This document shows, in pieces, positions 1 to 55,264 of a stretch of DNA of 55,264 nucleotides; position 1 is the stretch's first letter, and each line of letters opens with the position of its first letter. This stretch comes from a virus. The translations under genes were made by a program, and so were the position numbers. A model generated the notes under the pieces. The model saw only the letters and a program-made list of their open reading frames with translations. It ran no database searches and was not told the DNA's origin. The stretch lies in IMG/VR virus record IMGVR_UViG_3300042546_000342, positions 1 through 55,264 of that record; one strand, given 5' to 3'.

Positions 1-968
1 CAAAAGGATTGATGATTAACTTGGAAGCGTGGGATAATGTTATGGTGGACGGAAAAATAAAATCCACAGAAGAGTTGTTCCAAATGGCTACCGAAACGGG
101 TATCGTATTATATCGTGGTACTTCTACGATGGACGAGAGCGGGCGGATAACAGGTAAACCTATCGAGGAATTAGACGGTGGACTAGGGCGACAATTTACC
201 GAAATCATAGCAGACTTGGACTACAATATGCGAATGATATACGAGGTAAGCGGTATCAACGAGGTGATGGCGGCAAGCAACCCTGACCCGAATATGTTAA
301 GTGGTGTGGCGAAACAAGCGGTATCTTCTTCGGAGAACTCGTTGGGGAGCATCTTAGACGCAGTTACAAATATCCACGAGAGATTAGCTACGGATATATC
401 ATTGAAGCTACAAATAATGCTTAAGGATAAAACTATTGGCGTATATGACAAAGCATTAGGCAAGATAATAGAGGTCGGTGAAGAAGTAAGCCCTATGACA
501 TTTGGTATTGCATTAGAGCCATTGCCTACCGAACAGCAAAGAAGAAAAATGGAGGAAATGATAATGAGTTCCGTTATCAATCCTAACAACCCTACTACGG
601 GCGGTCTGTTCGTGGACGATGCTATTCCATTGATTACGGAGATATATAGTGGTGTAAATCTTAAAGTAATTATGCGCAAGTATTCTTACTTGTTAAAGAA
701 GCGCAGAGATGAGTTCATGGCGAATGAGCAAATGAAGATTAAGACACAGAGTGACGGCATTGTACAGCAAACCCAAGCGTCAACAGAAGGGCAAATGCAA
801 ATGTTACAATATGAGCGTGAAACAAAACTAGCTGTAATACAAGCGGAAGCCGAAGCGCAAATAAGGGTGTTTAAAGAAACACAACCGTACAGAAACGAAC
901 AAACAATAATAAGGTCGGAAACCAAAAAAGGAGAGAAAGCATTTGAGGCGAGTTTGCCACCGAAATAA
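1..968 (+). CDS. Portal protein, C-terminal part (5' end cut by window)
   Basis: This is the C-terminal ~320 residues of a probable portal protein, the dodecameric ring through which DNA is packaged and ejected. The frame is open to the window edge, so the TTG/ATG codons at 9-14 are probably internal. What is seen: a segment ending in LLYRG-type residues, a GGLG stretch, a long helix rich in N and S (SSSENSLGSI), and a Q- and E-rich helical tail with repeated QAEAEAQ-like residues. This pattern resembles the C-terminal half of crAss-like portals. Scaffold and capsid genes follow on the same strand, after an opposite-strand pair, as expected for a head module. Family assignment is by pattern recognition only. 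Confidence 0.7.
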   Translation, partial: KGLMINLEAWDNVMVDGKIKSTEELFQMATETGIVLYRGTSTMDESGRITGKPIEELDGGLGRQFTEIIADLDYNMRMIYEVSGINEVMAASNPDPNMLSGVAKQAVSSSENSLGSILDAVTNIHERLATDISLKLQIMLKDKTIGVYDKALGKIIEVGEEVSPMTFGIALEPLPTEQQRRKMEEMIMSSVINPNNPTTGGLFVDDAIPLITEIYSGVNLKVIMRKYSYLLKKRRDEFMANEQMKIKTQSDGIVQQTQASTEGQMQMLQYERETKLAVIQAEAEAQIRVFKETQPYRNEQTIIRSETKKGEKAFEASLPPK

Positions 969-1229
969 TTATTCTCCGTTATCTACAAACCTAACACCTA
1001 CAAGCCAAAGAAAACCCGCTAAGTCAGTAGCACAGTTGGCTACTGTATCTTCATCCATATCGGGAAAGTAGTGATGCAAGTATTCATGTATATAAACGTC
1101 AAGTTTACGAACACCTTTCAAACGCTTATCAATATGTATTTCCTCACCATCTTGAAAGTAAAGACCATCGGCTTTATGTTTGCCTAATTTGCGTACAATA
1201 ACTTTTGGAAGTCTTTTAGGTGTTGGCAT
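969..1229 (-). CDS. Small zincin-like metallopeptidase-domain protein
   Basis: An 86-residue protein with a clear HExxH zinc-binding motif (HEYLH, about residues 48-52) followed by an acidic stretch (DMDED). A third ligand may be one of the later acidic residues. Tiny zincin domains of this sort occur in Bacteroidetes phages; their substrates are unknown. It is transcribed leftward, overlaps the end of the exonuclease gene by 14 bp and ends one base after the portal stop, so the two leftward genes probably form one transcript. Maturation or host-directed proteolysis are both possible; nothing in the sequence decides. Confidence 0.7.
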   Translation of the reverse strand: MPTPKRLPKVIVRKLGKHKADGLYFQDGEEIHIDKRLKGVRKLDVYIHEYLHHYFPDMDEDTVANCATDLAGFLWLVGVRFVDNGE

Positions 1230-2979
1230 CTTTGGATTTTAATAGGGTAAACTCTAACATCTTTAGATAGGTACGATTTGATATTTTGTAGAACTTACGG
1301 CACGAATTACATTTCATGTGGCGTTTAATATACCCCATAGCCGTTGCGTCCGTGTGGGATAGTTGAACATTTTTACTTGCACATTCGGGGCAATGCCATT
1401 TTTCACCACCTTTAAGGACTGCCATATTTGTGTTGTGGTAAATATATGGAGATATAGCGAAGTAAACGTCCTCAAGAACAGCAACATCTTGAACGCAGTA
1501 GTCAATCATTTTCTTTAATGAGGCTTTATTTTTATGTTCGCAAATGTCAATCCACAACTTCATGCCCTCATGGTCAAGTTTGCGCCCTACATTCAAAACT
1601 TTTCCCAAGTAATCTAACTTGTTGCTAGGAAATCTAAAGTATTGTCTTGATTTTTTTAGTGTATCGAGGGTGCGGTAAATGGGAAACATTAAATTGCCCG
1701 TTAAAATAGCTCGTGTGCGCAATTCTTTGATGTCGAATTTGTCGCAGTTGTGCATTGGGTATCCTGCCCCAAAAAATGTTTTGCTACTTGTAGAGAATAC
1801 AGCAACTTCTTTCATCCCAACTTCTTCTATTTTTACAACGGTAGCTACTTCTAAATTCTTACCTTTTAGAAAGCCTAAATTATTCCAATCTATTTTATGG
1901 ATAAATCTGTCAATCTCATATTTCCCAATAACCTCCATTGTTTTGAACTTACCTCCATTGATACCCGTGTATAGTGTATCGCCTTTACCTAATCCACCCG
2001 TTTTTGGTTTTCTTTTTTTGCATAATTCTAAACCTAGTTCATCGCAAATTCTTAATGCTTTATCCCAAGTCACACCTGCTCTTTGGCAAAAATCAATAGA
2101 TAAACCTGCTTCACCTCCCATCTTTAAAGTTCCTTCTCCGCTTATAAATCCACTAATCCAACCGCCATTATATGTGTTATCTCTTTCCCACGGGTTAAAA
2201 TACTTCATAACTCTATTGCCTACTACTAATTCTTGAGAACTTCTCCATCTTTGGTTTCTATCCTTTATTCCTAAACTAAGCCAAAAGTGGTCTTTTGTTG
2301 TAGTAACTTCGTCACCATTATCAAAAGTAACTTTTATACATTCAGCCATTTTTTTAGAGAAGTCAGTAACCTTTGCTTCTTTTAACTTTCTGTATCCATT
2401 ACCATTCCACTTACCGTCCTTATTTCTGCAAGTTGTATTTGGCGGTGTTTTTTCTTCAAAGCCACCAAGAGTATCTCCTTCTTTTAAATCACCTGCTTTA
2501 ACCCATCTAAAATCCGATGTTAGCACGGGCGTATTGACCTCCACGCAATTGTGGGCTACAATCTCGTCAGCGTCCTTAATTACTTGAATAAAATCTTTGA
2601 TTAACTTGGTGTCGTCTTGATTTTCGTCCCACTTTAGAACGTGGACTTTATCTTCGTACTGCCACTTGTAGGCAATGCAGATAATTTTCTTCTCTCTTAA
2701 TATGTTGTCAGGGTTGATATTAACTTTCCAAAATTGAAAGGTAGGCACTAAATAGTAAGACGTTTCAATATCAAAAAATAATCGCTTGATTTCAGATGTC
2801 TGCTTCTTAATATTTGACTTTGCGAGGAACGTCCCTACTCTACGCCTAAAGGTTTCTGCTTTTGTTTGTAGGTTAAATTTTTTCATAACCTCATCCGCAA
2901 TGTGGGTTATGTTCTGTGTGCTTTCGTATCTTACTCTAATGTACTCTTGAATTTCTTTTGTGAGGACTAGGCGAGCCAT
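1216..2979 (-). CDS. 3'-5' exonuclease (DnaQ/PolB-exo fold) interrupted by an intein
   Basis: 587 residues in the precursor, about 320 after splicing. Extein: an N-terminal helix-turn-helix-like region (about residues 20-55), then an RNase H-fold exonuclease with Exo I FDIE (D70, E72), Exo II HN-[intein]-CDKFD (N144 then D416) and Exo III YCVQD (Y494, D498), and a C-terminal zinc ribbon with CPEC (530-533) and CNSC (557-560). No polymerase domain follows. Intein: C145 to N411, ending in HN before Cys412, so self-splicing would restore the sequence AHNCDKFD. Without splicing the catalytic N and D are 267 residues apart and the enzyme should be inactive. A TACCTTTG promoter box lies just upstream. 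Likely role: DNA repair, replication or nucleotide salvage. Confidence 0.85.
   Translation of the reverse strand: MARLVLTKEIQEYIRVRYESTQNITHIADEVMKKFNLQTKAETFRRRVGTFLAKSNIKKQTSEIKRLFFDIETSYYLVPTFQFWKVNINPDNILREKKIICIAYKWQYEDKVHVLKWDENQDDTKLIKDFIQVIKDADEIVAHNCVEVNTPVLTSDFRWVKAGDLKEGDTLGGFEEKTPPNTTCRNKDGKWNGNGYRKLKEAKVTDFSKKMAECIKVTFDNGDEVTTTKDHFWLSLGIKDRNQRWRSSQELVVGNRVMKYFNPWERDNTYNGGWISGFISGEGTLKMGGEAGLSIDFCQRAGVTWDKALRICDELGLELCKKRKPKTGGLGKGDTLYTGINGGKFKTMEVIGKYEIDRFIHKIDWNNLGFLKGKNLEVATVVKIEEVGMKEVAVFSTSSKTFFGAGYPMHNCDKFDIKELRTRAILTGNLMFPIYRTLDTLKKSRQYFRFPSNKLDYLGKVLNVGRKLDHEGMKLWIDICEHKNKASLKKMIDYCVQDVAVLEDVYFAISPYIYHNTNMAVLKGGEKWHCPECASKNVQLSHTDATAMGYIKRHMKCNSCRKFYKISNRTYLKMLEFTLLKSKDANT
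1747..2547 (-). other. Intein coding segment within the exonuclease gene
   Basis: 267 residues (C145-N411 of the precursor). Block A begins with Cys (CVEVNTPVLT, then a GD ending). Block B has the TxxH motif (T228 to H231, TKDH). The end has the EEVG...FS...F.AG...HN signature with the terminal His-Asn, followed by Cys +1. A DOD/LAGLIDADG-like motif is visible (WISGFISGEGTL, 274-285), but I see no clear second copy, so the homing endonuclease may be reduced or degenerate. Borders were set by restoring the Exo II motif and checked codon by codon on the minus strand. Confidence 0.88.
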
Positions 2980-3001
2980 AGCTTTATATTTTAATGTATA
3001 G

Positions 3002-3009
3002 CAAAGGTA
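3002..3009 (-). promoter_or_regulatory. -7 box TACCTTTG for the exonuclease/metallopeptidase pair
   Basis: A match to the Bacteroidetes TAnnTTTG element, oriented leftward 22 bp before the exonuclease ATG. It lies back to back with the rightward scaffold promoter, giving a compact divergent promoter region. Confidence 0.6.
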
Positions 3010-3033
3010 GTTATTAAATTTGTTAAAAAGTGT

Positions 3034-3041
3034 TATATTTG
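3034..3041 (+). promoter_or_regulatory. -7 box TATATTTG for the scaffold/capsid unit
   Basis: The box sits in a 21-bp core (3022-3042) that is identical to the core at 7027-7047 before the fibre genes. A leader containing ACTTAAATTATA follows. Because transcription must start after this box, the scaffold start is placed at 3059 rather than at the upstream TTG. Confidence 0.65.
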
Positions 3042-3058
3042 CATCAAACTTAAATTAT

Positions 3059-4132
3059 ATGTTAGATACAATGCTAGAAGATATGGGTGCTGTACCCGAT
3101 GTTCAACAACAAGTTGACCCCGTTACACCGCCCGTTGAAACAACACAAGTTCAGCAAGTAGTTGAACCTATTGACACCGTTCTTTCAATTAATAATGACG
3201 AACCACAAACGGTACAACCAACCGCTAATAATACGTCAAACCAAGCGTCCGAAATGGATAGAGGTAAGATACTAAATGAGTTATTTGGTATTGACAACCC
3301 CGATACTATTAAGGAAAGACTTTTAGGTTATGACGAATTAAAAGCAAGTTCGGAAGCACCGAAGTACCAAACTAAGTTCGCAGAGTACATTGACCAATTA
3401 GTATCGCAATATGGCGACCCAAAGTCACAAACGGAAGCATTTAAGAACGCATTTGATGTTCTTACCACAGACGTAGCGACAATGGATAGCAAACAAGCTA
3501 TTGCGTTTCAAATGAAGCAAGAGTACCCATCGTTAGGTAGCGAAGAGATTGACTTGCTTATTTCTAGTAAATACAAGTTAAGCGAATACGCTTCTGATGA
3601 TGAGCAGCGTCTAGGTCAAATTCAAATGAAGTTGGACAGCGAGAAAGCAAAGACCGCAATTCGAGAATTGCAAATTAACACTTTGAAGGACGTTCCCAAC
3701 AAAACAAATGAGTTAAAAGCCATCGACACCGAGAAGCGCAACTTGGAATGGAAAACTAAAACAAATGAAGTAGTCGCCAAGATTAATTCTTTTGAGTTTG
3801 AAGTTGACAAAGGCAAGAAAGTTAAATTTGACATCCCACAAGCAGACAAGGCATTGTTGTCCGAAATTGCTTCGCAGGTTGCTCCAAGTTTTTCTCCTGA
3901 TGCTAATGGAATGGAACAAGTACAAAAGATTGTTGAAATGACTTACGTCTACAACAAGATGAGTAACTTGATTTCTAACTCATACAAAAAAGGATTGAGC
4001 GAGGCAAACGCTGAATGGGAAGCTAAAGTGAATAACCCTAGTGGTGGCAAGAACACCGCCCCCGTAGGAGATTTCGCTAAAGCCAAAACAGCAGACGAAC
4101 AATTTGTTGAATTTGTGGCAAATCTTAGATAG
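3059..4132 (+). CDS. Probable scaffold / prohead core protein
   Basis: 357 residues from the ATG at 3059, which lies downstream of the promoter; an in-frame TTG at 3020 precedes the -7 box and cannot be used. The protein is acidic, with a low-complexity Q/P/V/T-rich N-terminus, a helical middle part and a conserved-looking C-terminal tail (QFVEFVANLR). Highly charged helical proteins directly upstream of a capsid gene usually act as internal scaffolds for prohead assembly. Assignment rests on position and composition; no family motif was recognised. Confidence 0.6.
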   Translation: MLDTMLEDMGAVPDVQQQVDPVTPPVETTQVQQVVEPIDTVLSINNDEPQTVQPTANNTSNQASEMDRGKILNELFGIDNPDTIKERLLGYDELKASSEAPKYQTKFAEYIDQLVSQYGDPKSQTEAFKNAFDVLTTDVATMDSKQAIAFQMKQEYPSLGSEEIDLLISSKYKLSEYASDDEQRLGQIQMKLDSEKAKTAIRELQINTLKDVPNKTNELKAIDTEKRNLEWKTKTNEVVAKINSFEFEVDKGKKVKFDIPQADKALLSEIASQVAPSFSPDANGMEQVQKIVEMTYVYNKMSNLISNSYKKGLSEANAEWEAKVNNPSGGKNTAPVGDFAKAKTADEQFVEFVANLR

Positions 4133-4169
4133 TAAACAATAATTCATAACCCCCTAAAACCAAATAAAA

Positions 4170-5516
4170 ATGGCAGGAGCAGTAACAGCACCAATTAACA
4201 ATACATTGGTGTCCACATTCAACTTACACAAGCCCGAATACTCGAACTTTTTGTTCCGCAAGTACGGCAAACAAGGTTTCACAGCCTTTCAATTTTTGCA
4301 ATCATTAGGTAACGTAACACCTGTTGCTCAAGAAAACTTCTACCACTTCGAGGAGAATTGGATAGCTAGTTCATTTACAACCACAGGCGGTTCAGGTGCG
4401 GCAGGTGCATCAGTAAACCTTACTGTTTCTGCTGCTTACATCGACACATTGGGTAACTACTACCCTCGTTTGAACGACATCTTGATGTTCGCTAACGGTG
4501 TTAAAGCGCAAGTAATTGCAGACAACGGTTCAGGTGTATTAACAGTTCGTCCTTTAAAGCAATCACAAGCAATTTCAGTAGCAGCCGATGAGCAAATCAT
4601 CATCCCAAGCAACTCGTTTGCAGAAGGTACAGGTCAACCTGATGGTCGTGTGTCAGACGTATTCCGTTATGACTTTAATATGCAAATCATCAAAGAAACC
4701 ATTTCTACCACAGGTACTGAATTGACCAACCAACTTTGGGTAAACTCAATTGATGGCACGACTATCAACGCATGGTTCGACAAAGCCAAGTCTATTGACT
4801 TAGATTACCGTATGGCACTTGCTATTGACGGTATGCTTTTGTACGGTACTAAAGCGGACAACACGGGCATCTTGGGAACTACATCAGAAGGTTTGGTAGA
4901 CGCTGTAACTACACAAGGTGGTAACGGTACTTACACTCAAGGTTTGTTCTCTGTTGCATTGTTCGACCAAATGAACCGCTACTTAGACAAGCAACAAGCA
5001 CCTAACGAGTACACAGGTCTATTAGGATACCAAGCGTTCCAAGATGTTGAAAATGCTTTGAGCAATGTGTTCACACAAAACCCAATCATCTTCGCAGGCG
5101 GAAACGGTAAAACATTAGGTCAAATGATGTACGGTGACATGGCTTCTAAGATTGATAGCAGCGTTGACATTGGTTTCCGTTCAATCACTAAGACTGACAG
5201 AACTTTCCACTTGTTGAAATTGGCGCAACTTAGCAACCCTCAATTGTACGGTGCAACAGGCTTTACCGAAGCATCTCGTATGATTTTCGTACCTCTTGAC
5301 AAACCTACACAACCTAAAGGTGGACAAGTACCACGCTTAGGAGTTCGTTACAAAGAGCTTGGTGGCTACTCTCGTAAGATGGAAGCATGGTACACAGGTT
5401 CAGCAGGTAACTTCGGTTTCAAAACTAACGACATCGATAGTGTTCAATTGCATAACAGAACCCACATGGGTGGCGAGCAGTTTGGACTTAACGCTTTCTA
5501 CCAATTTACTACATAG
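4170..5516 (+). CDS. Major capsid protein
   Basis: 448 residues, starting after an A-rich leader (AAATAAAA). It begins MAGAVTAPINNTLVSTFNL and has the HK97-like layout expected of crAss-like capsid proteins: an N-terminal arm, a segment around FRKYGKQGFTAFQFL, then glycine- and beta-rich domains with GGNGTYTQGLF and a C-terminal part rich in aromatics. Codon choice looks more uniform than in its neighbours, as in highly expressed genes. A strong UUCG-loop terminator follows directly, and a scaffold candidate precedes it. Fold assignment is inferred from context and resemblance. Confidence 0.75.
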   Translation: MAGAVTAPINNTLVSTFNLHKPEYSNFLFRKYGKQGFTAFQFLQSLGNVTPVAQENFYHFEENWIASSFTTTGGSGAAGASVNLTVSAAYIDTLGNYYPRLNDILMFANGVKAQVIADNGSGVLTVRPLKQSQAISVAADEQIIIPSNSFAEGTGQPDGRVSDVFRYDFNMQIIKETISTTGTELTNQLWVNSIDGTTINAWFDKAKSIDLDYRMALAIDGMLLYGTKADNTGILGTTSEGLVDAVTTQGGNGTYTQGLFSVALFDQMNRYLDKQQAPNEYTGLLGYQAFQDVENALSNVFTQNPIIFAGGNGKTLGQMMYGDMASKIDSSVDIGFRSITKTDRTFHLLKLAQLSNPQLYGATGFTEASRMIFVPLDKPTQPKGGQVPRLGVRYKELGGYSRKMEAWYTGSAGNFGFKTNDIDSVQLHNRTHMGGEQFGLNAFYQFTT

Positions 5517-5542
5517 TAAGTTGTAAGTTTTAAAAAAAATAG

Positions 5543-5572
5543 ATGGCTACTTCGGTAGCCATTTGTTTTTAT
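5543..5572 (+). terminator. Rho-independent terminator after the capsid gene
   Basis: A perfect 8-bp stem (ATGGCTAC / GTAGCCAT, 5543-5562) closed by a TTCG tetraloop and followed by TTGTTTTTAT. It lies 26 bp past the capsid stop. Confidence 0.9.
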
Positions 5573-5584
5573 ATTAAATGTTAT

Positions 5585-5592
5585 TATGTTTG
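5585..5592 (+). promoter_or_regulatory. -7 box TATGTTTG for a candidate small RNA
   Basis: A TAnnTTTG match just after the capsid terminator and about 190 bp before the next gene, which has its own promoter at 5752. It therefore appears to drive only the intervening non-coding stretch. Confidence 0.5.
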
Positions 5593-5596
5593 CGCC

Positions 5597-5735
5597 AACA
5601 GTACCTCGATTGCTTCCCGTAAGAACAGCACACTAGCAGAGGTCATTTTCATGCGTAAACGAATAGCCCAAGTGCATAAGTTATGGCAGACCAACGAGGC
5701 AATTAATGGGGACGCTCATTTACCCTCGTTTTTTT
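5597..5735 (+). ncRNA. Candidate structured small RNA between capsid and next gene
   Basis: About 140 nt with its own promoter box (5585-5592) and its own terminator: a 7-bp stem AACGAGG (5693-5699) / CCTCGTT (5724-5730) with inner AATG/CATT pairing and a run of seven T. Near the 5' end, ACCTC (5603-5607) pairs with GAGGT (5639-5643) around an inner TGCT (5611-5614) / AGCA (5627-5630) stem. No convincing reading frame fits between promoter and terminator. No known RNA family was recognised. It is boxed between two virion genes and could be regulatory or packaging-related; this is inference. Confidence 0.5.
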
Positions 5736-5751
5736 ATTTCATAAAATTTGT

Positions 5752-5759
5752 TAAATTTG
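5752..5759 (+). promoter_or_regulatory. -7 box TAAATTTG before the 317-aa gene
   Basis: Preceded by TTTG and followed by a leader (ATCAACTTAAATTATA) nearly identical to that of the scaffold gene, suggesting a shared late-gene leader. Confidence 0.6.
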
Positions 5760-5781
5760 CATCAACTTAAATTATAAAAAT

Positions 5782-6735
5782 ATGTTACTCTTAAACAGAA
5801 CACCCGTAGCCCCTGAATGGCTAAAAGACCAATGTAAACTACTTGGTTTAGAACTTAAAAATTTACAAAAACCCACAACCTTCCGATTAGTCGAAAGCTA
5901 TTGGCGCAAGGTGTATCAGATGGAAGTCAATTCTAATCAGATGCGTGAGCGAATGTTCGTTGCGCCCGAATTCCACATTGAGGCGACCTACTTGTACAGC
6001 AATAGACAAACGGGATTAACGGATAACCTAACGTATGTTAGGAATTTCATTCCCGACAATTCGGGTCATAACCAAAACGCTATTGAGCCGATTATCTTCG
6101 AGAGAGGGGTATTGGCGGTGGAAGAGGGGCAAGCGGATTTATTCTTCTTTTTATTGAACTCACCAATTAACAAGAACAACCCTAAATACGCTAACGGATT
6201 ATCTAAGCCTAGCAAACCGTTCCAATTTACGCAGATACTACCCGATGTGGAAGCAAGTGATTTCTTGGATTACGAATTAGCTATTTCTAAAGCGGTGACA
6301 ATGATTGGCGATGCTACTTCTAAGAACTACGTTAATGACGAAGCGGCTATCGCTTTGGCTAAGGCTTATGGTTACGGAAGTATGCTAAACAAAGGCAGAA
6401 AGGACATCAACAAGTTCTTGATTGAGAAAGCTAAGAAAAACCCGACTAAGTTGATTAGCGACTTGACAAGTGCGGCAACGGAAATCAGAGCGATATTGGC
6501 AGACGCTATTGCTCACGGCATTATTGTGCAAGACCTCCCTTACATTAAGTGGACTGACTTGGACAAAGGTAAGAGAAAAGCCAACAACGGTATCATCACT
6601 CAAGTGCCAAGCGGACTAGACCCATTAGACCACTTTGTAAATTGGATGCGAGAGAGCGACAATAGCGGTGTATTCAATCAATTAAAGAAAGACTTGGAAA
6701 ACAAGAAACTTGCTTTAGCTGATACGGAAGCATAG
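5782..6735 (+). CDS. Uncharacterised head-region protein
   Basis: 317 residues, ATG after a leader shared with the scaffold gene. No recognised domain. The N-terminal half carries mixed hydrophobic and aromatic segments (YWRKVYQMEV, FFFLLNSP), the C-terminal half is helical and charged. It sits alone between two terminators, immediately after the capsid gene. Position suggests an auxiliary head, ring or connector component, but a non-structural role cannot be excluded. Confidence 0.7.
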   Translation: MLLLNRTPVAPEWLKDQCKLLGLELKNLQKPTTFRLVESYWRKVYQMEVNSNQMRERMFVAPEFHIEATYLYSNRQTGLTDNLTYVRNFIPDNSGHNQNAIEPIIFERGVLAVEEGQADLFFFLLNSPINKNNPKYANGLSKPSKPFQFTQILPDVEASDFLDYELAISKAVTMIGDATSKNYVNDEAAIALAKAYGYGSMLNKGRKDINKFLIEKAKKNPTKLISDLTSAATEIRAILADAIAHGIIVQDLPYIKWTDLDKGKRKANNGIITQVPSGLDPLDHFVNWMRESDNSGVFNQLKKDLENKKLALADTEA

Positions 6736-6754
6736 TCTTACTGAATAAACGGAG

Positions 6755-6785
6755 AAGCCTCACTATAAACGGTGGGGCTTTTTTA
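6755..6785 (+). terminator. Rho-independent terminator after the 317-aa gene
   Basis: Stem AAGCCTCAC (6755-6763) / GTGGGGCTT (6772-6780) with one G-U pair, then TTTTTTAT. The same stem sequence reappears in the leftward terminator at 51761-51784. Confidence 0.9.
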
Positions 6786-6992
6786 TTTAAGAATAGCCGT
6801 ATTTTTCTTGCTATCAATTTGTATTTGGTGTCCATTTTTAGCTAATCTATGTACATACACCTCTGTTGACTTTACTGCAAATACTCCGTCCGCACCGTAT
6901 ATGTATTCGCTAATATCTTTGAACGATTTTTCTTTTTTATCAGAAAGGCATTGTAATATTAGCATTTCTATGTATCGTAACTTATTTGCCAT
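6783..6992 (-). CDS. Small winged-helix (OmpR/PhoB-type) DNA-binding protein
   Basis: 69 residues. The sequence reads as a single winged helix: helices around RYIEMLILQCL and SFKDISEYIYG, a recognition-helix region (KSTEVYVHRLAKNG) and a beta-wing (HQIQIDSKKNTAILK), close to the C-terminal domain of OmpR/PhoB regulators without a receiver domain. It is the only leftward gene in this part of the head module and has its own promoter (TAGTTTTG) exactly 4 nt before the ATG, which implies a leaderless message and supports it as a real gene. Probably a small phage regulator. Confidence 0.75.
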   Translation of the reverse strand: MANKLRYIEMLILQCLSDKKEKSFKDISEYIYGADGVFAVKSTEVYVHRLAKNGHQIQIDSKKNTAILK

Positions 6993-6996
6993 CTCG

Positions 6997-7004
6997 CAAA
7001 ACTA
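6997..7004 (-). promoter_or_regulatory. -7 box TAGTTTTG, leaderless promoter of the winged-helix gene
   Basis: Minus-strand TAnnTTTG followed by CGAG and then ATG. The four-nucleotide gap matches four rightward genes in this window and implies that transcription starts at or next to the start codon. Confidence 0.6.
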
Positions 7005-7038
7005 CCAATTAATCAAAAATGATTTCGTTAAAAAGTGT

Positions 7039-7046
7039 TATATTTG
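7039..7046 (+). promoter_or_regulatory. -7 box TATATTTG of the fibre-gene unit
   Basis: Lies in a 21-bp core (7027-7047) identical to the scaffold promoter core at 3022-3042. It excludes the TTG at 7035 as start and places the gene start at ATG 7065. Confidence 0.65.
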
Positions 7047-7064
7047 CTTTCAAAAATAAGTCAA

Positions 7065-8903
7065 ATGCCAATCACATCCGCCCAATTATCAAGCGCATTA
7101 CGAGTTAAGAAAGAATTTAATTTGGTCAATGGAGATTTAGACTTGACTGATTTAACAAACTTCGCAGGGCTTGGCGTGATTGCGCCAAACACATGGGCTA
7201 CTTTGGTTAAAATTGTTGACCCAACGGGCGCAGTTGTTTATCAAAATGCAGGATTTGACACCGATAATTACAATTCACCTGACTTTGATAATAACACAAA
7301 TACGTTAGCAGAGAGTATCCCGACAGACGTTTTGGGTAACTACATTACGGGAACATATACTATTGACTTAAAATGCGAAGTAATACAAGGTGATGACACT
7401 ATTTATGGTAGCGCAACGACTACTTCTTTTGTATGTGGTTGCACTACGGTGGTAAGTATTGATGTAGATGTGGACTACGCTACGGCAGTCATTACGACAA
7501 CGGACACCACTAATTATGGTGCTTATGTTTCGTTGACAAGAAGCCACACCATTTACCCGCCACCGATTAGCGGACTACCTAGTCAGTCAACTTCTGCGAC
7601 AACCAATGTGTACACAAATATCGTAACAACTACTTGGTCGGTACAGATTGAAAGCACGATTGTAACCTTAAAAGCAAACGACACATATACTACTTGTGAG
7701 GTAAGCGGAAGCAAAGAGTTCTTGGTAGAAGCCGATACATTGTGTAAGACATTGTGTGTATTGAAAACCTATCGTGCCGACTTGTTCAAAAAGTTTGGCA
7801 AGGTGAATACGGCAGAGATGGAACGTGCTTGGAGTTTGGCTATGGACGAATATGTCTTAGCAATACAAGCAACTAGATGTGGTCGCCCACAAAGCGAGGT
7901 GCAAGGGTATATTGACAAGGCTTATGCTATTTTGGGGCTAGACCCTACTTGTGATTGCGGATGTAGCGCAAATGACAACCCAACTCCCGTAGTACCTACT
8001 TCAATTATAAACGGAGAAGATGGCACGGATGGTGTAACACCCGAATTTCAGAACACGGGAACTTGGATACAAGTAAGTTATAATGAGGGAAGCACTTGGG
8101 TGAACTTGTTTAGCTTGGCGAGTGTGACGGGCGCAACAGGCGCAGCAGGGGCTAACGGATTAGATGGGGCAAGTGGAGCAATCGTACTTCATAATGACAT
8201 AACAAATTCAACAACAACTACTAATGCGCTAGAATTACTAGCCAATAAAACATATCAATTACCCGCAGGAACGATAGCCAATAATGGCGACATACTTAAA
8301 ATTCGTGCAAGATTTACCACATCGCCCGAAGTTGGGGTTAATATTAAAGAGTGCTATGTTTACTTAGGCGGTTCTGCTGTATCTATTTTTTCAGCGTTTA
8401 CAAGAAACCAAACTCTTGCAGAAATTGAAATGTATATCACGAGGACAACCCCGACAGGCGGTATGATAGATGGATATTCAACTCTATCTGTTACAAATGC
8501 ACCGCCTTTACTTTGGGTTTCTCCTTATAATCAAGTTCAGAAGTGGAATTTCCCTCTTGAAACAATAGCACCCACTTGGGCGGGCGCACTAGATATTCAA
8601 ATATATGCAGATGATAATGGATACAATCCTATCACTTGTGAATTATTCCAAGTTGAAGTGGTTAAATACGGAACTCAAGTGAGTGCTTCTGCCGCCATAT
8701 TCTACGGTGTACCATTTACGACAACTAATGCGGTTCAAACTTACCCTAACGTAATCGGTAGCTTTGGTAAGACAATTAGAAGGGTTTACTTAGATGGCGA
8801 GTTGCTAGATACTGCTGATTGGACATACGACAACACTACGGATATATTAACCTTTGTATTAGCAATAAGCGGAGCATCAGAAGTACAAATTGATTACCAA
8901 TAA
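7065..8903 (+). CDS. Fibre-like virion protein with short collagen-like segment
   Basis: 612 residues from ATG 7065. N-terminal beta-rich domains with cysteines (CGCTTVV; a CDCGC cluster near residue 305), a helical piece (KTYRADLFKKFGKVNTAEMERAW) and, near residue 360, a short Gly-X-Y run (GATGAAGANGLDGASG) typical of trimeric phage fibres. The C-terminal ~250 residues are beta-rich and more AT-rich in their codons. Likely a head or tail fibre in which the collagen-like segment joins an attachment domain to a distal domain. Host-binding role is inference. Confidence 0.7.
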   Translation: MPITSAQLSSALRVKKEFNLVNGDLDLTDLTNFAGLGVIAPNTWATLVKIVDPTGAVVYQNAGFDTDNYNSPDFDNNTNTLAESIPTDVLGNYITGTYTIDLKCEVIQGDDTIYGSATTTSFVCGCTTVVSIDVDVDYATAVITTTDTTNYGAYVSLTRSHTIYPPPISGLPSQSTSATTNVYTNIVTTTWSVQIESTIVTLKANDTYTTCEVSGSKEFLVEADTLCKTLCVLKTYRADLFKKFGKVNTAEMERAWSLAMDEYVLAIQATRCGRPQSEVQGYIDKAYAILGLDPTCDCGCSANDNPTPVVPTSIINGEDGTDGVTPEFQNTGTWIQVSYNEGSTWVNLFSLASVTGATGAAGANGLDGASGAIVLHNDITNSTTTTNALELLANKTYQLPAGTIANNGDILKIRARFTTSPEVGVNIKECYVYLGGSAVSIFSAFTRNQTLAEIEMYITRTTPTGGMIDGYSTLSVTNAPPLLWVSPYNQVQKWNFPLETIAPTWAGALDIQIYADDNGYNPITCELFQVEVVKYGTQVSASAAIFYGVPFTTTNAVQTYPNVIGSFGKTIRRVYLDGELLDTADWTYDNTTDILTFVLAISGASEVQIDYQ

Positions 8904-8915
8904 AAAACTAAAAAA

Positions 8916-9458
8916 ATGGCAATAGAGCAAAATCAGAATTATCTCCATACGGGGGAAGTTGAGTTTCAAGGAGGGGTTAAAATAGTAAATGGCGCAGAAG
9001 GTGTCGGCAAGGTATTGACATCTGACGCAAGTGGTAATGCTTCTTGGACATCAAGTAGTGCGGGTGTTATACTAAGTGCTACTAGAGTAATTACAAGTGC
9101 AGAGTTATTGCAAATACACACAACGCCAATAGAATTAGTTGCCGCACAAGGAGTTGGTACTGTTTTATGCCCTATTCAAGTTGCTATTTCAATAAACTAT
9201 AATACAACACCATACGCAACAGACACAGCATTAAGATTATTTTGGAACAATAACACAACACTATTGATTTCTTTTGGTGCTACGTTAGATAAAACAGCAG
9301 ATTTTTATTTACAAAGAAGTGTACAGACGACTGCATCGTGGACGGGCGCAAATTTAGCCGAAAATGTAAATCTTGCTATTTCTACGGGAATATCAAATCC
9401 AACAGCAGGTGATAGCGATGTTAAAATTACCATACTATACACAGTAATAACAATATAA
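8916..9458 (+). CDS. Small fibre/decoration-type protein
   Basis: 180 residues. The N-terminus has the fibre-like phrase GKVLTSDASGNASWTSS, seen in many Bacteroidetes surface and phage fibre proteins; the rest is beta-rich (SINYNTTPYATDTALRLFW). It lies 12 bp after the preceding fibre gene and 10 bp before the next, in one operon. Probably a partner fibre or head-decoration subunit. No enzymatic motif is visible. Confidence 0.65.
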   Translation: MAIEQNQNYLHTGEVEFQGGVKIVNGAEGVGKVLTSDASGNASWTSSSAGVILSATRVITSAELLQIHTTPIELVAAQGVGTVLCPIQVAISINYNTTPYATDTALRLFWNNNTTLLISFGATLDKTADFYLQRSVQTTASWTGANLAENVNLAISTGISNPTAGDSDVKITILYTVITI

Positions 9459-9468
9459 AAAAAAGAAA

Positions 9469-10521
9469 ATGAGCAAAGTATTACCGATATATCCAATAAC
9501 TTCACTAGGTGGAACATTCACCTTTGAGTTATCTACCTCCGCAGATGGGTTCTATGTGCAACCCGATGCTAGTCCTACGGTACTATCTGCTAACTTGGTA
9601 TTCAACTTTAGTGGAACGCCTAGCGATAGTCAGCAAGTGGATGTGTATTTCTCAAACATTGATTTAAACGGGAATACGTTTACTATAAATGGCGAAACTA
9701 TAAGCGAAGCAAATGCGTTAAACGGTGCTTTATATAGCTTCTTGTTTATAGACGGTGCTTGGGGGTTATCTGTAACTCAAAACATTTCTTTGCCTAATAT
9801 ATTAGATGGCGATATTCTAATTGACGGCTCAACTCCGATTACTAAACTCGAACCATTGACTTCGGGGCGCATTATAGTCGGTAGTGGCTCAAACGTACCA
9901 ACCGCAGTAGCAGTAACGGGTGACGTTACTATTAGCAACGCAGGGGTAACAGCAATTTCTTCGGGAGTAATTGTTAATGCAGACGTAAACGCAAGTGCCG
10001 CTATTGACAGAAGCAAACTAGCAAACGGAACAGCAAGTCACGTTTTAATTAATAGTGGTGCAGGTGCATTTTCAAGCGAGGCAACCCTTTCGCCCGTGCG
10101 TGGTGGGTTAGGACTAGACGCAAGTGCCGCAACGGGATTTGTAAAAGTGAGTAGCGGTGTAACTTCAATAAGTTCGATTACCGAAACATTGATTGTACCT
10201 GTTAGCTTTGAAACGGGAGAAGTAGGAACTATCTTTGTTGACTTCCCTTACGCTTGTACTATTTCATCGTATCAATTTGTTTGCACAAAAGCGTTAGCGG
10301 GAACAGATGCAGGCACAATTCAATTTGCTGATAATAGTGGAACAAACATGACGGGAGGATTAGCTTCTATCCCCGCTTCAACAGCATTTGGGACTAGAGT
10401 TGGTGCGACAATTACGTCAGGAGGTAGCGTGGCAATAAATGACGACATAAGAATTACCACCGCCAAGACAACGGCAGGGGGCAGAGGGTTTGTTTCAATA
10501 ACTTATACTAGAGTAGGATAA
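9469..10521 (+). CDS. Tail/head fibre-like protein
   Basis: 350 residues, beta-rich and low in charge, with phrases typical of phage fibres: TSGRIIVGSGSNVPTAVAV, GDVTISNAGVTAISSG, and NASAAIDRSKLANGTASH, followed by a VRGGLGLDAS-type linker. These recur in fibres whose shaft is built from short beta repeats. Its stop overlaps the next start (TAATG), indicating translational coupling to the connector-like protein. Likely a structural fibre; target unknown. Confidence 0.7.
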   Translation: MSKVLPIYPITSLGGTFTFELSTSADGFYVQPDASPTVLSANLVFNFSGTPSDSQQVDVYFSNIDLNGNTFTINGETISEANALNGALYSFLFIDGAWGLSVTQNISLPNILDGDILIDGSTPITKLEPLTSGRIIVGSGSNVPTAVAVTGDVTISNAGVTAISSGVIVNADVNASAAIDRSKLANGTASHVLINSGAGAFSSEATLSPVRGGLGLDASAATGFVKVSSGVTSISSITETLIVPVSFETGEVGTIFVDFPYACTISSYQFVCTKALAGTDAGTIQFADNSGTNMTGGLASIPASTAFGTRVGATITSGGSVAINDDIRITTAKTTAGGRGFVSITYTRVG

Positions 10522-11225
10522 TGAATGTAAATGATGTTTATTTGTTAATTTCCTTCCTAAGCGACAAAAGCCAATCTAGGCAGATTAGTTCGGATGAGTT
10601 CAATATCGCTATGTCTAGTGCTAACTTAGAACTGTTTAAGACAAAAGTAGGCATACCCGAAGAATACCAAGTAGGACAAGCAAAGTCTAGGCAAGAGTGG
10701 CAAGTAACGACTAAAATATCGGATGATATGCGTAAGTTTGTTACCGAAGTGGAGATTAATAAAGTAGGTGGTGTGTTTCCTTACCCAACTGATTACGGTG
10801 CGTTCAGTTCATTAAGATATTCAAGAATATTGAACAACGGTTGCGATACGCCCGATGTGAGAACAAGAACAATTGAATTAGTAACAGACGGTGAGTTGTC
10901 CGATAGATTAGACAACACGGTGGTGTACCCCGACTTCGAGTACCCCGTAGGTGCGTGGTACTCGGCAGGGTGGAAAGTGTTTCCAAAAATAATCGAGAAG
11001 ATTGATTTGACTTATCTTCGCATACCCGTAACGCCCGTTAGAGGATACATACTAGACCCTGCAACGGACTTAACAACATACGACCCATTGACAAGTGTTC
11101 AAATAGAATACCCCGAAACGCTACACATTGACTTCACTTATCGTGTGCTAAAATATTTAGCAATTAACATTCGAGAGGAGCTACTATACGAGATGGCTAA
11201 TCAGCGTCAGATAGCAGGTCAATAG
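10521..11225 (+). CDS. Connector / ring-like virion protein
   Basis: 234 residues, mostly helical N- and C-termini flanking a central region with tyrosines and prolines (FPYPTDYGAFSSLRYSR; VQIEYPETLHIDFTYRVLKYLAINIREELL). Proteins of this size and pattern directly before the large tail protein are ring or adaptor proteins in podovirus-like Bacteroidetes phages. Coupled by TAATG to the upstream gene. Assignment is by context, no diagnostic motif. Confidence 0.55.
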   Translation: MNVNDVYLLISFLSDKSQSRQISSDEFNIAMSSANLELFKTKVGIPEEYQVGQAKSRQEWQVTTKISDDMRKFVTEVEINKVGGVFPYPTDYGAFSSLRYSRILNNGCDTPDVRTRTIELVTDGELSDRLDNTVVYPDFEYPVGAWYSAGWKVFPKIIEKIDLTYLRIPVTPVRGYILDPATDLTTYDPLTSVQIEYPETLHIDFTYRVLKYLAINIREELLYEMANQRQIAGQ

Positions 11226-11250
11226 ATAAAACAAACTACACCTAATTTGT

Positions 11251-11258
11251 TATCTTTG
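11251..11258 (+). promoter_or_regulatory. -7 box TATCTTTG, leaderless promoter of the 1620-aa tail gene
   Basis: TATCTTTG, then CAAT, then ATG at 11263. TTTG sits right upstream (TTTGTTATCTTTG). The 4-nt gap implies a leaderless transcript. Confidence 0.65.
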
Positions 11259-11262
11259 CAAT

Positions 11263-14200
11263 ATGCAAGAAAAATTAATCAACGATTTAGTTGGGGGCAT
11301 GGATTTAGACCAATCCGATGTGCGTGTGGCGAGTACCGATTGGAGAACCGCCTTGAACATTGTGAGTGGCGTGGCGTACACGGGTCAACAGAATGTGATT
11401 ACTTCTGTTAAGGGTAACACACTTGAGCCTTACACATTACCGACCAATAGCACAAAAGTAGTTGGAGCGTATGCGGACATTCAAGAAAATACTGTTATTT
11501 ATTTTTTGCACGATTTAACGGGTAGTGGCAAAGACCAAATACTAAGATACGACAAAGACGCATCAAATAAAATTAGTTTGATTGTGGAATACGATTTTGG
11601 TTGGAACGCAGACACCGAGATTAAAGGGGTTACATTGCAGAGCAATAGGTTGCTGTATTGGAACGACCCCAAACCTAGAAAGATAAACATTGAGAAAGCA
11701 CCGATAGCGAACAAGAAAAAAGAGTGGGAAATAGTAATAGCGAAATCCGTAACGGGCGATGACCTTGTGGATTTCAATGTGTACTCGATGAACGGCACGT
11801 TGCTCACCACTAAGCTATTTTTCTTAGACAATGAAGGTGTCGGGGCGAAATTAGAACAACTAGCTGACTTCATCAACGCAGAACTAAGTCAATACTTTGA
11901 AGCCGAATATTGCGACTGCAAGATTACTTTAACCGAGAAGCAAGTAAACCTAGTCTATCCGACTATTGATAACTTTCCTTACTACTTTATTGTACCGACT
12001 AATTGGTACGGCAACGTGCTGACGGATAGAATATTTGACAGAGCGAAATGGCAACCGCCATTAGAGCCATTGGTTGAATTTGCGAAAGACCCAAGTATAT
12101 TGTACAATCGAGTATCGGAAAAGGTGTTTCAATTCCGATTGCAATATTGGTATGACGACAACGAAGGAAGCGACCTCGCACTAGGGTCAATTAGTACCAT
12201 TCCTATTAACAATATGCTGTGCGGTTCGGGAGTGAACGATGCGTATAATTGTATTCAGTTGACCATACCCGATACCTCTTTAGTAACACCTAGTTCAATG
12301 TCCATTATCAAACAAGTACGGATATTGGTGCGTGAGGGCAACGAGGGGATATGGAGAATAGTTGAAAATCTCGACTACTGCCAATGGGTAGATTTAGTTG
12401 ACGGAAATATTACGGCTACCTACACATTCTACAACGACATAGCCACAACTGCTATTGATGATGCAACGGTTAATAAGCCTTACGATGACGTTCCGCTAGA
12501 GTGCGGTGATGGTTTGGTGATTAAAAACCGTGCGGTGCTATCAAATGTCACAAAGGGGTACGACACGCCCGACTGCTTGGAGGTAACGGTTGAACAAGAT
12601 TTTGAGGAAGTAGCTAATTTTGGGTATGACATAACTTTAAATATAAGTATATACTCTCCATATTTGGATTTGAACACACCATCAAATTGGTCTAAGTTTG
12701 GGGAAGCACCTAAATCACTACTTAAAAGAGGATTAGTTGCTATTGATACAACAAGAGAAAATCCCGAAATATACTATGGAGGGCAACAATTAAATGTAGG
12801 TCAGGGTTCATTTCACGTTAGGGCAGGTATGGAAGATGTGTATGACCAAAGATTAGGCGAAGGAGGTTTTGTTGCTTATTTGGCAGGAACGGAAAGATTT
12901 GCAATATCTCAACAACCTACTACAATAAATGGCGTTCCTCATAATCTTCCAACAGCGCAAAGCGGAGCGATAGTAACAACATTATCTACACAAACTCAAA
13001 TAGGTCAATTCTTATTGGCAGGAACGGGGGGGAATACTCCATTTGGATATAATGAAATATCAAGTTCGGTTACTTTTAAAAATGTTCCTAATGGTACATA
13101 TTTAATAAGACTTGCCTCAAATTGGTGTTCTTATGGCGATAAGTTAGACAAAGGGCAAATATATGACTTGTATAATGGTACTGCATATCAGAAAACATCT
13201 ATGCCTTTGCTTGGCGTAATACCGTTTGATACTACATCAAATTCATTTAAGCCTTTTCAGCCATACAAAGAATTGAAAGTAACGGTAAATAATGGCAACG
13301 TATATGCAGGCGAAATAGTAGTTTGTGATTTAGCTGACAGATACGATGGTTTATCAAAAAGTCATGGAGTAGGATATTTATATGACAACGAGGGGGAAAT
13401 AGGCATTGATGAAATTAAATTAGGAGTACCTGTTGAGCAATCCGTTGTTGAAGTATCGGTTGGCGCATGGTTCTCTTTCAATAGCCTTTATTATTTAAAA
13501 CAATCTGTTCCATTAACCCCCGAAGGCAAAATAAGCGATGATGGGAAATCCTATCTTTCCTTAACAGACCATAACGGGTTCTTTTGGTATTGCAGGATAG
13601 ATGGATATGGCGTAGATAGCAATAAAGGAGTTGTTTTAATAAGTGCAGGTGGAACAACATCGAGATTTAGATATTTGACATCTCCATTTTATAGTGGAAG
13701 TATAAATGATTTGTTGTTTGGAAATATAAGTGGAGTTTCAATTCCTTATAGTCCTTACGCAACACAATTCGCTTCCATAGGTGGATATAGTTCAATTTTT
13801 GCAAATAACGACCCTGATAAAGTTGAACAATGGATTGCCCCGACTGCCCTTGCAACATCAAGAGCTGAAAATGCAACATTTATAAAAGGAAGAATTGTTG
13901 AACAAACAACAGGAGAGGGAGTAGTTGGAATTAACGTATGTATGGAATGGGGTCAAACCGTAAAAACAGATGTTAATGGTCAATTTACATTGCGAACTTT
14001 TGGCACTACTTACAAAAATGGATTGTTAGCACCATACCAACAAAGATTTGGCGACTTAGTCTTTATGTCAAATTTTTGCGGAATAGAATATGTGAATGGA
14101 TATACTCTTTATATTGATGTTCAACCAATAGGCGCAAATGCAGGAACAATACCGCCACCATATTCAATAACTGCTATCTATGATATTGGCGATTATTTAG

Positions 14201-16125
14201 CAAATGAAACAAAAGCAACACTTGGAAAAGCCCGAAAACGTGGCGGTTCATACCTATTAGGCGGACGCTTCTACGATGAACACGGAAGATTTTGTTCGGT
14301 GGTACAAGCGTCAGAAGTTTACATACCGTTTATCACAGAAGATTTAAATACTTATTTCCCCGACAAGTACACTGACCCTAACACATACAAATACGGGCGA
14401 CCTACTATCACGGCTACCATTACAACACCACCGCCAAGTTGGGCTAAGTATTTTAGGTTTATGTGGACAAAGAACTTGTATCAAGGCAAGTACCTACAAT
14501 GGTGCGCCAATGAGGTTAAGTACATCACAAGCTACGACAACGACCTAGATACATTCATTGAAACAACTTATCAGAATGGCGATGCCACAATGATAATGAT
14601 TAACATAAGCAACATAGCTACATACGCTAGGCAAAATAACAGCAGTCAAGTGGGTTATGCGTATGAAGATGGCGACAGACTAAGACTGATAGCTGACAGA
14701 GATATTAACTACTTCAACGGACTATTCGACACCGAAGTATTGAGTTATAGAACGGGCGGGTGGTTACTCATTCAAAACAGAGTAAGCCTAAGCGAGATTA
14801 AGTCGGGAACATTCTTCGAGGTGTACAACAACCGCCCCGTAACAGAGGATAAGTTGTTCTTTGAGTGTGGTCAACCGATTAAGATAATCAACGGTGCGTA
14901 TGAAAACAACACCGTAGTGTTTGATAGTGGCGACACATATTGGAGAGGTCGTTCTATTCCTGTGCTAGATGATACCACTAACTTTTCGGCTATCTACCCA
15001 TTGGTAGTTGAGGACAGAAGTATAAGTGATTTCTTTGCAAGTGAGGACGAGGACATCGGGCGAGTAGGGGTAATAGATGAAACATTCAAGCAAATCCACT
15101 ACCCTACAATGATGCAACACTCTAACATATTTATAGAGGGAAGTGCTGTGAATGGGTTATCAAGTTTTGAAACATCAAACTTCAAGATACTAAACGTAAA
15201 CTTTGGAGCGATAACAAGATTAGTCTATGTCGGTAATACTCTTATATCTGTTCACACGAACAAAGTTGTGGCTAATTATATCGAACTACGTTCACTCTCG
15301 GACGCAAACCAAACGGACGGGTTATTGGCAATCTCTGATGCGTACTTTGGGAACGATAGACCTATGCAGTCCGAATACGGGTCGGACAAATACAATTCCA
15401 TTGCGTCATATCAAGGGTTCGTGTACGGACTTGACACCGCCAAAGGGGTAGTATGGAGATACGATAACAACGGTATTGATGCGATTAGTGATAAGTTAGT
15501 AAGGTCTTATATTCGTCAGTTGTGCGCTGACGGGGTAAGTCGGGCGGTAGGGGTATTTGACCCTTACTTTAGAATGTACTTCTTGACCACTACTAATTCT
15601 GATGGTGAAAAATCCACGATAGGATGGGACGAGGACAAGAACAGATGGTCGAGTTTCTATTCATTCACCCCCGAAATGTACTCATACATTCAACGTGATT
15701 TAGTGAGTTTCAAAGACGGACAACTTTGGCTTCACAATACCAACACTCTGTACAACAATTTCTACGGAGTGCAGTACAGAAGCGAGATTACACCGATAGT
15801 CTGCAAGATTGGCGACAAGCAAACATTCCACGCTATATCATTCTATGGAATACAAGGCGACCCACTAAAGAGCGAATGGGAGATTGAGCAAATCACCAAT
15901 AGATACGGTCAGCAGTCGAGGCTTAAAAAAGCTCACTTTAGATTGAAGGAGAACCTTTGGGCGGCTTCGTTCCTACGGGACACTACCGACACTACGGTTA
16001 CTAACCCGATAGTCAACGGGCGCAATCTAAGGGGAGAAGAATTAGTATTAAAGTTTGTTAATTCTAGCCCACTATTTGCGTCAATTCAAACAATATTCAC
16101 TACTATTGTGAAGTCGTTTAGATAA
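11263..16125 (+). CDS. Large tail (muzzle/nozzle-like) protein, 1620 aa
   Basis: The N-terminus (LINDLVGGMDLDQSDVRV, then WRTALNI and QNVITSVKGN) and repeated beta-blades such as TVIYFLHD resemble the P22 gp10/crAss-like muzzle proteins that close the end of the short tail. A central part (about residues 450-985) differs: its DNA is more AT-rich, and it includes a carboxypeptidase-regulatory-like beta-sandwich (KGRIVEQTTGEGVVGINVC..., about 880-925). The C-terminal third returns to the propeller-like pattern (GFVYGLDTAKGVVWRYDNNG) found in this class. Probably the tail tip, with an exchangeable exposed insert. Preceded by a leaderless-type promoter. Confidence 0.65.
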   Translation: MQEKLINDLVGGMDLDQSDVRVASTDWRTALNIVSGVAYTGQQNVITSVKGNTLEPYTLPTNSTKVVGAYADIQENTVIYFLHDLTGSGKDQILRYDKDASNKISLIVEYDFGWNADTEIKGVTLQSNRLLYWNDPKPRKINIEKAPIANKKKEWEIVIAKSVTGDDLVDFNVYSMNGTLLTTKLFFLDNEGVGAKLEQLADFINAELSQYFEAEYCDCKITLTEKQVNLVYPTIDNFPYYFIVPTNWYGNVLTDRIFDRAKWQPPLEPLVEFAKDPSILYNRVSEKVFQFRLQYWYDDNEGSDLALGSISTIPINNMLCGSGVNDAYNCIQLTIPDTSLVTPSSMSIIKQVRILVREGNEGIWRIVENLDYCQWVDLVDGNITATYTFYNDIATTAIDDATVNKPYDDVPLECGDGLVIKNRAVLSNVTKGYDTPDCLEVTVEQDFEEVANFGYDITLNISIYSPYLDLNTPSNWSKFGEAPKSLLKRGLVAIDTTRENPEIYYGGQQLNVGQGSFHVRAGMEDVYDQRLGEGGFVAYLAGTERFAISQQPTTINGVPHNLPTAQSGAIVTTLSTQTQIGQFLLAGTGGNTPFGYNEISSSVTFKNVPNGTYLIRLASNWCSYGDKLDKGQIYDLYNGTAYQKTSMPLLGVIPFDTTSNSFKPFQPYKELKVTVNNGNVYAGEIVVCDLADRYDGLSKSHGVGYLYDNEGEIGIDEIKLGVPVEQSVVEVSVGAWFSFNSLYYLKQSVPLTPEGKISDDGKSYLSLTDHNGFFWYCRIDGYGVDSNKGVVLISAGGTTSRFRYLTSPFYSGSINDLLFGNISGVSIPYSPYATQFASIGGYSSIFANNDPDKVEQWIAPTALATSRAENATFIKGRIVEQTTGEGVVGINVCMEWGQTVKTDVNGQFTLRTFGTTYKNGLLAPYQQRFGDLVFMSNFCGIEYVNGYTLYIDVQPIGANAGTIPPPYSITAIYDIGDYLANETKATLGKARKRGGSYLLGGRFYDEHGRFCSVVQASEVYIPFITEDLNTYFPDKYTDPNTYKYGRPTITATITTPPPSWAKYFRFMWTKNLYQGKYLQWCANEVKYITSYDNDLDTFIETTYQNGDATMIMINISNIATYARQNNSSQVGYAYEDGDRLRLIADRDINYFNGLFDTEVLSYRTGGWLLIQNRVSLSEIKSGTFFEVYNNRPVTEDKLFFECGQPIKIINGAYENNTVVFDSGDTYWRGRSIPVLDDTTNFSAIYPLVVEDRSISDFFASEDEDIGRVGVIDETFKQIHYPTMMQHSNIFIEGSAVNGLSSFETSNFKILNVNFGAITRLVYVGNTLISVHTNKVVANYIELRSLSDANQTDGLLAISDAYFGNDRPMQSEYGSDKYNSIASYQGFVYGLDTAKGVVWRYDNNGIDAISDKLVRSYIRQLCADGVSRAVGVFDPYFRMYFLTTTNSDGEKSTIGWDEDKNRWSSFYSFTPEMYSYIQRDLVSFKDGQLWLHNTNTLYNNFYGVQYRSEITPIVCKIGDKQTFHAISFYGIQGDPLKSEWEIEQITNRYGQQSRLKKAHFRLKENLWAASFLRDTTDTTVTNPIVNGRNLRGEELVLKFVNSSPLFASIQTIFTTIVKSFR

Positions 16126-16131
16126 TTTTAT

Positions 16132-16139
16132 TACATTTG
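16132..16139 (+). promoter_or_regulatory. -7 box TACATTTG before small basic genes
   Basis: TAnnTTTG match 7 bp past the tail gene stop and 28 bp before the ATG at 16168; A-rich leader. Confidence 0.6.
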
Positions 16140-16167
16140 CTTATACAAAACATTAAAATAAAAAATT

Positions 16168-16326
16168 ATGAAAGAAATGATAAAACGAAAAGACGGTAGT
16201 GTATCTCAAAGAGGTCTTTATGACAACATTAGAGAAAAGGCTAAACAAAATATTAAGACAGGAGCAAAGCCTAACAAGCCTACAAAAGAAATGAAAAAGC
16301 AAGAAAAAAAAATTAAATCAAAATAA
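16168..16326 (+). CDS. Small basic protein (52 aa)
   Basis: 52 residues, very lysine-rich (MKEMIKRKDGSVSQRG... ending EKKIKSK), with its own promoter. No family recognised. Next to another small basic protein, so a nucleic-acid-binding or virion DNA-condensing role is possible. A run of nine A lies near its 3' end. Confidence 0.6.
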   Translation: MKEMIKRKDGSVSQRGLYDNIREKAKQNIKTGAKPNKPTKEMKKQEKKIKSK

Positions 16327-16328
16327 CT

Positions 16329-16568
16329 ATGGCTAAAAATGTAAATTTAAGCGTAGGCAGAGGTGAGAAATTACCTGTATCTAAAGGGGCGGGACTAACT
16401 GCTAAAGGTCGTGAAAAATATAATAGAGAAACAGGTTCTAACCTTAAACCACCTGCACCAAAACCTAAGACCGAAGCCGACAAAGCTAGAAAGAAATCTT
16501 TTTGTGCAAGAAGCGAAGGGTGGACAGGAGAAAGAGGCAAAGCGGCTCGCAAAAGATGGGATTGTTAG
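16329..16568 (+). CDS. Conserved small basic phage protein (DUF6321-like)
   Basis: 79 residues, beginning MAKNVNLSVGRGEKLPVSKG and ending KSFCARSEGW...KAARKRWDC. This pattern (SVGRGEKLPVSKGAGLT, GREKYN, KRSFCAR, RW[DK]C) is a recurrent small phage and metagenome family which I recall as DUF6321; function unknown. The conserved cysteines near the end may bind metal. Two bases after the preceding gene, so co-transcribed. Confidence 0.75.
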   Translation: MAKNVNLSVGRGEKLPVSKGAGLTAKGREKYNRETGSNLKPPAPKPKTEADKARKKSFCARSEGWTGERGKAARKRWDC

Positions 16569-16725
16569 TTATATTGTTTAGCTAAAAAATCTTCTAATAA
16601 ATAAGGCTCAACGCTTCATTGATATGTAATTAGAAATTATGTAAGTTACAATCATATAAAAGAAGCAATATGTATGAAATATAATTCACAAATTATTTAT
16701 TAACTTAAATTATAAAAAATAATGT
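16569..16725. other. AT-rich intergenic stretch
   Basis: 157 bp without a credible gene. Its last part carries AACTTAAATTATAAAAAAT, the same leader sequence as at the scaffold and 317-aa genes, but no clear TAnnTTTG box was found. Confidence 0.5.
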
Positions 16726-16974
16726 ATGAATACTCCTACAACAGAAAAGCCTAAAAAGCTAGTTAATCTTCGTGCGTATATGTACGAAACCTATCAGCAA
16801 GTAACCAAAGAAGGTGCTAAGTATTTCATCGTGTGGCAAGTAGTTTACGAGGACGGGGTGCTAAAGGGATACGAACTACTTAGGCTATTCAAAGACCAAC
16901 AATTTAAGTTTGTAGAAGCAGAAACTTTTGATAGACTACTTACAAGTGGAGTTATCAGAAAATGGGATGTATAG
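16726..16974 (+). CDS. Uncharacterised protein (82 aa)
   Basis: 82 residues (MNTPTTEKPKKLVNLRAYMY...). Mixed alpha/beta pattern, no recognised domain. Start chosen at 16726, since the ATG at 16722 opens only a short frame. It sits between small basic proteins and the lysis cassette. Confidence 0.6.
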   Translation: MNTPTTEKPKKLVNLRAYMYETYQQVTKEGAKYFIVWQVVYEDGVLKGYELLRLFKDQQFKFVEAETFDRLLTSGVIRKWDV

Positions 16975-17000
16975 TCTTTTGTACATAATTTGAAATTAGT

Positions 17001-17008
17001 TATATTTG
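17001..17008 (+). promoter_or_regulatory. Promoter of the lysis cassette (leaderless type)
   Basis: -33 TTTG at 16978-16981 and -7 TATATTTG at 17001-17008 with a 19-bp spacer, the classical Bacteroidetes arrangement. TGGT then ATG follow, so the holin message appears leaderless. Confidence 0.75.
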
Positions 17009-17012
17009 TGGT

Positions 17013-17486
17013 ATGAAAAATCTGTTCCACAATATACTATCAATAGCTCATTTACGCTCAATAGAGGAATTTTTTTTTAACTTAATCATAACTTCATTTT
17101 CATTTATATTAGGGTATAGTCAGTTGATTGTACTAGACAACTCAAATCTATTTATGGGAGTTGTGGTGGTAGTGGTTTCAGATTGGGTCATGGGAACAAT
17201 ACTTGCTTTAAAAAACAAAGTGTGGCACACGAGAAAAGCAATAAAAGTTGTTTATTACATATTTGCATATTCGACTATTTTATTTACGGTGTTGGCGGTA
17301 GAAAAAGCGCATCCATCAGCCTTCTTTTTAAGTGAAACTATAATCATGCCTATTTTGGTGTTTCAGATAATCTCCACATTAAAGAACGCAAGTTTGATAG
17401 GGTTTATCCCGCAAGGGTTGTTGCTGAATATTTTGAACAATATTGATAGCTATAAAAACGCATCAATTAAAAATGAAAACGCATGA
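17013..17486 (+). CDS. Holin (phage holin family 4 / toxin-secretion type)
   Basis: 157 residues with three to four membrane segments (about residues 20-40, 47-62, 82-102, 108-128). The central phrase SDWVMGTILALKNKVWHTRKAIK matches the D..G...A.........K signature of phage_holin_4 proteins. Holins form lesions in the inner membrane and release the endolysin. The endolysin gene overlaps its end by ATGA, supporting the assignment. A run of nine T lies in codons ~22-25, a place where slippage could occur. Confidence 0.85.
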   Translation: MKNLFHNILSIAHLRSIEEFFFNLIITSFSFILGYSQLIVLDNSNLFMGVVVVVVSDWVMGTILALKNKVWHTRKAIKVVYYIFAYSTILFTVLAVEKAHPSAFFLSETIIMPILVFQIISTLKNASLIGFIPQGLLLNILNNIDSYKNASIKNENA

Positions 17487-18004
17487 GTGTAAAAAAAGAC
17501 GCATTAACCCTACAAAGGATTGAATTATTACACCCATCAGTAAGGCAAGAAGCCAAAGAGATATACGAAGAAATATGTGAGCGTTTAAATGGTCGAGTGC
17601 TTTGCAGGTTTGCGTTTACACTTCGCACGTTTGCCGAGCAAGATGCCCTATATGCACAAGGTAGAACAAAAGCAGGAGCGATAGTTACAAAGGCTAAAGG
17701 CGGTCAATCATGGCACAATTACGGATTAGCTATTGACATTGTAATGCTTCACGACAAAGACGGCAATGGCACACACGAAACCGCTTCATGGGATAATAAA
17801 ATAGACTTTGACGGTGATGGCGTTGCTGATTGGTTAGAGGTTGTTTATGTATTCAAGTTATTCGGTTGGGAATGGGGCGGTGATTGGGTCAATTTTAAAG
17901 ATACACCACACTTTCAAAAGACTTTCGGTTTAACAATTGCAGAAGCAAAGAAGCGATTTGAAACAAAGCAACTGATTAACGGAACTAACTACATTTGGCT
18001 GTGA
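17483..18004 (+). CDS. Endolysin, M15 peptidase (L-alanyl-D-glutamate type)
   Basis: 173 residues, one VanY/M15-like domain. Zinc-binding motif SWHNYGLAID gives H78 and D85; H143 in DTPHF supplies the third ligand. FAEQDALYAQGR (about 50-61) is the typical preceding segment of T5- and ply500-like endopeptidases, which cut the peptide stem of peptidoglycan. Coupled to the holin by a 4-bp overlap and to the next micro-gene by GTGA. No signal peptide, as expected for a holin-dependent enzyme. Confidence 0.92.
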   Translation: MSVKKDALTLQRIELLHPSVRQEAKEIYEEICERLNGRVLCRFAFTLRTFAEQDALYAQGRTKAGAIVTKAKGGQSWHNYGLAIDIVMLHDKDGNGTHETASWDNKIDFDGDGVADWLEVVYVFKLFGWEWGGDWVNFKDTPHFQKTFGLTIAEAKKRFETKQLINGTNYIWL

Positions 18005-18099
18005 AAGAATTTAAGCAATACGCATACCTAGTCGCCACGTTTATTATGTTAGTGATTTTAGGTTTGGTATTGTTATCTTTGCAATGTTGCGAAAGCTAA
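18001..18099 (+). CDS. 32-aa membrane micro-protein in the lysis cassette
   Basis: GTG start overlapping the endolysin stop (GTGA). One transmembrane segment (YLVATFIMLVILGLVLLSL) followed by CCES at the C-terminus. It could be a lysis accessory such as an antiholin or spanin component, but no lipobox is obvious. The promoter of the next gene lies inside it. Confidence 0.5.
   Translation: MKEFKQYAYLVATFIMLVILGLVLLSLQCCES
18074..18081 (+). promoter_or_regulatory. -7 box TATCTTTG before the spanin-like genes
   Basis: TTGTTATCTTTGCAAT here matches the promoter at 11251 over 16 bp. It is embedded in the 3' end of the 32-aa gene. Confidence 0.5.
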
Positions 18100-18107
18100 A
18101 TAAAACT

Positions 18108-18473
18108 ATGAAAAGATTTTTAGAACTATATTGGAAGCCTATTGCGATTGTACTTGTGGTATTTTTTGGGTACACGCTAATTATATTATCGGTTGGCAAG
18201 TCAAGAAAGCAAGTTGAACTTGATTTGCTATCCAAGCAGTACGAGATTAAGTTGGCGGAGCAGGAGAAGCGGTTGTCAGCTTTGAAAGTGGAATACAATG
18301 GCGCACAAGAAAAAGTCACAGAAGGGATTTACAAACTTGAAATTTTAACCTACAAATATGATAGTATCACCAATGTACTTAAATCCAAAAAAAGGAAACC
18401 TAGTCGCCCTAATTATGCTAATATCTCTGCTGATAGCCTATCGAAGTTATGGTCAAAGCACGCAAAAAGATAG
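18108..18473 (+). CDS. i-spanin-like protein
   Basis: 121 residues from ATG 18108 (an in-frame TTG lies at 18084). Type II membrane topology: short cytosolic N-terminus, one membrane helix (PIAIVLVVFFGYTLIILSV), then a coiled coil (KQVELDLLSKQYEIKLAEQE...) and a basic C-terminus. This is the architecture of Rz-type inner-membrane spanins, which span the periplasm and fuse membranes in the last lysis step. The next gene begins inside it in another frame, as in Rz/Rz1. Based on topology and position. Confidence 0.65.
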   Translation: MKRFLELYWKPIAIVLVVFFGYTLIILSVGKSRKQVELDLLSKQYEIKLAEQEKRLSALKVEYNGAQEKVTEGIYKLEILTYKYDSITNVLKSKKRKPSRPNYANISADSLSKLWSKHAKR

Positions 18474-18822
18474 CACCGTAGTAGCCATTAAGGACATGAT
18501 TACAGTCGTTGAGAAATTGGACGAGTGTGAAGAAATCAAGGACTACAACAAGACGTTAGAGAAAAAAATAGAAATATGTGACGAATTTGTGCGCACGGCA
18601 AAGGTGAGTGTTATTGATATGAACAACTTTATTGCCAAGTCAAACGAAACTATCTTCGCCCAAGACAGCGCGATAATGACGCTCAAGACGCAGAAGAACA
18701 ATATGATGAAGCAGATAAGTTTCCAAAAGGGGCAGACAATTAAAAAGTCTTTAGGGTTTGGAGTAGGTGGATTGCTTGTGGGATTTGGGTTAGGGGTAAT
18801 ATTAGGAATATTTGCAAATTAA
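18373..18822 (+). CDS. Spanin-partner-like exported protein
   Basis: 149 residues from ATG 18373 (an in-frame ATG at 18358 adds five residues). It overlaps the preceding gene by about 100 bp in a different frame. N-terminal signal-like segment (LVALIMLISLLIAYRSYGQS), then helical periplasmic region with cysteines (C52/C68-like spacing), and a C-terminal glycine-zipper membrane helix (GFGVGGLLVGFGLGVILGIF). No lipobox cysteine is visible, so it is not a standard o-spanin; it may act as a u-spanin-like or partner protein. Confidence 0.6.
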   Translation: MYLNPKKGNLVALIMLISLLIAYRSYGQSTQKDSTVVAIKDMITVVEKLDECEEIKDYNKTLEKKIEICDEFVRTAKVSVIDMNNFIAKSNETIFAQDSAIMTLKTQKNNMMKQISFQKGQTIKKSLGFGVGGLLVGFGLGVILGIFAN

Positions 18823-18841
18823 AATTGTCACAAAAGTTTAC

Positions 18842-18849
18842 TATATTTG
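18842..18849 (+). promoter_or_regulatory. -7 box TATATTTG before the 168-aa gene
   Basis: TAnnTTTG. The leader carries a small CCTAA/TTAGG stem-loop (about 18868-18880) directly before the ATG, which could affect initiation. Confidence 0.6.
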
Positions 18850-18882
18850 CGACATTAATTAACGCCTAAAACTTAGGAAACT

Positions 18883-19389
18883 ATGGCAGCACCATTTATA
18901 GCAACGTCCACCGCAGGTTGGATTGACGTTTTCCCGAACACGCCCGTGCGCTTCGAGGATTTGAACATTGAGAACATTTTACTTGTTCTTGAAAAAACTT
19001 GGATTAACCCCGACACTCAAACTAATTTGGAAGTATTCCAAGTTGAAGTATGCGAGGGCGGAGTGAGCCACTTAAACTTACGCAGAACAACTTACTTGTT
19101 CCCAACCAACGGAGCAACATTAGACCAATTCAAGGCTATCTTGGACGCACAGAGCGCAGGAAATAAGGTAGTGAAGTACACCGATTTGATTGCGATTGGC
19201 AACATTGAGAACACTATCAGCACTCGTGATGTGTTGATTAACGAACACAAGATTATCCGCAAGGTGTATCTACCGAGTGAAGACGTAACCGACATTTATT
19301 GCGATGCGTTTGAACTACAAGCGAAGCAGTTGTTTGTTGATGGCGACCAAACCACAGCAGTAGATTACTACTACGAGTATTACGACTAG
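18883..19389 (+). CDS. Uncharacterised, probably virion-related protein
   Basis: 168 residues with its own promoter and terminator, so a one-gene unit. Mostly beta pattern with a C-terminal tyrosine-rich acidic tail (VDYYYEYYD). GC-rich, regular codon use like the capsid gene suggests strong expression. A structural or decoration role would fit, but no domain was recognised. Confidence 0.65.
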   Translation: MAAPFIATSTAGWIDVFPNTPVRFEDLNIENILLVLEKTWINPDTQTNLEVFQVEVCEGGVSHLNLRRTTYLFPTNGATLDQFKAILDAQSAGNKVVKYTDLIAIGNIENTISTRDVLINEHKIIRKVYLPSEDVTDIYCDAFELQAKQLFVDGDQTTAVDYYYEYYD

Positions 19390-19410
19390 GCTATTACCTT
19401 TGGACTAATC

Positions 19411-19446
19411 AACGCCTCGCCTAAAAACGGGGCGTTGTCTTTTAAC
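19411..19446 (+). terminator. Terminator after the 168-aa gene
   Basis: Stem AACGCCTCG (19411-19419) / CGGGGCGTT (19428-19436) with loop CCTAAAAA and tail GTCTTTT. The T-run is weak. Confidence 0.75.
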
Positions 19447-19479
19447 ATACTTTGTGTTTTATATTTGGGTAACTTGGAG

Positions 19480-19487
19480 TACATTTG
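19480..19487 (+). promoter_or_regulatory. -7 box TACATTTG before the DUF551 gene
   Basis: TAnnTTTG followed by a 17-nt A-rich leader to ATG 19505. Confidence 0.6.
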
Positions 19488-19504
19488 CGGTATAAATAAA
19501 CTAT

Positions 19505-19849
19505 ATGGAATGGATTTCAGTAGAAGATAAATTACCCGAACACGACCAAATGGTTTTAATTTATGCGGGTAATTATAGGCAAAGTAAAAAATACGATGTG
19601 GTAAGATTTGAAAGTGGAATATCGCAAGAAGAACGATTAAAGATGAAAAGTGGGTTATTGGATGATGAAGGCGTAGCAGTGTATTCAAATGGGAAAAGAG
19701 TATTAGCTAAAAGGAGTAGTATGTTTACAGCTTCCGATGAAGAAGGGAATAATACTAAGCCTTATAGTTGGAGTAACCTACCTATGCGATATTTTGGACA
19801 AGATGTAACCCATTGGATGCCATTGCCATCGCCACCCGAAACAATATAG
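19505..19849 (+). CDS. DUF551 protein
   Basis: 114 residues. Begins MEWISVEDKLPEHDQMVLIY and ends VTHWMPLPSPPETI, the two conserved ends of DUF551, a family common in phages and prophages with no known function. The middle is longer and more variable than in typical members. First gene of a probable operon with the MazG-like and HNH-like genes. Confidence 0.88.
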   Translation: MEWISVEDKLPEHDQMVLIYAGNYRQSKKYDVVRFESGISQEERLKMKSGLLDDEGVAVYSNGKRVLAKRSSMFTASDEEGNNTKPYSWSNLPMRYFGQDVTHWMPLPSPPETI

Positions 19850-19853
19850 AATT

Positions 19854-20111
19854 ATGAACCCAACGCAAAAACAAATCTACGACTGCGCAGTTATGCGTGG
19901 CAAGATAACGCCACAAACTACCCGAAAACAATTTTTAGATGCGATAGCTTCGGAGTTGTTAGAATTAGCAGAAGCTCAAGATACACCTCAAGAAAGGTCA
20001 GAGTTAGCTGATATTGTTTTGATTTGTTATTCGTATGCTGAACATCATTTGTTTGACCTTAAACAACATATTGACAAAAAACATAAGTATAATTTAACAA
20101 GAAAAGATTAA
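19854..20111 (+). CDS. MazG-like nucleotide pyrophosphohydrolase domain
   Basis: 85 residues. SELLELAEAQD and ERSELADIVLICYSYAEH fit the ExxE and ExxD metal-binding pair of MazG-like helical NTP pyrophosphohydrolases. Phage MazG proteins hydrolyse (d)NTPs or affect (p)ppGpp-like signals. It is short, and only one helix bundle is present, so activity would need dimers. Four bases after the DUF551 gene. Confidence 0.75.
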   Translation: MNPTQKQIYDCAVMRGKITPQTTRKQFLDAIASELLELAEAQDTPQERSELADIVLICYSYAEHHLFDLKQHIDKKHKYNLTRKD

Positions 20112-20126
20112 CTAAATATAATTCTA

Positions 20127-20134
20127 TATTTTTG
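20127..20134 (+). promoter_or_regulatory. Possible -7 box TATTTTTG overlapping the HNH-like gene start
   Basis: TAnnTTTG match whose last G is the first base of the annotated GTG start. Either it is not used, or translation begins at another codon. Confidence 0.35.
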
Positions 20135-20583
20135 TGATACCTAGAAAGAAAAAAATATGTGTGTCTTGCGAAAAAGAAAAGTACATATACGCAAAGAAAA
20201 TGTGTATGGGGTGCTATGGTCGGGCGCAAAAGGGGAAAACAAATGAAACGAAGAAAAACAAGAGAGTTGGTTTACTCAACAACGAACTATCCGAAATCGA
20301 CATCTATAACGAAATATGGTCAGAGCGAGTACACCGAAGTGAAGTTAGCGGAGAACCCTTACTCCCAAAAGGACACCCAATGTGGCATTGGTGCTTTAGC
20401 CATTGTATCGGAAAAAAAACTTTCCCGAAATTCAAATACGACAAACGAAACATAATACTAAAAACTCCCGATGAACACATACTTTGGGAGAATTACAAGC
20501 ATAAGATACGGGACAACCCGAAATGGAAATGGGTATTTGAGTTAGAAGAAGCATTAAAGCAAGAGTATTTTCAAGGTAAATAG
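20134..20583 (+). CDS. Zinc-finger HNH-like (NinG-related) nuclease
   Basis: 149 residues. N-terminal zinc knuckle CVSC (C9, C12) and CMGC (C24, C27). Then a nuclease-like core: SEVSGEPL (about 69-76), HWCFSHCIGKKTFPKF (H85, H90), N106 in RNIILKT and EH at 114-115. The order SGxxL - SH - KxxxPxF - N - EH matches HNH-like phage endonucleases with a SH-x-L-x-KG-x-YP signature. Adjacent to the large terminase, where HNH proteins often assist DNA cutting at packaging. The GTG start is uncertain because it overlaps a promoter box; the next in-frame ATG would lose the first CxxC. Confidence 0.65.
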   Translation: MIPRKKKICVSCEKEKYIYAKKMCMGCYGRAQKGKTNETKKNKRVGLLNNELSEIDIYNEIWSERVHRSEVSGEPLLPKGHPMWHWCFSHCIGKKTFPKFKYDKRNIILKTPDEHILWENYKHKIRDNPKWKWVFELEEALKQEYFQGK

Positions 20584-20584
20584 T

Positions 20585-20592
20585 TATCTTTG
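20585..20592 (+). promoter_or_regulatory. -7 box TATCTTTG before the terminase gene
   Basis: TAnnTTTG two bases after the HNH-like gene stop; an 18-nt leader to the ATG at 20611. Confidence 0.65.
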
Positions 20593-20610
20593 TAGTGTTT
20601 AAATTACATT

Positions 20611-22725
20611 ATGAAGTTTACTGATTACAAGGACTACAACCCTCACGTTGCGTTGTGCGACAACATACCCGAAATAGAAACATATTTTATTACGTTACCC
20701 ACTACCCCGCCACCTATTGAGAAGTTCAAGAACTACGGCAAAGAGGTAATGAAGCAAATCTATTACCGAGATAGAGTTCCCGACAAGCTAATGAAATTAA
20801 ATAGATTGGATAGGGACGAGGCTTTCGCAGTAGCAATGAAAGACAAGGAGTGCGCTGACTTCATAGCGATGGCGTGGGATAAGAGGCTAAACGGGGAGTG
20901 GGTATTGATTAACGGAAATCCACTATACATAACGGGCAGTTACTATTTCTACCTTAACTTCTACCAACTAGATATTGGCTTCCCTGCATTTAGGTACAAC
21001 GACTTGAAGCAATTTTGGTTATGGGATTTTGAAGTAGTAAAGAATAACAGAGTGTACGGTCTTTGTGATTTGAACCGAAGAAGAAGCGGTAAGACATACA
21101 AAGCGGGGAGTATTCTATTAGACTATGTAACTAGAAATGAGAACTCCTTTGCGGGGGCGCAGTCCAAGTCCGATGCCGATGCCGAAAGTCTATTTCATAA
21201 AGCCATTGTAAGCCCATTTAGAAAGTTGCCTTTCTTCTTTAAGCCTACCTATGACAAGGCGGGTAAAATGAAGAAAGACATAGCCTTTACGGACAACGGT
21301 GTAACAGAAGGAACGCTAGAGAGTTGGATTGATTATAGGTCGTCTACCGATACGGCTTATGACGGTGAGAAACTACACAGATACTTTATGGATGAGGGCG
21401 GTAAAATGAAGCCACCCGCAGACCCCGTGAAAATGTGGGACAAAGTGAAGCCGTGCTTAATTGAAGATGATAAGATTATAGGCAAATGTATTATCTCAAC
21501 AACAATCGAGGAGATGGAGAAAGGTGGACTAGAAAAGTTCATCAAATTGTGGGCAGATAGTTCTAGGTTGGAGGCGGATGGAAAGATAAACGAATTGGGC
21601 GAAACCTTATCGGGGCTTATTCCCTACTTCACTCCGTCCTATGAGTGTTATTTGTGGGACAGATTTGGCTATCCGATAATAGATAATCCTAGTGGTTATC
21701 AATTAGAAGACAGAAGAAAGCAATGCTCGGAAGAAGATTTTAAACTAGGCTTGGATAAGCTAGGCGCAAAAGAATATTTGGATTTGAAGTTTAGGTCAAT
21801 CAAAGACCAACGTAAGAAGCAAGACGAGATACGAAAGTTTCCTAGAACGGTTACGGAAGCATTTAGAAGTTCGGCAACGCATTGTCACTTTAACTTAGGG
21901 ATAATCAATGACCGAATGAGCGAGTATTTGTTTGACAAAGAAAAGGGCAAGGTTCGTGGCAACTTCGAGTGGAAAGACGGGCAAGAAGATACAGAAGTGA
22001 TTTGGCGACCAACCCCTAACGGGCGATGGCTTATGGCTTATGTGCTAGACCAAGAACAATCGAACAGAAAAGGGGAGAACGGGGGAAAAAGGATGCCATT
22101 AAACTTCGATAAATTCGTTATTGGCTGTGACCCCTTTAAGTACAATGTAACCACTTCCAACAAACCCTCGCACGGTGCGGGGTATCAATGGATGTACTTT
22201 GACCAATCAATAGACGGACAAAAAGATGAGATAGATTGGCTGACCGATGATTTTGTAGGGGAGTACCTTTATCGCCCCGCCACTACCGACCTATTCGCAG
22301 AGGATATGTTGATGTGGGCTATCTATTCTTCGTGCAAGGTGAACCCCGAAATGAATGCAGATATTATCTCCAAGCACTTCGTCCGCAGAGGGTATGAAAA
22401 ATACTTGCACTACGGAAAGAAATTGGTTAAGAAAGATGGCGTGGTACAGATTAAAGAGAACATCAATTCGGGCGCAACGACACTAGGGGGCGCAATGAAG
22501 GACAGCTTATTTGCGAGTGTGGATTGGTACATTGAAACACACGGTAACAGATGTAAGTTTCCTAACTTCTTGACGGATTGCCGTGAAGTGGGTTACGATA
22601 ACATCAGCCCTTTCGATAGCTTTGTAGCGGGTGCATACACCTTGATGCCTGTTAGAGAGTTAAAGACTAGGACTAAAAAAGAACCCGTATCATTTAGGTC
22701 GTTTATGCAAATGAGAAAGTATTAA
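20611..22725 (+). CDS. terL: Large terminase subunit
   Basis: 704 residues. Packaging ATPase: Walker A variant NRRRSGKT (G160, K161, T162), Walker B RYFMDE (D261, E262), and an adenine-binding-like region upstream (YITGSYYFYLNFYQLD, about 106-121) that is characteristic of crAss-like and related Bacteroidetes phage terminases. C-terminal RNase H-fold nuclease: acidic residues in IGCDP (about 508-512), FAEDML and SPFDSF. It cuts concatemers and drives DNA into the prohead through the portal. No small terminase was recognised nearby. Confidence 0.95.
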   Translation: MKFTDYKDYNPHVALCDNIPEIETYFITLPTTPPPIEKFKNYGKEVMKQIYYRDRVPDKLMKLNRLDRDEAFAVAMKDKECADFIAMAWDKRLNGEWVLINGNPLYITGSYYFYLNFYQLDIGFPAFRYNDLKQFWLWDFEVVKNNRVYGLCDLNRRRSGKTYKAGSILLDYVTRNENSFAGAQSKSDADAESLFHKAIVSPFRKLPFFFKPTYDKAGKMKKDIAFTDNGVTEGTLESWIDYRSSTDTAYDGEKLHRYFMDEGGKMKPPADPVKMWDKVKPCLIEDDKIIGKCIISTTIEEMEKGGLEKFIKLWADSSRLEADGKINELGETLSGLIPYFTPSYECYLWDRFGYPIIDNPSGYQLEDRRKQCSEEDFKLGLDKLGAKEYLDLKFRSIKDQRKKQDEIRKFPRTVTEAFRSSATHCHFNLGIINDRMSEYLFDKEKGKVRGNFEWKDGQEDTEVIWRPTPNGRWLMAYVLDQEQSNRKGENGGKRMPLNFDKFVIGCDPFKYNVTTSNKPSHGAGYQWMYFDQSIDGQKDEIDWLTDDFVGEYLYRPATTDLFAEDMLMWAIYSSCKVNPEMNADIISKHFVRRGYEKYLHYGKKLVKKDGVVQIKENINSGATTLGGAMKDSLFASVDWYIETHGNRCKFPNFLTDCREVGYDNISPFDSFVAGAYTLMPVRELKTRTKKEPVSFRSFMQMRKY

Positions 22726-22759
22726 CATTATTTGGCTATTTATATTGGTGTAATCAAAT

Positions 22760-22767
22760 TACATTTG
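22760..22767 (+). promoter_or_regulatory. -7 box TACATTTG, leaderless promoter of the 98-aa gene
   Basis: TACATTTG, CGAT, ATG: the same 4-nt spacing as at 11251, 17001 and 34080. Confidence 0.6.
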
Positions 22768-22771
22768 CGAT

Positions 22772-23068
22772 ATGAAACATTTACTAGATTATAATTTACT
22801 GCAAGAATGGGGGTTTATTTGGGCTACTAGAAAAGATTTTGGTAACGGGCTTATTGTTACTTCTTACGAAAAAAGTAGTACAAGCAATACAGACGCTCAC
22901 GGATTTAAAGCTATTCGATTAGGATTAGTTATTCATTTGAATTTTTCACATTTTTATGAACTTAGCTATTCGCCATACACAGGAACTGATGATATTTTGT
23001 TTAGAGGTATAATTAGGAGTAAAAAAACCCTTGATTGTGTGCTTAGAAGTTGTGTCGTTTTTAAATAA
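22772..23068 (+). CDS. Uncharacterised protein (98 aa)
   Basis: 98 residues (MKHLLDYNLLQEWGFIWATRKD...). Alpha/beta pattern with several aromatic residues; no family recognised. Expressed from its own leaderless-type promoter between terminase and a small membrane protein. Confidence 0.6.
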   Translation: MKHLLDYNLLQEWGFIWATRKDFGNGLIVTSYEKSSTSNTDAHGFKAIRLGLVIHLNFSHFYELSYSPYTGTDDILFRGIIRSKKTLDCVLRSCVVFK

Positions 23069-23114
23069 TAAATCACATAAGAGTATCTAAAGATTATAAA
23101 CAAAAATAAATTAT

Positions 23115-23297
23115 ATGCTTTACGCCAATATTTACTTTACAATATTTTTGCTTCTAATTGCAATGACCTTATTTAGTTATTTATTGGCTCTAAAAGATTG
23201 GCGTAGGTGGGAGATTTGGCTTCACATCTGTTTGATTAGTGCTATCATAGCTTTTGCTATGGTTTTTTGTGGATTTCTTTATGCTATTTGGAGTTAA
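23115..23297 (+). CDS. Small two-helix membrane protein (60 aa)
   Basis: 60 residues with two membrane segments (IYFTIFLLLIAMTLFSYLL and WLHICLISAIIAFAMVFCGF) joined by a charged loop with DWRRWEIW. Function unknown; superinfection exclusion or a holin-like role are possible but unsupported. Confidence 0.6.
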   Translation: MLYANIYFTIFLLLIAMTLFSYLLALKDWRRWEIWLHICLISAIIAFAMVFCGFLYAIWS

Positions 23298-23307
23298 GTA
23301 ATAAACT

Positions 23308-23712
23308 ATGGGCATATCAACACAAGAGTATCAGAAGCTACTAGAGAACTTGAGTAAGACCAAGAAGCCTACCAAGAAACCGAGTGCGCCAAAGAAGAAA
23401 ACACCAAACTCAAAAGCGGACTATAAAGACCGTATGTGGACGGTGATGAACAAAGTGATTAAAGGATGGCAAACCGAGTTTAAATTCCACCCAAAGCGCA
23501 AATGGAGAGCAGACTATTACCACGAAGGATTGAAAGTCCTAATCGAATACGAGGGCATATACGGTGGCGCATCAAGGCACACCAACGTAACGGGGTACAC
23601 AAAAGACGCAGAAAAATATAACCAAGCGCAAATATTGGGGTATAAGGTATTGAGATACACAGCGTCTAATTGCGCACAACTTGAAGAAGATTTAAAGAAA
23701 TTGGTTATATAG
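23308..23712 (+). CDS. PD-(D/E)XK nuclease, Vsr/DUF559-like
   Basis: 134 residues. Basic, proline-rich N-terminus (KKPTKKPSAPKKK), then the nuclease core: E57 in QTEFKF, D69 in WRADYY, and E80/E82 in IEYEG, followed by GGASRH...KYNQAQILGYKVLRYT. The order E - D - ExE - Y..D..K.N - G..VLR.T is the very-short-patch repair/DUF559 form of the fold, with ExE rather than ExK. Close to terminase and HNH-like genes, so a role in packaging, branch cutting or repair is plausible. Confidence 0.75.
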   Translation: MGISTQEYQKLLENLSKTKKPTKKPSAPKKKTPNSKADYKDRMWTVMNKVIKGWQTEFKFHPKRKWRADYYHEGLKVLIEYEGIYGGASRHTNVTGYTKDAEKYNQAQILGYKVLRYTASNCAQLEEDLKKLVI

Positions 23713-23729
23713 AAATCGGATAACTTTAG

Positions 23730-23737
23730 TATCTTTG
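23730..23737 (+). promoter_or_regulatory. -7 box TATCTTTG before the internal virion protein operon
   Basis: TAnnTTTG with a 15-nt leader (TAGCAAAAATATAGT) to ATG 23753. Probably drives the three large genes that follow. Confidence 0.6.
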
Positions 23738-23752
23738 TAGCAAAAATATAGT

Positions 23753-24529
23753 ATGTTCATTCCTCAATTAGCGGCTTCGGGCTTAGGTTTATTAGCACAA
23801 ATCCCTTCGATGGTTAATCAGTTTCAAGTAGCAAAGGAACAGAAGAAACGTGCGGGGGAGTTGCAACAAGAAGCCAAGAACGTAAAAAAGAGAGAGATAC
23901 GCCCCGAATTTATGACTGCTTTGAATGAAGCAGAGTTGTTAGCGCAGAGTGGTATGCCCACCTACGGGGCGGCAAAGGCAAATATAGACGCTAATTCAGC
24001 CAATGCGCTACGTTCAATTAGAGAAGCAAGTCCTTATGGTGGCGTTACGGCTGATGCTATTTCTGCTGTGTTGGCAAATCAAAATAAAGAATTGGTGAAC
24101 TTAGATGCAACGCAAGGTCAGTTTAAATTGGGCAACAGACAAAACGCTATCCAAGAATTGAAAGGAGTAGGGGCGGAACAAGAGAGATTGACCCAAGAAC
24201 AACTAGCCGAAAAGCGTGCAATTATGGCTAGTGCGGAAGCGTTATTACAATCTAGCACAGCCAACAAACAAACAGCACTAGAGAATGTAGGTTCAACGGT
24301 TACGGGCTTGGGAACGGCTTTAGGCAAGGGAATTAGTGCGGGTGCGGATATTAATACTTTGAAAGCAAAAGGATTGAGTACAAAAGACTTTGATGCTCAA
24401 AGAAGAAATATTTTGTTTGGTACAACTGCAACGGGCGGTTCAAATAGTGGAGTAGATATTGACGCATTATTGGCGGGTAAAACGCCCGAACAACAAATTT
24501 TGATATTAAAGGCGTTAGCTAAAAAGTAA
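23753..24529 (+). CDS. Probable internal (ejected) virion protein, 258 aa
   Basis: Hydrophobic N-terminus (FIPQLAASGLGLLAQIPSM) followed by long alanine- and glutamine-rich helices and a glycine-rich part (VGSTVTGLGTALGKGISAG). This resembles the small ejection proteins of podoviruses such as T7 gp14. First of three adjacent genes that together resemble the inner-core/ejectosome set. Assigned on composition, size order and context. Confidence 0.55.
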   Translation: MFIPQLAASGLGLLAQIPSMVNQFQVAKEQKKRAGELQQEAKNVKKREIRPEFMTALNEAELLAQSGMPTYGAAKANIDANSANALRSIREASPYGGVTADAISAVLANQNKELVNLDATQGQFKLGNRQNAIQELKGVGAEQERLTQEQLAEKRAIMASAEALLQSSTANKQTALENVGSTVTGLGTALGKGISAGADINTLKAKGLSTKDFDAQRRNILFGTTATGGSNSGVDIDALLAGKTPEQQILILKALAKK

Positions 24530-24536
24530 GATTAAT

Positions 24537-26477
24537 ATGCAGATAGTACAGCCAAGTGGAAGTATGTTACCTAACCAAGCAAGTGCGGGGGTAGGGGCGG
24601 TTATATTTGACAAGCCGAAGTATGATGCGCAAGAGATTGGGTTAAAGGTTCAAGCAGACCTAGAGGATTGGGGTAAGCAAAAAGCATTAGCCGACCAAGC
24701 TAAACTAAAAACAGCTAAAGACCTTGTTGCCGATTTGTCTTATGAGCCTAAAGACTTTTTGCCCGAAGGTGCGGCTCAAGTAAAAGCCAAAGCAGACGAA
24801 CTAAAGAAAAAGGCGGCAGAATATGAAATGGCTGTTTATAATGCGGGAGCAGATAGTGAAACAGCTAACCTAAAAAAGAAAGAAGCGGAGATAGCTAAAA
24901 GCGATTTGCAGATATTGGTAAATAACTTAGGGCAAGCATCAAAAATGCTTACAGAATACAAGCCCGATGCGACTACCGACTTAGATGCTCAAAATAAATT
25001 AACTGTTGAATTAAGACAAAGTGCGGGAGAAAATGCTTTAAGTGGTAGATTTTTTAAGGCAATGCAACAATATGGCAAACCTATAAAGCCAAAAGGTATG
25101 ATTGAAGTTACGGATGACTTTGTTAAAAACATACCACTTAAAAAGACAGAAGAAGTAGTAGGGAAGGATGGTAAGATTATAGAAGAAGGTACTTCATTTA
25201 AGTTAAAACCAATCAAATATGACGACAAAGGGGTGATAATTGATGATGGTGATTTCGACTTGGTAACGGGCGCACCCGCTAGTCTTGCATCTACACCCGA
25301 ATATCAAAATGCAATTAAACCTTTTGTTGCTAGGATGTTAGACGCTAGTAAAAGATTGGAAAAAGGCGAGCAGTTGGCAGCTAGTGAAATGACTGACGCT
25401 TCTTTGTATAAATACTATGTAGATGAAGCGGCAAAAGAGAGTAAAAGATTAGGCAGACCGATATCCCCCGAAACAATAATCGCTAGAGGTGAATTAGAAA
25501 GAAGAAATCAAGTAGAAAAAACAGCTTCCTATAAAGAAGAAACTGCCACCACAAAAGAGATGGCTAAAGTCGGTGCAGAACAAAGTGTAAAGAAGAAAGC
25601 TGCAACAGGATTGATTAATTGGTTTATAGAAGTGGATAGAGGAAGCCCCGAAATATACACCAATATGACGATTAGCGATGTTGCGCCTAAGTACGATAGA
25701 GAAGTTTACGCTACTAAAGTATTAAGTCCAATTTCGGTAGGGGAAAAGTTTGAAACAAAAGAAGGGGCGAATGGTGCTATATATAAGATTGCTACACCCG
25801 ACTATGTTAGGTACTTTATGCAAGACAAAGAAACGGGAACTAAGTTCTATGCTAGTCAAAGCAGTATAGACGACTTCAATGACGGCAAAATATCTTCTCC
25901 GTTCAAGCAATACAAGAACATTGCGGAAATAGCAGCACAAGCCACGTTTGTTAATGGTGCTGACCAATCTATTGACAATATGAAAAACTATTGGGCAGAA
26001 GTTGGTAAGGAAAAGAGTTACTCAAAAGAGGACGGAAATGGCATTATCTACAAAGAAGGTAGAGAGATACACCCTTTCACCAAAACAGAACAACAAAAAT
26101 ACGGTGCAAACCTACGGCAGACAATGATTAAAGCGGGTACAACTTTACCTAAATACGAGAAAGGTAAAGTACCTGCTGATTTTTCGGGGCAATATTTGGA
26201 AGTGGAATACAAAGAAGGGGAAAATAAAAAACTTGAGATAATAAAGTCAACCCCTAGAGTGGCGAAACCTACTCCGCAACCGACTGTTGCTGATACCACT
26301 ACACAAACAACAGCAACTCCACCGCAGACCGCCCCGAAAGAGGAAGAACCTAAGAAAGAAGGAAAAACGGTTTCATTGCAAACGATAAAAAGTAAAGTAG
26401 GTACTAAAGGATTTGAAGGATACACCGAGAAAGAATTGGTTGACTATTATACATCACAAGGATATAAAATACAATAA
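24537..26477 (+). CDS. Probable internal virion / cargo protein, 646 aa
   Basis: Strongly helical, charged protein: a coiled-coil N-terminal third (KAKADELKKKAAEYEMA), a middle alpha/beta region and a proline/threonine-rich linker near the C-terminus (TPQPTVADTTTQTTATPP) before a final helical domain ending DYYTSQGYKI. Its stop overlaps the start of the 2528-residue gene (TAATG). Likely packaged with the genome; function inferred from context only. Confidence 0.55.
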   Translation: MQIVQPSGSMLPNQASAGVGAVIFDKPKYDAQEIGLKVQADLEDWGKQKALADQAKLKTAKDLVADLSYEPKDFLPEGAAQVKAKADELKKKAAEYEMAVYNAGADSETANLKKKEAEIAKSDLQILVNNLGQASKMLTEYKPDATTDLDAQNKLTVELRQSAGENALSGRFFKAMQQYGKPIKPKGMIEVTDDFVKNIPLKKTEEVVGKDGKIIEEGTSFKLKPIKYDDKGVIIDDGDFDLVTGAPASLASTPEYQNAIKPFVARMLDASKRLEKGEQLAASEMTDASLYKYYVDEAAKESKRLGRPISPETIIARGELERRNQVEKTASYKEETATTKEMAKVGAEQSVKKKAATGLINWFIEVDRGSPEIYTNMTISDVAPKYDREVYATKVLSPISVGEKFETKEGANGAIYKIATPDYVRYFMQDKETGTKFYASQSSIDDFNDGKISSPFKQYKNIAEIAAQATFVNGADQSIDNMKNYWAEVGKEKSYSKEDGNGIIYKEGREIHPFTKTEQQKYGANLRQTMIKAGTTLPKYEKGKVPADFSGQYLEVEYKEGENKKLEIIKSTPRVAKPTPQPTVADTTTQTTATPPQTAPKEEEPKKEGKTVSLQTIKSKVGTKGFEGYTEKELVDYYTSQGYKIQ

Positions 26478-29400
26478 TGGAAGAAAAATTATTGCCACCA
26501 CCGCCAAAGAAAGTAGTTTCGCAAAACGGAGAAAGTGATTTATTGCCACCGCCTCCAAAAAAAAAATTAAACGAACCTACAAGTGGAAGCGTAGAAGTTT
26601 CAAAGACCGTTTCTACGCCTCAATCAGGGCTTTCGCAAGGGAGTGGAACAAAGGATAGCGCACCTACTACATATCAATGGAGTGGTGGCGATGTGAAGAT
26701 GCAACAAAAAGTTGTAACTCCATCGGCTTCCGATAGCCAATCTGCTGTTAATGTTGTTACAAAAGAAATGACTGCGGAAGGAAGATTAGCGGAAGAAAAA
26801 GAAGGTTACGAATTATCGAATAAAAAATCCTTAGCTGAACAAGAGGCAAGTAAATCATTTTCAATAGCAACAGAAAATTATACATACGACCAAGTAAAAA
26901 ATTTAGTTCAGTTGCAATCTTTATTAAATAAAACTATTGAAGATAATAAAGACCCTAAATTAGCAAAACAAACTCAAGACGTTGAAGTAATTAAAAAACA
27001 AATTGAAAATTTAAGAAATCAACAAGTAACTCCAAAATATACATTAAACGCAGAAGGACAAACAGTATCATATATTAAACCTAAATATAAAAATGTTGGT
27101 GAAATGTATGATGAAACTATAATGTTTCAAAATAAGCATCAAAAATTAATTGGGGAAATAGAAAATTACGAAACTAAATTAAACCCAATTATTGAAAAAG
27201 CTAGAAAAAATGCTCAATATACACCAAATAAAAAAGACGAATACGGGAATACTTATTATGATTTAAACCCTATGGAGGCTTTTTTAAATGGAGCGGAAAA
27301 TTCACTAGAAACAACTGCAATAGGGTTAGCTAATATGTTTGGCTTTGACGATGAAGCTAAGAGTGCTGCTCAAATGAAATGGTACAAAGACAATGTAATT
27401 AGTCCAAAAAAAGCAGATGGTTTAGTATCACAAGGTTTTGAAATGCTTGGTGGAGTTGCTCCATTGGTAGCAGGTGGTAGTTTGGCTCAAGGTTCTGTGT
27501 TAGGTTCTGTTATAATAAACTCTCTTTTGTTTGGCGCACAAGATTATGGTGGAACTTGGTATAATTCATACGCATCAAAGAAGGCAGAAGGGATGTCAGA
27601 TGAAGAAGCTAGCAAAGAAGCCAATAGCAATGCTAGATTTGCAGGTGTTAAAGGTATGATTTTGGGAGGTACTATGCCATTGCAAAGTATGGCGGGTAAT
27701 AAGGTAGGTGTTTCACTATTTGTAACAAAAGCTGAACAAAATTCTTTTAGGCAATTTATGTATGGTCAAATAGGTATGCTACCTGCGTTTGGTACATCAA
27801 CTGCTTTGCAGAATTGGTACGAGGGGAAACCTGTTACTGATAATGTCGGAAGAGCCATGATTGATGCGTTCATTATAGGTGGTATGACCCACGCTATTGC
27901 AAATTTGCCAAAGTTACCTGCGGCAACTGCGAGATTATTTGAACACACGATTGCTAAAAATTATAATAAAGTATCTACCGTCATAGATGCTGCTGTTCAA
28001 GATGGAACTATAAACCCTACTGTGGGCGAAAACATAGTAGCTAAGGCTAAAGCGTATGACAAGATAAAGGGAGCGGGGTTAAACGAAGATGTTGAAGTAC
28101 AAGTTACTGAATTACAAGTACAGATTGACAAATTAGAAGCATCAAAAGAAGGTGCTTCACCTGCTGTTATTGCAGAAATTGATAGACAAATAAACGAATT
28201 ATCTACTAAACTAAAAGTTGAAGCAGGGTTTCCTTTAACGCCCGATGAGCGCAAAGAACTTAATCTACTTCAAGCAGCTAGAGATAGCAATAAAGAATAC
28301 GATAAAGAAAAATTAGCGGAACTAGAGCAACGACAAAAGAACAATCAAGACGGGAAAACCAAATTAGTTACAGACCAACCTATCCGTGTAAAGTATAAAG
28401 ACGGTAGAACGGGTCTTGTGTTTGTGAACGCAGAGGGTGATGTAGAGTTTGTTCCCGATGGAAATTCTGCGGGGTTGGTTATAGACAAACAAGCAGGTGC
28501 AAGTTTTAGAAGTTTGGCTAATTTAGGTTTTGAGCAAGTTGTTGGCGAAACGGTTGCTGAACCTAATTCTCAATTACTAAGTGGCGATATAGCTGTCGGG
28601 ACTAATGTTTTATATAAAGGCGGTAAATATCAAATTGCTAGTAGTAAGAACGCCCCCGATGGGGTTAAGCTAGATGCTGACGGCAAGGTGAGAGTAGTGT
28701 ATTTAAAGGGAGAAGATGGCAAGGTAATAGCTGTTGGTGCAGATAGTGCAGACGGGAAAAGAATTATTGACGATGCTAATAGAGTGATAGGTAAAGGCGA
28801 AGCCACGCCTACTGAAACAGCACCCGTTCAAAAAGAAACAAAAGTAGTCGAGGCGCAGAAGAAAACAGATGAAACGGTTGAAGTGGAGTTAGAGCCTACG
28901 GTGACAGAAGAAAAGGTCGAAGCAGTACAAACCCCTACTGAAACAGTAACGGAAGCAGAAGTTGTTACCCCTATTGCGCCCGATGGCGAAGTGGCGGTTG
29001 AAACAGCACCCGAATTTATTGAAAGTACAGAAAAGGTTATCCAAGAAGCACCTAAAGTAGAACAAGTAGCCGAAGTCAAGCCAATTAAAATACTAGAGGC
29101 ATCAAGAAAGTATGTGCCACTAGATACGTTTGATGCAGTAATGAAATATTTTGCCGTTGGTGGTAGAATAAACACCGAAGATTTAAAGTCGGAAACGGGC
29201 TTTGGTTCGCAAAAAGGTGGTGGAAGAATAACAAGTAAGGGGAACGTGATTTCTGAAACTAGAGGCAAGGAAGATTTTAAAAAACGTAGTTGGGTTCATT
29301 CTAGCAAAGCACCAAAGATGGACGATTTGGTTATGAATATTGCAGAAGAAATGACTGCAATGAACCCCGATATGGAGTACGACCAACAACAAATAAGAAG

Positions 29401-32400
29401 CGAAATTATTGAGGTATTAAGTAGATACGATAGTAAACTTGATATACAAGCAGAGTTGGCTAAAAAATATGACGATGCTTCGTTCATTGAGAATTATGGA
29501 ATGACACGCTCTCAATATGAAGCCTATGTTGAAGAAGGTAAATACAAGGCAGAGCAAGAAAAAAAGTGGTACGAAGAAAACGGCTTGAATTGGGAAGAAC
29601 AATCTGAAATGGACGAGTATGCTACTGAACTAGAAGAAAGTGGCATTACTGAAGAAGATATTATCAGAGAAGCAAAAGAGTACGATGAATACCTAAATAC
29701 ATTATCTAACGAAGAAAAACAAAAAGAATTAGACTATGCAAACGCAAAAAACACAACTAACCAACGAGGAGAAAGCGAAACGAATGTTGAAAATCAAGAA
29801 GATGCAAGAGGTAAAAACGAAGAAAGGCTTGCAGAAGCCAAGCGTAACTTCTTAGATGCCGAAAGTGAATACAACAAAGTCACTAAAGCACTAGAAACCG
29901 ACTTAGCCAACAAACAAGGTTCTATGTTTGACGGCAAAGAACAAAAGTTGTTTGACAATAGCGCAGACCTAGCCAAAAAAGCAAAAGACGCTAAACGCAA
30001 ACTTGATGAAGCTAAAGAAGCCTACGACAAGGCACAAGGATTAGTAGATGATAAGTTGCAAGGGCAAATGGAGTTAGGCAAAAATCAAGAAAAGTCTACG
30101 TTTAAAACCCAAGAAGAAACCAAAGTTGAGCAAGCCACCGAAAAGGTACAGAAATTTAAGGACGTATTAGACCAACGCACCGACAAAAAGACGGACAAGG
30201 CACTCAAAGCATTTGGCGAACAAGAGGCAAAAGCAAAAGAGTTAATTGACAACTACGACACTAACTTTAAAAAGCTAGAAGAAAAAGGAGTAGAAGTCAA
30301 GGGTACTAAAGCAGAAATCTTAGCTGATATGCTAGATGGCAAGTACGATGAAGCGTTAAAGAGTGATACTTCTATTCCATCATCTAAGTCAGGTGATAGT
30401 AAATCAGAAGTTCAGAAAGCTAATGAAGAAGTATGGAAAGCCGTACAAGACGTATTAAATGCGGGGGATTTTACTAAGTTAGGCTTTGCAGCTAAAAACG
30501 TAGGAGAAAAGTCGGCAGAAGCGTTAGATAGATTGCATAAAGCGTTAGTCAAAGCGGCAAAGGCTTATTTAAAAACAGGTGGAAATTCGGTAAAACAATT
30601 TGCTAAAAATATTGGCTTGAGTACAAAGAACGCCAAGCAAGCGTGGGACGAGGCAATGGGTCTTACAACTTTCAACAAAGACAACCTTGACTACGACCTA
30701 GCCGATATAGCAAAGGTAGCTATTCGCAGAGGAATAAAGGTGCGTGAGAAGTTACTAGAATACAAAGCAAAGCAAAAGGATGTAGCCAAAGCCATTAAAG
30801 ACTTTATGGATGACGCTGAAATCAAGGGTGCGCTTAGCCCAAGCCAAGTAAAAGCATTGGTAAAAAGAGCCGCTAGTATCACAACGGACGCTCAATTTGA
30901 TAAGTTTATTGATTATGCTGATAAGATAATTAAAGACGCAAATTTAGCGCAAGATTTAGAAGATTTGCGTAGCAACCAAAAGGGTGCAGGAAAGAAACGC
31001 CACAATGAAAAAACGGCTGACGTAAGAAAGTTTTTGGACGCAGAAATATTTGATGAGGACGGAAACTTATTGCTAGATGAAGCCACATTTAGTGAATATT
31101 CAGATGCGGTAGCGGCACTTAATCAAAAAATACCTGACCACTCTTTGATGGAAGCTACTGATGCTTCGGGTAAAACGCTATCGGAAAGAGTTGCCGACCA
31201 ATCACAATCTGCTTCTAATCCGTATATGAATATTAATACGGTACAAGACTTAATGAAGGCTTGGACTGCCCTTGACAATAATATAGTTGATATTGATAGC
31301 TACAAATCATTTACTAGAAATATCAGCAAGATTAAGGCAAGGCTAAAGGATTTAGTCCAATCAGGTACGATTAAACAAGATGATTACGACACCGCTATTA
31401 GTCAAATATACAAGCACGAAAACGGCAAAAGAGTATATGAAGCAAAATATGGCGACCAAATTGGGCAATTAAAATCCGCACAAATAGCCGATGCTCAAGC
31501 AAAAGCAAGATTGGTTGATGATAGTGGGTTCAATAAAATGCAGAAAGAATTGTGGCAAGAGTTCAAGCGCAATATGTCGGTTAATTTTGAGAAGTTTAAG
31601 AAATTGGAAGTTTCTGACTTGGATAAATTGAACACCGTCCTTGACCGAATGGGTAATGGATTTATGCCCGAATATGAGTTCAGACAAGTAATGAACAAGA
31701 TTGAAACACAAGGACAAGGAGTTAAGATAGCTAAACAAGTAGCTAAGATTTCAGATAAGTTTAAAAACAACTTAGATAAACTTCGTGATTTATTTGAAAC
31801 AAATGACCCTGCGAGATACGAAGCAGAACTAGGAATAGCGGGAGATAATTCATTGTGGAATGGCGTGTTAAGTAGAACACAACGTGCGCTAAAAAAATAT
31901 ACTGAAACCACGCATGATATGTATGAGAAGTGGTATGATAGTTTACCTAGCTTCTATAAAATTACGGGTAAAAAACCTGTATTGATAGACAAGATAGATG
32001 CTAAAGATGGTAAGGTAGGCAAAACTGTTGTATCTCAAAGGGAGTATGATATGGTCAAGGTGGGTGTGGTTCGCCACATGATTAACCACGCTGCTGAAAT
32101 GATAGCTAAAGGTAAAGACCCAATAGATGTATTTGGTGAGCAACTAGCTGACATTAAGGAACGTCAAAATTACGCCACAGAAGGTGAGTTAAGTATCTTA
32201 ACTGATGTGTATAACAAATTGAAGTCTAATCCTGATTTATTAGATATTAATGGCGAATTAGATTACAATAAAGTTTGGAAAAGCGTGGAAGCTAATGACG
32301 GTAAAGTGTTGGACGTAAATCAAGCTAAAATAGAAAGTTCATTTGACGGTCTTGACTTAGAAACAGGTGATATGATTACATCATCTAATGCCATAAGAGG

Positions 32401-34063
32401 TGTGAACGCCACTAAAAATCCAAAACACATCAGAAGATATTATGTAGGAACACGAGTTGGCGAAGGTCAGATTAACGAAAGCGAACAGATTGGGGTGAGA
32501 GCAGGTTCATCTTACGCTCGTGCAGAAAAAGATATGCCTAACGGTGCTATGTTATTAAATGCGGAGAAAATCATTCAGCGTCAAATTAAAGAAGCCGCAA
32601 AAGATTACCACATTAATCAAGAATTGGATAAATTGAATGATGTGTTTGAAGAAGCTAAGTTAGCAGCTAACAGAGAAGATATTAATGTGCTAAACGAGTT
32701 TCAACAAGACCAACGTAGGATAATGCAGTATCATTTATCATCGGGCGACATACCTCCTGTGTTTAATAAAATACAAGGTGGGCTTTATGTGAAAATGCTT
32801 ACCACTCCTTACCGTTTGGCAGCAGAAGCGGTATCAAATACCGCTCAAATGATGGTAAGAGGTAGGTCTTTTAGAGGGTTATTAACTGCGTTACCTAGTG
32901 AAAAAGTTAATCCAATGTATCGTGAAATGACCGATATAATGAAAGCTACCGAAAGTACATCGTTAGACCACGCTGAATTTAGGTCAATGAAAAACATTGA
33001 AACTAAAGACGGTCAAATACAGCGAGAGGGGTTATTAAAACGTGGCGTGGATATTATCAACGGTGTGACAAACGCAATGGCGGTGGGCGGTATATGGATG
33101 CCAAACTTTAATAGAAAATTTGCTGAACTTACAGGTGAGAATTATAATAATTCTATGCTGAAAAACCCTAAGTATGTAGATGCTATGCGTGAGGCTTCAT
33201 CTTATGCAGATAGAGAAACAGAAACGGTTATTGGTTCTACGCTAAAGGGAGGTTCAAGAAGAGAAATAGTGCTTACTCCTTTTGGTGGTAAACTAAAAGC
33301 AGATACCGCTTTAGGTAGTTTAGCTAAGTTTTTGAGTAATTATCCTTATCGAGATACAAAAGAATTAGTTAGAGGTATTAATCAAATGGTTACGGGAGTA
33401 AATGAGGGCAGAATAGACGGTGCAGCAAGGTCTATGGGTGTTGTTACTAACATGATGCTTTACACAGGAATGTATGCTATTACTAAGTCTTTGTGGAAGC
33501 AAACTTTTGGCGATGACGATGAAAAAAAGGAAGCAAAAGAAACAATAGACCGATTATCTACAAAAGAAGGATTTGTAGACTTCACTAAACAAGAGGCGTT
33601 ATCAAATGCAGTAAATCTAGCAGGAACTAAATATTCTCAAGCGGGTAAAATGATGACAAGATTGAGTGTGATAGCTTTATATAATTCAAATTTGCTAGAC
33701 GAAACGCAAAAGAAAGACCTTGCCAATTTTGCCGAAGCGCAATTATATATGTACTTTAATAAAAAAAGTTTCCGTAAAAGTGATGCGCAATCCGAATTTT
33801 ACAATGTCATACCTCATTTAAAAGAAGCGTCTGATATATTCTATCGAGAGGTGAAAGGCGAGGAGGGTGTAACAGCATTGCTTAAAGAAGCTAGAGAGAA
33901 AGGCGTAGAGGGATTGACTAAAGACAAACAAGCACAATTATCGCTATTGAAGAACTTTATACATACCACAAATATTTTATTGTATTCGCAAGGAACGCAA
34001 TTGCCGTTCTCTAAAGATTTCGTAAAAAGTTTGGAGGTTCAAATAAAAGAATTAAACAAATAA
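26477..34063 (+). CDS. Giant virion protein, 2528 aa (ejection / large polyvalent type)
   Basis: The largest gene here. N-terminus has two LLPPPPKK motifs (about residues 5-12 and 22-29). A hydrophobic glycine/alanine-rich region (about 320-470, e.g. GFEMLGGVAPLVAGGSLAQG) could cross a membrane. The middle holds long E/K-rich coiled coils, and the C-terminal ~450 residues form a helical domain (TTPYRLAAEAVSNTAQMM) typical of large ejected phage proteins. I looked for the DxDGD motif of virion RNA polymerases and did not find it. Probably the main ejectosome component, as T7 gp16 is. A run of ten A lies at codons ~27-30. Confidence 0.65.
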   Translation: MEEKLLPPPPKKVVSQNGESDLLPPPPKKKLNEPTSGSVEVSKTVSTPQSGLSQGSGTKDSAPTTYQWSGGDVKMQQKVVTPSASDSQSAVNVVTKEMTAEGRLAEEKEGYELSNKKSLAEQEASKSFSIATENYTYDQVKNLVQLQSLLNKTIEDNKDPKLAKQTQDVEVIKKQIENLRNQQVTPKYTLNAEGQTVSYIKPKYKNVGEMYDETIMFQNKHQKLIGEIENYETKLNPIIEKARKNAQYTPNKKDEYGNTYYDLNPMEAFLNGAENSLETTAIGLANMFGFDDEAKSAAQMKWYKDNVISPKKADGLVSQGFEMLGGVAPLVAGGSLAQGSVLGSVIINSLLFGAQDYGGTWYNSYASKKAEGMSDEEASKEANSNARFAGVKGMILGGTMPLQSMAGNKVGVSLFVTKAEQNSFRQFMYGQIGMLPAFGTSTALQNWYEGKPVTDNVGRAMIDAFIIGGMTHAIANLPKLPAATARLFEHTIAKNYNKVSTVIDAAVQDGTINPTVGENIVAKAKAYDKIKGAGLNEDVEVQVTELQVQIDKLEASKEGASPAVIAEIDRQINELSTKLKVEAGFPLTPDERKELNLLQAARDSNKEYDKEKLAELEQRQKNNQDGKTKLVTDQPIRVKYKDGRTGLVFVNAEGDVEFVPDGNSAGLVIDKQAGASFRSLANLGFEQVVGETVAEPNSQLLSGDIAVGTNVLYKGGKYQIASSKNAPDGVKLDADGKVRVVYLKGEDGKVIAVGADSADGKRIIDDANRVIGKGEATPTETAPVQKETKVVEAQKKTDETVEVELEPTVTEEKVEAVQTPTETVTEAEVVTPIAPDGEVAVETAPEFIESTEKVIQEAPKVEQVAEVKPIKILEASRKYVPLDTFDAVMKYFAVGGRINTEDLKSETGFGSQKGGGRITSKGNVISETRGKEDFKKRSWVHSSKAPKMDDLVMNIAEEMTAMNPDMEYDQQQIRSEIIEVLSRYDSKLDIQAELAKKYDDASFIENYGMTRSQYEAYVEEGKYKAEQEKKWYEENGLNWEEQSEMDEYATELEESGITEEDIIREAKEYDEYLNTLSNEEKQKELDYANAKNTTNQRGESETNVENQEDARGKNEERLAEAKRNFLDAESEYNKVTKALETDLANKQGSMFDGKEQKLFDNSADLAKKAKDAKRKLDEAKEAYDKAQGLVDDKLQGQMELGKNQEKSTFKTQEETKVEQATEKVQKFKDVLDQRTDKKTDKALKAFGEQEAKAKELIDNYDTNFKKLEEKGVEVKGTKAEILADMLDGKYDEALKSDTSIPSSKSGDSKSEVQKANEEVWKAVQDVLNAGDFTKLGFAAKNVGEKSAEALDRLHKALVKAAKAYLKTGGNSVKQFAKNIGLSTKNAKQAWDEAMGLTTFNKDNLDYDLADIAKVAIRRGIKVREKLLEYKAKQKDVAKAIKDFMDDAEIKGALSPSQVKALVKRAASITTDAQFDKFIDYADKIIKDANLAQDLEDLRSNQKGAGKKRHNEKTADVRKFLDAEIFDEDGNLLLDEATFSEYSDAVAALNQKIPDHSLMEATDASGKTLSERVADQSQSASNPYMNINTVQDLMKAWTALDNNIVDIDSYKSFTRNISKIKARLKDLVQSGTIKQDDYDTAISQIYKHENGKRVYEAKYGDQIGQLKSAQIADAQAKARLVDDSGFNKMQKELWQEFKRNMSVNFEKFKKLEVSDLDKLNTVLDRMGNGFMPEYEFRQVMNKIETQGQGVKIAKQVAKISDKFKNNLDKLRDLFETNDPARYEAELGIAGDNSLWNGVLSRTQRALKKYTETTHDMYEKWYDSLPSFYKITGKKPVLIDKIDAKDGKVGKTVVSQREYDMVKVGVVRHMINHAAEMIAKGKDPIDVFGEQLADIKERQNYATEGELSILTDVYNKLKSNPDLLDINGELDYNKVWKSVEANDGKVLDVNQAKIESSFDGLDLETGDMITSSNAIRGVNATKNPKHIRRYYVGTRVGEGQINESEQIGVRAGSSYARAEKDMPNGAMLLNAEKIIQRQIKEAAKDYHINQELDKLNDVFEEAKLAANREDINVLNEFQQDQRRIMQYHLSSGDIPPVFNKIQGGLYVKMLTTPYRLAAEAVSNTAQMMVRGRSFRGLLTALPSEKVNPMYREMTDIMKATESTSLDHAEFRSMKNIETKDGQIQREGLLKRGVDIINGVTNAMAVGGIWMPNFNRKFAELTGENYNNSMLKNPKYVDAMREASSYADRETETVIGSTLKGGSRREIVLTPFGGKLKADTALGSLAKFLSNYPYRDTKELVRGINQMVTGVNEGRIDGAARSMGVVTNMMLYTGMYAITKSLWKQTFGDDDEKKEAKETIDRLSTKEGFVDFTKQEALSNAVNLAGTKYSQAGKMMTRLSVIALYNSNLLDETQKKDLANFAEAQLYMYFNKKSFRKSDAQSEFYNVIPHLKEASDIFYREVKGEEGVTALLKEAREKGVEGLTKDKQAQLSLLKNFIHTTNILLYSQGTQLPFSKDFVKSLEVQIKELNK

Positions 34064-34079
34064 TTTAGCTAAAAAACAC

Positions 34080-34087
34080 TACTTTTG
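34080..34087 (+). promoter_or_regulatory. -7 box TACTTTTG, leaderless promoter of the ferritin-like gene
   Basis: TACTTTTG, AAGT, ATG at 34092. Confidence 0.6.
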
Positions 34088-34091
34088 AAGT

Positions 34092-34589
34092 ATGAGAAAA
34101 CCACTAATAGACAAGAGTTGCACAAGCAAAATAGAAACCGCAATTAAATACGAACTAGGTCACTTCTACCTATATAAACATCTAGCTATATGTATGCAGG
34201 CGGTGGGGTACTTTGGGGCAATGGATTACTTCTTAGCTGAAAGCAAAGAGGAGAACGACCACGCCTTAAAGCATATTAATTTCCTCAATGATATGGGCGT
34301 GATGGCGAAGTTGCCTTCTCTTTCGCCTGAAAAGGAAGTACCTACTGAATTATACGAAGCATTAGAACTAGCTTTTGAGAATGAAAAAGACCTATTGGAT
34401 TACTACAAGTCATTATACAAAGAAGAAGTGCTAGAGAACCCTGAAATAGCCGAACACTTAAACTTCTACATCAAGACCCAAGTAGAAGCGGTAGGATTTT
34501 ACGGAGATATGCTATCATTGATGGAGAGCGAGAAAGATAACAAAAACGTCTGTATGATTGTGGATAGCAAATTAAAAAAGTTAGCCTAA
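34092..34589 (+). CDS. Ferritin-like diiron protein
   Basis: 165 residues, close to the bacterial non-haem ferritin length. Four-helix bundle pattern with the expected ligands: E21 in YELGHFYLY (with Y28), E54 and H57 in ESKEENDHALK, acidic residues E96/E98 in FENEKD, and Q130/E132 in TQVEAVGF. Ferritins oxidise Fe(II) and store iron in a 24-subunit shell. It has its own leaderless-type promoter and sits between ejected proteins and the tail fibre. Role may be protection from iron-driven damage or iron capture; a virion role is unproven. Confidence 0.8.
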   Translation: MRKPLIDKSCTSKIETAIKYELGHFYLYKHLAICMQAVGYFGAMDYFLAESKEENDHALKHINFLNDMGVMAKLPSLSPEKEVPTELYEALELAFENEKDLLDYYKSLYKEEVLENPEIAEHLNFYIKTQVEAVGFYGDMLSLMESEKDNKNVCMIVDSKLKKLA

Positions 34590-34595
34590 AAATAT

Positions 34596-34603
34596 TAAAT
34601 TTG
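34596..34603 (+). promoter_or_regulatory. -7 box TAAATTTG before the tail fibre gene
   Basis: TAnnTTTG with a 20-nt leader to ATG 34624. Confidence 0.6.
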
Positions 34604-34623
34604 CATAGTAAAACCCACATAAA

Positions 34624-36267
34624 ATGAACCCTAATGTACGCACCGTAACAGACTTAACCACTATTCCATTATCTGTTGCTCAAGCAGGTACATTAACCCC
34701 TTTTGCGGGCGATGTTCTCTTACTAGAATATAGTGGAACGGCTGCTGCTTTAGATGCCATTCTTGTACAAGCGGGCGCAAATAAAGAGCAACAAAAAACA
34801 AGTTTATGGGTGTGGGATGGTACAAGCACCGCACCGTTTAATATTACAGCGTGGTTTGGTAAGTTTATTAAAGTGGATAGAGATGCTTCTGCCTACACGG
34901 GCGACTTTAACCTTATTGACAGCAAGTTATTCGGTTGGGAAGTGATTAGCACGGGCGATGGCACGGGTACGGTATCGGGAAGCGCAATAGGGGCATTAAA
35001 TACTATTTCATTTAAGCCTATTACTGATTTCTTTATTGACCCCGTAGTAGTAGAGGGTAACGCAGGGGATAATCTCACGGTGCTAGAGTTCTATAATTTA
35101 CAATCAAATTCAAGTAGCAATGTAAATGGTGTAGTTGCAACAAATATAGTATTCAGTCAACTTGAAACATTAATATCCACATCGCAATTAATAGCAGGAA
35201 GTTGGTATAAAATTACAGATTTCCAAACAGCTCATTATATTCAATTTTCCGATAGCATAGGTGATGAAGAAATACATACAGGAGCAATAGAGCCAATGCT
35301 TGTTCAAGCTGTTTCAAGCTCTGAACTTGCTACGGAAATTTGGTCAACTGTTTATCCAACTGATAAAATTACTTGGAAACCTATTTTTAATGATAGAGAT
35401 TACGATGCCGTACTAGGTCAATCAACAGGAGTTATCACTTCTCGTTACGACACTCTTTTAAAACTTTATAGAGATTACGATTGGAGAAATGTCATCTTTA
35501 GACGTTGGGAAACAGTAAGTGGTAGTGGTGATTATAATAATTATACTGACACAGGTTTTGCATTTCAAGATTTCCCTCCATTTTATTTAATTCTTGATAA
35601 TTTTGATACTTTTGATGTAAGCGTAGGTTCAGGGTTAGAAGGAGGTCAATCAAATCTTGGATTACCTTATCAATTAGATAATGTTGTATTTCAATCTCAA
35701 TGTGCTGTATCAAAAGTTTCAGTTGGGGCTACATCAACATTTCAAGAAATATTTACTGTAAATAATATTGATATATTGATTGACCAATTATGTCAATATG
35801 AATTTACAAACAATAACATTAAATACGTTCTTAGCAACCAATTTGATGGGGAAGTTAGAGATAATACTTTAATGGAGTTAGCTGAAAATGTTATAAGTGG
35901 TGTTTTTTTTGATAATATAGGGGCTTCTTTTGTAGAAAATAATATTGATGGTCAAGTCAGTAGTAATAATTTAGTGGAAGTAGCTGAAAATATTATAAGT
36001 GGTGGTTTTTTTAATAATATAGGAACTATTTTTTTAGAAAATAATATTGATGGCAATTTTATTAATAACAATTTTAGTTTTTTATATCAAAATGTTGTAA
36101 CAGGTGACATTAAAGAAAACTTATTTATGGCAAATATTCAAAGTAAAACATATACATCTACTGCGGGGATGCAGGCAGGTTCACCATCTGTTACACTTCT
36201 TGATGCAGTTGACGGAGATGTTGAGCAAATTTTATCAGGAGGAGTATTATCCTATGTAACATTCTAA
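34624..36267 (+). CDS. Tail fibre / receptor-binding protein candidate
   Basis: 547 residues. N-terminal ~155 residues (to about base 35090) have the GC and codon habit of the other structural genes and a Gly/Thr-rich beta pattern, suggesting a virion-anchoring part. After that, the DNA turns markedly AT-rich. The C-terminal part is a right-handed beta-helix-like series of N/I/G repeats, including two 34-residue units (AEN...GFFNNIG...ENNIDG). This mosaic of constant base and variable repetitive shaft is typical of receptor-binding fibres. Confidence 0.7.
   Translation: MNPNVRTVTDLTTIPLSVAQAGTLTPFAGDVLLLEYSGTAAALDAILVQAGANKEQQKTSLWVWDGTSTAPFNITAWFGKFIKVDRDASAYTGDFNLIDSKLFGWEVISTGDGTGTVSGSAIGALNTISFKPITDFFIDPVVVEGNAGDNLTVLEFYNLQSNSSSNVNGVVATNIVFSQLETLISTSQLIAGSWYKITDFQTAHYIQFSDSIGDEEIHTGAIEPMLVQAVSSSELATEIWSTVYPTDKITWKPIFNDRDYDAVLGQSTGVITSRYDTLLKLYRDYDWRNVIFRRWETVSGSGDYNNYTDTGFAFQDFPPFYLILDNFDTFDVSVGSGLEGGQSNLGLPYQLDNVVFQSQCAVSKVSVGATSTFQEIFTVNNIDILIDQLCQYEFTNNNIKYVLSNQFDGEVRDNTLMELAENVISGVFFDNIGASFVENNIDGQVSSNNLVEVAENIISGGFFNNIGTIFLENNIDGNFINNNFSFLYQNVVTGDIKENLFMANIQSKTYTSTAGMQAGSPSVTLLDAVDGDVEQILSGGVLSYVTF
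35881..36084 (+). repeat. Two tandem 102-bp repeats in the tail fibre gene
   Basis: Units start at GCTGAAAAT 35881 and 35983, exactly 102 bp apart. Both encode AEN.ISG.FF.NIG..F.ENNIDG with few differences, so the copies look recently duplicated or kept similar by recombination. Confidence 0.8.
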
Positions 36268-36279
36268 AATTATAAAAAC

Positions 36280-36555
36280 ATGAACATAGAAACACAAATA
36301 GCAAAAGAAAATACAGGAATGTTGCTTACATTTTGGGGAACAGTTTTTACATTTAAAGAACTATCAAGGAATAAACTATTCTCTAAATACATTATTAAAT
36401 CAAAAGAAACACCTATTACTCCTGATGGATGGGAACTAGGAAGCTACACTTTTTCTGAACCTAAGAAGGTTAAGATTAAAAAAGGTGAAAGCATTGATAA
36501 GGTAACAGATGAACTTGGAAATGTTTATTACGAAGTTACCTCAATAATAGTTTAA
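36280..36555 (+). CDS. Uncharacterised protein after the tail fibre (91 aa)
   Basis: 91 residues (MNIETQIAKENTGMLLTFWG..., ending VYYEVTSIIV), 12 bp after the fibre gene and sharing its AT-rich codon use, so it may be exchanged with it as a fibre chaperone or cap. No recognised domain. Confidence 0.6.
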   Translation: MNIETQIAKENTGMLLTFWGTVFTFKELSRNKLFSKYIIKSKETPITPDGWELGSYTFSEPKKVKIKKGESIDKVTDELGNVYYEVTSIIV

Positions 36556-36609
36556 CATTTTTTTGCAAAGAATTATTTGATAATGTTTGTTGGTATTACA
36601 TTTAGTACC

Positions 36610-36617
36610 TACATTTG
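36610..36617 (+). promoter_or_regulatory. -7 box TACATTTG at the start of the replication unit
   Basis: TAnnTTTG. It fixes the start of the following gene at ATG 36638, not at the upstream in-frame codon at 36587. Confidence 0.6.
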
Positions 36618-36637
36618 TGCAACCAAACGAACATTAC

Positions 36638-36856
36638 ATGGAAAAATACAATCAACTAAGAAAGCAATTTGAGAACGACATCAAGAAGTTGTTTCCGCTT
36701 TCTACCAACCTCGACATATCTATTACGATAGACCAAGTAAATGTTGAGGAATTGAAGTCGCTTAATCAGCCACTAGAGAAACGTAACTTATTTGGTGCTA
36801 TGGACTACATAGTAGCGAATGTGAGTAACGATGAGTTTCAGTCAGAGATTTTGTAA
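36638..36856 (+). CDS. Uncharacterised protein (72 aa)
   Basis: 72 residues from ATG 36638 (MEKYNQLRKQFENDIKKLFP...). Helical start, then a beta strand pair and an acidic end. First gene of the rightward replication operon. No family recognised. Confidence 0.6.
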   Translation: MEKYNQLRKQFENDIKKLFPLSTNLDISITIDQVNVEELKSLNQPLEKRNLFGAMDYIVANVSNDEFQSEIL

Positions 36857-36873
36857 CCAATAAAATAATATTT

Positions 36874-37101
36874 ATGATTAATCTAACAATTGGCGAACAC
36901 GAGCCACAAGAAATCAAGCCTTTCCCTAAACTTATGATTACTAAAGAAGGTTTGATAGTTTTTTTTGTTCAACCTAAAATTGGGGCGGTAATTGCTGCAA
37001 AAAGAGAACCAAAAGATGAAGCGATTTTAAGTTTTGCGAATGATTGGATAATGAGTTCTTTTGCCGATTATAATGGAGAAATAACGCTTAAAAACGCATA
37101 A
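36874..37101 (+). CDS. Uncharacterised protein (75 aa)
   Basis: 75 residues (MINLTIGEHEPQEIKPFPKL...). Small alpha/beta pattern; no recognised motif. Three bases before the RecB-like nuclease start, so probably co-translated. Confidence 0.55.
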   Translation: MINLTIGEHEPQEIKPFPKLMITKEGLIVFFVQPKIGAVIAAKREPKDEAILSFANDWIMSSFADYNGEITLKNA

Positions 37102-37104
37102 CCT

Positions 37105-38133
37105 ATGAATACAATAACCGACTTCTCAATGCGTGACGTATGGAATATGGCTTCCTTACGCCCCGACAGACCCCTAGTAGAACGTGACTACCTTTGGGCA
37201 TCACAACTCAATCAGCCTACCGTAGATAATTTTCTTTCGATGAAGGGAGAGAAACCTACCAACCCACCTAACGCACGTTCACGCAGAAAGTTCTTAGCGG
37301 GAAACATTTGGGAGGAGATACACTCTATACCTTTTAAGGCTATGGGTATTTATGTTAATTCACAAGAAGAAGTGTGGACGCACGGGCGCATCAAGGTAAA
37401 GGGTAAGCTAGATTTATTGGTTCACGGGAAACCCGACTACGAAAGGGCTAGATACCTTATATCTAATTTATTTTTTGAAGGTACAGTAAAGGACTATTTA
37501 TTAAATGTTGTTGATAGGTTCAATAATATGTATGGGGATAGTGATTTTGCGCCTATGGTCAGAGAGTGTAAGTCTTGTTCTTCTTATGTTTTTAATAAAG
37601 TTCATACAGGTGGACGAATTATAGGACACGAACTACAACTCTACCACTATTTAAAAGGCTTGAATTTACCACTAGGCTACGTTGACTATATTTCTAAGGA
37701 TGATACATTAATGGAAGAAGTCCGAGTTGAATACCCTAACAATGACTTGGAGATGCGCTACGAAAGAACTATTGACGAGTTGTACGATTACTTGGTACAC
37801 AACGAAAGACCGCCCGTATCACCTTTAATTGTTTGGGAAGGAAAATTTAACAGAAATTTTTATGTAGAATACAGCAATTACTTAACTTTGCTGTACGGAT
37901 TTGAAACACCCGAAGATTATAGGGCTTTTGTAAGCAAGACGGTCACATCGAGAAACGCTGTGTTAGCTAGATTAAAAAAGATTGAGAAAGGCGAAACGAC
38001 CCCAACGGGCAAACCGATAGTGCTGACTGATAAGAACAAGATAGCCCTAGAAGAAATCGAGAAAGCAGGGTTCAACGTAAAGGAACTCGTGGCTGATATG
38101 ATGGATATTGAAGAAGAAGAAGTAAACAATTAA
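37105..38133 (+). CDS. RecB/Cas4-like PD-(D/E)XK nuclease
   Basis: 342 residues. Nuclease motifs in order: GNIWEEIH (66-73, with E70/E71 and H73), GKLDLL (D103), ECK (E154-x-K156) and the RecB-type QxxxY (Q178, Y182). Such phage nucleases serve as exonucleases in recombination or nucleotide recycling. An SSB-like gene follows 11 bp downstream and a PrimPol-helicase lies in the same operon, which supports a replication/recombination role. No iron-sulphur cysteine cluster is evident, unlike Cas4. Confidence 0.82.
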   Translation: MNTITDFSMRDVWNMASLRPDRPLVERDYLWASQLNQPTVDNFLSMKGEKPTNPPNARSRRKFLAGNIWEEIHSIPFKAMGIYVNSQEEVWTHGRIKVKGKLDLLVHGKPDYERARYLISNLFFEGTVKDYLLNVVDRFNNMYGDSDFAPMVRECKSCSSYVFNKVHTGGRIIGHELQLYHYLKGLNLPLGYVDYISKDDTLMEEVRVEYPNNDLEMRYERTIDELYDYLVHNERPPVSPLIVWEGKFNRNFYVEYSNYLTLLYGFETPEDYRAFVSKTVTSRNAVLARLKKIEKGETTPTGKPIVLTDKNKIALEEIEKAGFNVKELVADMMDIEEEEVNN

Positions 38134-38144
38134 ATTAAATAAAA

Positions 38145-38519
38145 ATGGCAGAAAAAGTAACAATCACAGAAAGCTCGTTTCAAAAAGAAGTAGATTTGAA
38201 ACACGGAAAGTTTTATTCCTTTAACATCAAGATTAAGGGTCAGCCTCACAGCTACAACTACTTGAGCAAGTCTAACCCACAAACCAAGTTTGTAGTAGGA
38301 CAAGAAGTAGAAGCGGAACTTACCCAAAACGACAAAGGCTATTGGAACATCAAGCCCGTTCAGTCAGGCGGTGGTTTCGGTGGAGGCGGTGGCGCAAAAT
38401 GGGACGACATGAAAAAAGGTTTCGCCTACTTGGGTGCTATGACACTACTTGCTAACGACAAAATAACTAAAGAACAAGTTGACGCTACAATTAAAGCGGC
38501 ACTAGAAAGATATTTATAG
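38145..38519 (+). CDS. Probable single-stranded DNA-binding protein
   Basis: 124 residues. The N-terminal ~75 residues fit an OB-fold (KFYSFNIKIKG, then QEVEAELTQNDKGYWNIKPV), followed by a flexible glycine linker (GGGFGGGGG) and a helical C-terminus. The usual acidic DDxxF tip is absent; it ends ALERYL. Position right after the RecB-like nuclease supports ssDNA binding. Confidence 0.65.
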   Translation: MAEKVTITESSFQKEVDLKHGKFYSFNIKIKGQPHSYNYLSKSNPQTKFVVGQEVEAELTQNDKGYWNIKPVQSGGGFGGGGGAKWDDMKKGFAYLGAMTLLANDKITKEQVDATIKAALERYL

Positions 38520-38574
38520 GGTAGGCGCAGGAAAAAATGAAAGTCAAAGCATCACAGACTACCATAACACTTGC

Positions 38575-38582
38575 TATATTTG
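38575..38582 (+). promoter_or_regulatory. -7 box TATATTTG for a second candidate small RNA
   Basis: TAnnTTTG inside a 212-bp gene-free gap, about 150 bp before the next ATG. Transcription would begin near 38587. Confidence 0.55.
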
Positions 38583-38586
38583 AAAT

Positions 38587-38720
38587 TAAGGTTACTTCGA
38601 GTATGTTCTTAACCCCCATCTTTTGATAGGGTATAGTATAGGTAAACCCCGTGCGCTGTAATCATTCATACAGGAATGGTAGTTAGACCGCTTGTTGGGT
38701 GCGAGAACCCAACGCTTTTT
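38587..38720 (+). ncRNA. Candidate structured small RNA, ~135 nt
   Basis: Gene-free stretch with promoter and terminator. Four hairpins can be drawn by eye: GGTTA/TAACC (38590-38594, 38610-38614) enclosing TACT-tcg-AGTA (38593-38603; these two are partly alternative); CCCATC/GATaGGG (38615-38631); CTGTA/TACAG (38656-38673); and the final GTTGGGT/ACCCAAC terminator. No reading frame of note and no recognised family. It could be a trans-acting RNA or, if readthrough occurs, a 5' control element for the 129-aa gene. Confidence 0.55.
38694..38720 (+). terminator. Rho-independent terminator of the candidate RNA
   Basis: Perfect 7-bp stem GTTGGGT (38694-38700) / ACCCAAC (38707-38713), loop GCGAGA, then GCTTTTT. 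It lies 12 bp before the next start codon, so it may also act as an attenuator. Confidence 0.8.
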
Positions 38721-38731
38721 AAAATTATATT

Positions 38732-39121
38732 ATGAGCCTAATAATTTCAAGCAACGACTTAAAAGTGTACGTTGAACAAGTACAGCAGATACTCACCTTA
38801 CAGCTATCATCGGACAACGTGGATGCGCTACGAGAACACATAATGGACGTATGCAACGTGGCTTCTAACATCCCTTTGATGCAAGCTAGTGCTAAATACT
38901 ACTTGGAGCAAAAGAAAAAAGAAGTGATACCCGAAGCGGCTGAAAAGGGCTACACGCCATTGGTCACTAAGGAATACATCAACTCCCTTTGCGCCCCCGA
39001 ACTATCCATCTACGAGTTAATCAAGGAACAAGGTAGCGAGTTGGACAAGCGCAGACAGAGTATAGTGACTTTAATCAGTTACGAAAAGAAATTAATTGAA
39101 GCATCAATGCAAACACGATAA
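38732..39121 (+). CDS. Uncharacterised helical protein (129 aa)
   Basis: 129 residues (MSLIISSNDLKVYVEQVQQIL...), almost fully helical with a short central turn (KGYTPLVTKEY). No family recognised. It is in the replication operon, directly downstream of a terminator-like hairpin that could tune its expression. Confidence 0.65.
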   Translation: MSLIISSNDLKVYVEQVQQILTLQLSSDNVDALREHIMDVCNVASNIPLMQASAKYYLEQKKKEVIPEAAEKGYTPLVTKEYINSLCAPELSIYELIKEQGSELDKRRQSIVTLISYEKKLIEASMQTR

Positions 39122-39131
39122 AACTAAAAAA

Positions 39132-39377
39132 ATGGAACTAGAACTACCAATTTTTCACTACGGTGAAGACACTTTGAAACTTGTTGAATTAGAACTTGAA
39201 GTTGACTTAGAGGATTTAGAACTCAAGCCTATCACCTTCTACCACATAGACGGCATTGGCTCTTATTTTGAGGGTGACACGGAATATTCTGTGGTGTTTT
39301 CATCGGGAAAAGAATTTCTTTGTCCATTTAATTATATGGAATTGAAAAAATTTGTTAAAGAGGCAAGAACTCTTTGA
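39132..39377 (+). CDS. Uncharacterised acidic protein (81 aa)
   Basis: 81 residues from ATG 39132, chosen over the upstream in-frame ATG at 39096 because it follows the previous stop and an A-rich leader. Acidic (LELEVDLEDLELKP), likely small alpha/beta fold. Function unknown. Confidence 0.55.
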   Translation: MELELPIFHYGEDTLKLVELELEVDLEDLELKPITFYHIDGIGSYFEGDTEYSVVFSSGKEFLCPFNYMELKKFVKEARTL

Positions 39378-39422
39378 GAGTACAAAACTATTCATCAATA
39401 TTGCACTACTAAAAAATAATCT

Positions 39423-39629
39423 ATGAAAACTCCGCAAGAAAGACTACAAAAAGACTTAACAGACTATGTTAAAGCAATGCACACTCAAGAAGAATGTGCG
39501 GGATTTATTGATGGGTACGAACAAGCGTGTAGATACTATCCATTTGAGTTTATATGTATAGGTATTGTAATAGGTGTCGCCATTTCTATTTTTTCTTTCT
39601 TTGTACTAATATCATTTTTAATAAACTAA
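39423..39629 (+). CDS. Small tail-anchored membrane protein (68 aa)
   Basis: 68 residues: a helical soluble N-terminus (QERLQKDLTDYVKAMHTQEE) and one C-terminal membrane helix (FICIGIVIGVAISIFSFFVLI). Function unknown. Confidence 0.55.
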   Translation: MKTPQERLQKDLTDYVKAMHTQEECAGFIDGYEQACRYYPFEFICIGIVIGVAISIFSFFVLISFLIN

Positions 39630-39632
39630 CCT

Positions 39633-39905
39633 ATGAAAAGCTACCAAGACCACCTATTCACATCCAACGGCAAAACCTACTCCGCAGACTTCAACCTATA
39701 CGATGATGCCGATATTTATATCATAAGAATAGCGGTAGAAAACGAAGAGGACGAGTGCTTTGACACGCTCATTGAGGAAGAATTAATCGACAATATTGAC
39801 GAACAACTCAAGAGGAGATTAATTGAGAGTATTCAGGAAGAATACGATGCGGTGGTCGAAGCGCACGAAATGGATTTGCAGATTAGAAAAACCTTTGGAA
39901 GATGA
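39633..39905 (+). CDS. Uncharacterised acidic protein (90 aa)
   Basis: 90 residues, strongly acidic (YDDADIYIIRIAVENEEDECFD), with a C-terminal helix. Stop overlaps the next start (ATGA), so translation is coupled. No family recognised. Confidence 0.6.
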   Translation: MKSYQDHLFTSNGKTYSADFNLYDDADIYIIRIAVENEEDECFDTLIEEELIDNIDEQLKRRLIESIQEEYDAVVEAHEMDLQIRKTFGR

Positions 39906-40267
39906 AAAACAGATTAGAAATATTGTACGACAAAATGCCATTCACATTCTGTGTGGTAGTAACTAGAAATATGTGGGGCAAACATTCAGCTATTATCGCT
40001 GACTTCAAGCAACTAAAGAAATTTTACTACGAAGCAAGCGAGGGAAGGATAAACTTTGAACTCCGATTGAGCCGATTTAATAAGTTGTATCCCATTATCA
40101 ACACGATTGGCGAACTCGAAATGACAGAGGACGAGCAAGAGTGGTTGCTGAAAAACAAGAGTAAGTTCAAGGAGATTAATACTAAGCATGGTACTATCTA
40201 CGAAACACCAAACATATCATTCAGAGATAATTACCACGCAATAAACGGGAGGGTAGTAGCATTATGA
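39902..40267 (+). CDS. Uncharacterised protein upstream of the primase (121 aa)
   Basis: 121 residues (MKNRLEILYDKMPFTFCVVV...). Overlaps both neighbours by ATGA, so it is translationally coupled to the PrimPol-helicase and may be a partner. No recognised domain. Confidence 0.65.
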   Translation: MKNRLEILYDKMPFTFCVVVTRNMWGKHSAIIADFKQLKKFYYEASEGRINFELRLSRFNKLYPIINTIGELEMTEDEQEWLLKNKSKFKEINTKHGTIYETPNISFRDNYHAINGRVVAL

Positions 40268-42165
40268 CGTTGATAGAAGCAGGTAGGATATATTATAATT
40301 GGGGTTACTCGGTAGCGTTCTGCGATGACAAGAAAAAGCCTCTAGGAAGTTGGAAGAAAGCTCAAGAGAAACTAATCGAACCCAAAGAGAAGGACGCTTT
40401 CGGGGCGCACGGGGTGGGGATGATATGCGGTAAGGTAAGCGGAAACCTAGAAGTGATAGACATTGATTTAAAATACGATGTTACGGGTACGCTATACGAC
40501 AGAATTAAGGGAGAAATTAAGTCGTTGCCATTCGCTCACAACTTTCTAGTAGAAACGTCAACTAACAAAGGCATCCACTTTTACTACAAGTGCGAGGCGG
40601 TTGAGGGGAACATCGCCCTATCAAGAAGGTACGCCACAGAAGAAGAACTAAAGGTCAATCCAAAGGAGAAGGTGAAGGTGCTGATTGAAACACGAGGCGA
40701 GGGTGGGTACATAGTCTGCGCCCCGACACAAGGGTATCAGATTACTAGCAAGAAATCAATCTCATTCAAGGACGTACCGACCATCACGCCAAAAGAGAGA
40801 GAACAACTCCACAACATTTTAAAGAAGTTCGACCAAACAAATCTTTGGACAAAGAAGGAAGTTCTAGCACCGATAGCACGGGGCAAGAAGTTAGCCTCGT
40901 CCCCTTTTGATGCTTTCAATATGGACGGTGACGTTCCTAGACTACTCGAAGAAGCGGGATGGACTTATGTGGAAACAGAGGGGAATAATATGAGGTTCAG
41001 ACGGGCGGGGCAAACGGATAGCAGAACGTCAGCAGATTGGCACACAGATAAGAGGATATTCTTCTGCTTTACTTCATCAAGTGAGTTTGAGCCTAGTCGT
41101 GGTTACAACCCCGTACAAGTGTTTGTTATGCTCAAGTACGGCAGTCTTAACAAAGAAACTTACTCGGAAGCGGCTAAAGAGTTGATGAAGATGGGCTACG
41201 GAGATACCATGCCCGAATTGGATGCGATAGATAAGCAGATTGAAGCCGACACAACGGGAACTTACCTAGCAGACGACAGCGAAGCAGACGAGTTCTTGGA
41301 AGCATATCGCAATGATAACTTACAGATGGGTGTTGGTATCGGTATGCCATCGCTAGACCATAATTGGGTATTCAAACCCGCTTCATTTAATATGATTGGT
41401 GGTATGGCGAACATCGGAAAGACCGATAGTTTTCTGTGGTGGCTGACTATGTTAAGTAAAAGACACGGCTTCAATTGGATGGTGTGTTCGATGGAGAACG
41501 ATATTGGAGAGATATTCAAAGTGATAATCGAATACTACTTGTCCAAGCCCATTAAAAAGATTGACAATAACGAATACATCCAAGCTAAGGCGTGGGCTAA
41601 GAAGCATTTTACGGTGTTCTCCAACAAAAGAATATACACCTACCACGATGTACTCAACTCGGCTATAAAGGAGGCTAAGAAAAAGGCTTATGCAGGTTTG
41701 TTGATTGACCCATTGTCCGCCCTTGAGTACGATGTCAAAGAGTTGAAGTTGTACGGAGAGTACCGCTACAACTACCGAATGGCTACGGAGTTCCGCTTGT
41801 TCACCAAGAATACTAAGATAAGTGTGTTTGCTTTGGCGCACCCGAACACAGAAGCAAACAAGAGAATGAAGAACGGATACCCCGAAGCCCCTTATGCGGC
41901 TGATATTGAATACGGCAGTATGTGGAACAATCGTTGCGATAATTTCCTTACTTTGCACAGAAGAATTAGCCACCCTACGGAGTGGTTTATTACCGAGTGG
42001 CACGTCAGAAAGATTAAGAGTAAATTTTCGGGCGGTAACATCACGAGCGAACCGATTAGACTAGAAAGAAACGTGAACTGCTACTACACCGACCTTTACG
42101 GGGCTGTTGGAGAAGTATCTTATCACAATGAACCGCAAAGCGAAGAAGAAGAAGCACCATTTTAA
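40264..42165 (+). CDS. PrimPol-DnaB-like primase/helicase
   Basis: 633 residues. N-terminal PrimPol domain (bifunctional primase/polymerase): DID catalytic pair (D66, D68) and GIHFYY (H105), then EGGYIVCAP (about 146-154). A linker domain (about 225-315) follows. C-terminal RecA-fold helicase: Walker A GGMANIGKT (K386, T387), Walker B LLIDP (D482) and a conserved AHPNTE (H526) motif of DnaB-like phage helicases. It would unwind and prime phage DNA. No separate DNA polymerase is present in the window. Confidence 0.9.
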   Translation: MTLIEAGRIYYNWGYSVAFCDDKKKPLGSWKKAQEKLIEPKEKDAFGAHGVGMICGKVSGNLEVIDIDLKYDVTGTLYDRIKGEIKSLPFAHNFLVETSTNKGIHFYYKCEAVEGNIALSRRYATEEELKVNPKEKVKVLIETRGEGGYIVCAPTQGYQITSKKSISFKDVPTITPKEREQLHNILKKFDQTNLWTKKEVLAPIARGKKLASSPFDAFNMDGDVPRLLEEAGWTYVETEGNNMRFRRAGQTDSRTSADWHTDKRIFFCFTSSSEFEPSRGYNPVQVFVMLKYGSLNKETYSEAAKELMKMGYGDTMPELDAIDKQIEADTTGTYLADDSEADEFLEAYRNDNLQMGVGIGMPSLDHNWVFKPASFNMIGGMANIGKTDSFLWWLTMLSKRHGFNWMVCSMENDIGEIFKVIIEYYLSKPIKKIDNNEYIQAKAWAKKHFTVFSNKRIYTYHDVLNSAIKEAKKKAYAGLLIDPLSALEYDVKELKLYGEYRYNYRMATEFRLFTKNTKISVFALAHPNTEANKRMKNGYPEAPYAADIEYGSMWNNRCDNFLTLHRRISHPTEWFITEWHVRKIKSKFSGGNITSEPIRLERNVNCYYTDLYGAVGEVSYHNEPQSEEEEAPF

Positions 42166-42174
42166 ATTATATAT

Positions 42175-42846
42175 ATGAAAATAGCACTATTATCATCAGT
42201 ATTCGGAGGACACGACACCTCGAAAGAAGTACCCGCCCAAGAAGGGTTTGAGTACAAGACTTTTTTCTTTAACGAGGACAACAGCAGACCGTTTCCCAAT
42301 CTTAATGACAGACTAAAGTCCAAGTATTACAAGTGCCAATCGCACAGAGTGGAAGAACTCAAGGAATACGACCTACATTGTTGGGTGGACGGTAGCGTAC
42401 AAATAACAAGCCCGTTGTTCCTAAAAGATATGGCTACTAGATTACTAGAAAGCGGTGGGGATATAGTTATTGGCAAACATAATCAACGAGAATGTATCTA
42501 CGATGAATTAGACGTAGTTATTAACTCTAAAGACGAGTATTTGACATCAAGGTACGCCAATCAGCAGTTACCCCTTGAACGAGCGTTCTATGTGGAGCAA
42601 GGACACCCGCCTAAATGGGGGCTATGGTCGTGCGGAATATGGATGAGGCACAACGGAATAAAAATGAACGAAGCCTTCGACCTTTGGTGGGATATTAACA
42701 TCACATATTCATACTTTGACCAACCCGCTTTTTGTTACTCTATGCGGAAGCACGGAATTAACATAGTCCAAGCACCGTATATCGAGAAAGGCGATGTATT
42801 TAAGAACGATTATTTTTATAGACTAGAACACAATAAAATAGCATGA
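42175..42846 (+). CDS. TOD1/MUCI70-like (DUF616) glycosyltransferase
   Basis: 223 residues. Matches the family pattern: N-terminal FGGHD, YKCQSHR, a CWVDGSVQI catalytic DG region (about 68-76), and GKHNQRECIYDE (about 98-109). Later SCGIWMRH and DQPAF are also typical. Acts on an unknown sugar acceptor. Next to two further glycosyltransferases; coupled by ATGA to the downstream gene. Possible targets are host surface, virion or modified DNA. Confidence 0.8.
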   Translation: MKIALLSSVFGGHDTSKEVPAQEGFEYKTFFFNEDNSRPFPNLNDRLKSKYYKCQSHRVEELKEYDLHCWVDGSVQITSPLFLKDMATRLLESGGDIVIGKHNQRECIYDELDVVINSKDEYLTSRYANQQLPLERAFYVEQGHPPKWGLWSCGIWMRHNGIKMNEAFDLWWDINITYSYFDQPAFCYSMRKHGINIVQAPYIEKGDVFKNDYFYRLEHNKIA

Positions 42847-43184
42847 ACCAAGAAGAATTAGCCAAAGAACTATCGCAGAGTTTATTCAGACAGACTTACT
42901 TAATGAAGATGCTACACATCGAGCATCAGACTTTCTTGAAGTTTAAGGGGTTGAATAGCGGATTTAAAAACACCCTAGCTATGCTCGTGAACGGATTTAA
43001 GAACGGAATTGAGCGATTAAAAGACTATATGCCTAACTCTAGGAAAGCCTTTGAGCAGGAGATGGCTATGAGCGAAGAAAAGATGATGGCTTTGTCCAAT
43101 ATCTTCTCGGTGCTTATTCTGCTACCTTTGGAAGATGTGGAAAAGATTGAAGAGCAATGTAACGACATAAAAAAATCAATATGA
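42843..43184 (+). CDS. Uncharacterised helical protein (113 aa)
   Basis: 113 residues (MNQEELAKELSQSLFRQTYLMKM...), all helical. Overlaps both glycosyltransferase genes by ATGA, so it is made in step with them; it could be a scaffold partner. No family recognised. Confidence 0.6.
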   Translation: MNQEELAKELSQSLFRQTYLMKMLHIEHQTFLKFKGLNSGFKNTLAMLVNGFKNGIERLKDYMPNSRKAFEQEMAMSEEKMMALSNIFSVLILLPLEDVEKIEEQCNDIKKSI

Positions 43185-43831
43185 CAATAGCCATCCCGAC
43201 CTACTACAAGGACAGCCGAACACTAGATAAGCTAGACTTACTATTCAAGTCCATATCCGCACAAAAGAATGTGGATTTTTCGGTTTTGGTCAGCGATAAC
43301 TCCGAACTCGACCATATTGAGAACCTTTGCGCCCGATATGGGTTCAGCCATCAGTATTGCGATAGAAAAGGAACTTCTGCCAACACTAACGCTTTACTCG
43401 ACCAACTAGACGGTAAGATAAAGATAATGTACCAAGATGACCTCTTTATGACCGACACGGCACTAAAGGAGTTCAGCGATGCCCTAGATAATTACAAGTG
43501 GGTAGTATCTACGTCAACTTTAATTGACGAGCGAGGACTGCCTATGTGGGGAGTTAATAATCCTCATTTCCACCACCGCCTAACCCACTCTAATACAATC
43601 GGTATGCCATCTGTGGTCGGGCTGTGGGGAACGGACGTAAGAATGGACACTAGACTGATTACTTTATTGGACACCGACTTTTACAACAAGCTAGTAAAAA
43701 AATATGGGCTTCCGTACATAATACAGAAACCCATTATTGGTCAAAGAGTTTGGAGTGGAAGCGTATCAGCTAGCTTGAGCCAAAGCGACAAGATTAATGA
43801 CCTCGCTATTCTCGCATCCGATTTTTCTTAG
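43181..43831 (+). CDS. GT-A (GT2-like) glycosyltransferase
   Basis: 216 residues. Begins TIAIPTYYKDSRTLDKL, with VLVSDNSE (about 46-53) and a QDD metal/nucleotide motif (about 90-92, MYQDDLF), the GT2 layout. Lacks a long C-terminal domain. Its last 66 bp overlap the end of the DnaA-like gene on the other strand. Works in series with the neighbouring glycosyltransferases, by inference. Confidence 0.78.
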   Translation: MTIAIPTYYKDSRTLDKLDLLFKSISAQKNVDFSVLVSDNSELDHIENLCARYGFSHQYCDRKGTSANTNALLDQLDGKIKIMYQDDLFMTDTALKEFSDALDNYKWVVSTSTLIDERGLPMWGVNNPHFHHRLTHSNTIGMPSVVGLWGTDVRMDTRLITLLDTDFYNKLVKKYGLPYIIQKPIIGQRVWSGSVSASLSQSDKINDLAILASDFS

Positions 43832-44269
43832 CAGAGTGTTTAAATTTTTCAACACCGCTTGGTTTTTCTCGCCCGTGATGGCGTACAGTCTTACCAATTC
43901 AGAGTAAGCGTCCGATACAAAGTCAGAATAATTCTTTTGGCGCAACAAAGGTTCTGCGTAGTCAGAAACCATGCTCACCGCTTGAGCGACTTGTAGTCTT
44001 ACCTCCTCGTCACTATCGCATAAGTCTTGGAGTTCTTGGAGTGAACTTAGGATGGTAGAGTGGTGACGACCACCGATTTCTTTTCCTATGTCTTTTAGAG
44101 TGAACGGGTACATCCCGTCCAAGTAATGCTTGCGTAGCATATAGCAGAATAAGTGTCGTGCTTGAGCGATAGGTCTTAGCCTACTCTTTGATTTGATTTG
44201 TTCTTGAGTGATACCTGTTAAGGTGTACACAATCATAAATGCTTCGTTGATTTTTTCTGTTCTGTTCAT
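43766..44269 (-). CDS. DnaA domain IV-like DNA-binding protein
   Basis: 167 residues. Residues ~18-80 match the DnaA origin-binding domain: TGITQEQIKSKSR, ARHLFCYMLRK, LKDIGKEIGGRHHSTIL, the last being the DnaA signature with H-HST in place of D-HST. There is no AAA+ ATPase domain. The C-terminal half is helical and unrelated. Such stand-alone domains can bind DnaA boxes, to recruit or block host replication or regulate transcription. Coupled by ATGA overlap to the upstream glycosyltransferase; convergent with the GT2 gene. Confidence 0.85.
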   Translation of the reverse strand: MNRTEKINEAFMIVYTLTGITQEQIKSKSRLRPIAQARHLFCYMLRKHYLDGMYPFTLKDIGKEIGGRHHSTILSSLQELQDLCDSDEEVRLQVAQAVSMVSDYAEPLLRQKNYSDFVSDAYSELVRLYAITGEKNQAVLKNLNTLLRKIGCENSEVINLVALAQAS

Positions 44270-45666
44270 ATGTATCTAGTTTTAGTTGATGGTATTGAAA
44301 TATAATTCGGTGTTCCACTTGCTATCCATTCTTCGTCCTCGTATCGTGTACCCACTTTCGGTGCGTCCAATCTTCTGATATAATTTGTCCTAGACCACCA
44401 AAAGTTCCCTTCGTAGAAGCCTATCCAATTCACACCGCAAGTATCGTAACCATTTCTGATATGTGCAATGCAGTCACGCCAATTTAACAAAACTTGTGTA
44501 TTCATTTCATCCCTCCATTCCGCCACGTTGTCCGCCACTTTACTAGCTCCCTTAGTGTGGAAGTATAGAATGATACTCGGCACGGTTTGAGATAGCTCGT
44601 GCATAAGGGTGATGGTAGGTCTTTCGTAGCCTTCCACTCCCCAATAGTGGAACTTAAACTTATCTCCGTCTAGTATGTCAATCAAGTCCTTAGTATCCTC
44701 TTGCGCCCCAATCACCCCTACATGGATTTCTTGTAGTTCGTAGTACAGACCCGACCTTTTCATAATCTCGTATTGTTCGGTCACGATGGACTTCCAAGCG
44801 TTTTTCATATAAACATGATAGTAGCCAATTATCCGTTTGTTGTCGGCTAGCTTCGGGGTGTAGGTGAACTTCTCTTTGAAGCCTGCCATATCAAAATAGT
44901 AGGACACGAAGTCGTTGTATATTTTGATTATGTCTGTGCTTTTCACTTCTGTGCCAATGATGGACAGACCTATGTACTTATCAATGATGTACTCTTTACT
45001 GCGCCAATCGTTCAGTATGTGTAGGTAGATAGGTCGCCACGACTTTTTGTGAGGAAGAACACCCGTGATAGCACACGCTATGTTGAAAGCTAGTTCGTCA
45101 GGGAATTGTTCTCGCCAAGTTTCTGCTTTAAAGCCCGATTTCAGCACCTTTCTAGCTTCGCAGAATACTGCCTTAGCTTTATCGTTATTAAGCCAAAGAA
45201 TAACGGACGAGTTTACTTGCGGTATTTTTGTGTCAAGTGGTAGGTTGAAGAACTTAGCTATGTCCTCATACTTCGCCCACGCCCGATACTTGGGGGACGG
45301 TTCGCCCGATAAGGGGGAGATACCAATATTGAACATCGTAAAATCACTACTCTGCAAGAACATCTCATCAACTGAATGTGACGGATTGATAATCGTATCA
45401 GCGTCTAGGAATAAAGTTTCATGGTAAGGGGTCATCAAGTCTAGCGACACCTTGAGTTCCATTACTTGCTTGTTGGGCGTTACATTGTCCTCGATTAAGA
45501 TGTGGTGGTCGAACACGGCTAGATAGTCTTCTAGTCCCTTAAATGCCGACTTAGAATAGATAATTCCTATCGGTGTTCGGCTGTTCTGTTTTATGGACAC
45601 CGCTAGTGCGACAGCCATCCGCCCGTATAGGGGTTCTCCTACGGCTATTGTTAGTATTCCTTTCAT
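44266..45666 (-). CDS. Two-domain glycosyltransferase (GT8-like plus second GT-like domain)
   Basis: 466 residues. Domain 1 (about 1-260) is GT8/glycogenin-like: AVALAVSIKQNS, then the DxD motif FLDADTI (about 87-93) and QVNSSVILW. Domain 2 (about 275-466) has the pattern YHVYMKNAW...LYFHTKGAS...WR..M....L..WRDC...NGYDTCGVN...GNFWWSRTNYIRRL, found in glycosyltransferases of large viruses and capsule loci. Two active sites suggest stepwise sugar addition. Leftward, apart from the two rightward glycosyltransferases 0.4 kb away. Confidence 0.8.
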   Translation of the reverse strand: MKGILTIAVGEPLYGRMAVALAVSIKQNSRTPIGIIYSKSAFKGLEDYLAVFDHHILIEDNVTPNKQVMELKVSLDLMTPYHETLFLDADTIINPSHSVDEMFLQSSDFTMFNIGISPLSGEPSPKYRAWAKYEDIAKFFNLPLDTKIPQVNSSVILWLNNDKAKAVFCEARKVLKSGFKAETWREQFPDELAFNIACAITGVLPHKKSWRPIYLHILNDWRSKEYIIDKYIGLSIIGTEVKSTDIIKIYNDFVSYYFDMAGFKEKFTYTPKLADNKRIIGYYHVYMKNAWKSIVTEQYEIMKRSGLYYELQEIHVGVIGAQEDTKDLIDILDGDKFKFHYWGVEGYERPTITLMHELSQTVPSIILYFHTKGASKVADNVAEWRDEMNTQVLLNWRDCIAHIRNGYDTCGVNWIGFYEGNFWWSRTNYIRRLDAPKVGTRYEDEEWIASGTPNYISIPSTKTRYI

Positions 45667-45681
45667 GGTTATGTTCGATTT

Positions 45682-45903
45682 TTAAAATGGACAATTTTGT
45701 TTTGGTATTAGTTCTATTTCGCTTTTTAGTTTTTCTAGGCTGACAAAATTGCGGTTAATGTAATATCCTGCTTTGCCTCCTTTTATGGTTTTCTTTATTT
45801 CTTTACTCGTTTTTAAGTTAATCAATTTTTTACATTCAGTCCAAACATAATGATGGAATACCTTGTGCCTCCACTTTGATTTGTAACTACATAAAACATT
45901 CAT
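45682..45903 (-). CDS. Uncharacterised small basic protein (73 aa)
   Basis: 73 residues from ATG 45903 (an in-frame TTG at 45927 is less likely). Lysine-rich, with GKAGYYINRNFVSLEKLKSEI near the end. No recognised family. First leftward gene below the cassette-like region. Confidence 0.55.
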   Translation of the reverse strand: MNVLCSYKSKWRHKVFHHYVWTECKKLINLKTSKEIKKTIKGGKAGYYINRNFVSLEKLKSEIELIPKQNCPF

Positions 45904-45952
45904 AATCAAATTTATTTTAATGGGCAAAGTTGCACATATTTACGAGTTATGG

Positions 45953-46162
45953 CTAATTGCCTTGCGACACGAATACTTTTAGCGTTCTGCCATTATCTTG
46001 CACCCGTAATTCCGTTCTGTTTGTTGGTTTCCAATTAACATAGCTTCTGCCTTTTTCGTCAATCACTTCAACTCTGTTAATCATTGCAGTCGGCAACATA
46101 GCCATAACATCGGCTATGCTCAATGCATTACCTTCTGCATTAAATAATCCTGTGTTTTCCAT
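45953..46162 (-). CDS. Cassette gene: uncharacterised 69-aa protein
   Basis: 69 residues (MENTGLFNAEGNALSIADVM...; TNRTELRVQDNGRTLKVFV). Two-part alpha then beta pattern. The upstream spacer contains nested inverted repeats, so it appears to be the last of several cassette-like units. Function unknown. Confidence 0.6.
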   Translation of the reverse strand: MENTGLFNAEGNALSIADVMAMLPTAMINRVEVIDEKGRSYVNWKPTNRTELRVQDNGRTLKVFVSQGN

Positions 46163-46185
46163 ATCAAATTTTTTTTTTAAAATTA

Positions 46186-46213
46186 GCTTAGTATTTCAAA
46201 TACGGCACTAAGC
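46186..46213. repeat. Inverted repeat GCTTAGT / ACTAAGC
   Basis: Perfect 7-bp arms at 46186-46192 and 46207-46213, in the spacer before the 69-aa gene. Confidence 0.7.
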
Positions 46214-46226
46214 ATAGCCGTTTACC

Positions 46227-46255
46227 GTTATAAAACATTGAAACGATTTTATAAC
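46227..46255. repeat. Palindrome GTTATAAAA ... TTTTATAAC
   Basis: Perfect 9-bp arms (46227-46235, 46247-46255) with an 11-nt loop, bounded by GTTATAA on both strands. Confidence 0.8.
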
Positions 46256-46256
46256 A

Positions 46257-46528
46257 CCAAATAGGCGTAAGGCTTAGTTTCGTTCTTTGTATTATCATTT
46301 CGTTTCAAAAATTATTTTTCTATCGCTTCGTTCTTCAAATTTTCGTATGCAACTTTCTAAATCGTGGTCATCTGTTATTCCACTTAAATAATCTCCAGCT
46401 TCACCACTTATTATATCAAATAGTAGTTGCAACTCTTCTTTTGTAAATTTTGTTTCTTCCATAAAATAATTTTTGTTTAGTTCTTTGTATAAAGTTTATA
46501 GATTAATAATCGCCCTACGCCTATTTGG
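46257..46528. repeat. 16-bp inverted repeat pair flanking the 55-aa gene
   Basis: CCAAATAGGCGTAAGG (46257-46272) and CCCTACGCCTATTTGG (46513-46528) are inverted copies matching at 15 of 16 positions. They bracket one small gene, like terminal repeats of a cassette or miniature element. GTTATAA(C) lies immediately outside each. Confidence 0.8.
46295..46462 (-). CDS. Cassette gene: uncharacterised 55-aa protein
   Basis: 55 residues (MEETKFTKEELQLLFDIISG..., ending RKIIFETK). Acidic, helical. Found between inverted repeats at 46257-46272 and 46513-46528. No recognised family. Confidence 0.6.
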   Translation of the reverse strand: MEETKFTKEELQLLFDIISGEAGDYLSGITDDHDLESCIRKFEERSDRKIIFETK

Positions 46529-46530
46529 AT

Positions 46531-46544
46531 AACGTTATAACCAA
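46531..46544. repeat. GTTATAAC core palindrome between cassette genes
   Basis: AACGTTATAACCAA on the plus strand, read GGTTATAACGTT on the gene strand, 2 bp after the stop of the 91-aa gene. ATAACGTTAT is self-complementary. The same GTTATAAC occurs at 46860. Confidence 0.7.
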
Positions 46545-46546
46545 TG

Positions 46547-46822
46547 CTAACAAGCAGTAGTCATATAATCAAAATTTTCGGACTTGCTGAACAAATCAAT
46601 AACCGCTTCTGTTGAAATTGGTATAATGTGATATGTTTCACTATTCCGTTTTTTAATGTATAATTTAGGCTTGTCAAGTTCTCCACTCGTTACGCAAACC
46701 ATTTGGTTTTTATTTACTTTTTTCTCTAAAGCAAATCCGTGATAGCCTGTTTGTTTAAACTCGACATTACAACTCATATCGGTTCTTTCAAATCCTAAAT
46801 CAATGTATTTTTGGTATTCCAT
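46547..46822 (-). CDS. Cassette gene: 91-aa protein
   Basis: 91 residues (MEYQKYIDLGFERTDMSCNV..., with TSGELDKPKLYIKKRNSETY). From memory, close relatives of this protein occur as isolated small genes in Bacteroidetes genomes, which would fit a mobile cassette; I cannot verify this here. Function unknown. GTTATAAC-containing repeats lie on both sides. Confidence 0.65.
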   Translation of the reverse strand: MEYQKYIDLGFERTDMSCNVEFKQTGYHGFALEKKVNKNQMVCVTSGELDKPKLYIKKRNSETYHIIPISTEAVIDLFSKSENFDYMTTAC

Positions 46823-46859
46823 ATTGTTATTTTTTTAAGTTAATTAATCAAAAGCACTG

Positions 46860-46938
46860 GTTATAACAGCACATAAGCAAAAGCCCAAATTCCACCGCAC
46901 AAAGCCGACACACAACTGCGTATAGCTGCATCACGTTA
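46860..46938 (-). repeat. attC-like imperfect palindrome, ~80 bp
   Basis: On the gene strand it runs from TAACGTGATGCAGC to TGTGCTGTTATAACC. The ends pair imperfectly (CAGC.ATA.GCA with TGC.TAT.GCTG) with unpaired bases in the stem, as in integron attC sites, and it carries the GTTATAAC boundary known from Vibrio repeats. No integrase gene is in the window. Confidence 0.5.
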
Positions 46939-47109
46939 CCTAATTTCCATTTTCAAAATATAATTACCGCCATATCGGATGCTACGGAGTTCGGTTTTTA
47001 AATTCTTTTCTTGAGTTTTTTGTAGTTCGGTTTGAACATAATTAACCCATGCAAGATACGACAAATTTTCGGGGCGTTCAATAGTTTTTGAGATTTTTAC
47101 TTCTGTCAT
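46936..47109 (-). CDS. Small protein (57 aa) at the head of the cassette region
   Basis: 57 residues (MTEVKISKTIERPENLSYLA..., ending YILKMEIR). Its stop codon lies inside the attC-like element. Leader has AAAACTAAACC before the ATG. No recognised family. Confidence 0.55.
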   Translation of the reverse strand: MTEVKISKTIERPENLSYLAWVNYVQTELQKTQEKNLKTELRSIRYGGNYILKMEIR

Positions 47110-47112
47110 GGT

Positions 47113-47220
47113 TTAGTTTTTTGAATGAGTTAAATTGAATACAATTCTGTCTAGTATAACGTACACGGGTACTCCCTCTTGTGCCGCTTGCTTCTCTAGG
47201 TCTTGGATGGTTAGTGCCAT
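47113..47220 (-). CDS. Micro-protein (35 aa)
   Basis: 35 residues (MALTIQDLEKQAAQEGVPVY...). Located one base after the upstream gene stop; its own stop is part of the next leader. Predicted helix then strand. Function unknown. Confidence 0.5.
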   Translation of the reverse strand: MALTIQDLEKQAAQEGVPVYVILDRIVFNLTHSKN

Positions 47221-47221
47221 A

Positions 47222-47488
47222 TTAGTTGGTTGCTTTTTGGATTACTGCTTCAAATAATTCGACCAAAGCGGGGTTTGTGTCGTAAACGTGGGCGTGGTCA
47301 ACTGCTTCTCTCAATACAGAAAGCATATCGGGCGCATTTGCAATTAATTTTGCGTTTGCTTCGGCTTCATCTTCAAAAAGTGTATTTATTGTGCAAACTG
47401 TACCCATCATTGTATTTCTTGCCCTTACTTTTAATTCGTTGTTATGGTTACTTACAAACCATTCGCCTTGTGTGTGTTTAGTTTCCAT
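47222..47488 (-). CDS. Small phage protein, EANAKLI family (88 aa)
   Basis: 88 residues. Begins METKHTQGEWFVSN and has EAEANAKLIANAPDMLSVLREA, the hallmark of a widespread small phage/prophage family of unknown function. A second copy lies at 51804-52085. Confidence 0.8.
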   Translation of the reverse strand: METKHTQGEWFVSNHNNELKVRARNTMMGTVCTINTLFEDEAEANAKLIANAPDMLSVLREAVDHAHVYDTNPALVELFEAVIQKATN

Positions 47489-47627
47489 TGTTTTCAGTTT
47501 TAGCTTGTTGAGATAATTTTAATACTTGCAAGATGTACCCGTGTAGCGTTCTGCCGTCTTTCTTTGCGGAGGATTTGAGTTTCATTTTTAGTTCCTCGTC
47601 TAGTTTAATGCTCGTTGGCTTTTTCAT
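47478..47627 (-). CDS. Ribbon-helix-helix protein (49 aa)
   Basis: 49 residues. TSIKLDEELKMKLKSSAKKDGRTLHGYILQVL read as one strand and two helices matches the CopG/Arc ribbon-helix-helix fold, a dimeric DNA-binding unit. Overlaps the next gene by 11 bp. Likely a small transcriptional regulator of this region. Confidence 0.7.
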   Translation of the reverse strand: MKKPTSIKLDEELKMKLKSSAKKDGRTLHGYILQVLKLSQQAKTENNGN

Positions 47628-47719
47628 TGTTGTAGTTTTATGATTAAAATAGTTAGTTCGTTGTCGGTCATTGTAGCCTTTAGTTCTTCGGCTAGGTTGA
47701 TGATTTCTTGTGGTGTCAT
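47624..47719 (-). CDS. Micro-protein (31 aa)
   Basis: 31 residues (MTPQEIINLAEELKATMTDN...). Coupled by ATGA to the ribbon-helix-helix gene, so it may be its leader peptide or partner. Confidence 0.5.
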   Translation of the reverse strand: MTPQEIINLAEELKATMTDNELTILIIKLQQ

Positions 47720-47721
47720 GT

Positions 47722-47955
47722 TTATATATTTTCGGTGAAGTAAATATCGAAACATTTTTCTTGGAAACATACCCCTATCCTCGCCCCGTGTTTCTCCGCT
47801 TTTTGGATTGTTTTTATTAAGTTGGTGCTATTTATCCAAAATTGTTTTCTTGGGTATGCTCTATAAAAAAATCCTCCGTTTATATACTTTGATGTCGAAA
47901 GGTGAGGGGTGTAGTTGTCCCCGAAGATGTTCTCAATGATTTGTAGCTTGTTCAT
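47722..47955 (-). CDS. Uncharacterised protein (77 aa)
   Basis: 77 residues (MNKLQIIENIFGDNYTPHLS...; RIGVCFQEKCFDIYFTENI). Leader CTAAAAACTAAAAT precedes the ATG, which overlaps the stop of the upstream micro-gene. No recognised family. Confidence 0.65.
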   Translation of the reverse strand: MNKLQIIENIFGDNYTPHLSTSKYINGGFFYRAYPRKQFWINSTNLIKTIQKAEKHGARIGVCFQEKCFDIYFTENI

Positions 47956-48056
47956 ATTTTAGTTTTTAGGATTTGAGATAATTGGTATCGGTACTTCATA
48001 AGTAATACTCCGCAAAGTGAAGCAATAAAAATTAGTTTTACAAGTAGTTTTGTCAT
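47952..48056 (-). CDS. Membrane micro-protein (34 aa)
   Basis: 34 residues with one membrane segment (LLVKLIFIASLCGVLLM). Its C-terminus (LKTKI) is encoded by the repeated leader of the next gene, and it overlaps that gene by ATGA. Confidence 0.5.
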   Translation of the reverse strand: MTKLLVKLIFIASLCGVLLMKYRYQLSQILKTKI

Positions 48057-48067
48057 TTTAACAGTTT

Positions 48068-48283
48068 TTAGATTGTTTGATATTTCAATATTGCTTCTTT
48101 CTGCTCCCAATGTTCTAAAATATAGTCCCATTGTGGGGCGTTGAGTATGAAGTTTGCAGACACTAGGAACGCAAAGTTTTCATAGTTACTTCCAAAAAGA
48201 AATTCTTTTGGGTACATAGGGTAGATTATTTTGTAGAATATATCTTCCGTGCTATTTGAGTAGTCAAATTTTTTGATGGTCAT
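48068..48283 (-). CDS. Uncharacterised protein (71 aa)
   Basis: 71 residues (MTIKKFDYSNSTEDIFYKII...; ends ILKYQTI). Aromatic-rich, helical C-terminus with HWEQKEAIL. Leader TTAAAAACTGAAAAC. Function unknown. Confidence 0.65.
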   Translation of the reverse strand: MTIKKFDYSNSTEDIFYKIIYPMYPKEFLFGSNYENFAFLVSANFILNAPQWDYILEHWEQKEAILKYQTI

Positions 48284-48295
48284 AGTTTTCAGTTT

Positions 48296-48373
48296 TTAAG
48301 ATGAGAAAATCGCAATGAGTAAAATAATGACTAGCAAGAATAGCGTGTAGTCTGTCGTTGGTTTGGTTTTCAT
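48296..48373 (-). CDS. Membrane micro-protein (25 aa)
   Basis: 25 residues, mostly one membrane helix (YTLFLLVIILLIAIFSS) after MKTKPTTD. Leader CTAAAAACTAGATATG. Second micro-membrane gene in the array. Confidence 0.45.
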   Translation of the reverse strand: MKTKPTTDYTLFLLVIILLIAIFSS

Positions 48374-48375
48374 AT

Positions 48376-48585
48376 CTAGTTTTTAGGGTGAATAATTTTT
48401 GATGCTGTGATGTACCCATGAAGCCAATGGTTCATGTTGGTGTAGTCGAGTGTCGGGCTGATGGTGTTTTTACCTAGCTGTGCGAAGTATTTAGACAATT
48501 TTTTGCGCCTGTCGGTGCTGATACGCTCGTGAATGGATAGGCTGACGGAGGACGCTGCGTTTTGGAGTGTTTCTAGTTCGGTCAT
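48376..48585 (-). CDS. Uncharacterised protein (69 aa)
   Basis: 69 residues (MTELETLQNAASSVSLSIHE..., HWLHGYITASKIIHPKN). Basic helical core. Overlaps the upstream gene by ATGA. No recognised family. Confidence 0.65.
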   Translation of the reverse strand: MTELETLQNAASSVSLSIHERISTDRRKKLSKYFAQLGKNTISPTLDYTNMNHWLHGYITASKIIHPKN

Positions 48586-48770
48586 ATTTTTAGTTTTTTG
48601 AGATTACATTTTGACCAAGTGTATTGACTTTCTTCGGTTTCCACGTTATCGTTGCTATTTACTCGAATAACGGTTTGAGTGTCGCCACTTGCTGTTAATA
48701 CTTTGTCGCCTTTTTCTAGTTTTTGGTTCATACCTGCAACGGAGGCGGAATAAGGGATTAATGTTTTCAT
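48582..48770 (-). CDS. Uncharacterised small beta protein (62 aa)
   Basis: 62 residues; KLEKGDKVLTASGDTQTVIRV reads as a small SH3-like barrel. Leader GAAAACTAGACATG. Function unknown. Confidence 0.6.
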   Translation of the reverse strand: MKTLIPYSASVAGMNQKLEKGDKVLTASGDTQTVIRVNSNDNVETEESQYTWSKCNLKKLKI

Positions 48771-48772
48771 GT

Positions 48773-48958
48773 CTAGTTTTCTATTAGTTTTATGGCTTCT
48801 CTAATAAATTCGACTACTTCTTTGCCCCCGATTAGGTAGTTGCCGTCAGCGTCATAAATGTACGCTCTGAATTTAGTCGTTACCGAGTTAGTGAGTTGAA
48901 ATTCTTTTTCTTTCTCGAAAATGTAGTCAATAATGGCTTTTTTTAGTTCTTTTCTCAT
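48773..48958 (-). CDS. Uncharacterised protein (61 aa)
   Basis: 61 residues (MRKELKKAIIDYIFEKEKEF...; YDADGNYLIGGKEVVEFI). Leader CCAAAAACTAAAAACC. Two bases before the next gene. Function unknown. Confidence 0.65.
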   Translation of the reverse strand: MRKELKKAIIDYIFEKEKEFQLTNSVTTKFRAYIYDADGNYLIGGKEVVEFIREAIKLIEN

Positions 48959-48963
48959 GGTTT

Positions 48964-49218
48964 TTAGTTTTTGGGATTTAAAATGAAATTTCTTTCAAGA
49001 AAATAATTTAATTCTCTGTTGCTTAACTCCCTGTTTAATTCAAAAAATTTAGAGCGTTTGCTTTGGCTGTATTCTTTCATAATGTCTATTGAAAAACGCT
49101 TAAAGCCTCCCGCATTTTGTAGTTTTTCTACTTCTTTTAATTCGGTTTTTGTTAAATGCAAAACAGAATTGTCTTTCTTTGTAGTGTTTGCGCTTAAAAT
49201 GATTTCGTAGATTTTCAT
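48964..49218 (-). CDS. Uncharacterised protein (84 aa)
   Basis: 84 residues (MKIYEIILSANTTKKDNSVL...; LSNRELNYFLERNFILNPKN). Helix-rich with several basic residues. Leader CTAAAAACTAAAACT. Confidence 0.65.
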   Translation of the reverse strand: MKIYEIILSANTTKKDNSVLHLTKTELKEVEKLQNAGGFKRFSIDIMKEYSQSKRSKFFELNRELSNRELNYFLERNFILNPKN

Positions 49219-49229
49219 AGTTTTAGTTT

Positions 49230-49463
49230 TTAGTAGTTCAAATATTTTTTAGGTGTTTTATTGTACATGATTATATTATGTCCACTTTGCCAAGAATTTA
49301 TGAAAAACTCTTTTATAATTGTAGTTTTTTTGTCTTTAGCTGTGCATATTACTATCCCCAATCCTAGTACACCCTCTTCTATTGTGGTCACATTTCCTCC
49401 TATTTCTATGTATTTGGAAATTAGTTTTTCGCAATCTGATAATGAATAATTTGAGTTTTTCAT
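49230..49463 (-). CDS. Uncharacterised protein (77 aa)
   Basis: 77 residues (MKNSNYSLSDCEKLISKYIE...; ends TPKKYLNY). Alpha then beta pattern. Leader AAAAACTAAAAACAGCC. Function unknown. Confidence 0.65.
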   Translation of the reverse strand: MKNSNYSLSDCEKLISKYIEIGGNVTTIEEGVLGLGIVICTAKDKKTTIIKEFFINSWQSGHNIIMYNKTPKKYLNY

Positions 49464-49478
49464 GGCTGTTTTTAGTTT

Positions 49479-49706
49479 TTATAAGTTAAAAATTTTGCGT
49501 AGGTCAATTTGTTGTGGGGCTTCTGCTTTTTCAATATTCAGTTTTACCCATTTGAACGCCTCGTCTGCCGTTGTGTTTTCGCTCAATCTTGTGCCAAATA
49601 AGGGCATTTTGTCTTTGTTTCGATAGATACTAAGGCTTATGGTTTTATCGTCTTCATTAGCCTTCTTTTTTACCGTGTAAACGGCTGTTAATGTTGTGAT
49701 TTTCAT
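49479..49706 (-). CDS. Uncharacterised protein (75 aa)
   Basis: 75 residues (MKITTLTAVYTVKKKANEDD...; PQQIDLRKIFNL). Beta-rich start, helical end. Overlaps the upstream gene by ATGA, so coupled. Confidence 0.65.
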   Translation of the reverse strand: MKITTLTAVYTVKKKANEDDKTISLSIYRNKDKMPLFGTRLSENTTADEAFKWVKLNIEKAEAPQQIDLRKIFNL

Positions 49707-49987
49707 AAATTGGTATTTTTAAGGGTTTGCAAATATTTTTTGTGACTTCTGCGCTTGATTATGTCTAAATTATAGCCGATGTTTTCGAGTTCAGTTTTTA
49801 GGTCTAAATACTCGGACGGTGAGGCGGGGCGGGTAAAGGTGTTTATTTGCCAAGTTGCTCCGCTGTGTTGTCCGTTATGCGCATAGCTTAGAACAGTATT
49901 TCTGCCCTCTATTTCGTACGGGAAGACGGCTATAATCTCGCCTTTTAGTTTTCTAAATTGTACGGCTGTTTTGTGGGTGTCTTTCAT
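49703..49987 (-). CDS. Uncharacterised protein (94 aa)
   Basis: 94 residues. IIAVFPYEIEGRN...CYAHNGQHSGA-like pattern (seen: YAHNGQHSGATW, then RPASPSEYLDLKTELENIGY) resembles a small conserved Bacteroidetes phage/mobile-element family of unknown function. First gene downstream of ardA. Confidence 0.68.
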   Translation of the reverse strand: MKDTHKTAVQFRKLKGEIIAVFPYEIEGRNTVLSYAHNGQHSGATWQINTFTRPASPSEYLDLKTELENIGYNLDIIKRRSHKKYLQTLKNTNL

Positions 49988-50016
49988 GGCTTTTGTTTTT
50001 AGGTTTATAAAATAGC

Positions 50017-50058
50017 ACGGGGAGGAGTTTCGCTCTCCTACGGCTTGCCCGTCCCCGT
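50017..50058. other. GC-rich hairpin between ardA and the next gene
   Basis: Outer stem ACGGGGA (50017-50023) / TCCCCGT (50052-50058), inner AGGAG (50023-50027) / CTCCT (50035-50039). On the ardA strand no T-run follows, so it is more likely a processing site or partial terminator than a full terminator. Confidence 0.5.
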
Positions 50059-50063
50059 TTTGT

Positions 50064-50630
50064 TTAGTGATTAAGGAAAAAATAAATAGTTCCGTCCTCG
50101 TCTGTTGCTGTGTTGTAATCGTAACGGAGGGAGCAATTCCAAGAAGCGTCCCAATCTATACAAATCCAATTCGGGAGATTTGCGGGAATTTCTCCGCACT
50201 CTTCTGCCATACGTTGCGCAAAATCTGCTTCGCTGTCTGCTGTGCCGTGAAAAGCGTCTTGAGCGTCCGAAAGTTCAATGTCTGAAATATTGTAGCCCGT
50301 TGCATCTGCGTACATTTCAACAATTTTTTGGTCGTGTTCGTCCATGTTTATAAATTCAAAAAGTTTTTCTATTGTTTGTTTGTCGTAACTTTCGCAATAA
50401 AAACACTTCGGGAAGTCCTCAAAATCGGTAAACATTATCTCCTCTCTAGGGCTGTCTAGTGGACTTTTTTTGTCTGCTTCTGCGAAATGGTTTTCGATGT
50501 ACTCAAAAAATTCATCTGCGTTTGAAAATTGGCAAAGGTCAACCCAATGCCCAAACTCAAATTGAGTTCCATTGTTATAGCTTGCATAATCAGTTAAAAA
50601 TAGTTTTGGTTCTGTTGTTGTTGTGTTCAT
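50064..50630 (-). CDS. ardA: Anti-restriction protein ArdA
   Basis: 188 residues, close to the usual ~165-190. Very acidic, as expected for a DNA mimic. Begins with the family pattern LFLTDYASYNNG, then FGHWVDL, EEIMFTDFED, and later DAFHGTADSEADFAQRMAEE and IDWDASWNCSLRYDY. ArdA imitates about 40 bp of bent DNA and blocks type I restriction-modification enzymes. Located first behind the array promoter, so it should be made early at infection, before host restriction acts. Confidence 0.9.
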   Translation of the reverse strand: MNTTTTEPKLFLTDYASYNNGTQFEFGHWVDLCQFSNADEFFEYIENHFAEADKKSPLDSPREEIMFTDFEDFPKCFYCESYDKQTIEKLFEFINMDEHDQKIVEMYADATGYNISDIELSDAQDAFHGTADSEADFAQRMAEECGEIPANLPNWICIDWDASWNCSLRYDYNTATDEDGTIYFFLNH

Positions 50631-50639
50631 GGTTTTTGT

Positions 50640-50918
50640 TTTTAGTAGTTTTAAATAGTGTATAAAGTATTACTTTTTGATGATGCAAATATATGTTTTA
50701 ATAATTCAGACTTCCAAACATATACCACAAAAAGATTTGTTAAAAATTATTTAGGCGAAAAATAGCTTGATTATCAATACTTTGTGAAGCTATACCACAA
50801 AATAAAAATGTTCAGCAAACGTGAACAAGCGCAAAAAGTGAACAAAGATAGTCAAGGGAGGGAGGACGAGCGAAAAGGGAGCAATAAAAAAATAAACGAA
50901 ACGAAAAGTTAAAAAATG
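50640..50918. other. Gene-free region upstream of ardA
   Basis: AT-rich, about 280 bp. It holds the ardA promoter and a 12-bp direct repeat TATACCACAAAA at 50721-50732 and 50791-50802. A 34-codon rightward frame (50808-50912, very basic) is open but has no clear promoter, so I do not annotate it as a gene. Possibly an operator or an origin. Confidence 0.5.
50686..50693 (-). promoter_or_regulatory. -7 box TATATTTG for ardA and the small-gene array
   Basis: Minus-strand TAnnTTTG 55 bp before the ardA ATG. As no other clear box was found downstream until about 45.9 kb, it may drive much of the array. Confidence 0.65.
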
Positions 50919-51374
50919 TTAATTTCCGTCAATGTATTTCAATCGTGCGTTCTTCGCTTGTTTCTGGGTGTCCTTCACTAGGTAACTATATGAGGAAATC
51001 AATTTTCGCCCTTTGTCCGTCAATTGGTGACACTTGCTAATTTTTCGGACGGTGTGCGTCAACATTGGGTTAAAGTCTACATACTCGATGAGCCCTTTTT
51101 CTCTTAATTCCTTAAATTGACTTGCCACATGGGATTTATGCAATAGCTCATAAAAGGCGGAGGGACGGGCGGGAATAAGGGACAAATTAAGTTGATGGAT
51201 TGAATAAAGCAGAGTAAATTGAATAATACTAATTTCAAGACGGTTTAAGGCAAAAAGGACGGCAAACAAATCTAAACCCAACGGCACTTTGTTTGACGTA
51301 GGAAACGCCCGAAAAGGGGTTTTATCATTATACAGACTTCTTATGTCCTTTACTATTCCTCTTCTCCCTCTCAT
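50919..51374 (-). CDS. Winged-helix DNA-binding protein
   Basis: 151 residues. The C-terminal half reads as a winged helix: HVASQFKELREKGLIEYV (recognition helix region), then RKISKCHQLTDKGRKLISSY (wing and last helix), as in MarR- or replication-type regulators. N-terminal part is basic. Placed between the XRE repressor and the ardA promoter region, so it may control the early array. Confidence 0.7.
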   Translation of the reverse strand: MRGRRGIVKDIRSLYNDKTPFRAFPTSNKVPLGLDLFAVLFALNRLEISIIQFTLLYSIHQLNLSLIPARPSAFYELLHKSHVASQFKELREKGLIEYVDFNPMLTHTVRKISKCHQLTDKGRKLISSYSYLVKDTQKQAKNARLKYIDGN

Positions 51375-51469
51375 ATATATCTATAATTGTTCTATTATCT
51401 GTTTGTAAACGTTTGTTGTCGTTTATTTGTTGATTTCAATGGGTGTGTCATTACCTCACAAAAATAGCT

Positions 51470-51676
51470 TCAATTGCCTTGTTTTTGGTCATTTTCGGTT
51501 AAAAATAGGGTTATTTGTAGTATTTCGAGGAGTTTTTCCATATCCTTTAAAGATGTGAAGACGGTTTCTCCTTGCTCGAAGCGGTTATATTTCGCCCGTG
51601 TGAAGCCTAGTTTTTGGCTTATTTGTTCTTGCGTGTATCCTAGTTTTTTTCTTTGTTGCTTTATTTTTGTACGCAC
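51470..51676 (-). CDS. XRE-family helix-turn-helix repressor
   Basis: 68 residues. Classic Cro/CI-type HTH: RKKLGYTQEQISQKLGFTRA (helices 1-3), YNRFEQGE (helix 4). GTG start at 51676, chosen because the frame begins there and its promoter box lies just upstream. The first of two 28-bp direct repeats covers this start codon, implying autoregulation. Confidence 0.85.
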   Translation of the reverse strand: MRTKIKQQRKKLGYTQEQISQKLGFTRAKYNRFEQGETVFTSLKDMEKLLEILQITLFLTENDQKQGN

Positions 51677-51744
51677 TGCTATTACATTTTGAGCAAATAT
51701 AGCGAATTAATCTAAATTTTGTACGCACTGCTATTACATTTTGA
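51665..51744. repeat. Two 28-bp direct repeats flanking the XRE promoter
   Basis: Identical copies at 51665-51692 and 51717-51744, 24 bp apart and 52 bp from copy to copy (about five helical turns). Each contains an inverted TGTA...TACA half-site pair with 11 bp between. The XRE -7 box (51694-51701) lies in the spacer. Best read as paired repressor operators. Confidence 0.85.
51694..51701 (-). promoter_or_regulatory. -7 box TATATTTG of the XRE repressor
   Basis: Minus-strand TAnnTTTG between the two 28-bp repeats, 17 bp before the GTG start. Confidence 0.7.
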
Positions 51745-51755
51745 TTGACGGGCAT

Positions 51756-51784
51756 AAAAAAGCCCCACTTTTTAGGGTGAGGCT
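51756..51784 (-). terminator. Leftward terminator after the second EANAKLI gene
   Basis: Gene-strand stem AGCCTCAC / GTGGGGCT (51761-51784) with loop CCTAAAAA, then TTTTT. Stem is the same as in the rightward terminator at 6755. Confidence 0.85.
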
Positions 51785-51803
51785 GTCTGGTTTGTGGCTT
51801 GGT

Positions 51804-52085
51804 TTACTTTGTGGCTTTGTCAATTGCTTGTTGGATTATCTCTCTAACCGTTAATGCGTCTTTGCGCTCTTGGTTGATTAATTTTCTTGCTGCTTTCAAC
51901 GCTTCGAGCAAGTCGGGCGCACTAGATATGAGTTTTGCATTGGCTTCGTTCTCCTCGCTTGGTTCGCCCCGTTTGGGGTCAATTAAAGCTATTATTTTAC
52001 GGCTGTCTTGTGTGTCGGTTACTTTGTGAGCGTATATTGTTAGCCCACTGTATTTCCATTGTCCGTCTGTGTGTTTTGTTTTCAT
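51804..52085 (-). CDS. Small phage protein, EANAKLI family, second copy (93 aa)
   Basis: 93 residues: MKTKHTDGQWKYSG...EENEANAKLISSAPDLLEAL, a paralogue of the protein at 47222-47488. It follows the same pattern (KHTxGxW start, EANAKLI, APxxLexL). Family function unknown. Terminator directly downstream. Confidence 0.8.
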   Translation of the reverse strand: MKTKHTDGQWKYSGLTIYAHKVTDTQDSRKIIALIDPKRGEPSEENEANAKLISSAPDLLEALKAARKLINQERKDALTVREIIQQAIDKATK

Positions 52086-52135
52086 GGTTTTGTTGGTTTA
52101 TTGGTTAAAAATATTGTTCCCTTTAGCGGGCGGGC

Positions 52136-52375
52136 TTATATGTTATTAAGTAGATTTTGAATTACTCTAATACAGTTCTCAAGTTCAGAAGATGTTTTGA
52201 AATTGCCAATTGTGGACACTATTCGCCCCGTCCCTACTTCTGAAAGATAGATTGTATTTGATACGTTGCGCCCGAATGAATAACCAATTTGGAGTTTATG
52301 TCCTTTGTTGGCTAATATACGGTTAATGTCTGATTTGTATTGACTACAAATTGAGTTTAGTTCTTTAGTGTTCAT
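52136..52375 (-). CDS. Uncharacterised protein (79 aa)
   Basis: 79 residues (MNTKELNSICSQYKSDINRI...; ends VIQNLLNNI). Helix-strand-helix pattern with a NTIYLSEVGTGRIVSTI hairpin. First gene of a two-gene unit with its own promoter. Function unknown. Confidence 0.65.
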   Translation of the reverse strand: MNTKELNSICSQYKSDINRILANKGHKLQIGYSFGRNVSNTIYLSEVGTGRIVSTIGNFKTSSELENCIRVIQNLLNNI

Positions 52376-52409
52376 AGTTGTATTGTTTTTAGTGGTTAAT
52401 TAATGAGTG

Positions 52410-52417
52410 CAAATATA
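52410..52417 (-). promoter_or_regulatory. -7 box TATATTTG for the 79-aa/93-aa unit
   Basis: Minus-strand TAnnTTTG, 35 bp before the ATG at 52375. Confidence 0.65.
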
Positions 52418-52801
52418 GGACATTCAAACATAACTAGGTAATACTTTTTGTTAATGAATGTTAAAGCATTTGTTAAAATTTAACGTAGTAAATATTGGAC
52501 AGTCAATGTAGTGTGTACCTTTTGCGCCCGTCTATCTTCGTCCGCTTCAATATCCTTGTGGCTTATATGCTGCGAATAGTTTACGGCTTTGCGCTTTTAG
52601 TTTATCATCTGTGCATATTCGGACGGCAAAAAATCAAAGCAAAATAAGGGATTGTTTAAACTTTCGGAGGGGTGTGGGTTCAGAAAGTTTGACTTGGAAA
52701 ATTCGTGCGCATGGGTATAGGAAAACATATCACTCACACAGACCTCCAACATATCGTAATTTTTAATTATACTCCCATATATAACTTTGTTTGTTCAATG
52801 G
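52418..52801. other. Long gene-poor region (384 bp)
   Basis: Contains a 13-bp palindrome GTTAAAATTTAAC at 52472-52484 in a run of TGTTAA repeats, and a weak leftward frame at 52597-52752. No gene is well supported. Its composition changes from AT-rich (left) to mixed (right). An origin or operator cluster is possible. Confidence 0.4.
52597..52752 (-). CDS. Possible small protein (51 aa), weak
   Basis: An open frame (MLEVCVSDMFSYTHAHEFSK...), without a recognised promoter or A-rich leader as seen for its neighbours. No family recognised. Listed because it is the only frame in a 425-bp gap. Confidence 0.25.
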   Translation of the reverse strand: MLEVCVSDMFSYTHAHEFSKSNFLNPHPSESLNNPLFCFDFLPSEYAQMIN

Positions 52802-53062
52802 TTATGCTTTGGCGATTACCTTTCTTATTCGGTTATGGTGGAGTTCTATTTTGGTGTAGGTCTTTTCGTAGAACCCTGTGTGGGCGTTTATCTCGTAGTA
52901 TGGGTGTTTGTAGGATAGGATAGTTCCCAAGAATAGTTGGTTGTTGTATTCAAAGCTGACTATTGATTGATTGGGGATGATTTCCTTTTCGGGCGACTTG
53001 GTTCGGGCTATTACGACTATTGCTAGTATGGCTAGGATTGCTATGTAGATTAGTAGTATCAT
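52802..53062 (-). CDS. Uncharacterised N-terminally anchored membrane protein (86 aa)
   Basis: 86 residues: an N-terminal membrane helix (ILLIYIAILAILAIVVIA), then a small beta domain (SIVSFEYNNQLFLGTILSYK...). The soluble part faces the periplasm or cytosol depending on orientation. Last gene of the leftward operon starting at 55191. Confidence 0.65.
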   Translation of the reverse strand: MILLIYIAILAILAIVVIARTKSPEKEIIPNQSIVSFEYNNQLFLGTILSYKHPYYEINAHTGFYEKTYTKIELHHNRIRKVIAKA

Positions 53063-53109
53063 TTTTCTCTAGGATTTTTGGATGGGGGTGGGTAAATAAA
53101 GATGGTAGG

Positions 53110-53361
53110 TTAGTCTTTTCTGTGTATGGGTGGCGGTGTAATGTAGGGGGTGCTATTGTCTTTTCCCGTGCGTGTCCTATTTTTTAGCCACTCGCTTCCT
53201 TGTTTGTTGGCTAGGTCGCAGAGTTTATCGGCTCTCTTAATCTGCTGATGCCAAGCTAGGGTGTCATTTTGGAAATCTTCGAGGAACTCGGATGCGAGGA
53301 AGAAGTCCCGTTCGCATAGCCATTCTGCTACTGCTTCTATTTGTTCTTGGGTTAGTTGCAT
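53110..53361 (-). CDS. Uncharacterised protein (83 aa)
   Basis: 83 residues (MQLTQEQIEAVAEWLCERDF...). Helical N-terminus and a disordered C-terminal tail (TPYITPPPIHRKD). Its start lies inside the end of the upstream gene (10-bp overlap). Function unknown. Confidence 0.65.
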   Translation of the reverse strand: MQLTQEQIEAVAEWLCERDFFLASEFLEDFQNDTLAWHQQIKRADKLCDLANKQGSEWLKNRTRTGKDNSTPYITPPPIHRKD

Positions 53362-54014
53362 CCGAATAGTTGTTTAAGTTGTTGCCAATAGGTTAGTTCC
53401 TCTTTCCCCGCCTCTAGGTCGGTCTTTAAAAAAGAAATGACCATATCTTGATACTCTTTTGTTTTTACTTGGAGAGCAGTAAACTCTTCCAACAAAGTCA
53501 ATTTTTCTATTGACAATACTTCATTTCTTATCTCTAACGCCTCGCACCTTGCTTTTAGTTCGGTGTTTTCGGATAGCAACTTCATATTGGCATCACCAAG
53601 TTCAACCCTACGTTCCATACTTTCTTGATTGGCTTTTAATAAAGTTTTATGACGCTTCTTAAATTCAGCATTTTCTTTTTCAAGTTCTTGGTTTTCATTA
53701 AAGAACATTACTGCTAGTTCAATCTTGTCTTCTTTAGATTTCTTTTTCTTTTTTGGCGCAACCTTTCCATCATCTATCCATTCAAGGTCGGTTAGGATTT
53801 CGGCTTCACGACCTTTATAATCACAAGCTAACTCCCAAACAAACTCCCAAAACTCGCCACCCAATTCTGCGTCACTCCAATTTAACCACAATATAGCACT
53901 ACTAAGGTTTTTTATTTTCACGTTAGTGTTTATCCCTTGCCTCTCGCACTCCTCAATAAAACATAGTTTAATGTCCAATGGCAGATACTCCGCCCATTCT
54001 TTAGCTGTTTTCAT
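53352..54014 (-). CDS. Coiled-coil protein (220 aa)
   Basis: 220 residues from ATG 54014, just after the upstream stop; the longer GTG-led frame to 54056 would overlap that gene. N-terminal alpha domain (AEYLPLDIKLCFIEECERQG; LSSAILWLNWSDAE), then a KKKKKSK stretch and a long leucine-zipper-like coiled coil (NQELEKENAEFKKRH to KEYQDMVIS). Function unknown. Confidence 0.65.
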   Translation of the reverse strand: MKTAKEWAEYLPLDIKLCFIEECERQGINTNVKIKNLSSAILWLNWSDAELGGEFWEFVWELACDYKGREAEILTDLEWIDDGKVAPKKKKKSKEDKIELAVMFFNENQELEKENAEFKKRHKTLLKANQESMERRVELGDANMKLLSENTELKARCEALEIRNEVLSIEKLTLLEEFTALQVKTKEYQDMVISFLKTDLEAGKEELTYWQQLKQLFGCN

Positions 54015-54016
54015 AG

Positions 54017-54265
54017 TTACATATTTTGGTCTAGAAGTTTTAATACGCCTAACCAATTTTCTTTGGTTTTGAAATAAACCTCCATTGTGGTCGCTCCTCC
54101 CTTCTCGTTCATTAGGTAGATGTCTAGTCCGTATAAGTTCACATCGTCTTTGTACGCATAGTATCCCTTAAAGTCTATTTGATTGAAGCAGAACATCACA
54201 TATCCGTCCACATAAACCTTTATGCGCCCGTTGTAAGTTGTAAATTCGTATTTGTGTGGTTTCAT
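54017..54265 (-). CDS. Uncharacterised protein (82 aa)
   Basis: 82 residues, beta-rich (MKPHKYEFTTYNGRIKVYVD...). Aromatic-rich middle (DFKGYYAYKDDVNLYGLDIY). Coupled by ATGA to the upstream gene. No recognised family. Confidence 0.65.
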   Translation of the reverse strand: MKPHKYEFTTYNGRIKVYVDGYVMFCFNQIDFKGYYAYKDDVNLYGLDIYLMNEKGGATTMEVYFKTKENWLGVLKLLDQNM

Positions 54266-54792
54266 TTCTTTACTATGTTTAAGTGTTCAAGTAAGTCAAA
54301 GAATATTGATTGCTCCTTTTTCGGGGCGGGTGTCGCCATCTGCGTCAATGTTTTGATTGTTTCTTCTTGTAGCCTAATGGTTTCTTCTAGGTGGAATATG
54401 TCCGACTTTAAAACTTCGTTCTCCGCTTTGAGTGTTTTGATTACCTTAGAGTTTGTTGAAGATTTTTTTTCTTTTGGTGCTTCAACTAACTCTCCCCATT
54501 TTGGGGCATCTAGTACACTAGCTTCGGTCTGCCCCAACTCGTCAAGTACAATCGGTTTGGCGTTAGCACTAGGCGCAACAAGTTTATTTGGGATATAAAA
54601 ATACTCATCTAAATTTGATGTATCAAAAAAATGTTGACATTTTTGGTCATCAATAACCATAAACTCCCCACCAACGCTAGACTTTACGGTATAATATTTG
54701 CCGATAGTTAAAGATGGTTTAAAGTCAGAGGTCATCACGCACTCGTCTTTTGCCAACAATACATCACCAACTTTTAATTTGATTTTCTTCAT
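54262..54792 (-). CDS. Uncharacterised protein with SH3-like start and coiled coil (176 aa)
   Basis: 176 residues. Residues 1-60 read as a small beta barrel (KLKVGDVLLAKDE...IGKYYTVKSS), a linker with P/A/K follows, then a coiled coil (IKTLKAENEVLKSDIFHLEE) and a C-terminal peptide (FFDLLEHLNIVKK). It shares the coiled-coil style of the 220-aa protein two genes on, and may bind it. Confidence 0.65.
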   Translation of the reverse strand: MKKIKLKVGDVLLAKDECVMTSDFKPSLTIGKYYTVKSSVGGEFMVIDDQKCQHFFDTSNLDEYFYIPNKLVAPSANAKPIVLDELGQTEASVLDAPKWGELVEAPKEKKSSTNSKVIKTLKAENEVLKSDIFHLEETIRLQEETIKTLTQMATPAPKKEQSIFFDLLEHLNIVKK

Positions 54793-54974
54793 AGTGTCTG
54801 ATTTAACCTATCAATTAATTTATCTGTGTGCTTCACGGCTTCCTCGTGTATGGTGTCGGTTGCGTAGCCTTGAGTTATCATTGCTGATAGGATAGTTGCC
54901 GCCATCATGCCTCTGTCGTAAGCAACTAATTTATCAAAAGTGTTAGTAGTTGTGTATGGGTATTCTATTGTCAT
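54789..54974 (-). CDS. Small phage protein, 'GMMAATI' family (61 aa)
   Basis: 61 residues from ATG 54974, chosen because it directly follows the upstream stop (ATGAGATG); longer in-frame starts would overlap that gene. Motif YDRGMMAATILSAMI and ending KHTDKLIDRL resembles the small phage family with DGMTLRDYFAAKA and ADAML. Function unknown. Confidence 0.65.
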   Translation of the reverse strand: MTIEYPYTTTNTFDKLVAYDRGMMAATILSAMITQGYATDTIHEEAVKHTDKLIDRLNQTL

Positions 54975-54975
54975 C

Positions 54976-55191
54976 TCATTCTGATTTAAAGGTTTCGTTG
55001 TAGTAATTTTCTGCATCTTCATTACACCCTTGATTAAACTCGCCTTTATCATAAGCATCAATTATCTGCTCCTTTTCCATCTGTTTGGCTTGTCCAAATA
55101 TTAAATACCAATTAAACTTATCTTTAGGTGTTTCCCACAATTTCTCAAATAACCACTCTACTGCTGTTTGTTCAAGTGTTTTTTCATTCAT
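54976..55191 (-). CDS. Small conserved Bacteroidetes phage protein (71 aa)
   Basis: 71 residues: TAVEWLFEKLW...FGQAKQMEKEQIIDAYDKGEF...AENYYNETF. This TAVEWL-QAKxMEKEQIIDA-YYNETF pattern recurs as a small orphan protein in Bacteroidetes phages and mobile elements; function unknown. First gene of the leftward operon that runs to 52802. Confidence 0.8.
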   Translation of the reverse strand: MNEKTLEQTAVEWLFEKLWETPKDKFNWYLIFGQAKQMEKEQIIDAYDKGEFNQGCNEDAENYYNETFKSE

Positions 55192-55211
55192 GTAATTTGA
55201 ATTTTATAACG

Positions 55212-55219
55212 CAAATGTA
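55212..55219 (-). promoter_or_regulatory. -7 box TACATTTG for the last leftward operon
   Basis: Minus-strand TAnnTTTG, 20 bp before the ATG at 55191. Probably drives seven genes to 52802. Confidence 0.65.
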
Positions 55220-55264
55220 GGCATTAATCTTCTACCGTATCCTTAATTTTTGTTAATTTCTTTG

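Follow-up and report, generated by a model that had tools for sequence, protein, structure and literature searches.

A segment lying in frame within a phage exonuclease gene is, judged by its sequence, a class 1 intein that splits the Exo II motif of the enzyme (HN/xDKFD; the slash marks the insertion point), and a nearly identical allele was found that lacks exactly this segment and encodes Gly instead of Cys at the +1 position. The window, that is, the whole stretch of 55,264 bases analyzed here, corresponds to a single IMG/VR virus record and encodes tailed-phage proteins (portal, major virion protein, terminase, endolysin, and primase/helicase). The precursor ORF is placed on its minus strand, with portal and capsid genes on either side (Table 1). 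Very probably, the segment is a mobile intein of class 1 that has only recently entered the exonuclease gene in this phage population, and its one-motif LAGLIDADG endonuclease would act as a homodimer like I-CreI and I-MsoI.

Table 1. Features of the intein-bearing exonuclease gene and its surroundings, in window coordinates
Feature	Coordinates	Strand	Remarks
Precursor ORF	1216..2979	-	587 aa, stop-free; HTH-like N-terminus, DEDDy exonuclease with the intein inside, zinc-ribbon-like C-terminus
N-extein	2548..2979	-	144 aa, ends ...DEIVAHN; Exo I (FDIET, D70/E72) and the Exo II Asn
Intein	1747..2547	-	267 aa, precursor residues 145-411; class 1 by sequence, Cys1 ... His-Asn, single LAGLIDADG
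C-extein	1216..1746	-	CDKFD (remaining Exo II), Exo III (Y227-CVQ-D231, empty-protein numbering), CxxC...CxxC
+1 codon	1744..1746	-	TGC (Cys), C-extein nucleophile; GGC (Gly) in the 98%-identical empty allele
Block B TxxH	2287..2298	-	T84-K85-D86-H87; H87 invariant across intein relatives
Homing endonuclease core	1900..2172	-	Intein residues 126-216; one complete LAGLIDADG fold, AF2 secondary structure
LAGLIDADG motif	2125..2163	-	GWISGFISGEGTL; catalytic acid E138
Blocks F and G	1747..1809	-	EVAVFSTSSKTFFGAGYPMHN
Upstream divergent patch	2578..2680		13/103 = 12.6% versus empty allele
Downstream divergent patch	1498..1654		27/157 = 17.2% versus empty allele
Left part of pseudo-palindrome	2548..2561	-	TTGTAGCCCACAAT; candidate homing site

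Several other features of the window were recorded. A small minus-strand ORF (969-1229) overlaps the 3' end of the exonuclease gene and contains a metal-binding-like motif, HEYLHH; it matched a phage metallo-protease family weakly (phrog_87, E=0.0097). An anti-restriction protein (50064-50630, minus strand; phrog_2059, E=5e-22) is encoded inside a 10-kb run of small minus-strand ORFs at 45.7-55.2 kb. Large ORFs at 24537-26477, 34624-36267, and 44266-45666 (646, 547, and 466 aa) gave no match in PHROG/Pfam searches.

The 801-bp segment encodes 267 residues and leaves the precursor reading frame without a stop. Its splicing and nuclease residues are intact: it begins with Cys1 as the block A nucleophile, continues with T84xxH87 in block B and GWISGFISGEGT at residues 129-140, and ends with H266-N267 in block G, directly before Cys+1. 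The sequence-only reading had named the coordinates of the segment and these same landmarks (a start at Cys145 of the precursor, TxxH, a LAGLIDADG-like motif, the HN end, and Cys+1), all of which proved correct to the base. TIGR01445 (intein_Nterm) matched the segment over its cut-off (E=1.8e-7), and the Pfam Intein_splicing match was weak (18 bits; cut-off 35.8). The AF2 model of the intein (pLDDT 88.6, pTM 0.86) showed a HINT fold and one LAGLIDADG core at residues 126-216. The Foldseek matches listed for this model were intein, BIL, or hedgehog folds; the best was 7qsu (E=2.8e-9), and the Ssp DnaB mini-intein was also matched (6frg, E=6.1e-7, TMt 0.69; 1mi8, TMt 0.76). A class 3 intein was ruled out: this class has no Cys1 but a block F Cys and a WCT triplet, whereas Cys1 is present here and block F (VFSTSSKTFF) contains no Cys. 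No foreign base composition was found when the GC content of the intein (36.3%) was compared with that of the exteins (37.5%) and the window (38.8%).

At least 18 full-length relatives of the intein (246-285 aa), all with the same layout and a retained catalytic acid, were found in unrelated phage and plasmid genes. Inteins of unrelated genes aligned with it end to end (1-267): those of Gordonia phage portal proteins (the best match, E=1e-29), of terminase-like proteins of Mycobacterium cluster C1 (E=2e-18), of a DNA polymerase encoded on a Mycobacterium intracellulare plasmid, of a gene on a Roseicitreum plasmid, and of a phage contig from the human gut. Within IMG/VR, relatives occurred in PolA, a putative HD-type phosphohydrolase, a methylase, a helicase, and unidentified genes, and a scan of GTDB genome contigs gave one cellular relative, from Pseudohoeflea suaedae (L128). 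The collection query built from the first seven relatives was too divergent, and a two-sequence profile gave further relatives; a search seeded with the Gordonia intein alone returned no additional ones. The relatives were at most 36% identical to the intein, and nothing closer was found in the searches made. In a 13-member alignment, C1, H87, G133, G137, E138, Q155, H266, and N267 were invariant. Separately, the ORF at 475-5280 of IMG/VR contig 3300017764_003348 (L114) encodes a family A DNA polymerase of 1602 aa with apparently three inteins: a NUMOD4/HNH one ending in VTHN before Thr, a one-motif LAGLIDADG one, and a third ending in VSN before CYG.

When the segment was removed in silico, PF13482 (98-239, E=2.6e-8) and PF10108 (97-168, E=4.5e-8) both spanned the junction, while in the precursor PF13482 matched the C-terminal part only (E=2e-5); together with the TIGR01445 match, these HMM results agreed with the earlier proposal of an intein within an exonuclease. 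The host protein also matched phrog_403 (DNA polymerase exonuclease subunit, E=2e-57). It has the signature of a DEDDy exonuclease of the PolB type, namely Exo I DxE, Exo II N-x3-F/Y-D, and Exo III YxxxD, and D70, E72, N144, D149, Y227, and D231 (L003 numbering, from the empty allele described below) were invariant in 26 homologues. In Foldseek, the AF2 model of the host protein (pLDDT 80.7) matched PolB exonuclease domains, and HNGDKFD was aligned with YNGDNFD, the Exo II motif of KOD polymerase.

The intein enters directly after the Exo II Asn (N144), where the helix bearing D149 begins. The proposed split of Exo II was borne out, as the insertion separates the conserved Asn144 from the catalytic Asp D149, given the invariance in 26 homologues and the PolB fold. 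Because this strand-helix junction carries both the catalytic Asn and the catalytic Asp, the precursor is, by the structural model, almost certainly inactive as an exonuclease; splicing might then gate the activity, as the sequence-only reading suggested. No report of this insertion site was found in the open-access literature searched. On a 63.7-kb viral contig, 3300020045_004605, the exonuclease gene occurs twice (L087, L104), with the copies facing opposite ways; this may be an inverted duplication or an artefact of assembly.

The empty allele, in IMG/VR 3300045999_008091 (L003), lacks exactly the 801 intein bases and is 97.5% identical to the window over window positions 1-1752 and 97.9% over 2544-5592. 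Every other uninterrupted relative found is also without the segment, which together with the empty allele rules out a conserved domain and indicates that the insertion is recent; the alignment to uninterrupted homologues, through which a conserved exonuclease domain might have emerged, thus came out in favor of an intein. Contig 3300042402_001164 is also intein-bearing and probably represents the same virus resampled, since it is 100% identical to the window across 18.3 kb.

Divergence from L003 varied along the gene, being 0.3% in the first 299 bases, 12.6% at 299-401, 0.8% at 402-523, 17.2% at 524-680, and 0% beyond. The insertion point (432) sits in an almost identical 122-bp core with a divergent patch on each side. 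Over the first 5.5 kb, the background divergence was for the most part 0.4-1.6%, rising to 4% at 3001-3250. A model with a simple gradient of co-conversion was rejected for the surroundings of the insertion, as two divergent patches flank the identical core and more mosaic follows beyond 5.5 kb. Nor does a single continuous co-conversion tract account for the two patches, which counts against our best explanation. Patches nested around the site fit homing between strains in two consecutive rounds, with a short and then a longer co-conversion tract. Alternatively, the patches could stem from recombination of an unrelated kind or from an assembly of L003 that mixes strains; the chance that a random patch of this extent includes the site is ~8% by a rough estimate, so the pattern supports repeated homing weakly. 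Mosaicism was also seen between the near-identical phages of the window (5500-12038) and L129, with 14-27% divergent stretches beside 1-5% stretches.

The empty site reads HN/GDKFD. The empty allele is CACAAT/GGCGACAAATTC and the occupied allele CACAAT/intein/TGCGACAAATTC, and from -30 to +91 bases around the insertion the sole difference between them is G to T (GGC to TGC). Removal of the segment was said to restore the host motif (AHN+CDKFD); Exo II is indeed rejoined, but uninterrupted homologues read HNGDKFD. The residue after HN was Gly in 69 of the 72 distinct uninterrupted homologues and Phe, Ile, or Ser in the others, with Cys in 0/72. An exact search for HNCDKFD in 2.9 million IMG/VR viral contigs returned, besides the window, only the second intein-bearing contig; as HNC was never seen without the intein, nothing indicates that an intein was lost or that the site was pre-adapted. 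With its Cys codon at +1, the occupied allele itself provides the nucleophile for splicing, and Exo II of the mature enzyme would have Cys in place of Gly. This Cys should be tolerated, as the exonuclease family has Phe, Ile, and Ser at that position. The PolA of L114 points in the same direction, i.e. to a Cys carried in by the intein: its occupied site has Cys and four homologues, which are only 55-59% identical, have Val, Trp, Ile, and Leu. L118 and L122 likewise have Cys at the occupied site and Ser or Ala in homologues.

The endonuclease domain has the LAGLIDADG motif, the catalytic acid, and a complete core. All aligned relatives share the one-motif layout, E138 and Q155 are invariant in the 13 aligned members, and AF2 predicted a complete alpha-beta core. 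A profile of the domain matched I-AniI (6.4e-6), I-MsoI (1.5e-5), and other LAGLIDADG enzymes in the PDB; no Pfam LAGLIDADG match was obtained for the window intein alone, and LAGLIDADG_3 was matched in 8 of the 13 aligned members. At D6 of the LAGLIDADG motif, the window intein has Ser (GFISGEG), whereas most relatives have GxxDGEG. Single-motif enzymes such as I-CreI are homodimers acting on sites of palindromic symmetry (PMC3943268). In the empty allele, a 22-bp pseudo-palindrome (TTGTAGCC-CACAAT-GGCGACAA) is centred 3 bp upstream of the insertion point, and its arms match in 7 of 8 pairs, the best score in the gene. It fits the pseudo-palindromic target of about 22 bp expected for a homodimer but is only suggestive; we treat it as a lead because it was found post hoc (chance 0.06% per contig position, ~1% over the 21 centres examined) and because nothing comparable was seen in the other members, with no palindrome common to the insertion sites of the intein relatives.

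Could the segment be something other than a mobile intein? The HINT fold is common to inteins, BIL, and hedgehog domains, yet it is extremely improbable that the segment is a processing domain of the BIL or hedgehog type, or an additional conserved domain of the exonuclease, given the Cys+1, the HN end, the endonuclease domain, the intein homologues over the full length in unrelated genes, and the exact empty allele, on which the BIL and conserved-domain readings were rejected. The TIGR01445 match above cut-off, the full-length homologues, the HINT fold, and the absence of exactly 801 bp from the empty allele all uphold the intein identity first proposed. The sequence-only reading further took the single DOD motif as a sign of an endonuclease losing function; the intein would then splice with a dead endonuclease, as a decaying element fixed in the lineage. 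Ser at motif position 6 speaks for this, but E138 and Q155 are kept, a full single-domain fold is predicted, I-AniI and I-MsoI are matched, and every relative has the one-motif layout, which overturns the argument from motif number. Moreover, the presence/absence polymorphism within one species makes the arrival too recent for decay to be expected. We consider a dead endonuclease rather unlikely and an active, homodimeric one likelier.

The direction of change was weighed in the same way. If the intein allele were ancestral in the species, L003 would have become intein-free by recombining with a relative that lacked the intein, and the two L003 patches do diverge from the window on both sides of the site. 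However, no scar (HNC without intein) was seen among the 72 homologues or in the 2.9 million viral contigs, and all wider relatives are intein-free; at 42 differing sites the outgroup agreed with L003 in 25 and with the window in 15, which is not decisive. Such a loss is quite improbable. It is also unlikely that Gly-to-Cys came first as a rare natural variant, giving an already adapted HNC allele into which the intein then homed. One transversion (GGC to TGC) would be enough for this order of events, and it accords with the classic view that insertion sites must already carry Cys or Ser (PMC1635734), but uninterrupted HNC alleles are missing from the homologues (0/72) and the exact HNCDKFD motif was not found elsewhere in the viral contigs.

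Under the favored scenario of recent invasion, the endonuclease would cut within the Exo II codons of alleles that lack the intein, and the repair would copy the intein with the adjoining +1 codon, turning Gly+1 into Cys+1. The precursor would be exonuclease-dead, the insertion falling at the strand-helix junction with the catalytic Asn and Asp. Cys1 would form a thioester, the N-extein would pass to Cys+1, and Asn267 would cyclise with the assistance of His266, releasing a 320-residue exonuclease with HN-C-DKFD in Exo II.

Comparison of these two natural, near-identical alleles shows at once which one additional base substitution splicing requires. The pair makes it testable whether homing endonucleases accept targets with a splicing-unfit +1 residue, co-conversion then supplying the nucleophile. 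In addition, a phage intein with a lone LAGLIDADG motif should not be regarded as decaying for that reason. More tentatively, and with some doubt, phage one-motif inteins may be a widespread group of mobile elements that enter sites with a splicing-unfit +1 residue as a matter of routine and bring their own Cys codon. If so, the +1 residue would be a footprint separating never-invaded, occupied, and cured alleles, and an intein would permanently edit the active site of its host.

Compared with known systems, the host protein shares its profile match and Exo II alignment with PHROG 403 and the KOD/Tgo PolB exonuclease domain, but it is a stand-alone protein with an HTH-like N-terminus, a zinc-ribbon-like C-terminus, and Gly to Cys in the occupied allele. 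I-MsoI and I-CreI are encoded in group I introns, not inteins; they likewise have one LAGLIDADG domain with an acidic catalytic residue (I-MsoI profile E=1.5e-5), and the window intein may dimerise as they do. The Gordonia portal intein (Minos gp8) and the C1 terminase-like intein (ET08 gp239) also run from Cys1 to HN with one LAGLIDADG motif and are of similar size (269-275 aa; E=1e-29 and 2e-18, respectively), but they occupy other host genes and insertion sites, are 27-36% identical, depending on the alignment, and have Thr/Ser at +1 where the window intein has Cys. Minos and ET08 are Actinobacteria phages, whereas the nearest isolated relatives of the window phage by exonuclease are Flavobacterium phages. 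ET08 gp239 probably corresponds to Pham3880-g, the cluster C1 mycobacteriophage terminase-like intein that splices in an MBP-intein-GFP reporter (PMC5050341).

The closest precedent for the +1 change is the haloarchaeal MCM-d intein, whose empty alleles have Pro at +1, which must be co-converted to Ser (PMC10643990). There too, the empty +1 residue is unfit for splicing and the occupied one is a nucleophile, and co-conversion on invasion was the authors' conclusion. The MCM-d change is Pro to Ser in a cellular helicase, whereas that in the window is Gly to Cys in the active-site motif of a phage exonuclease, within a 98%-identical allele pair. Replacement of the +1 residue is thus an already known phenomenon of which the window provides a clean phage example. 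The element itself is of a known kind, a phage class 1 intein with a one-motif LAGLIDADG endonuclease, here with an unusually clean allele pair and a well-resolved +1 change.
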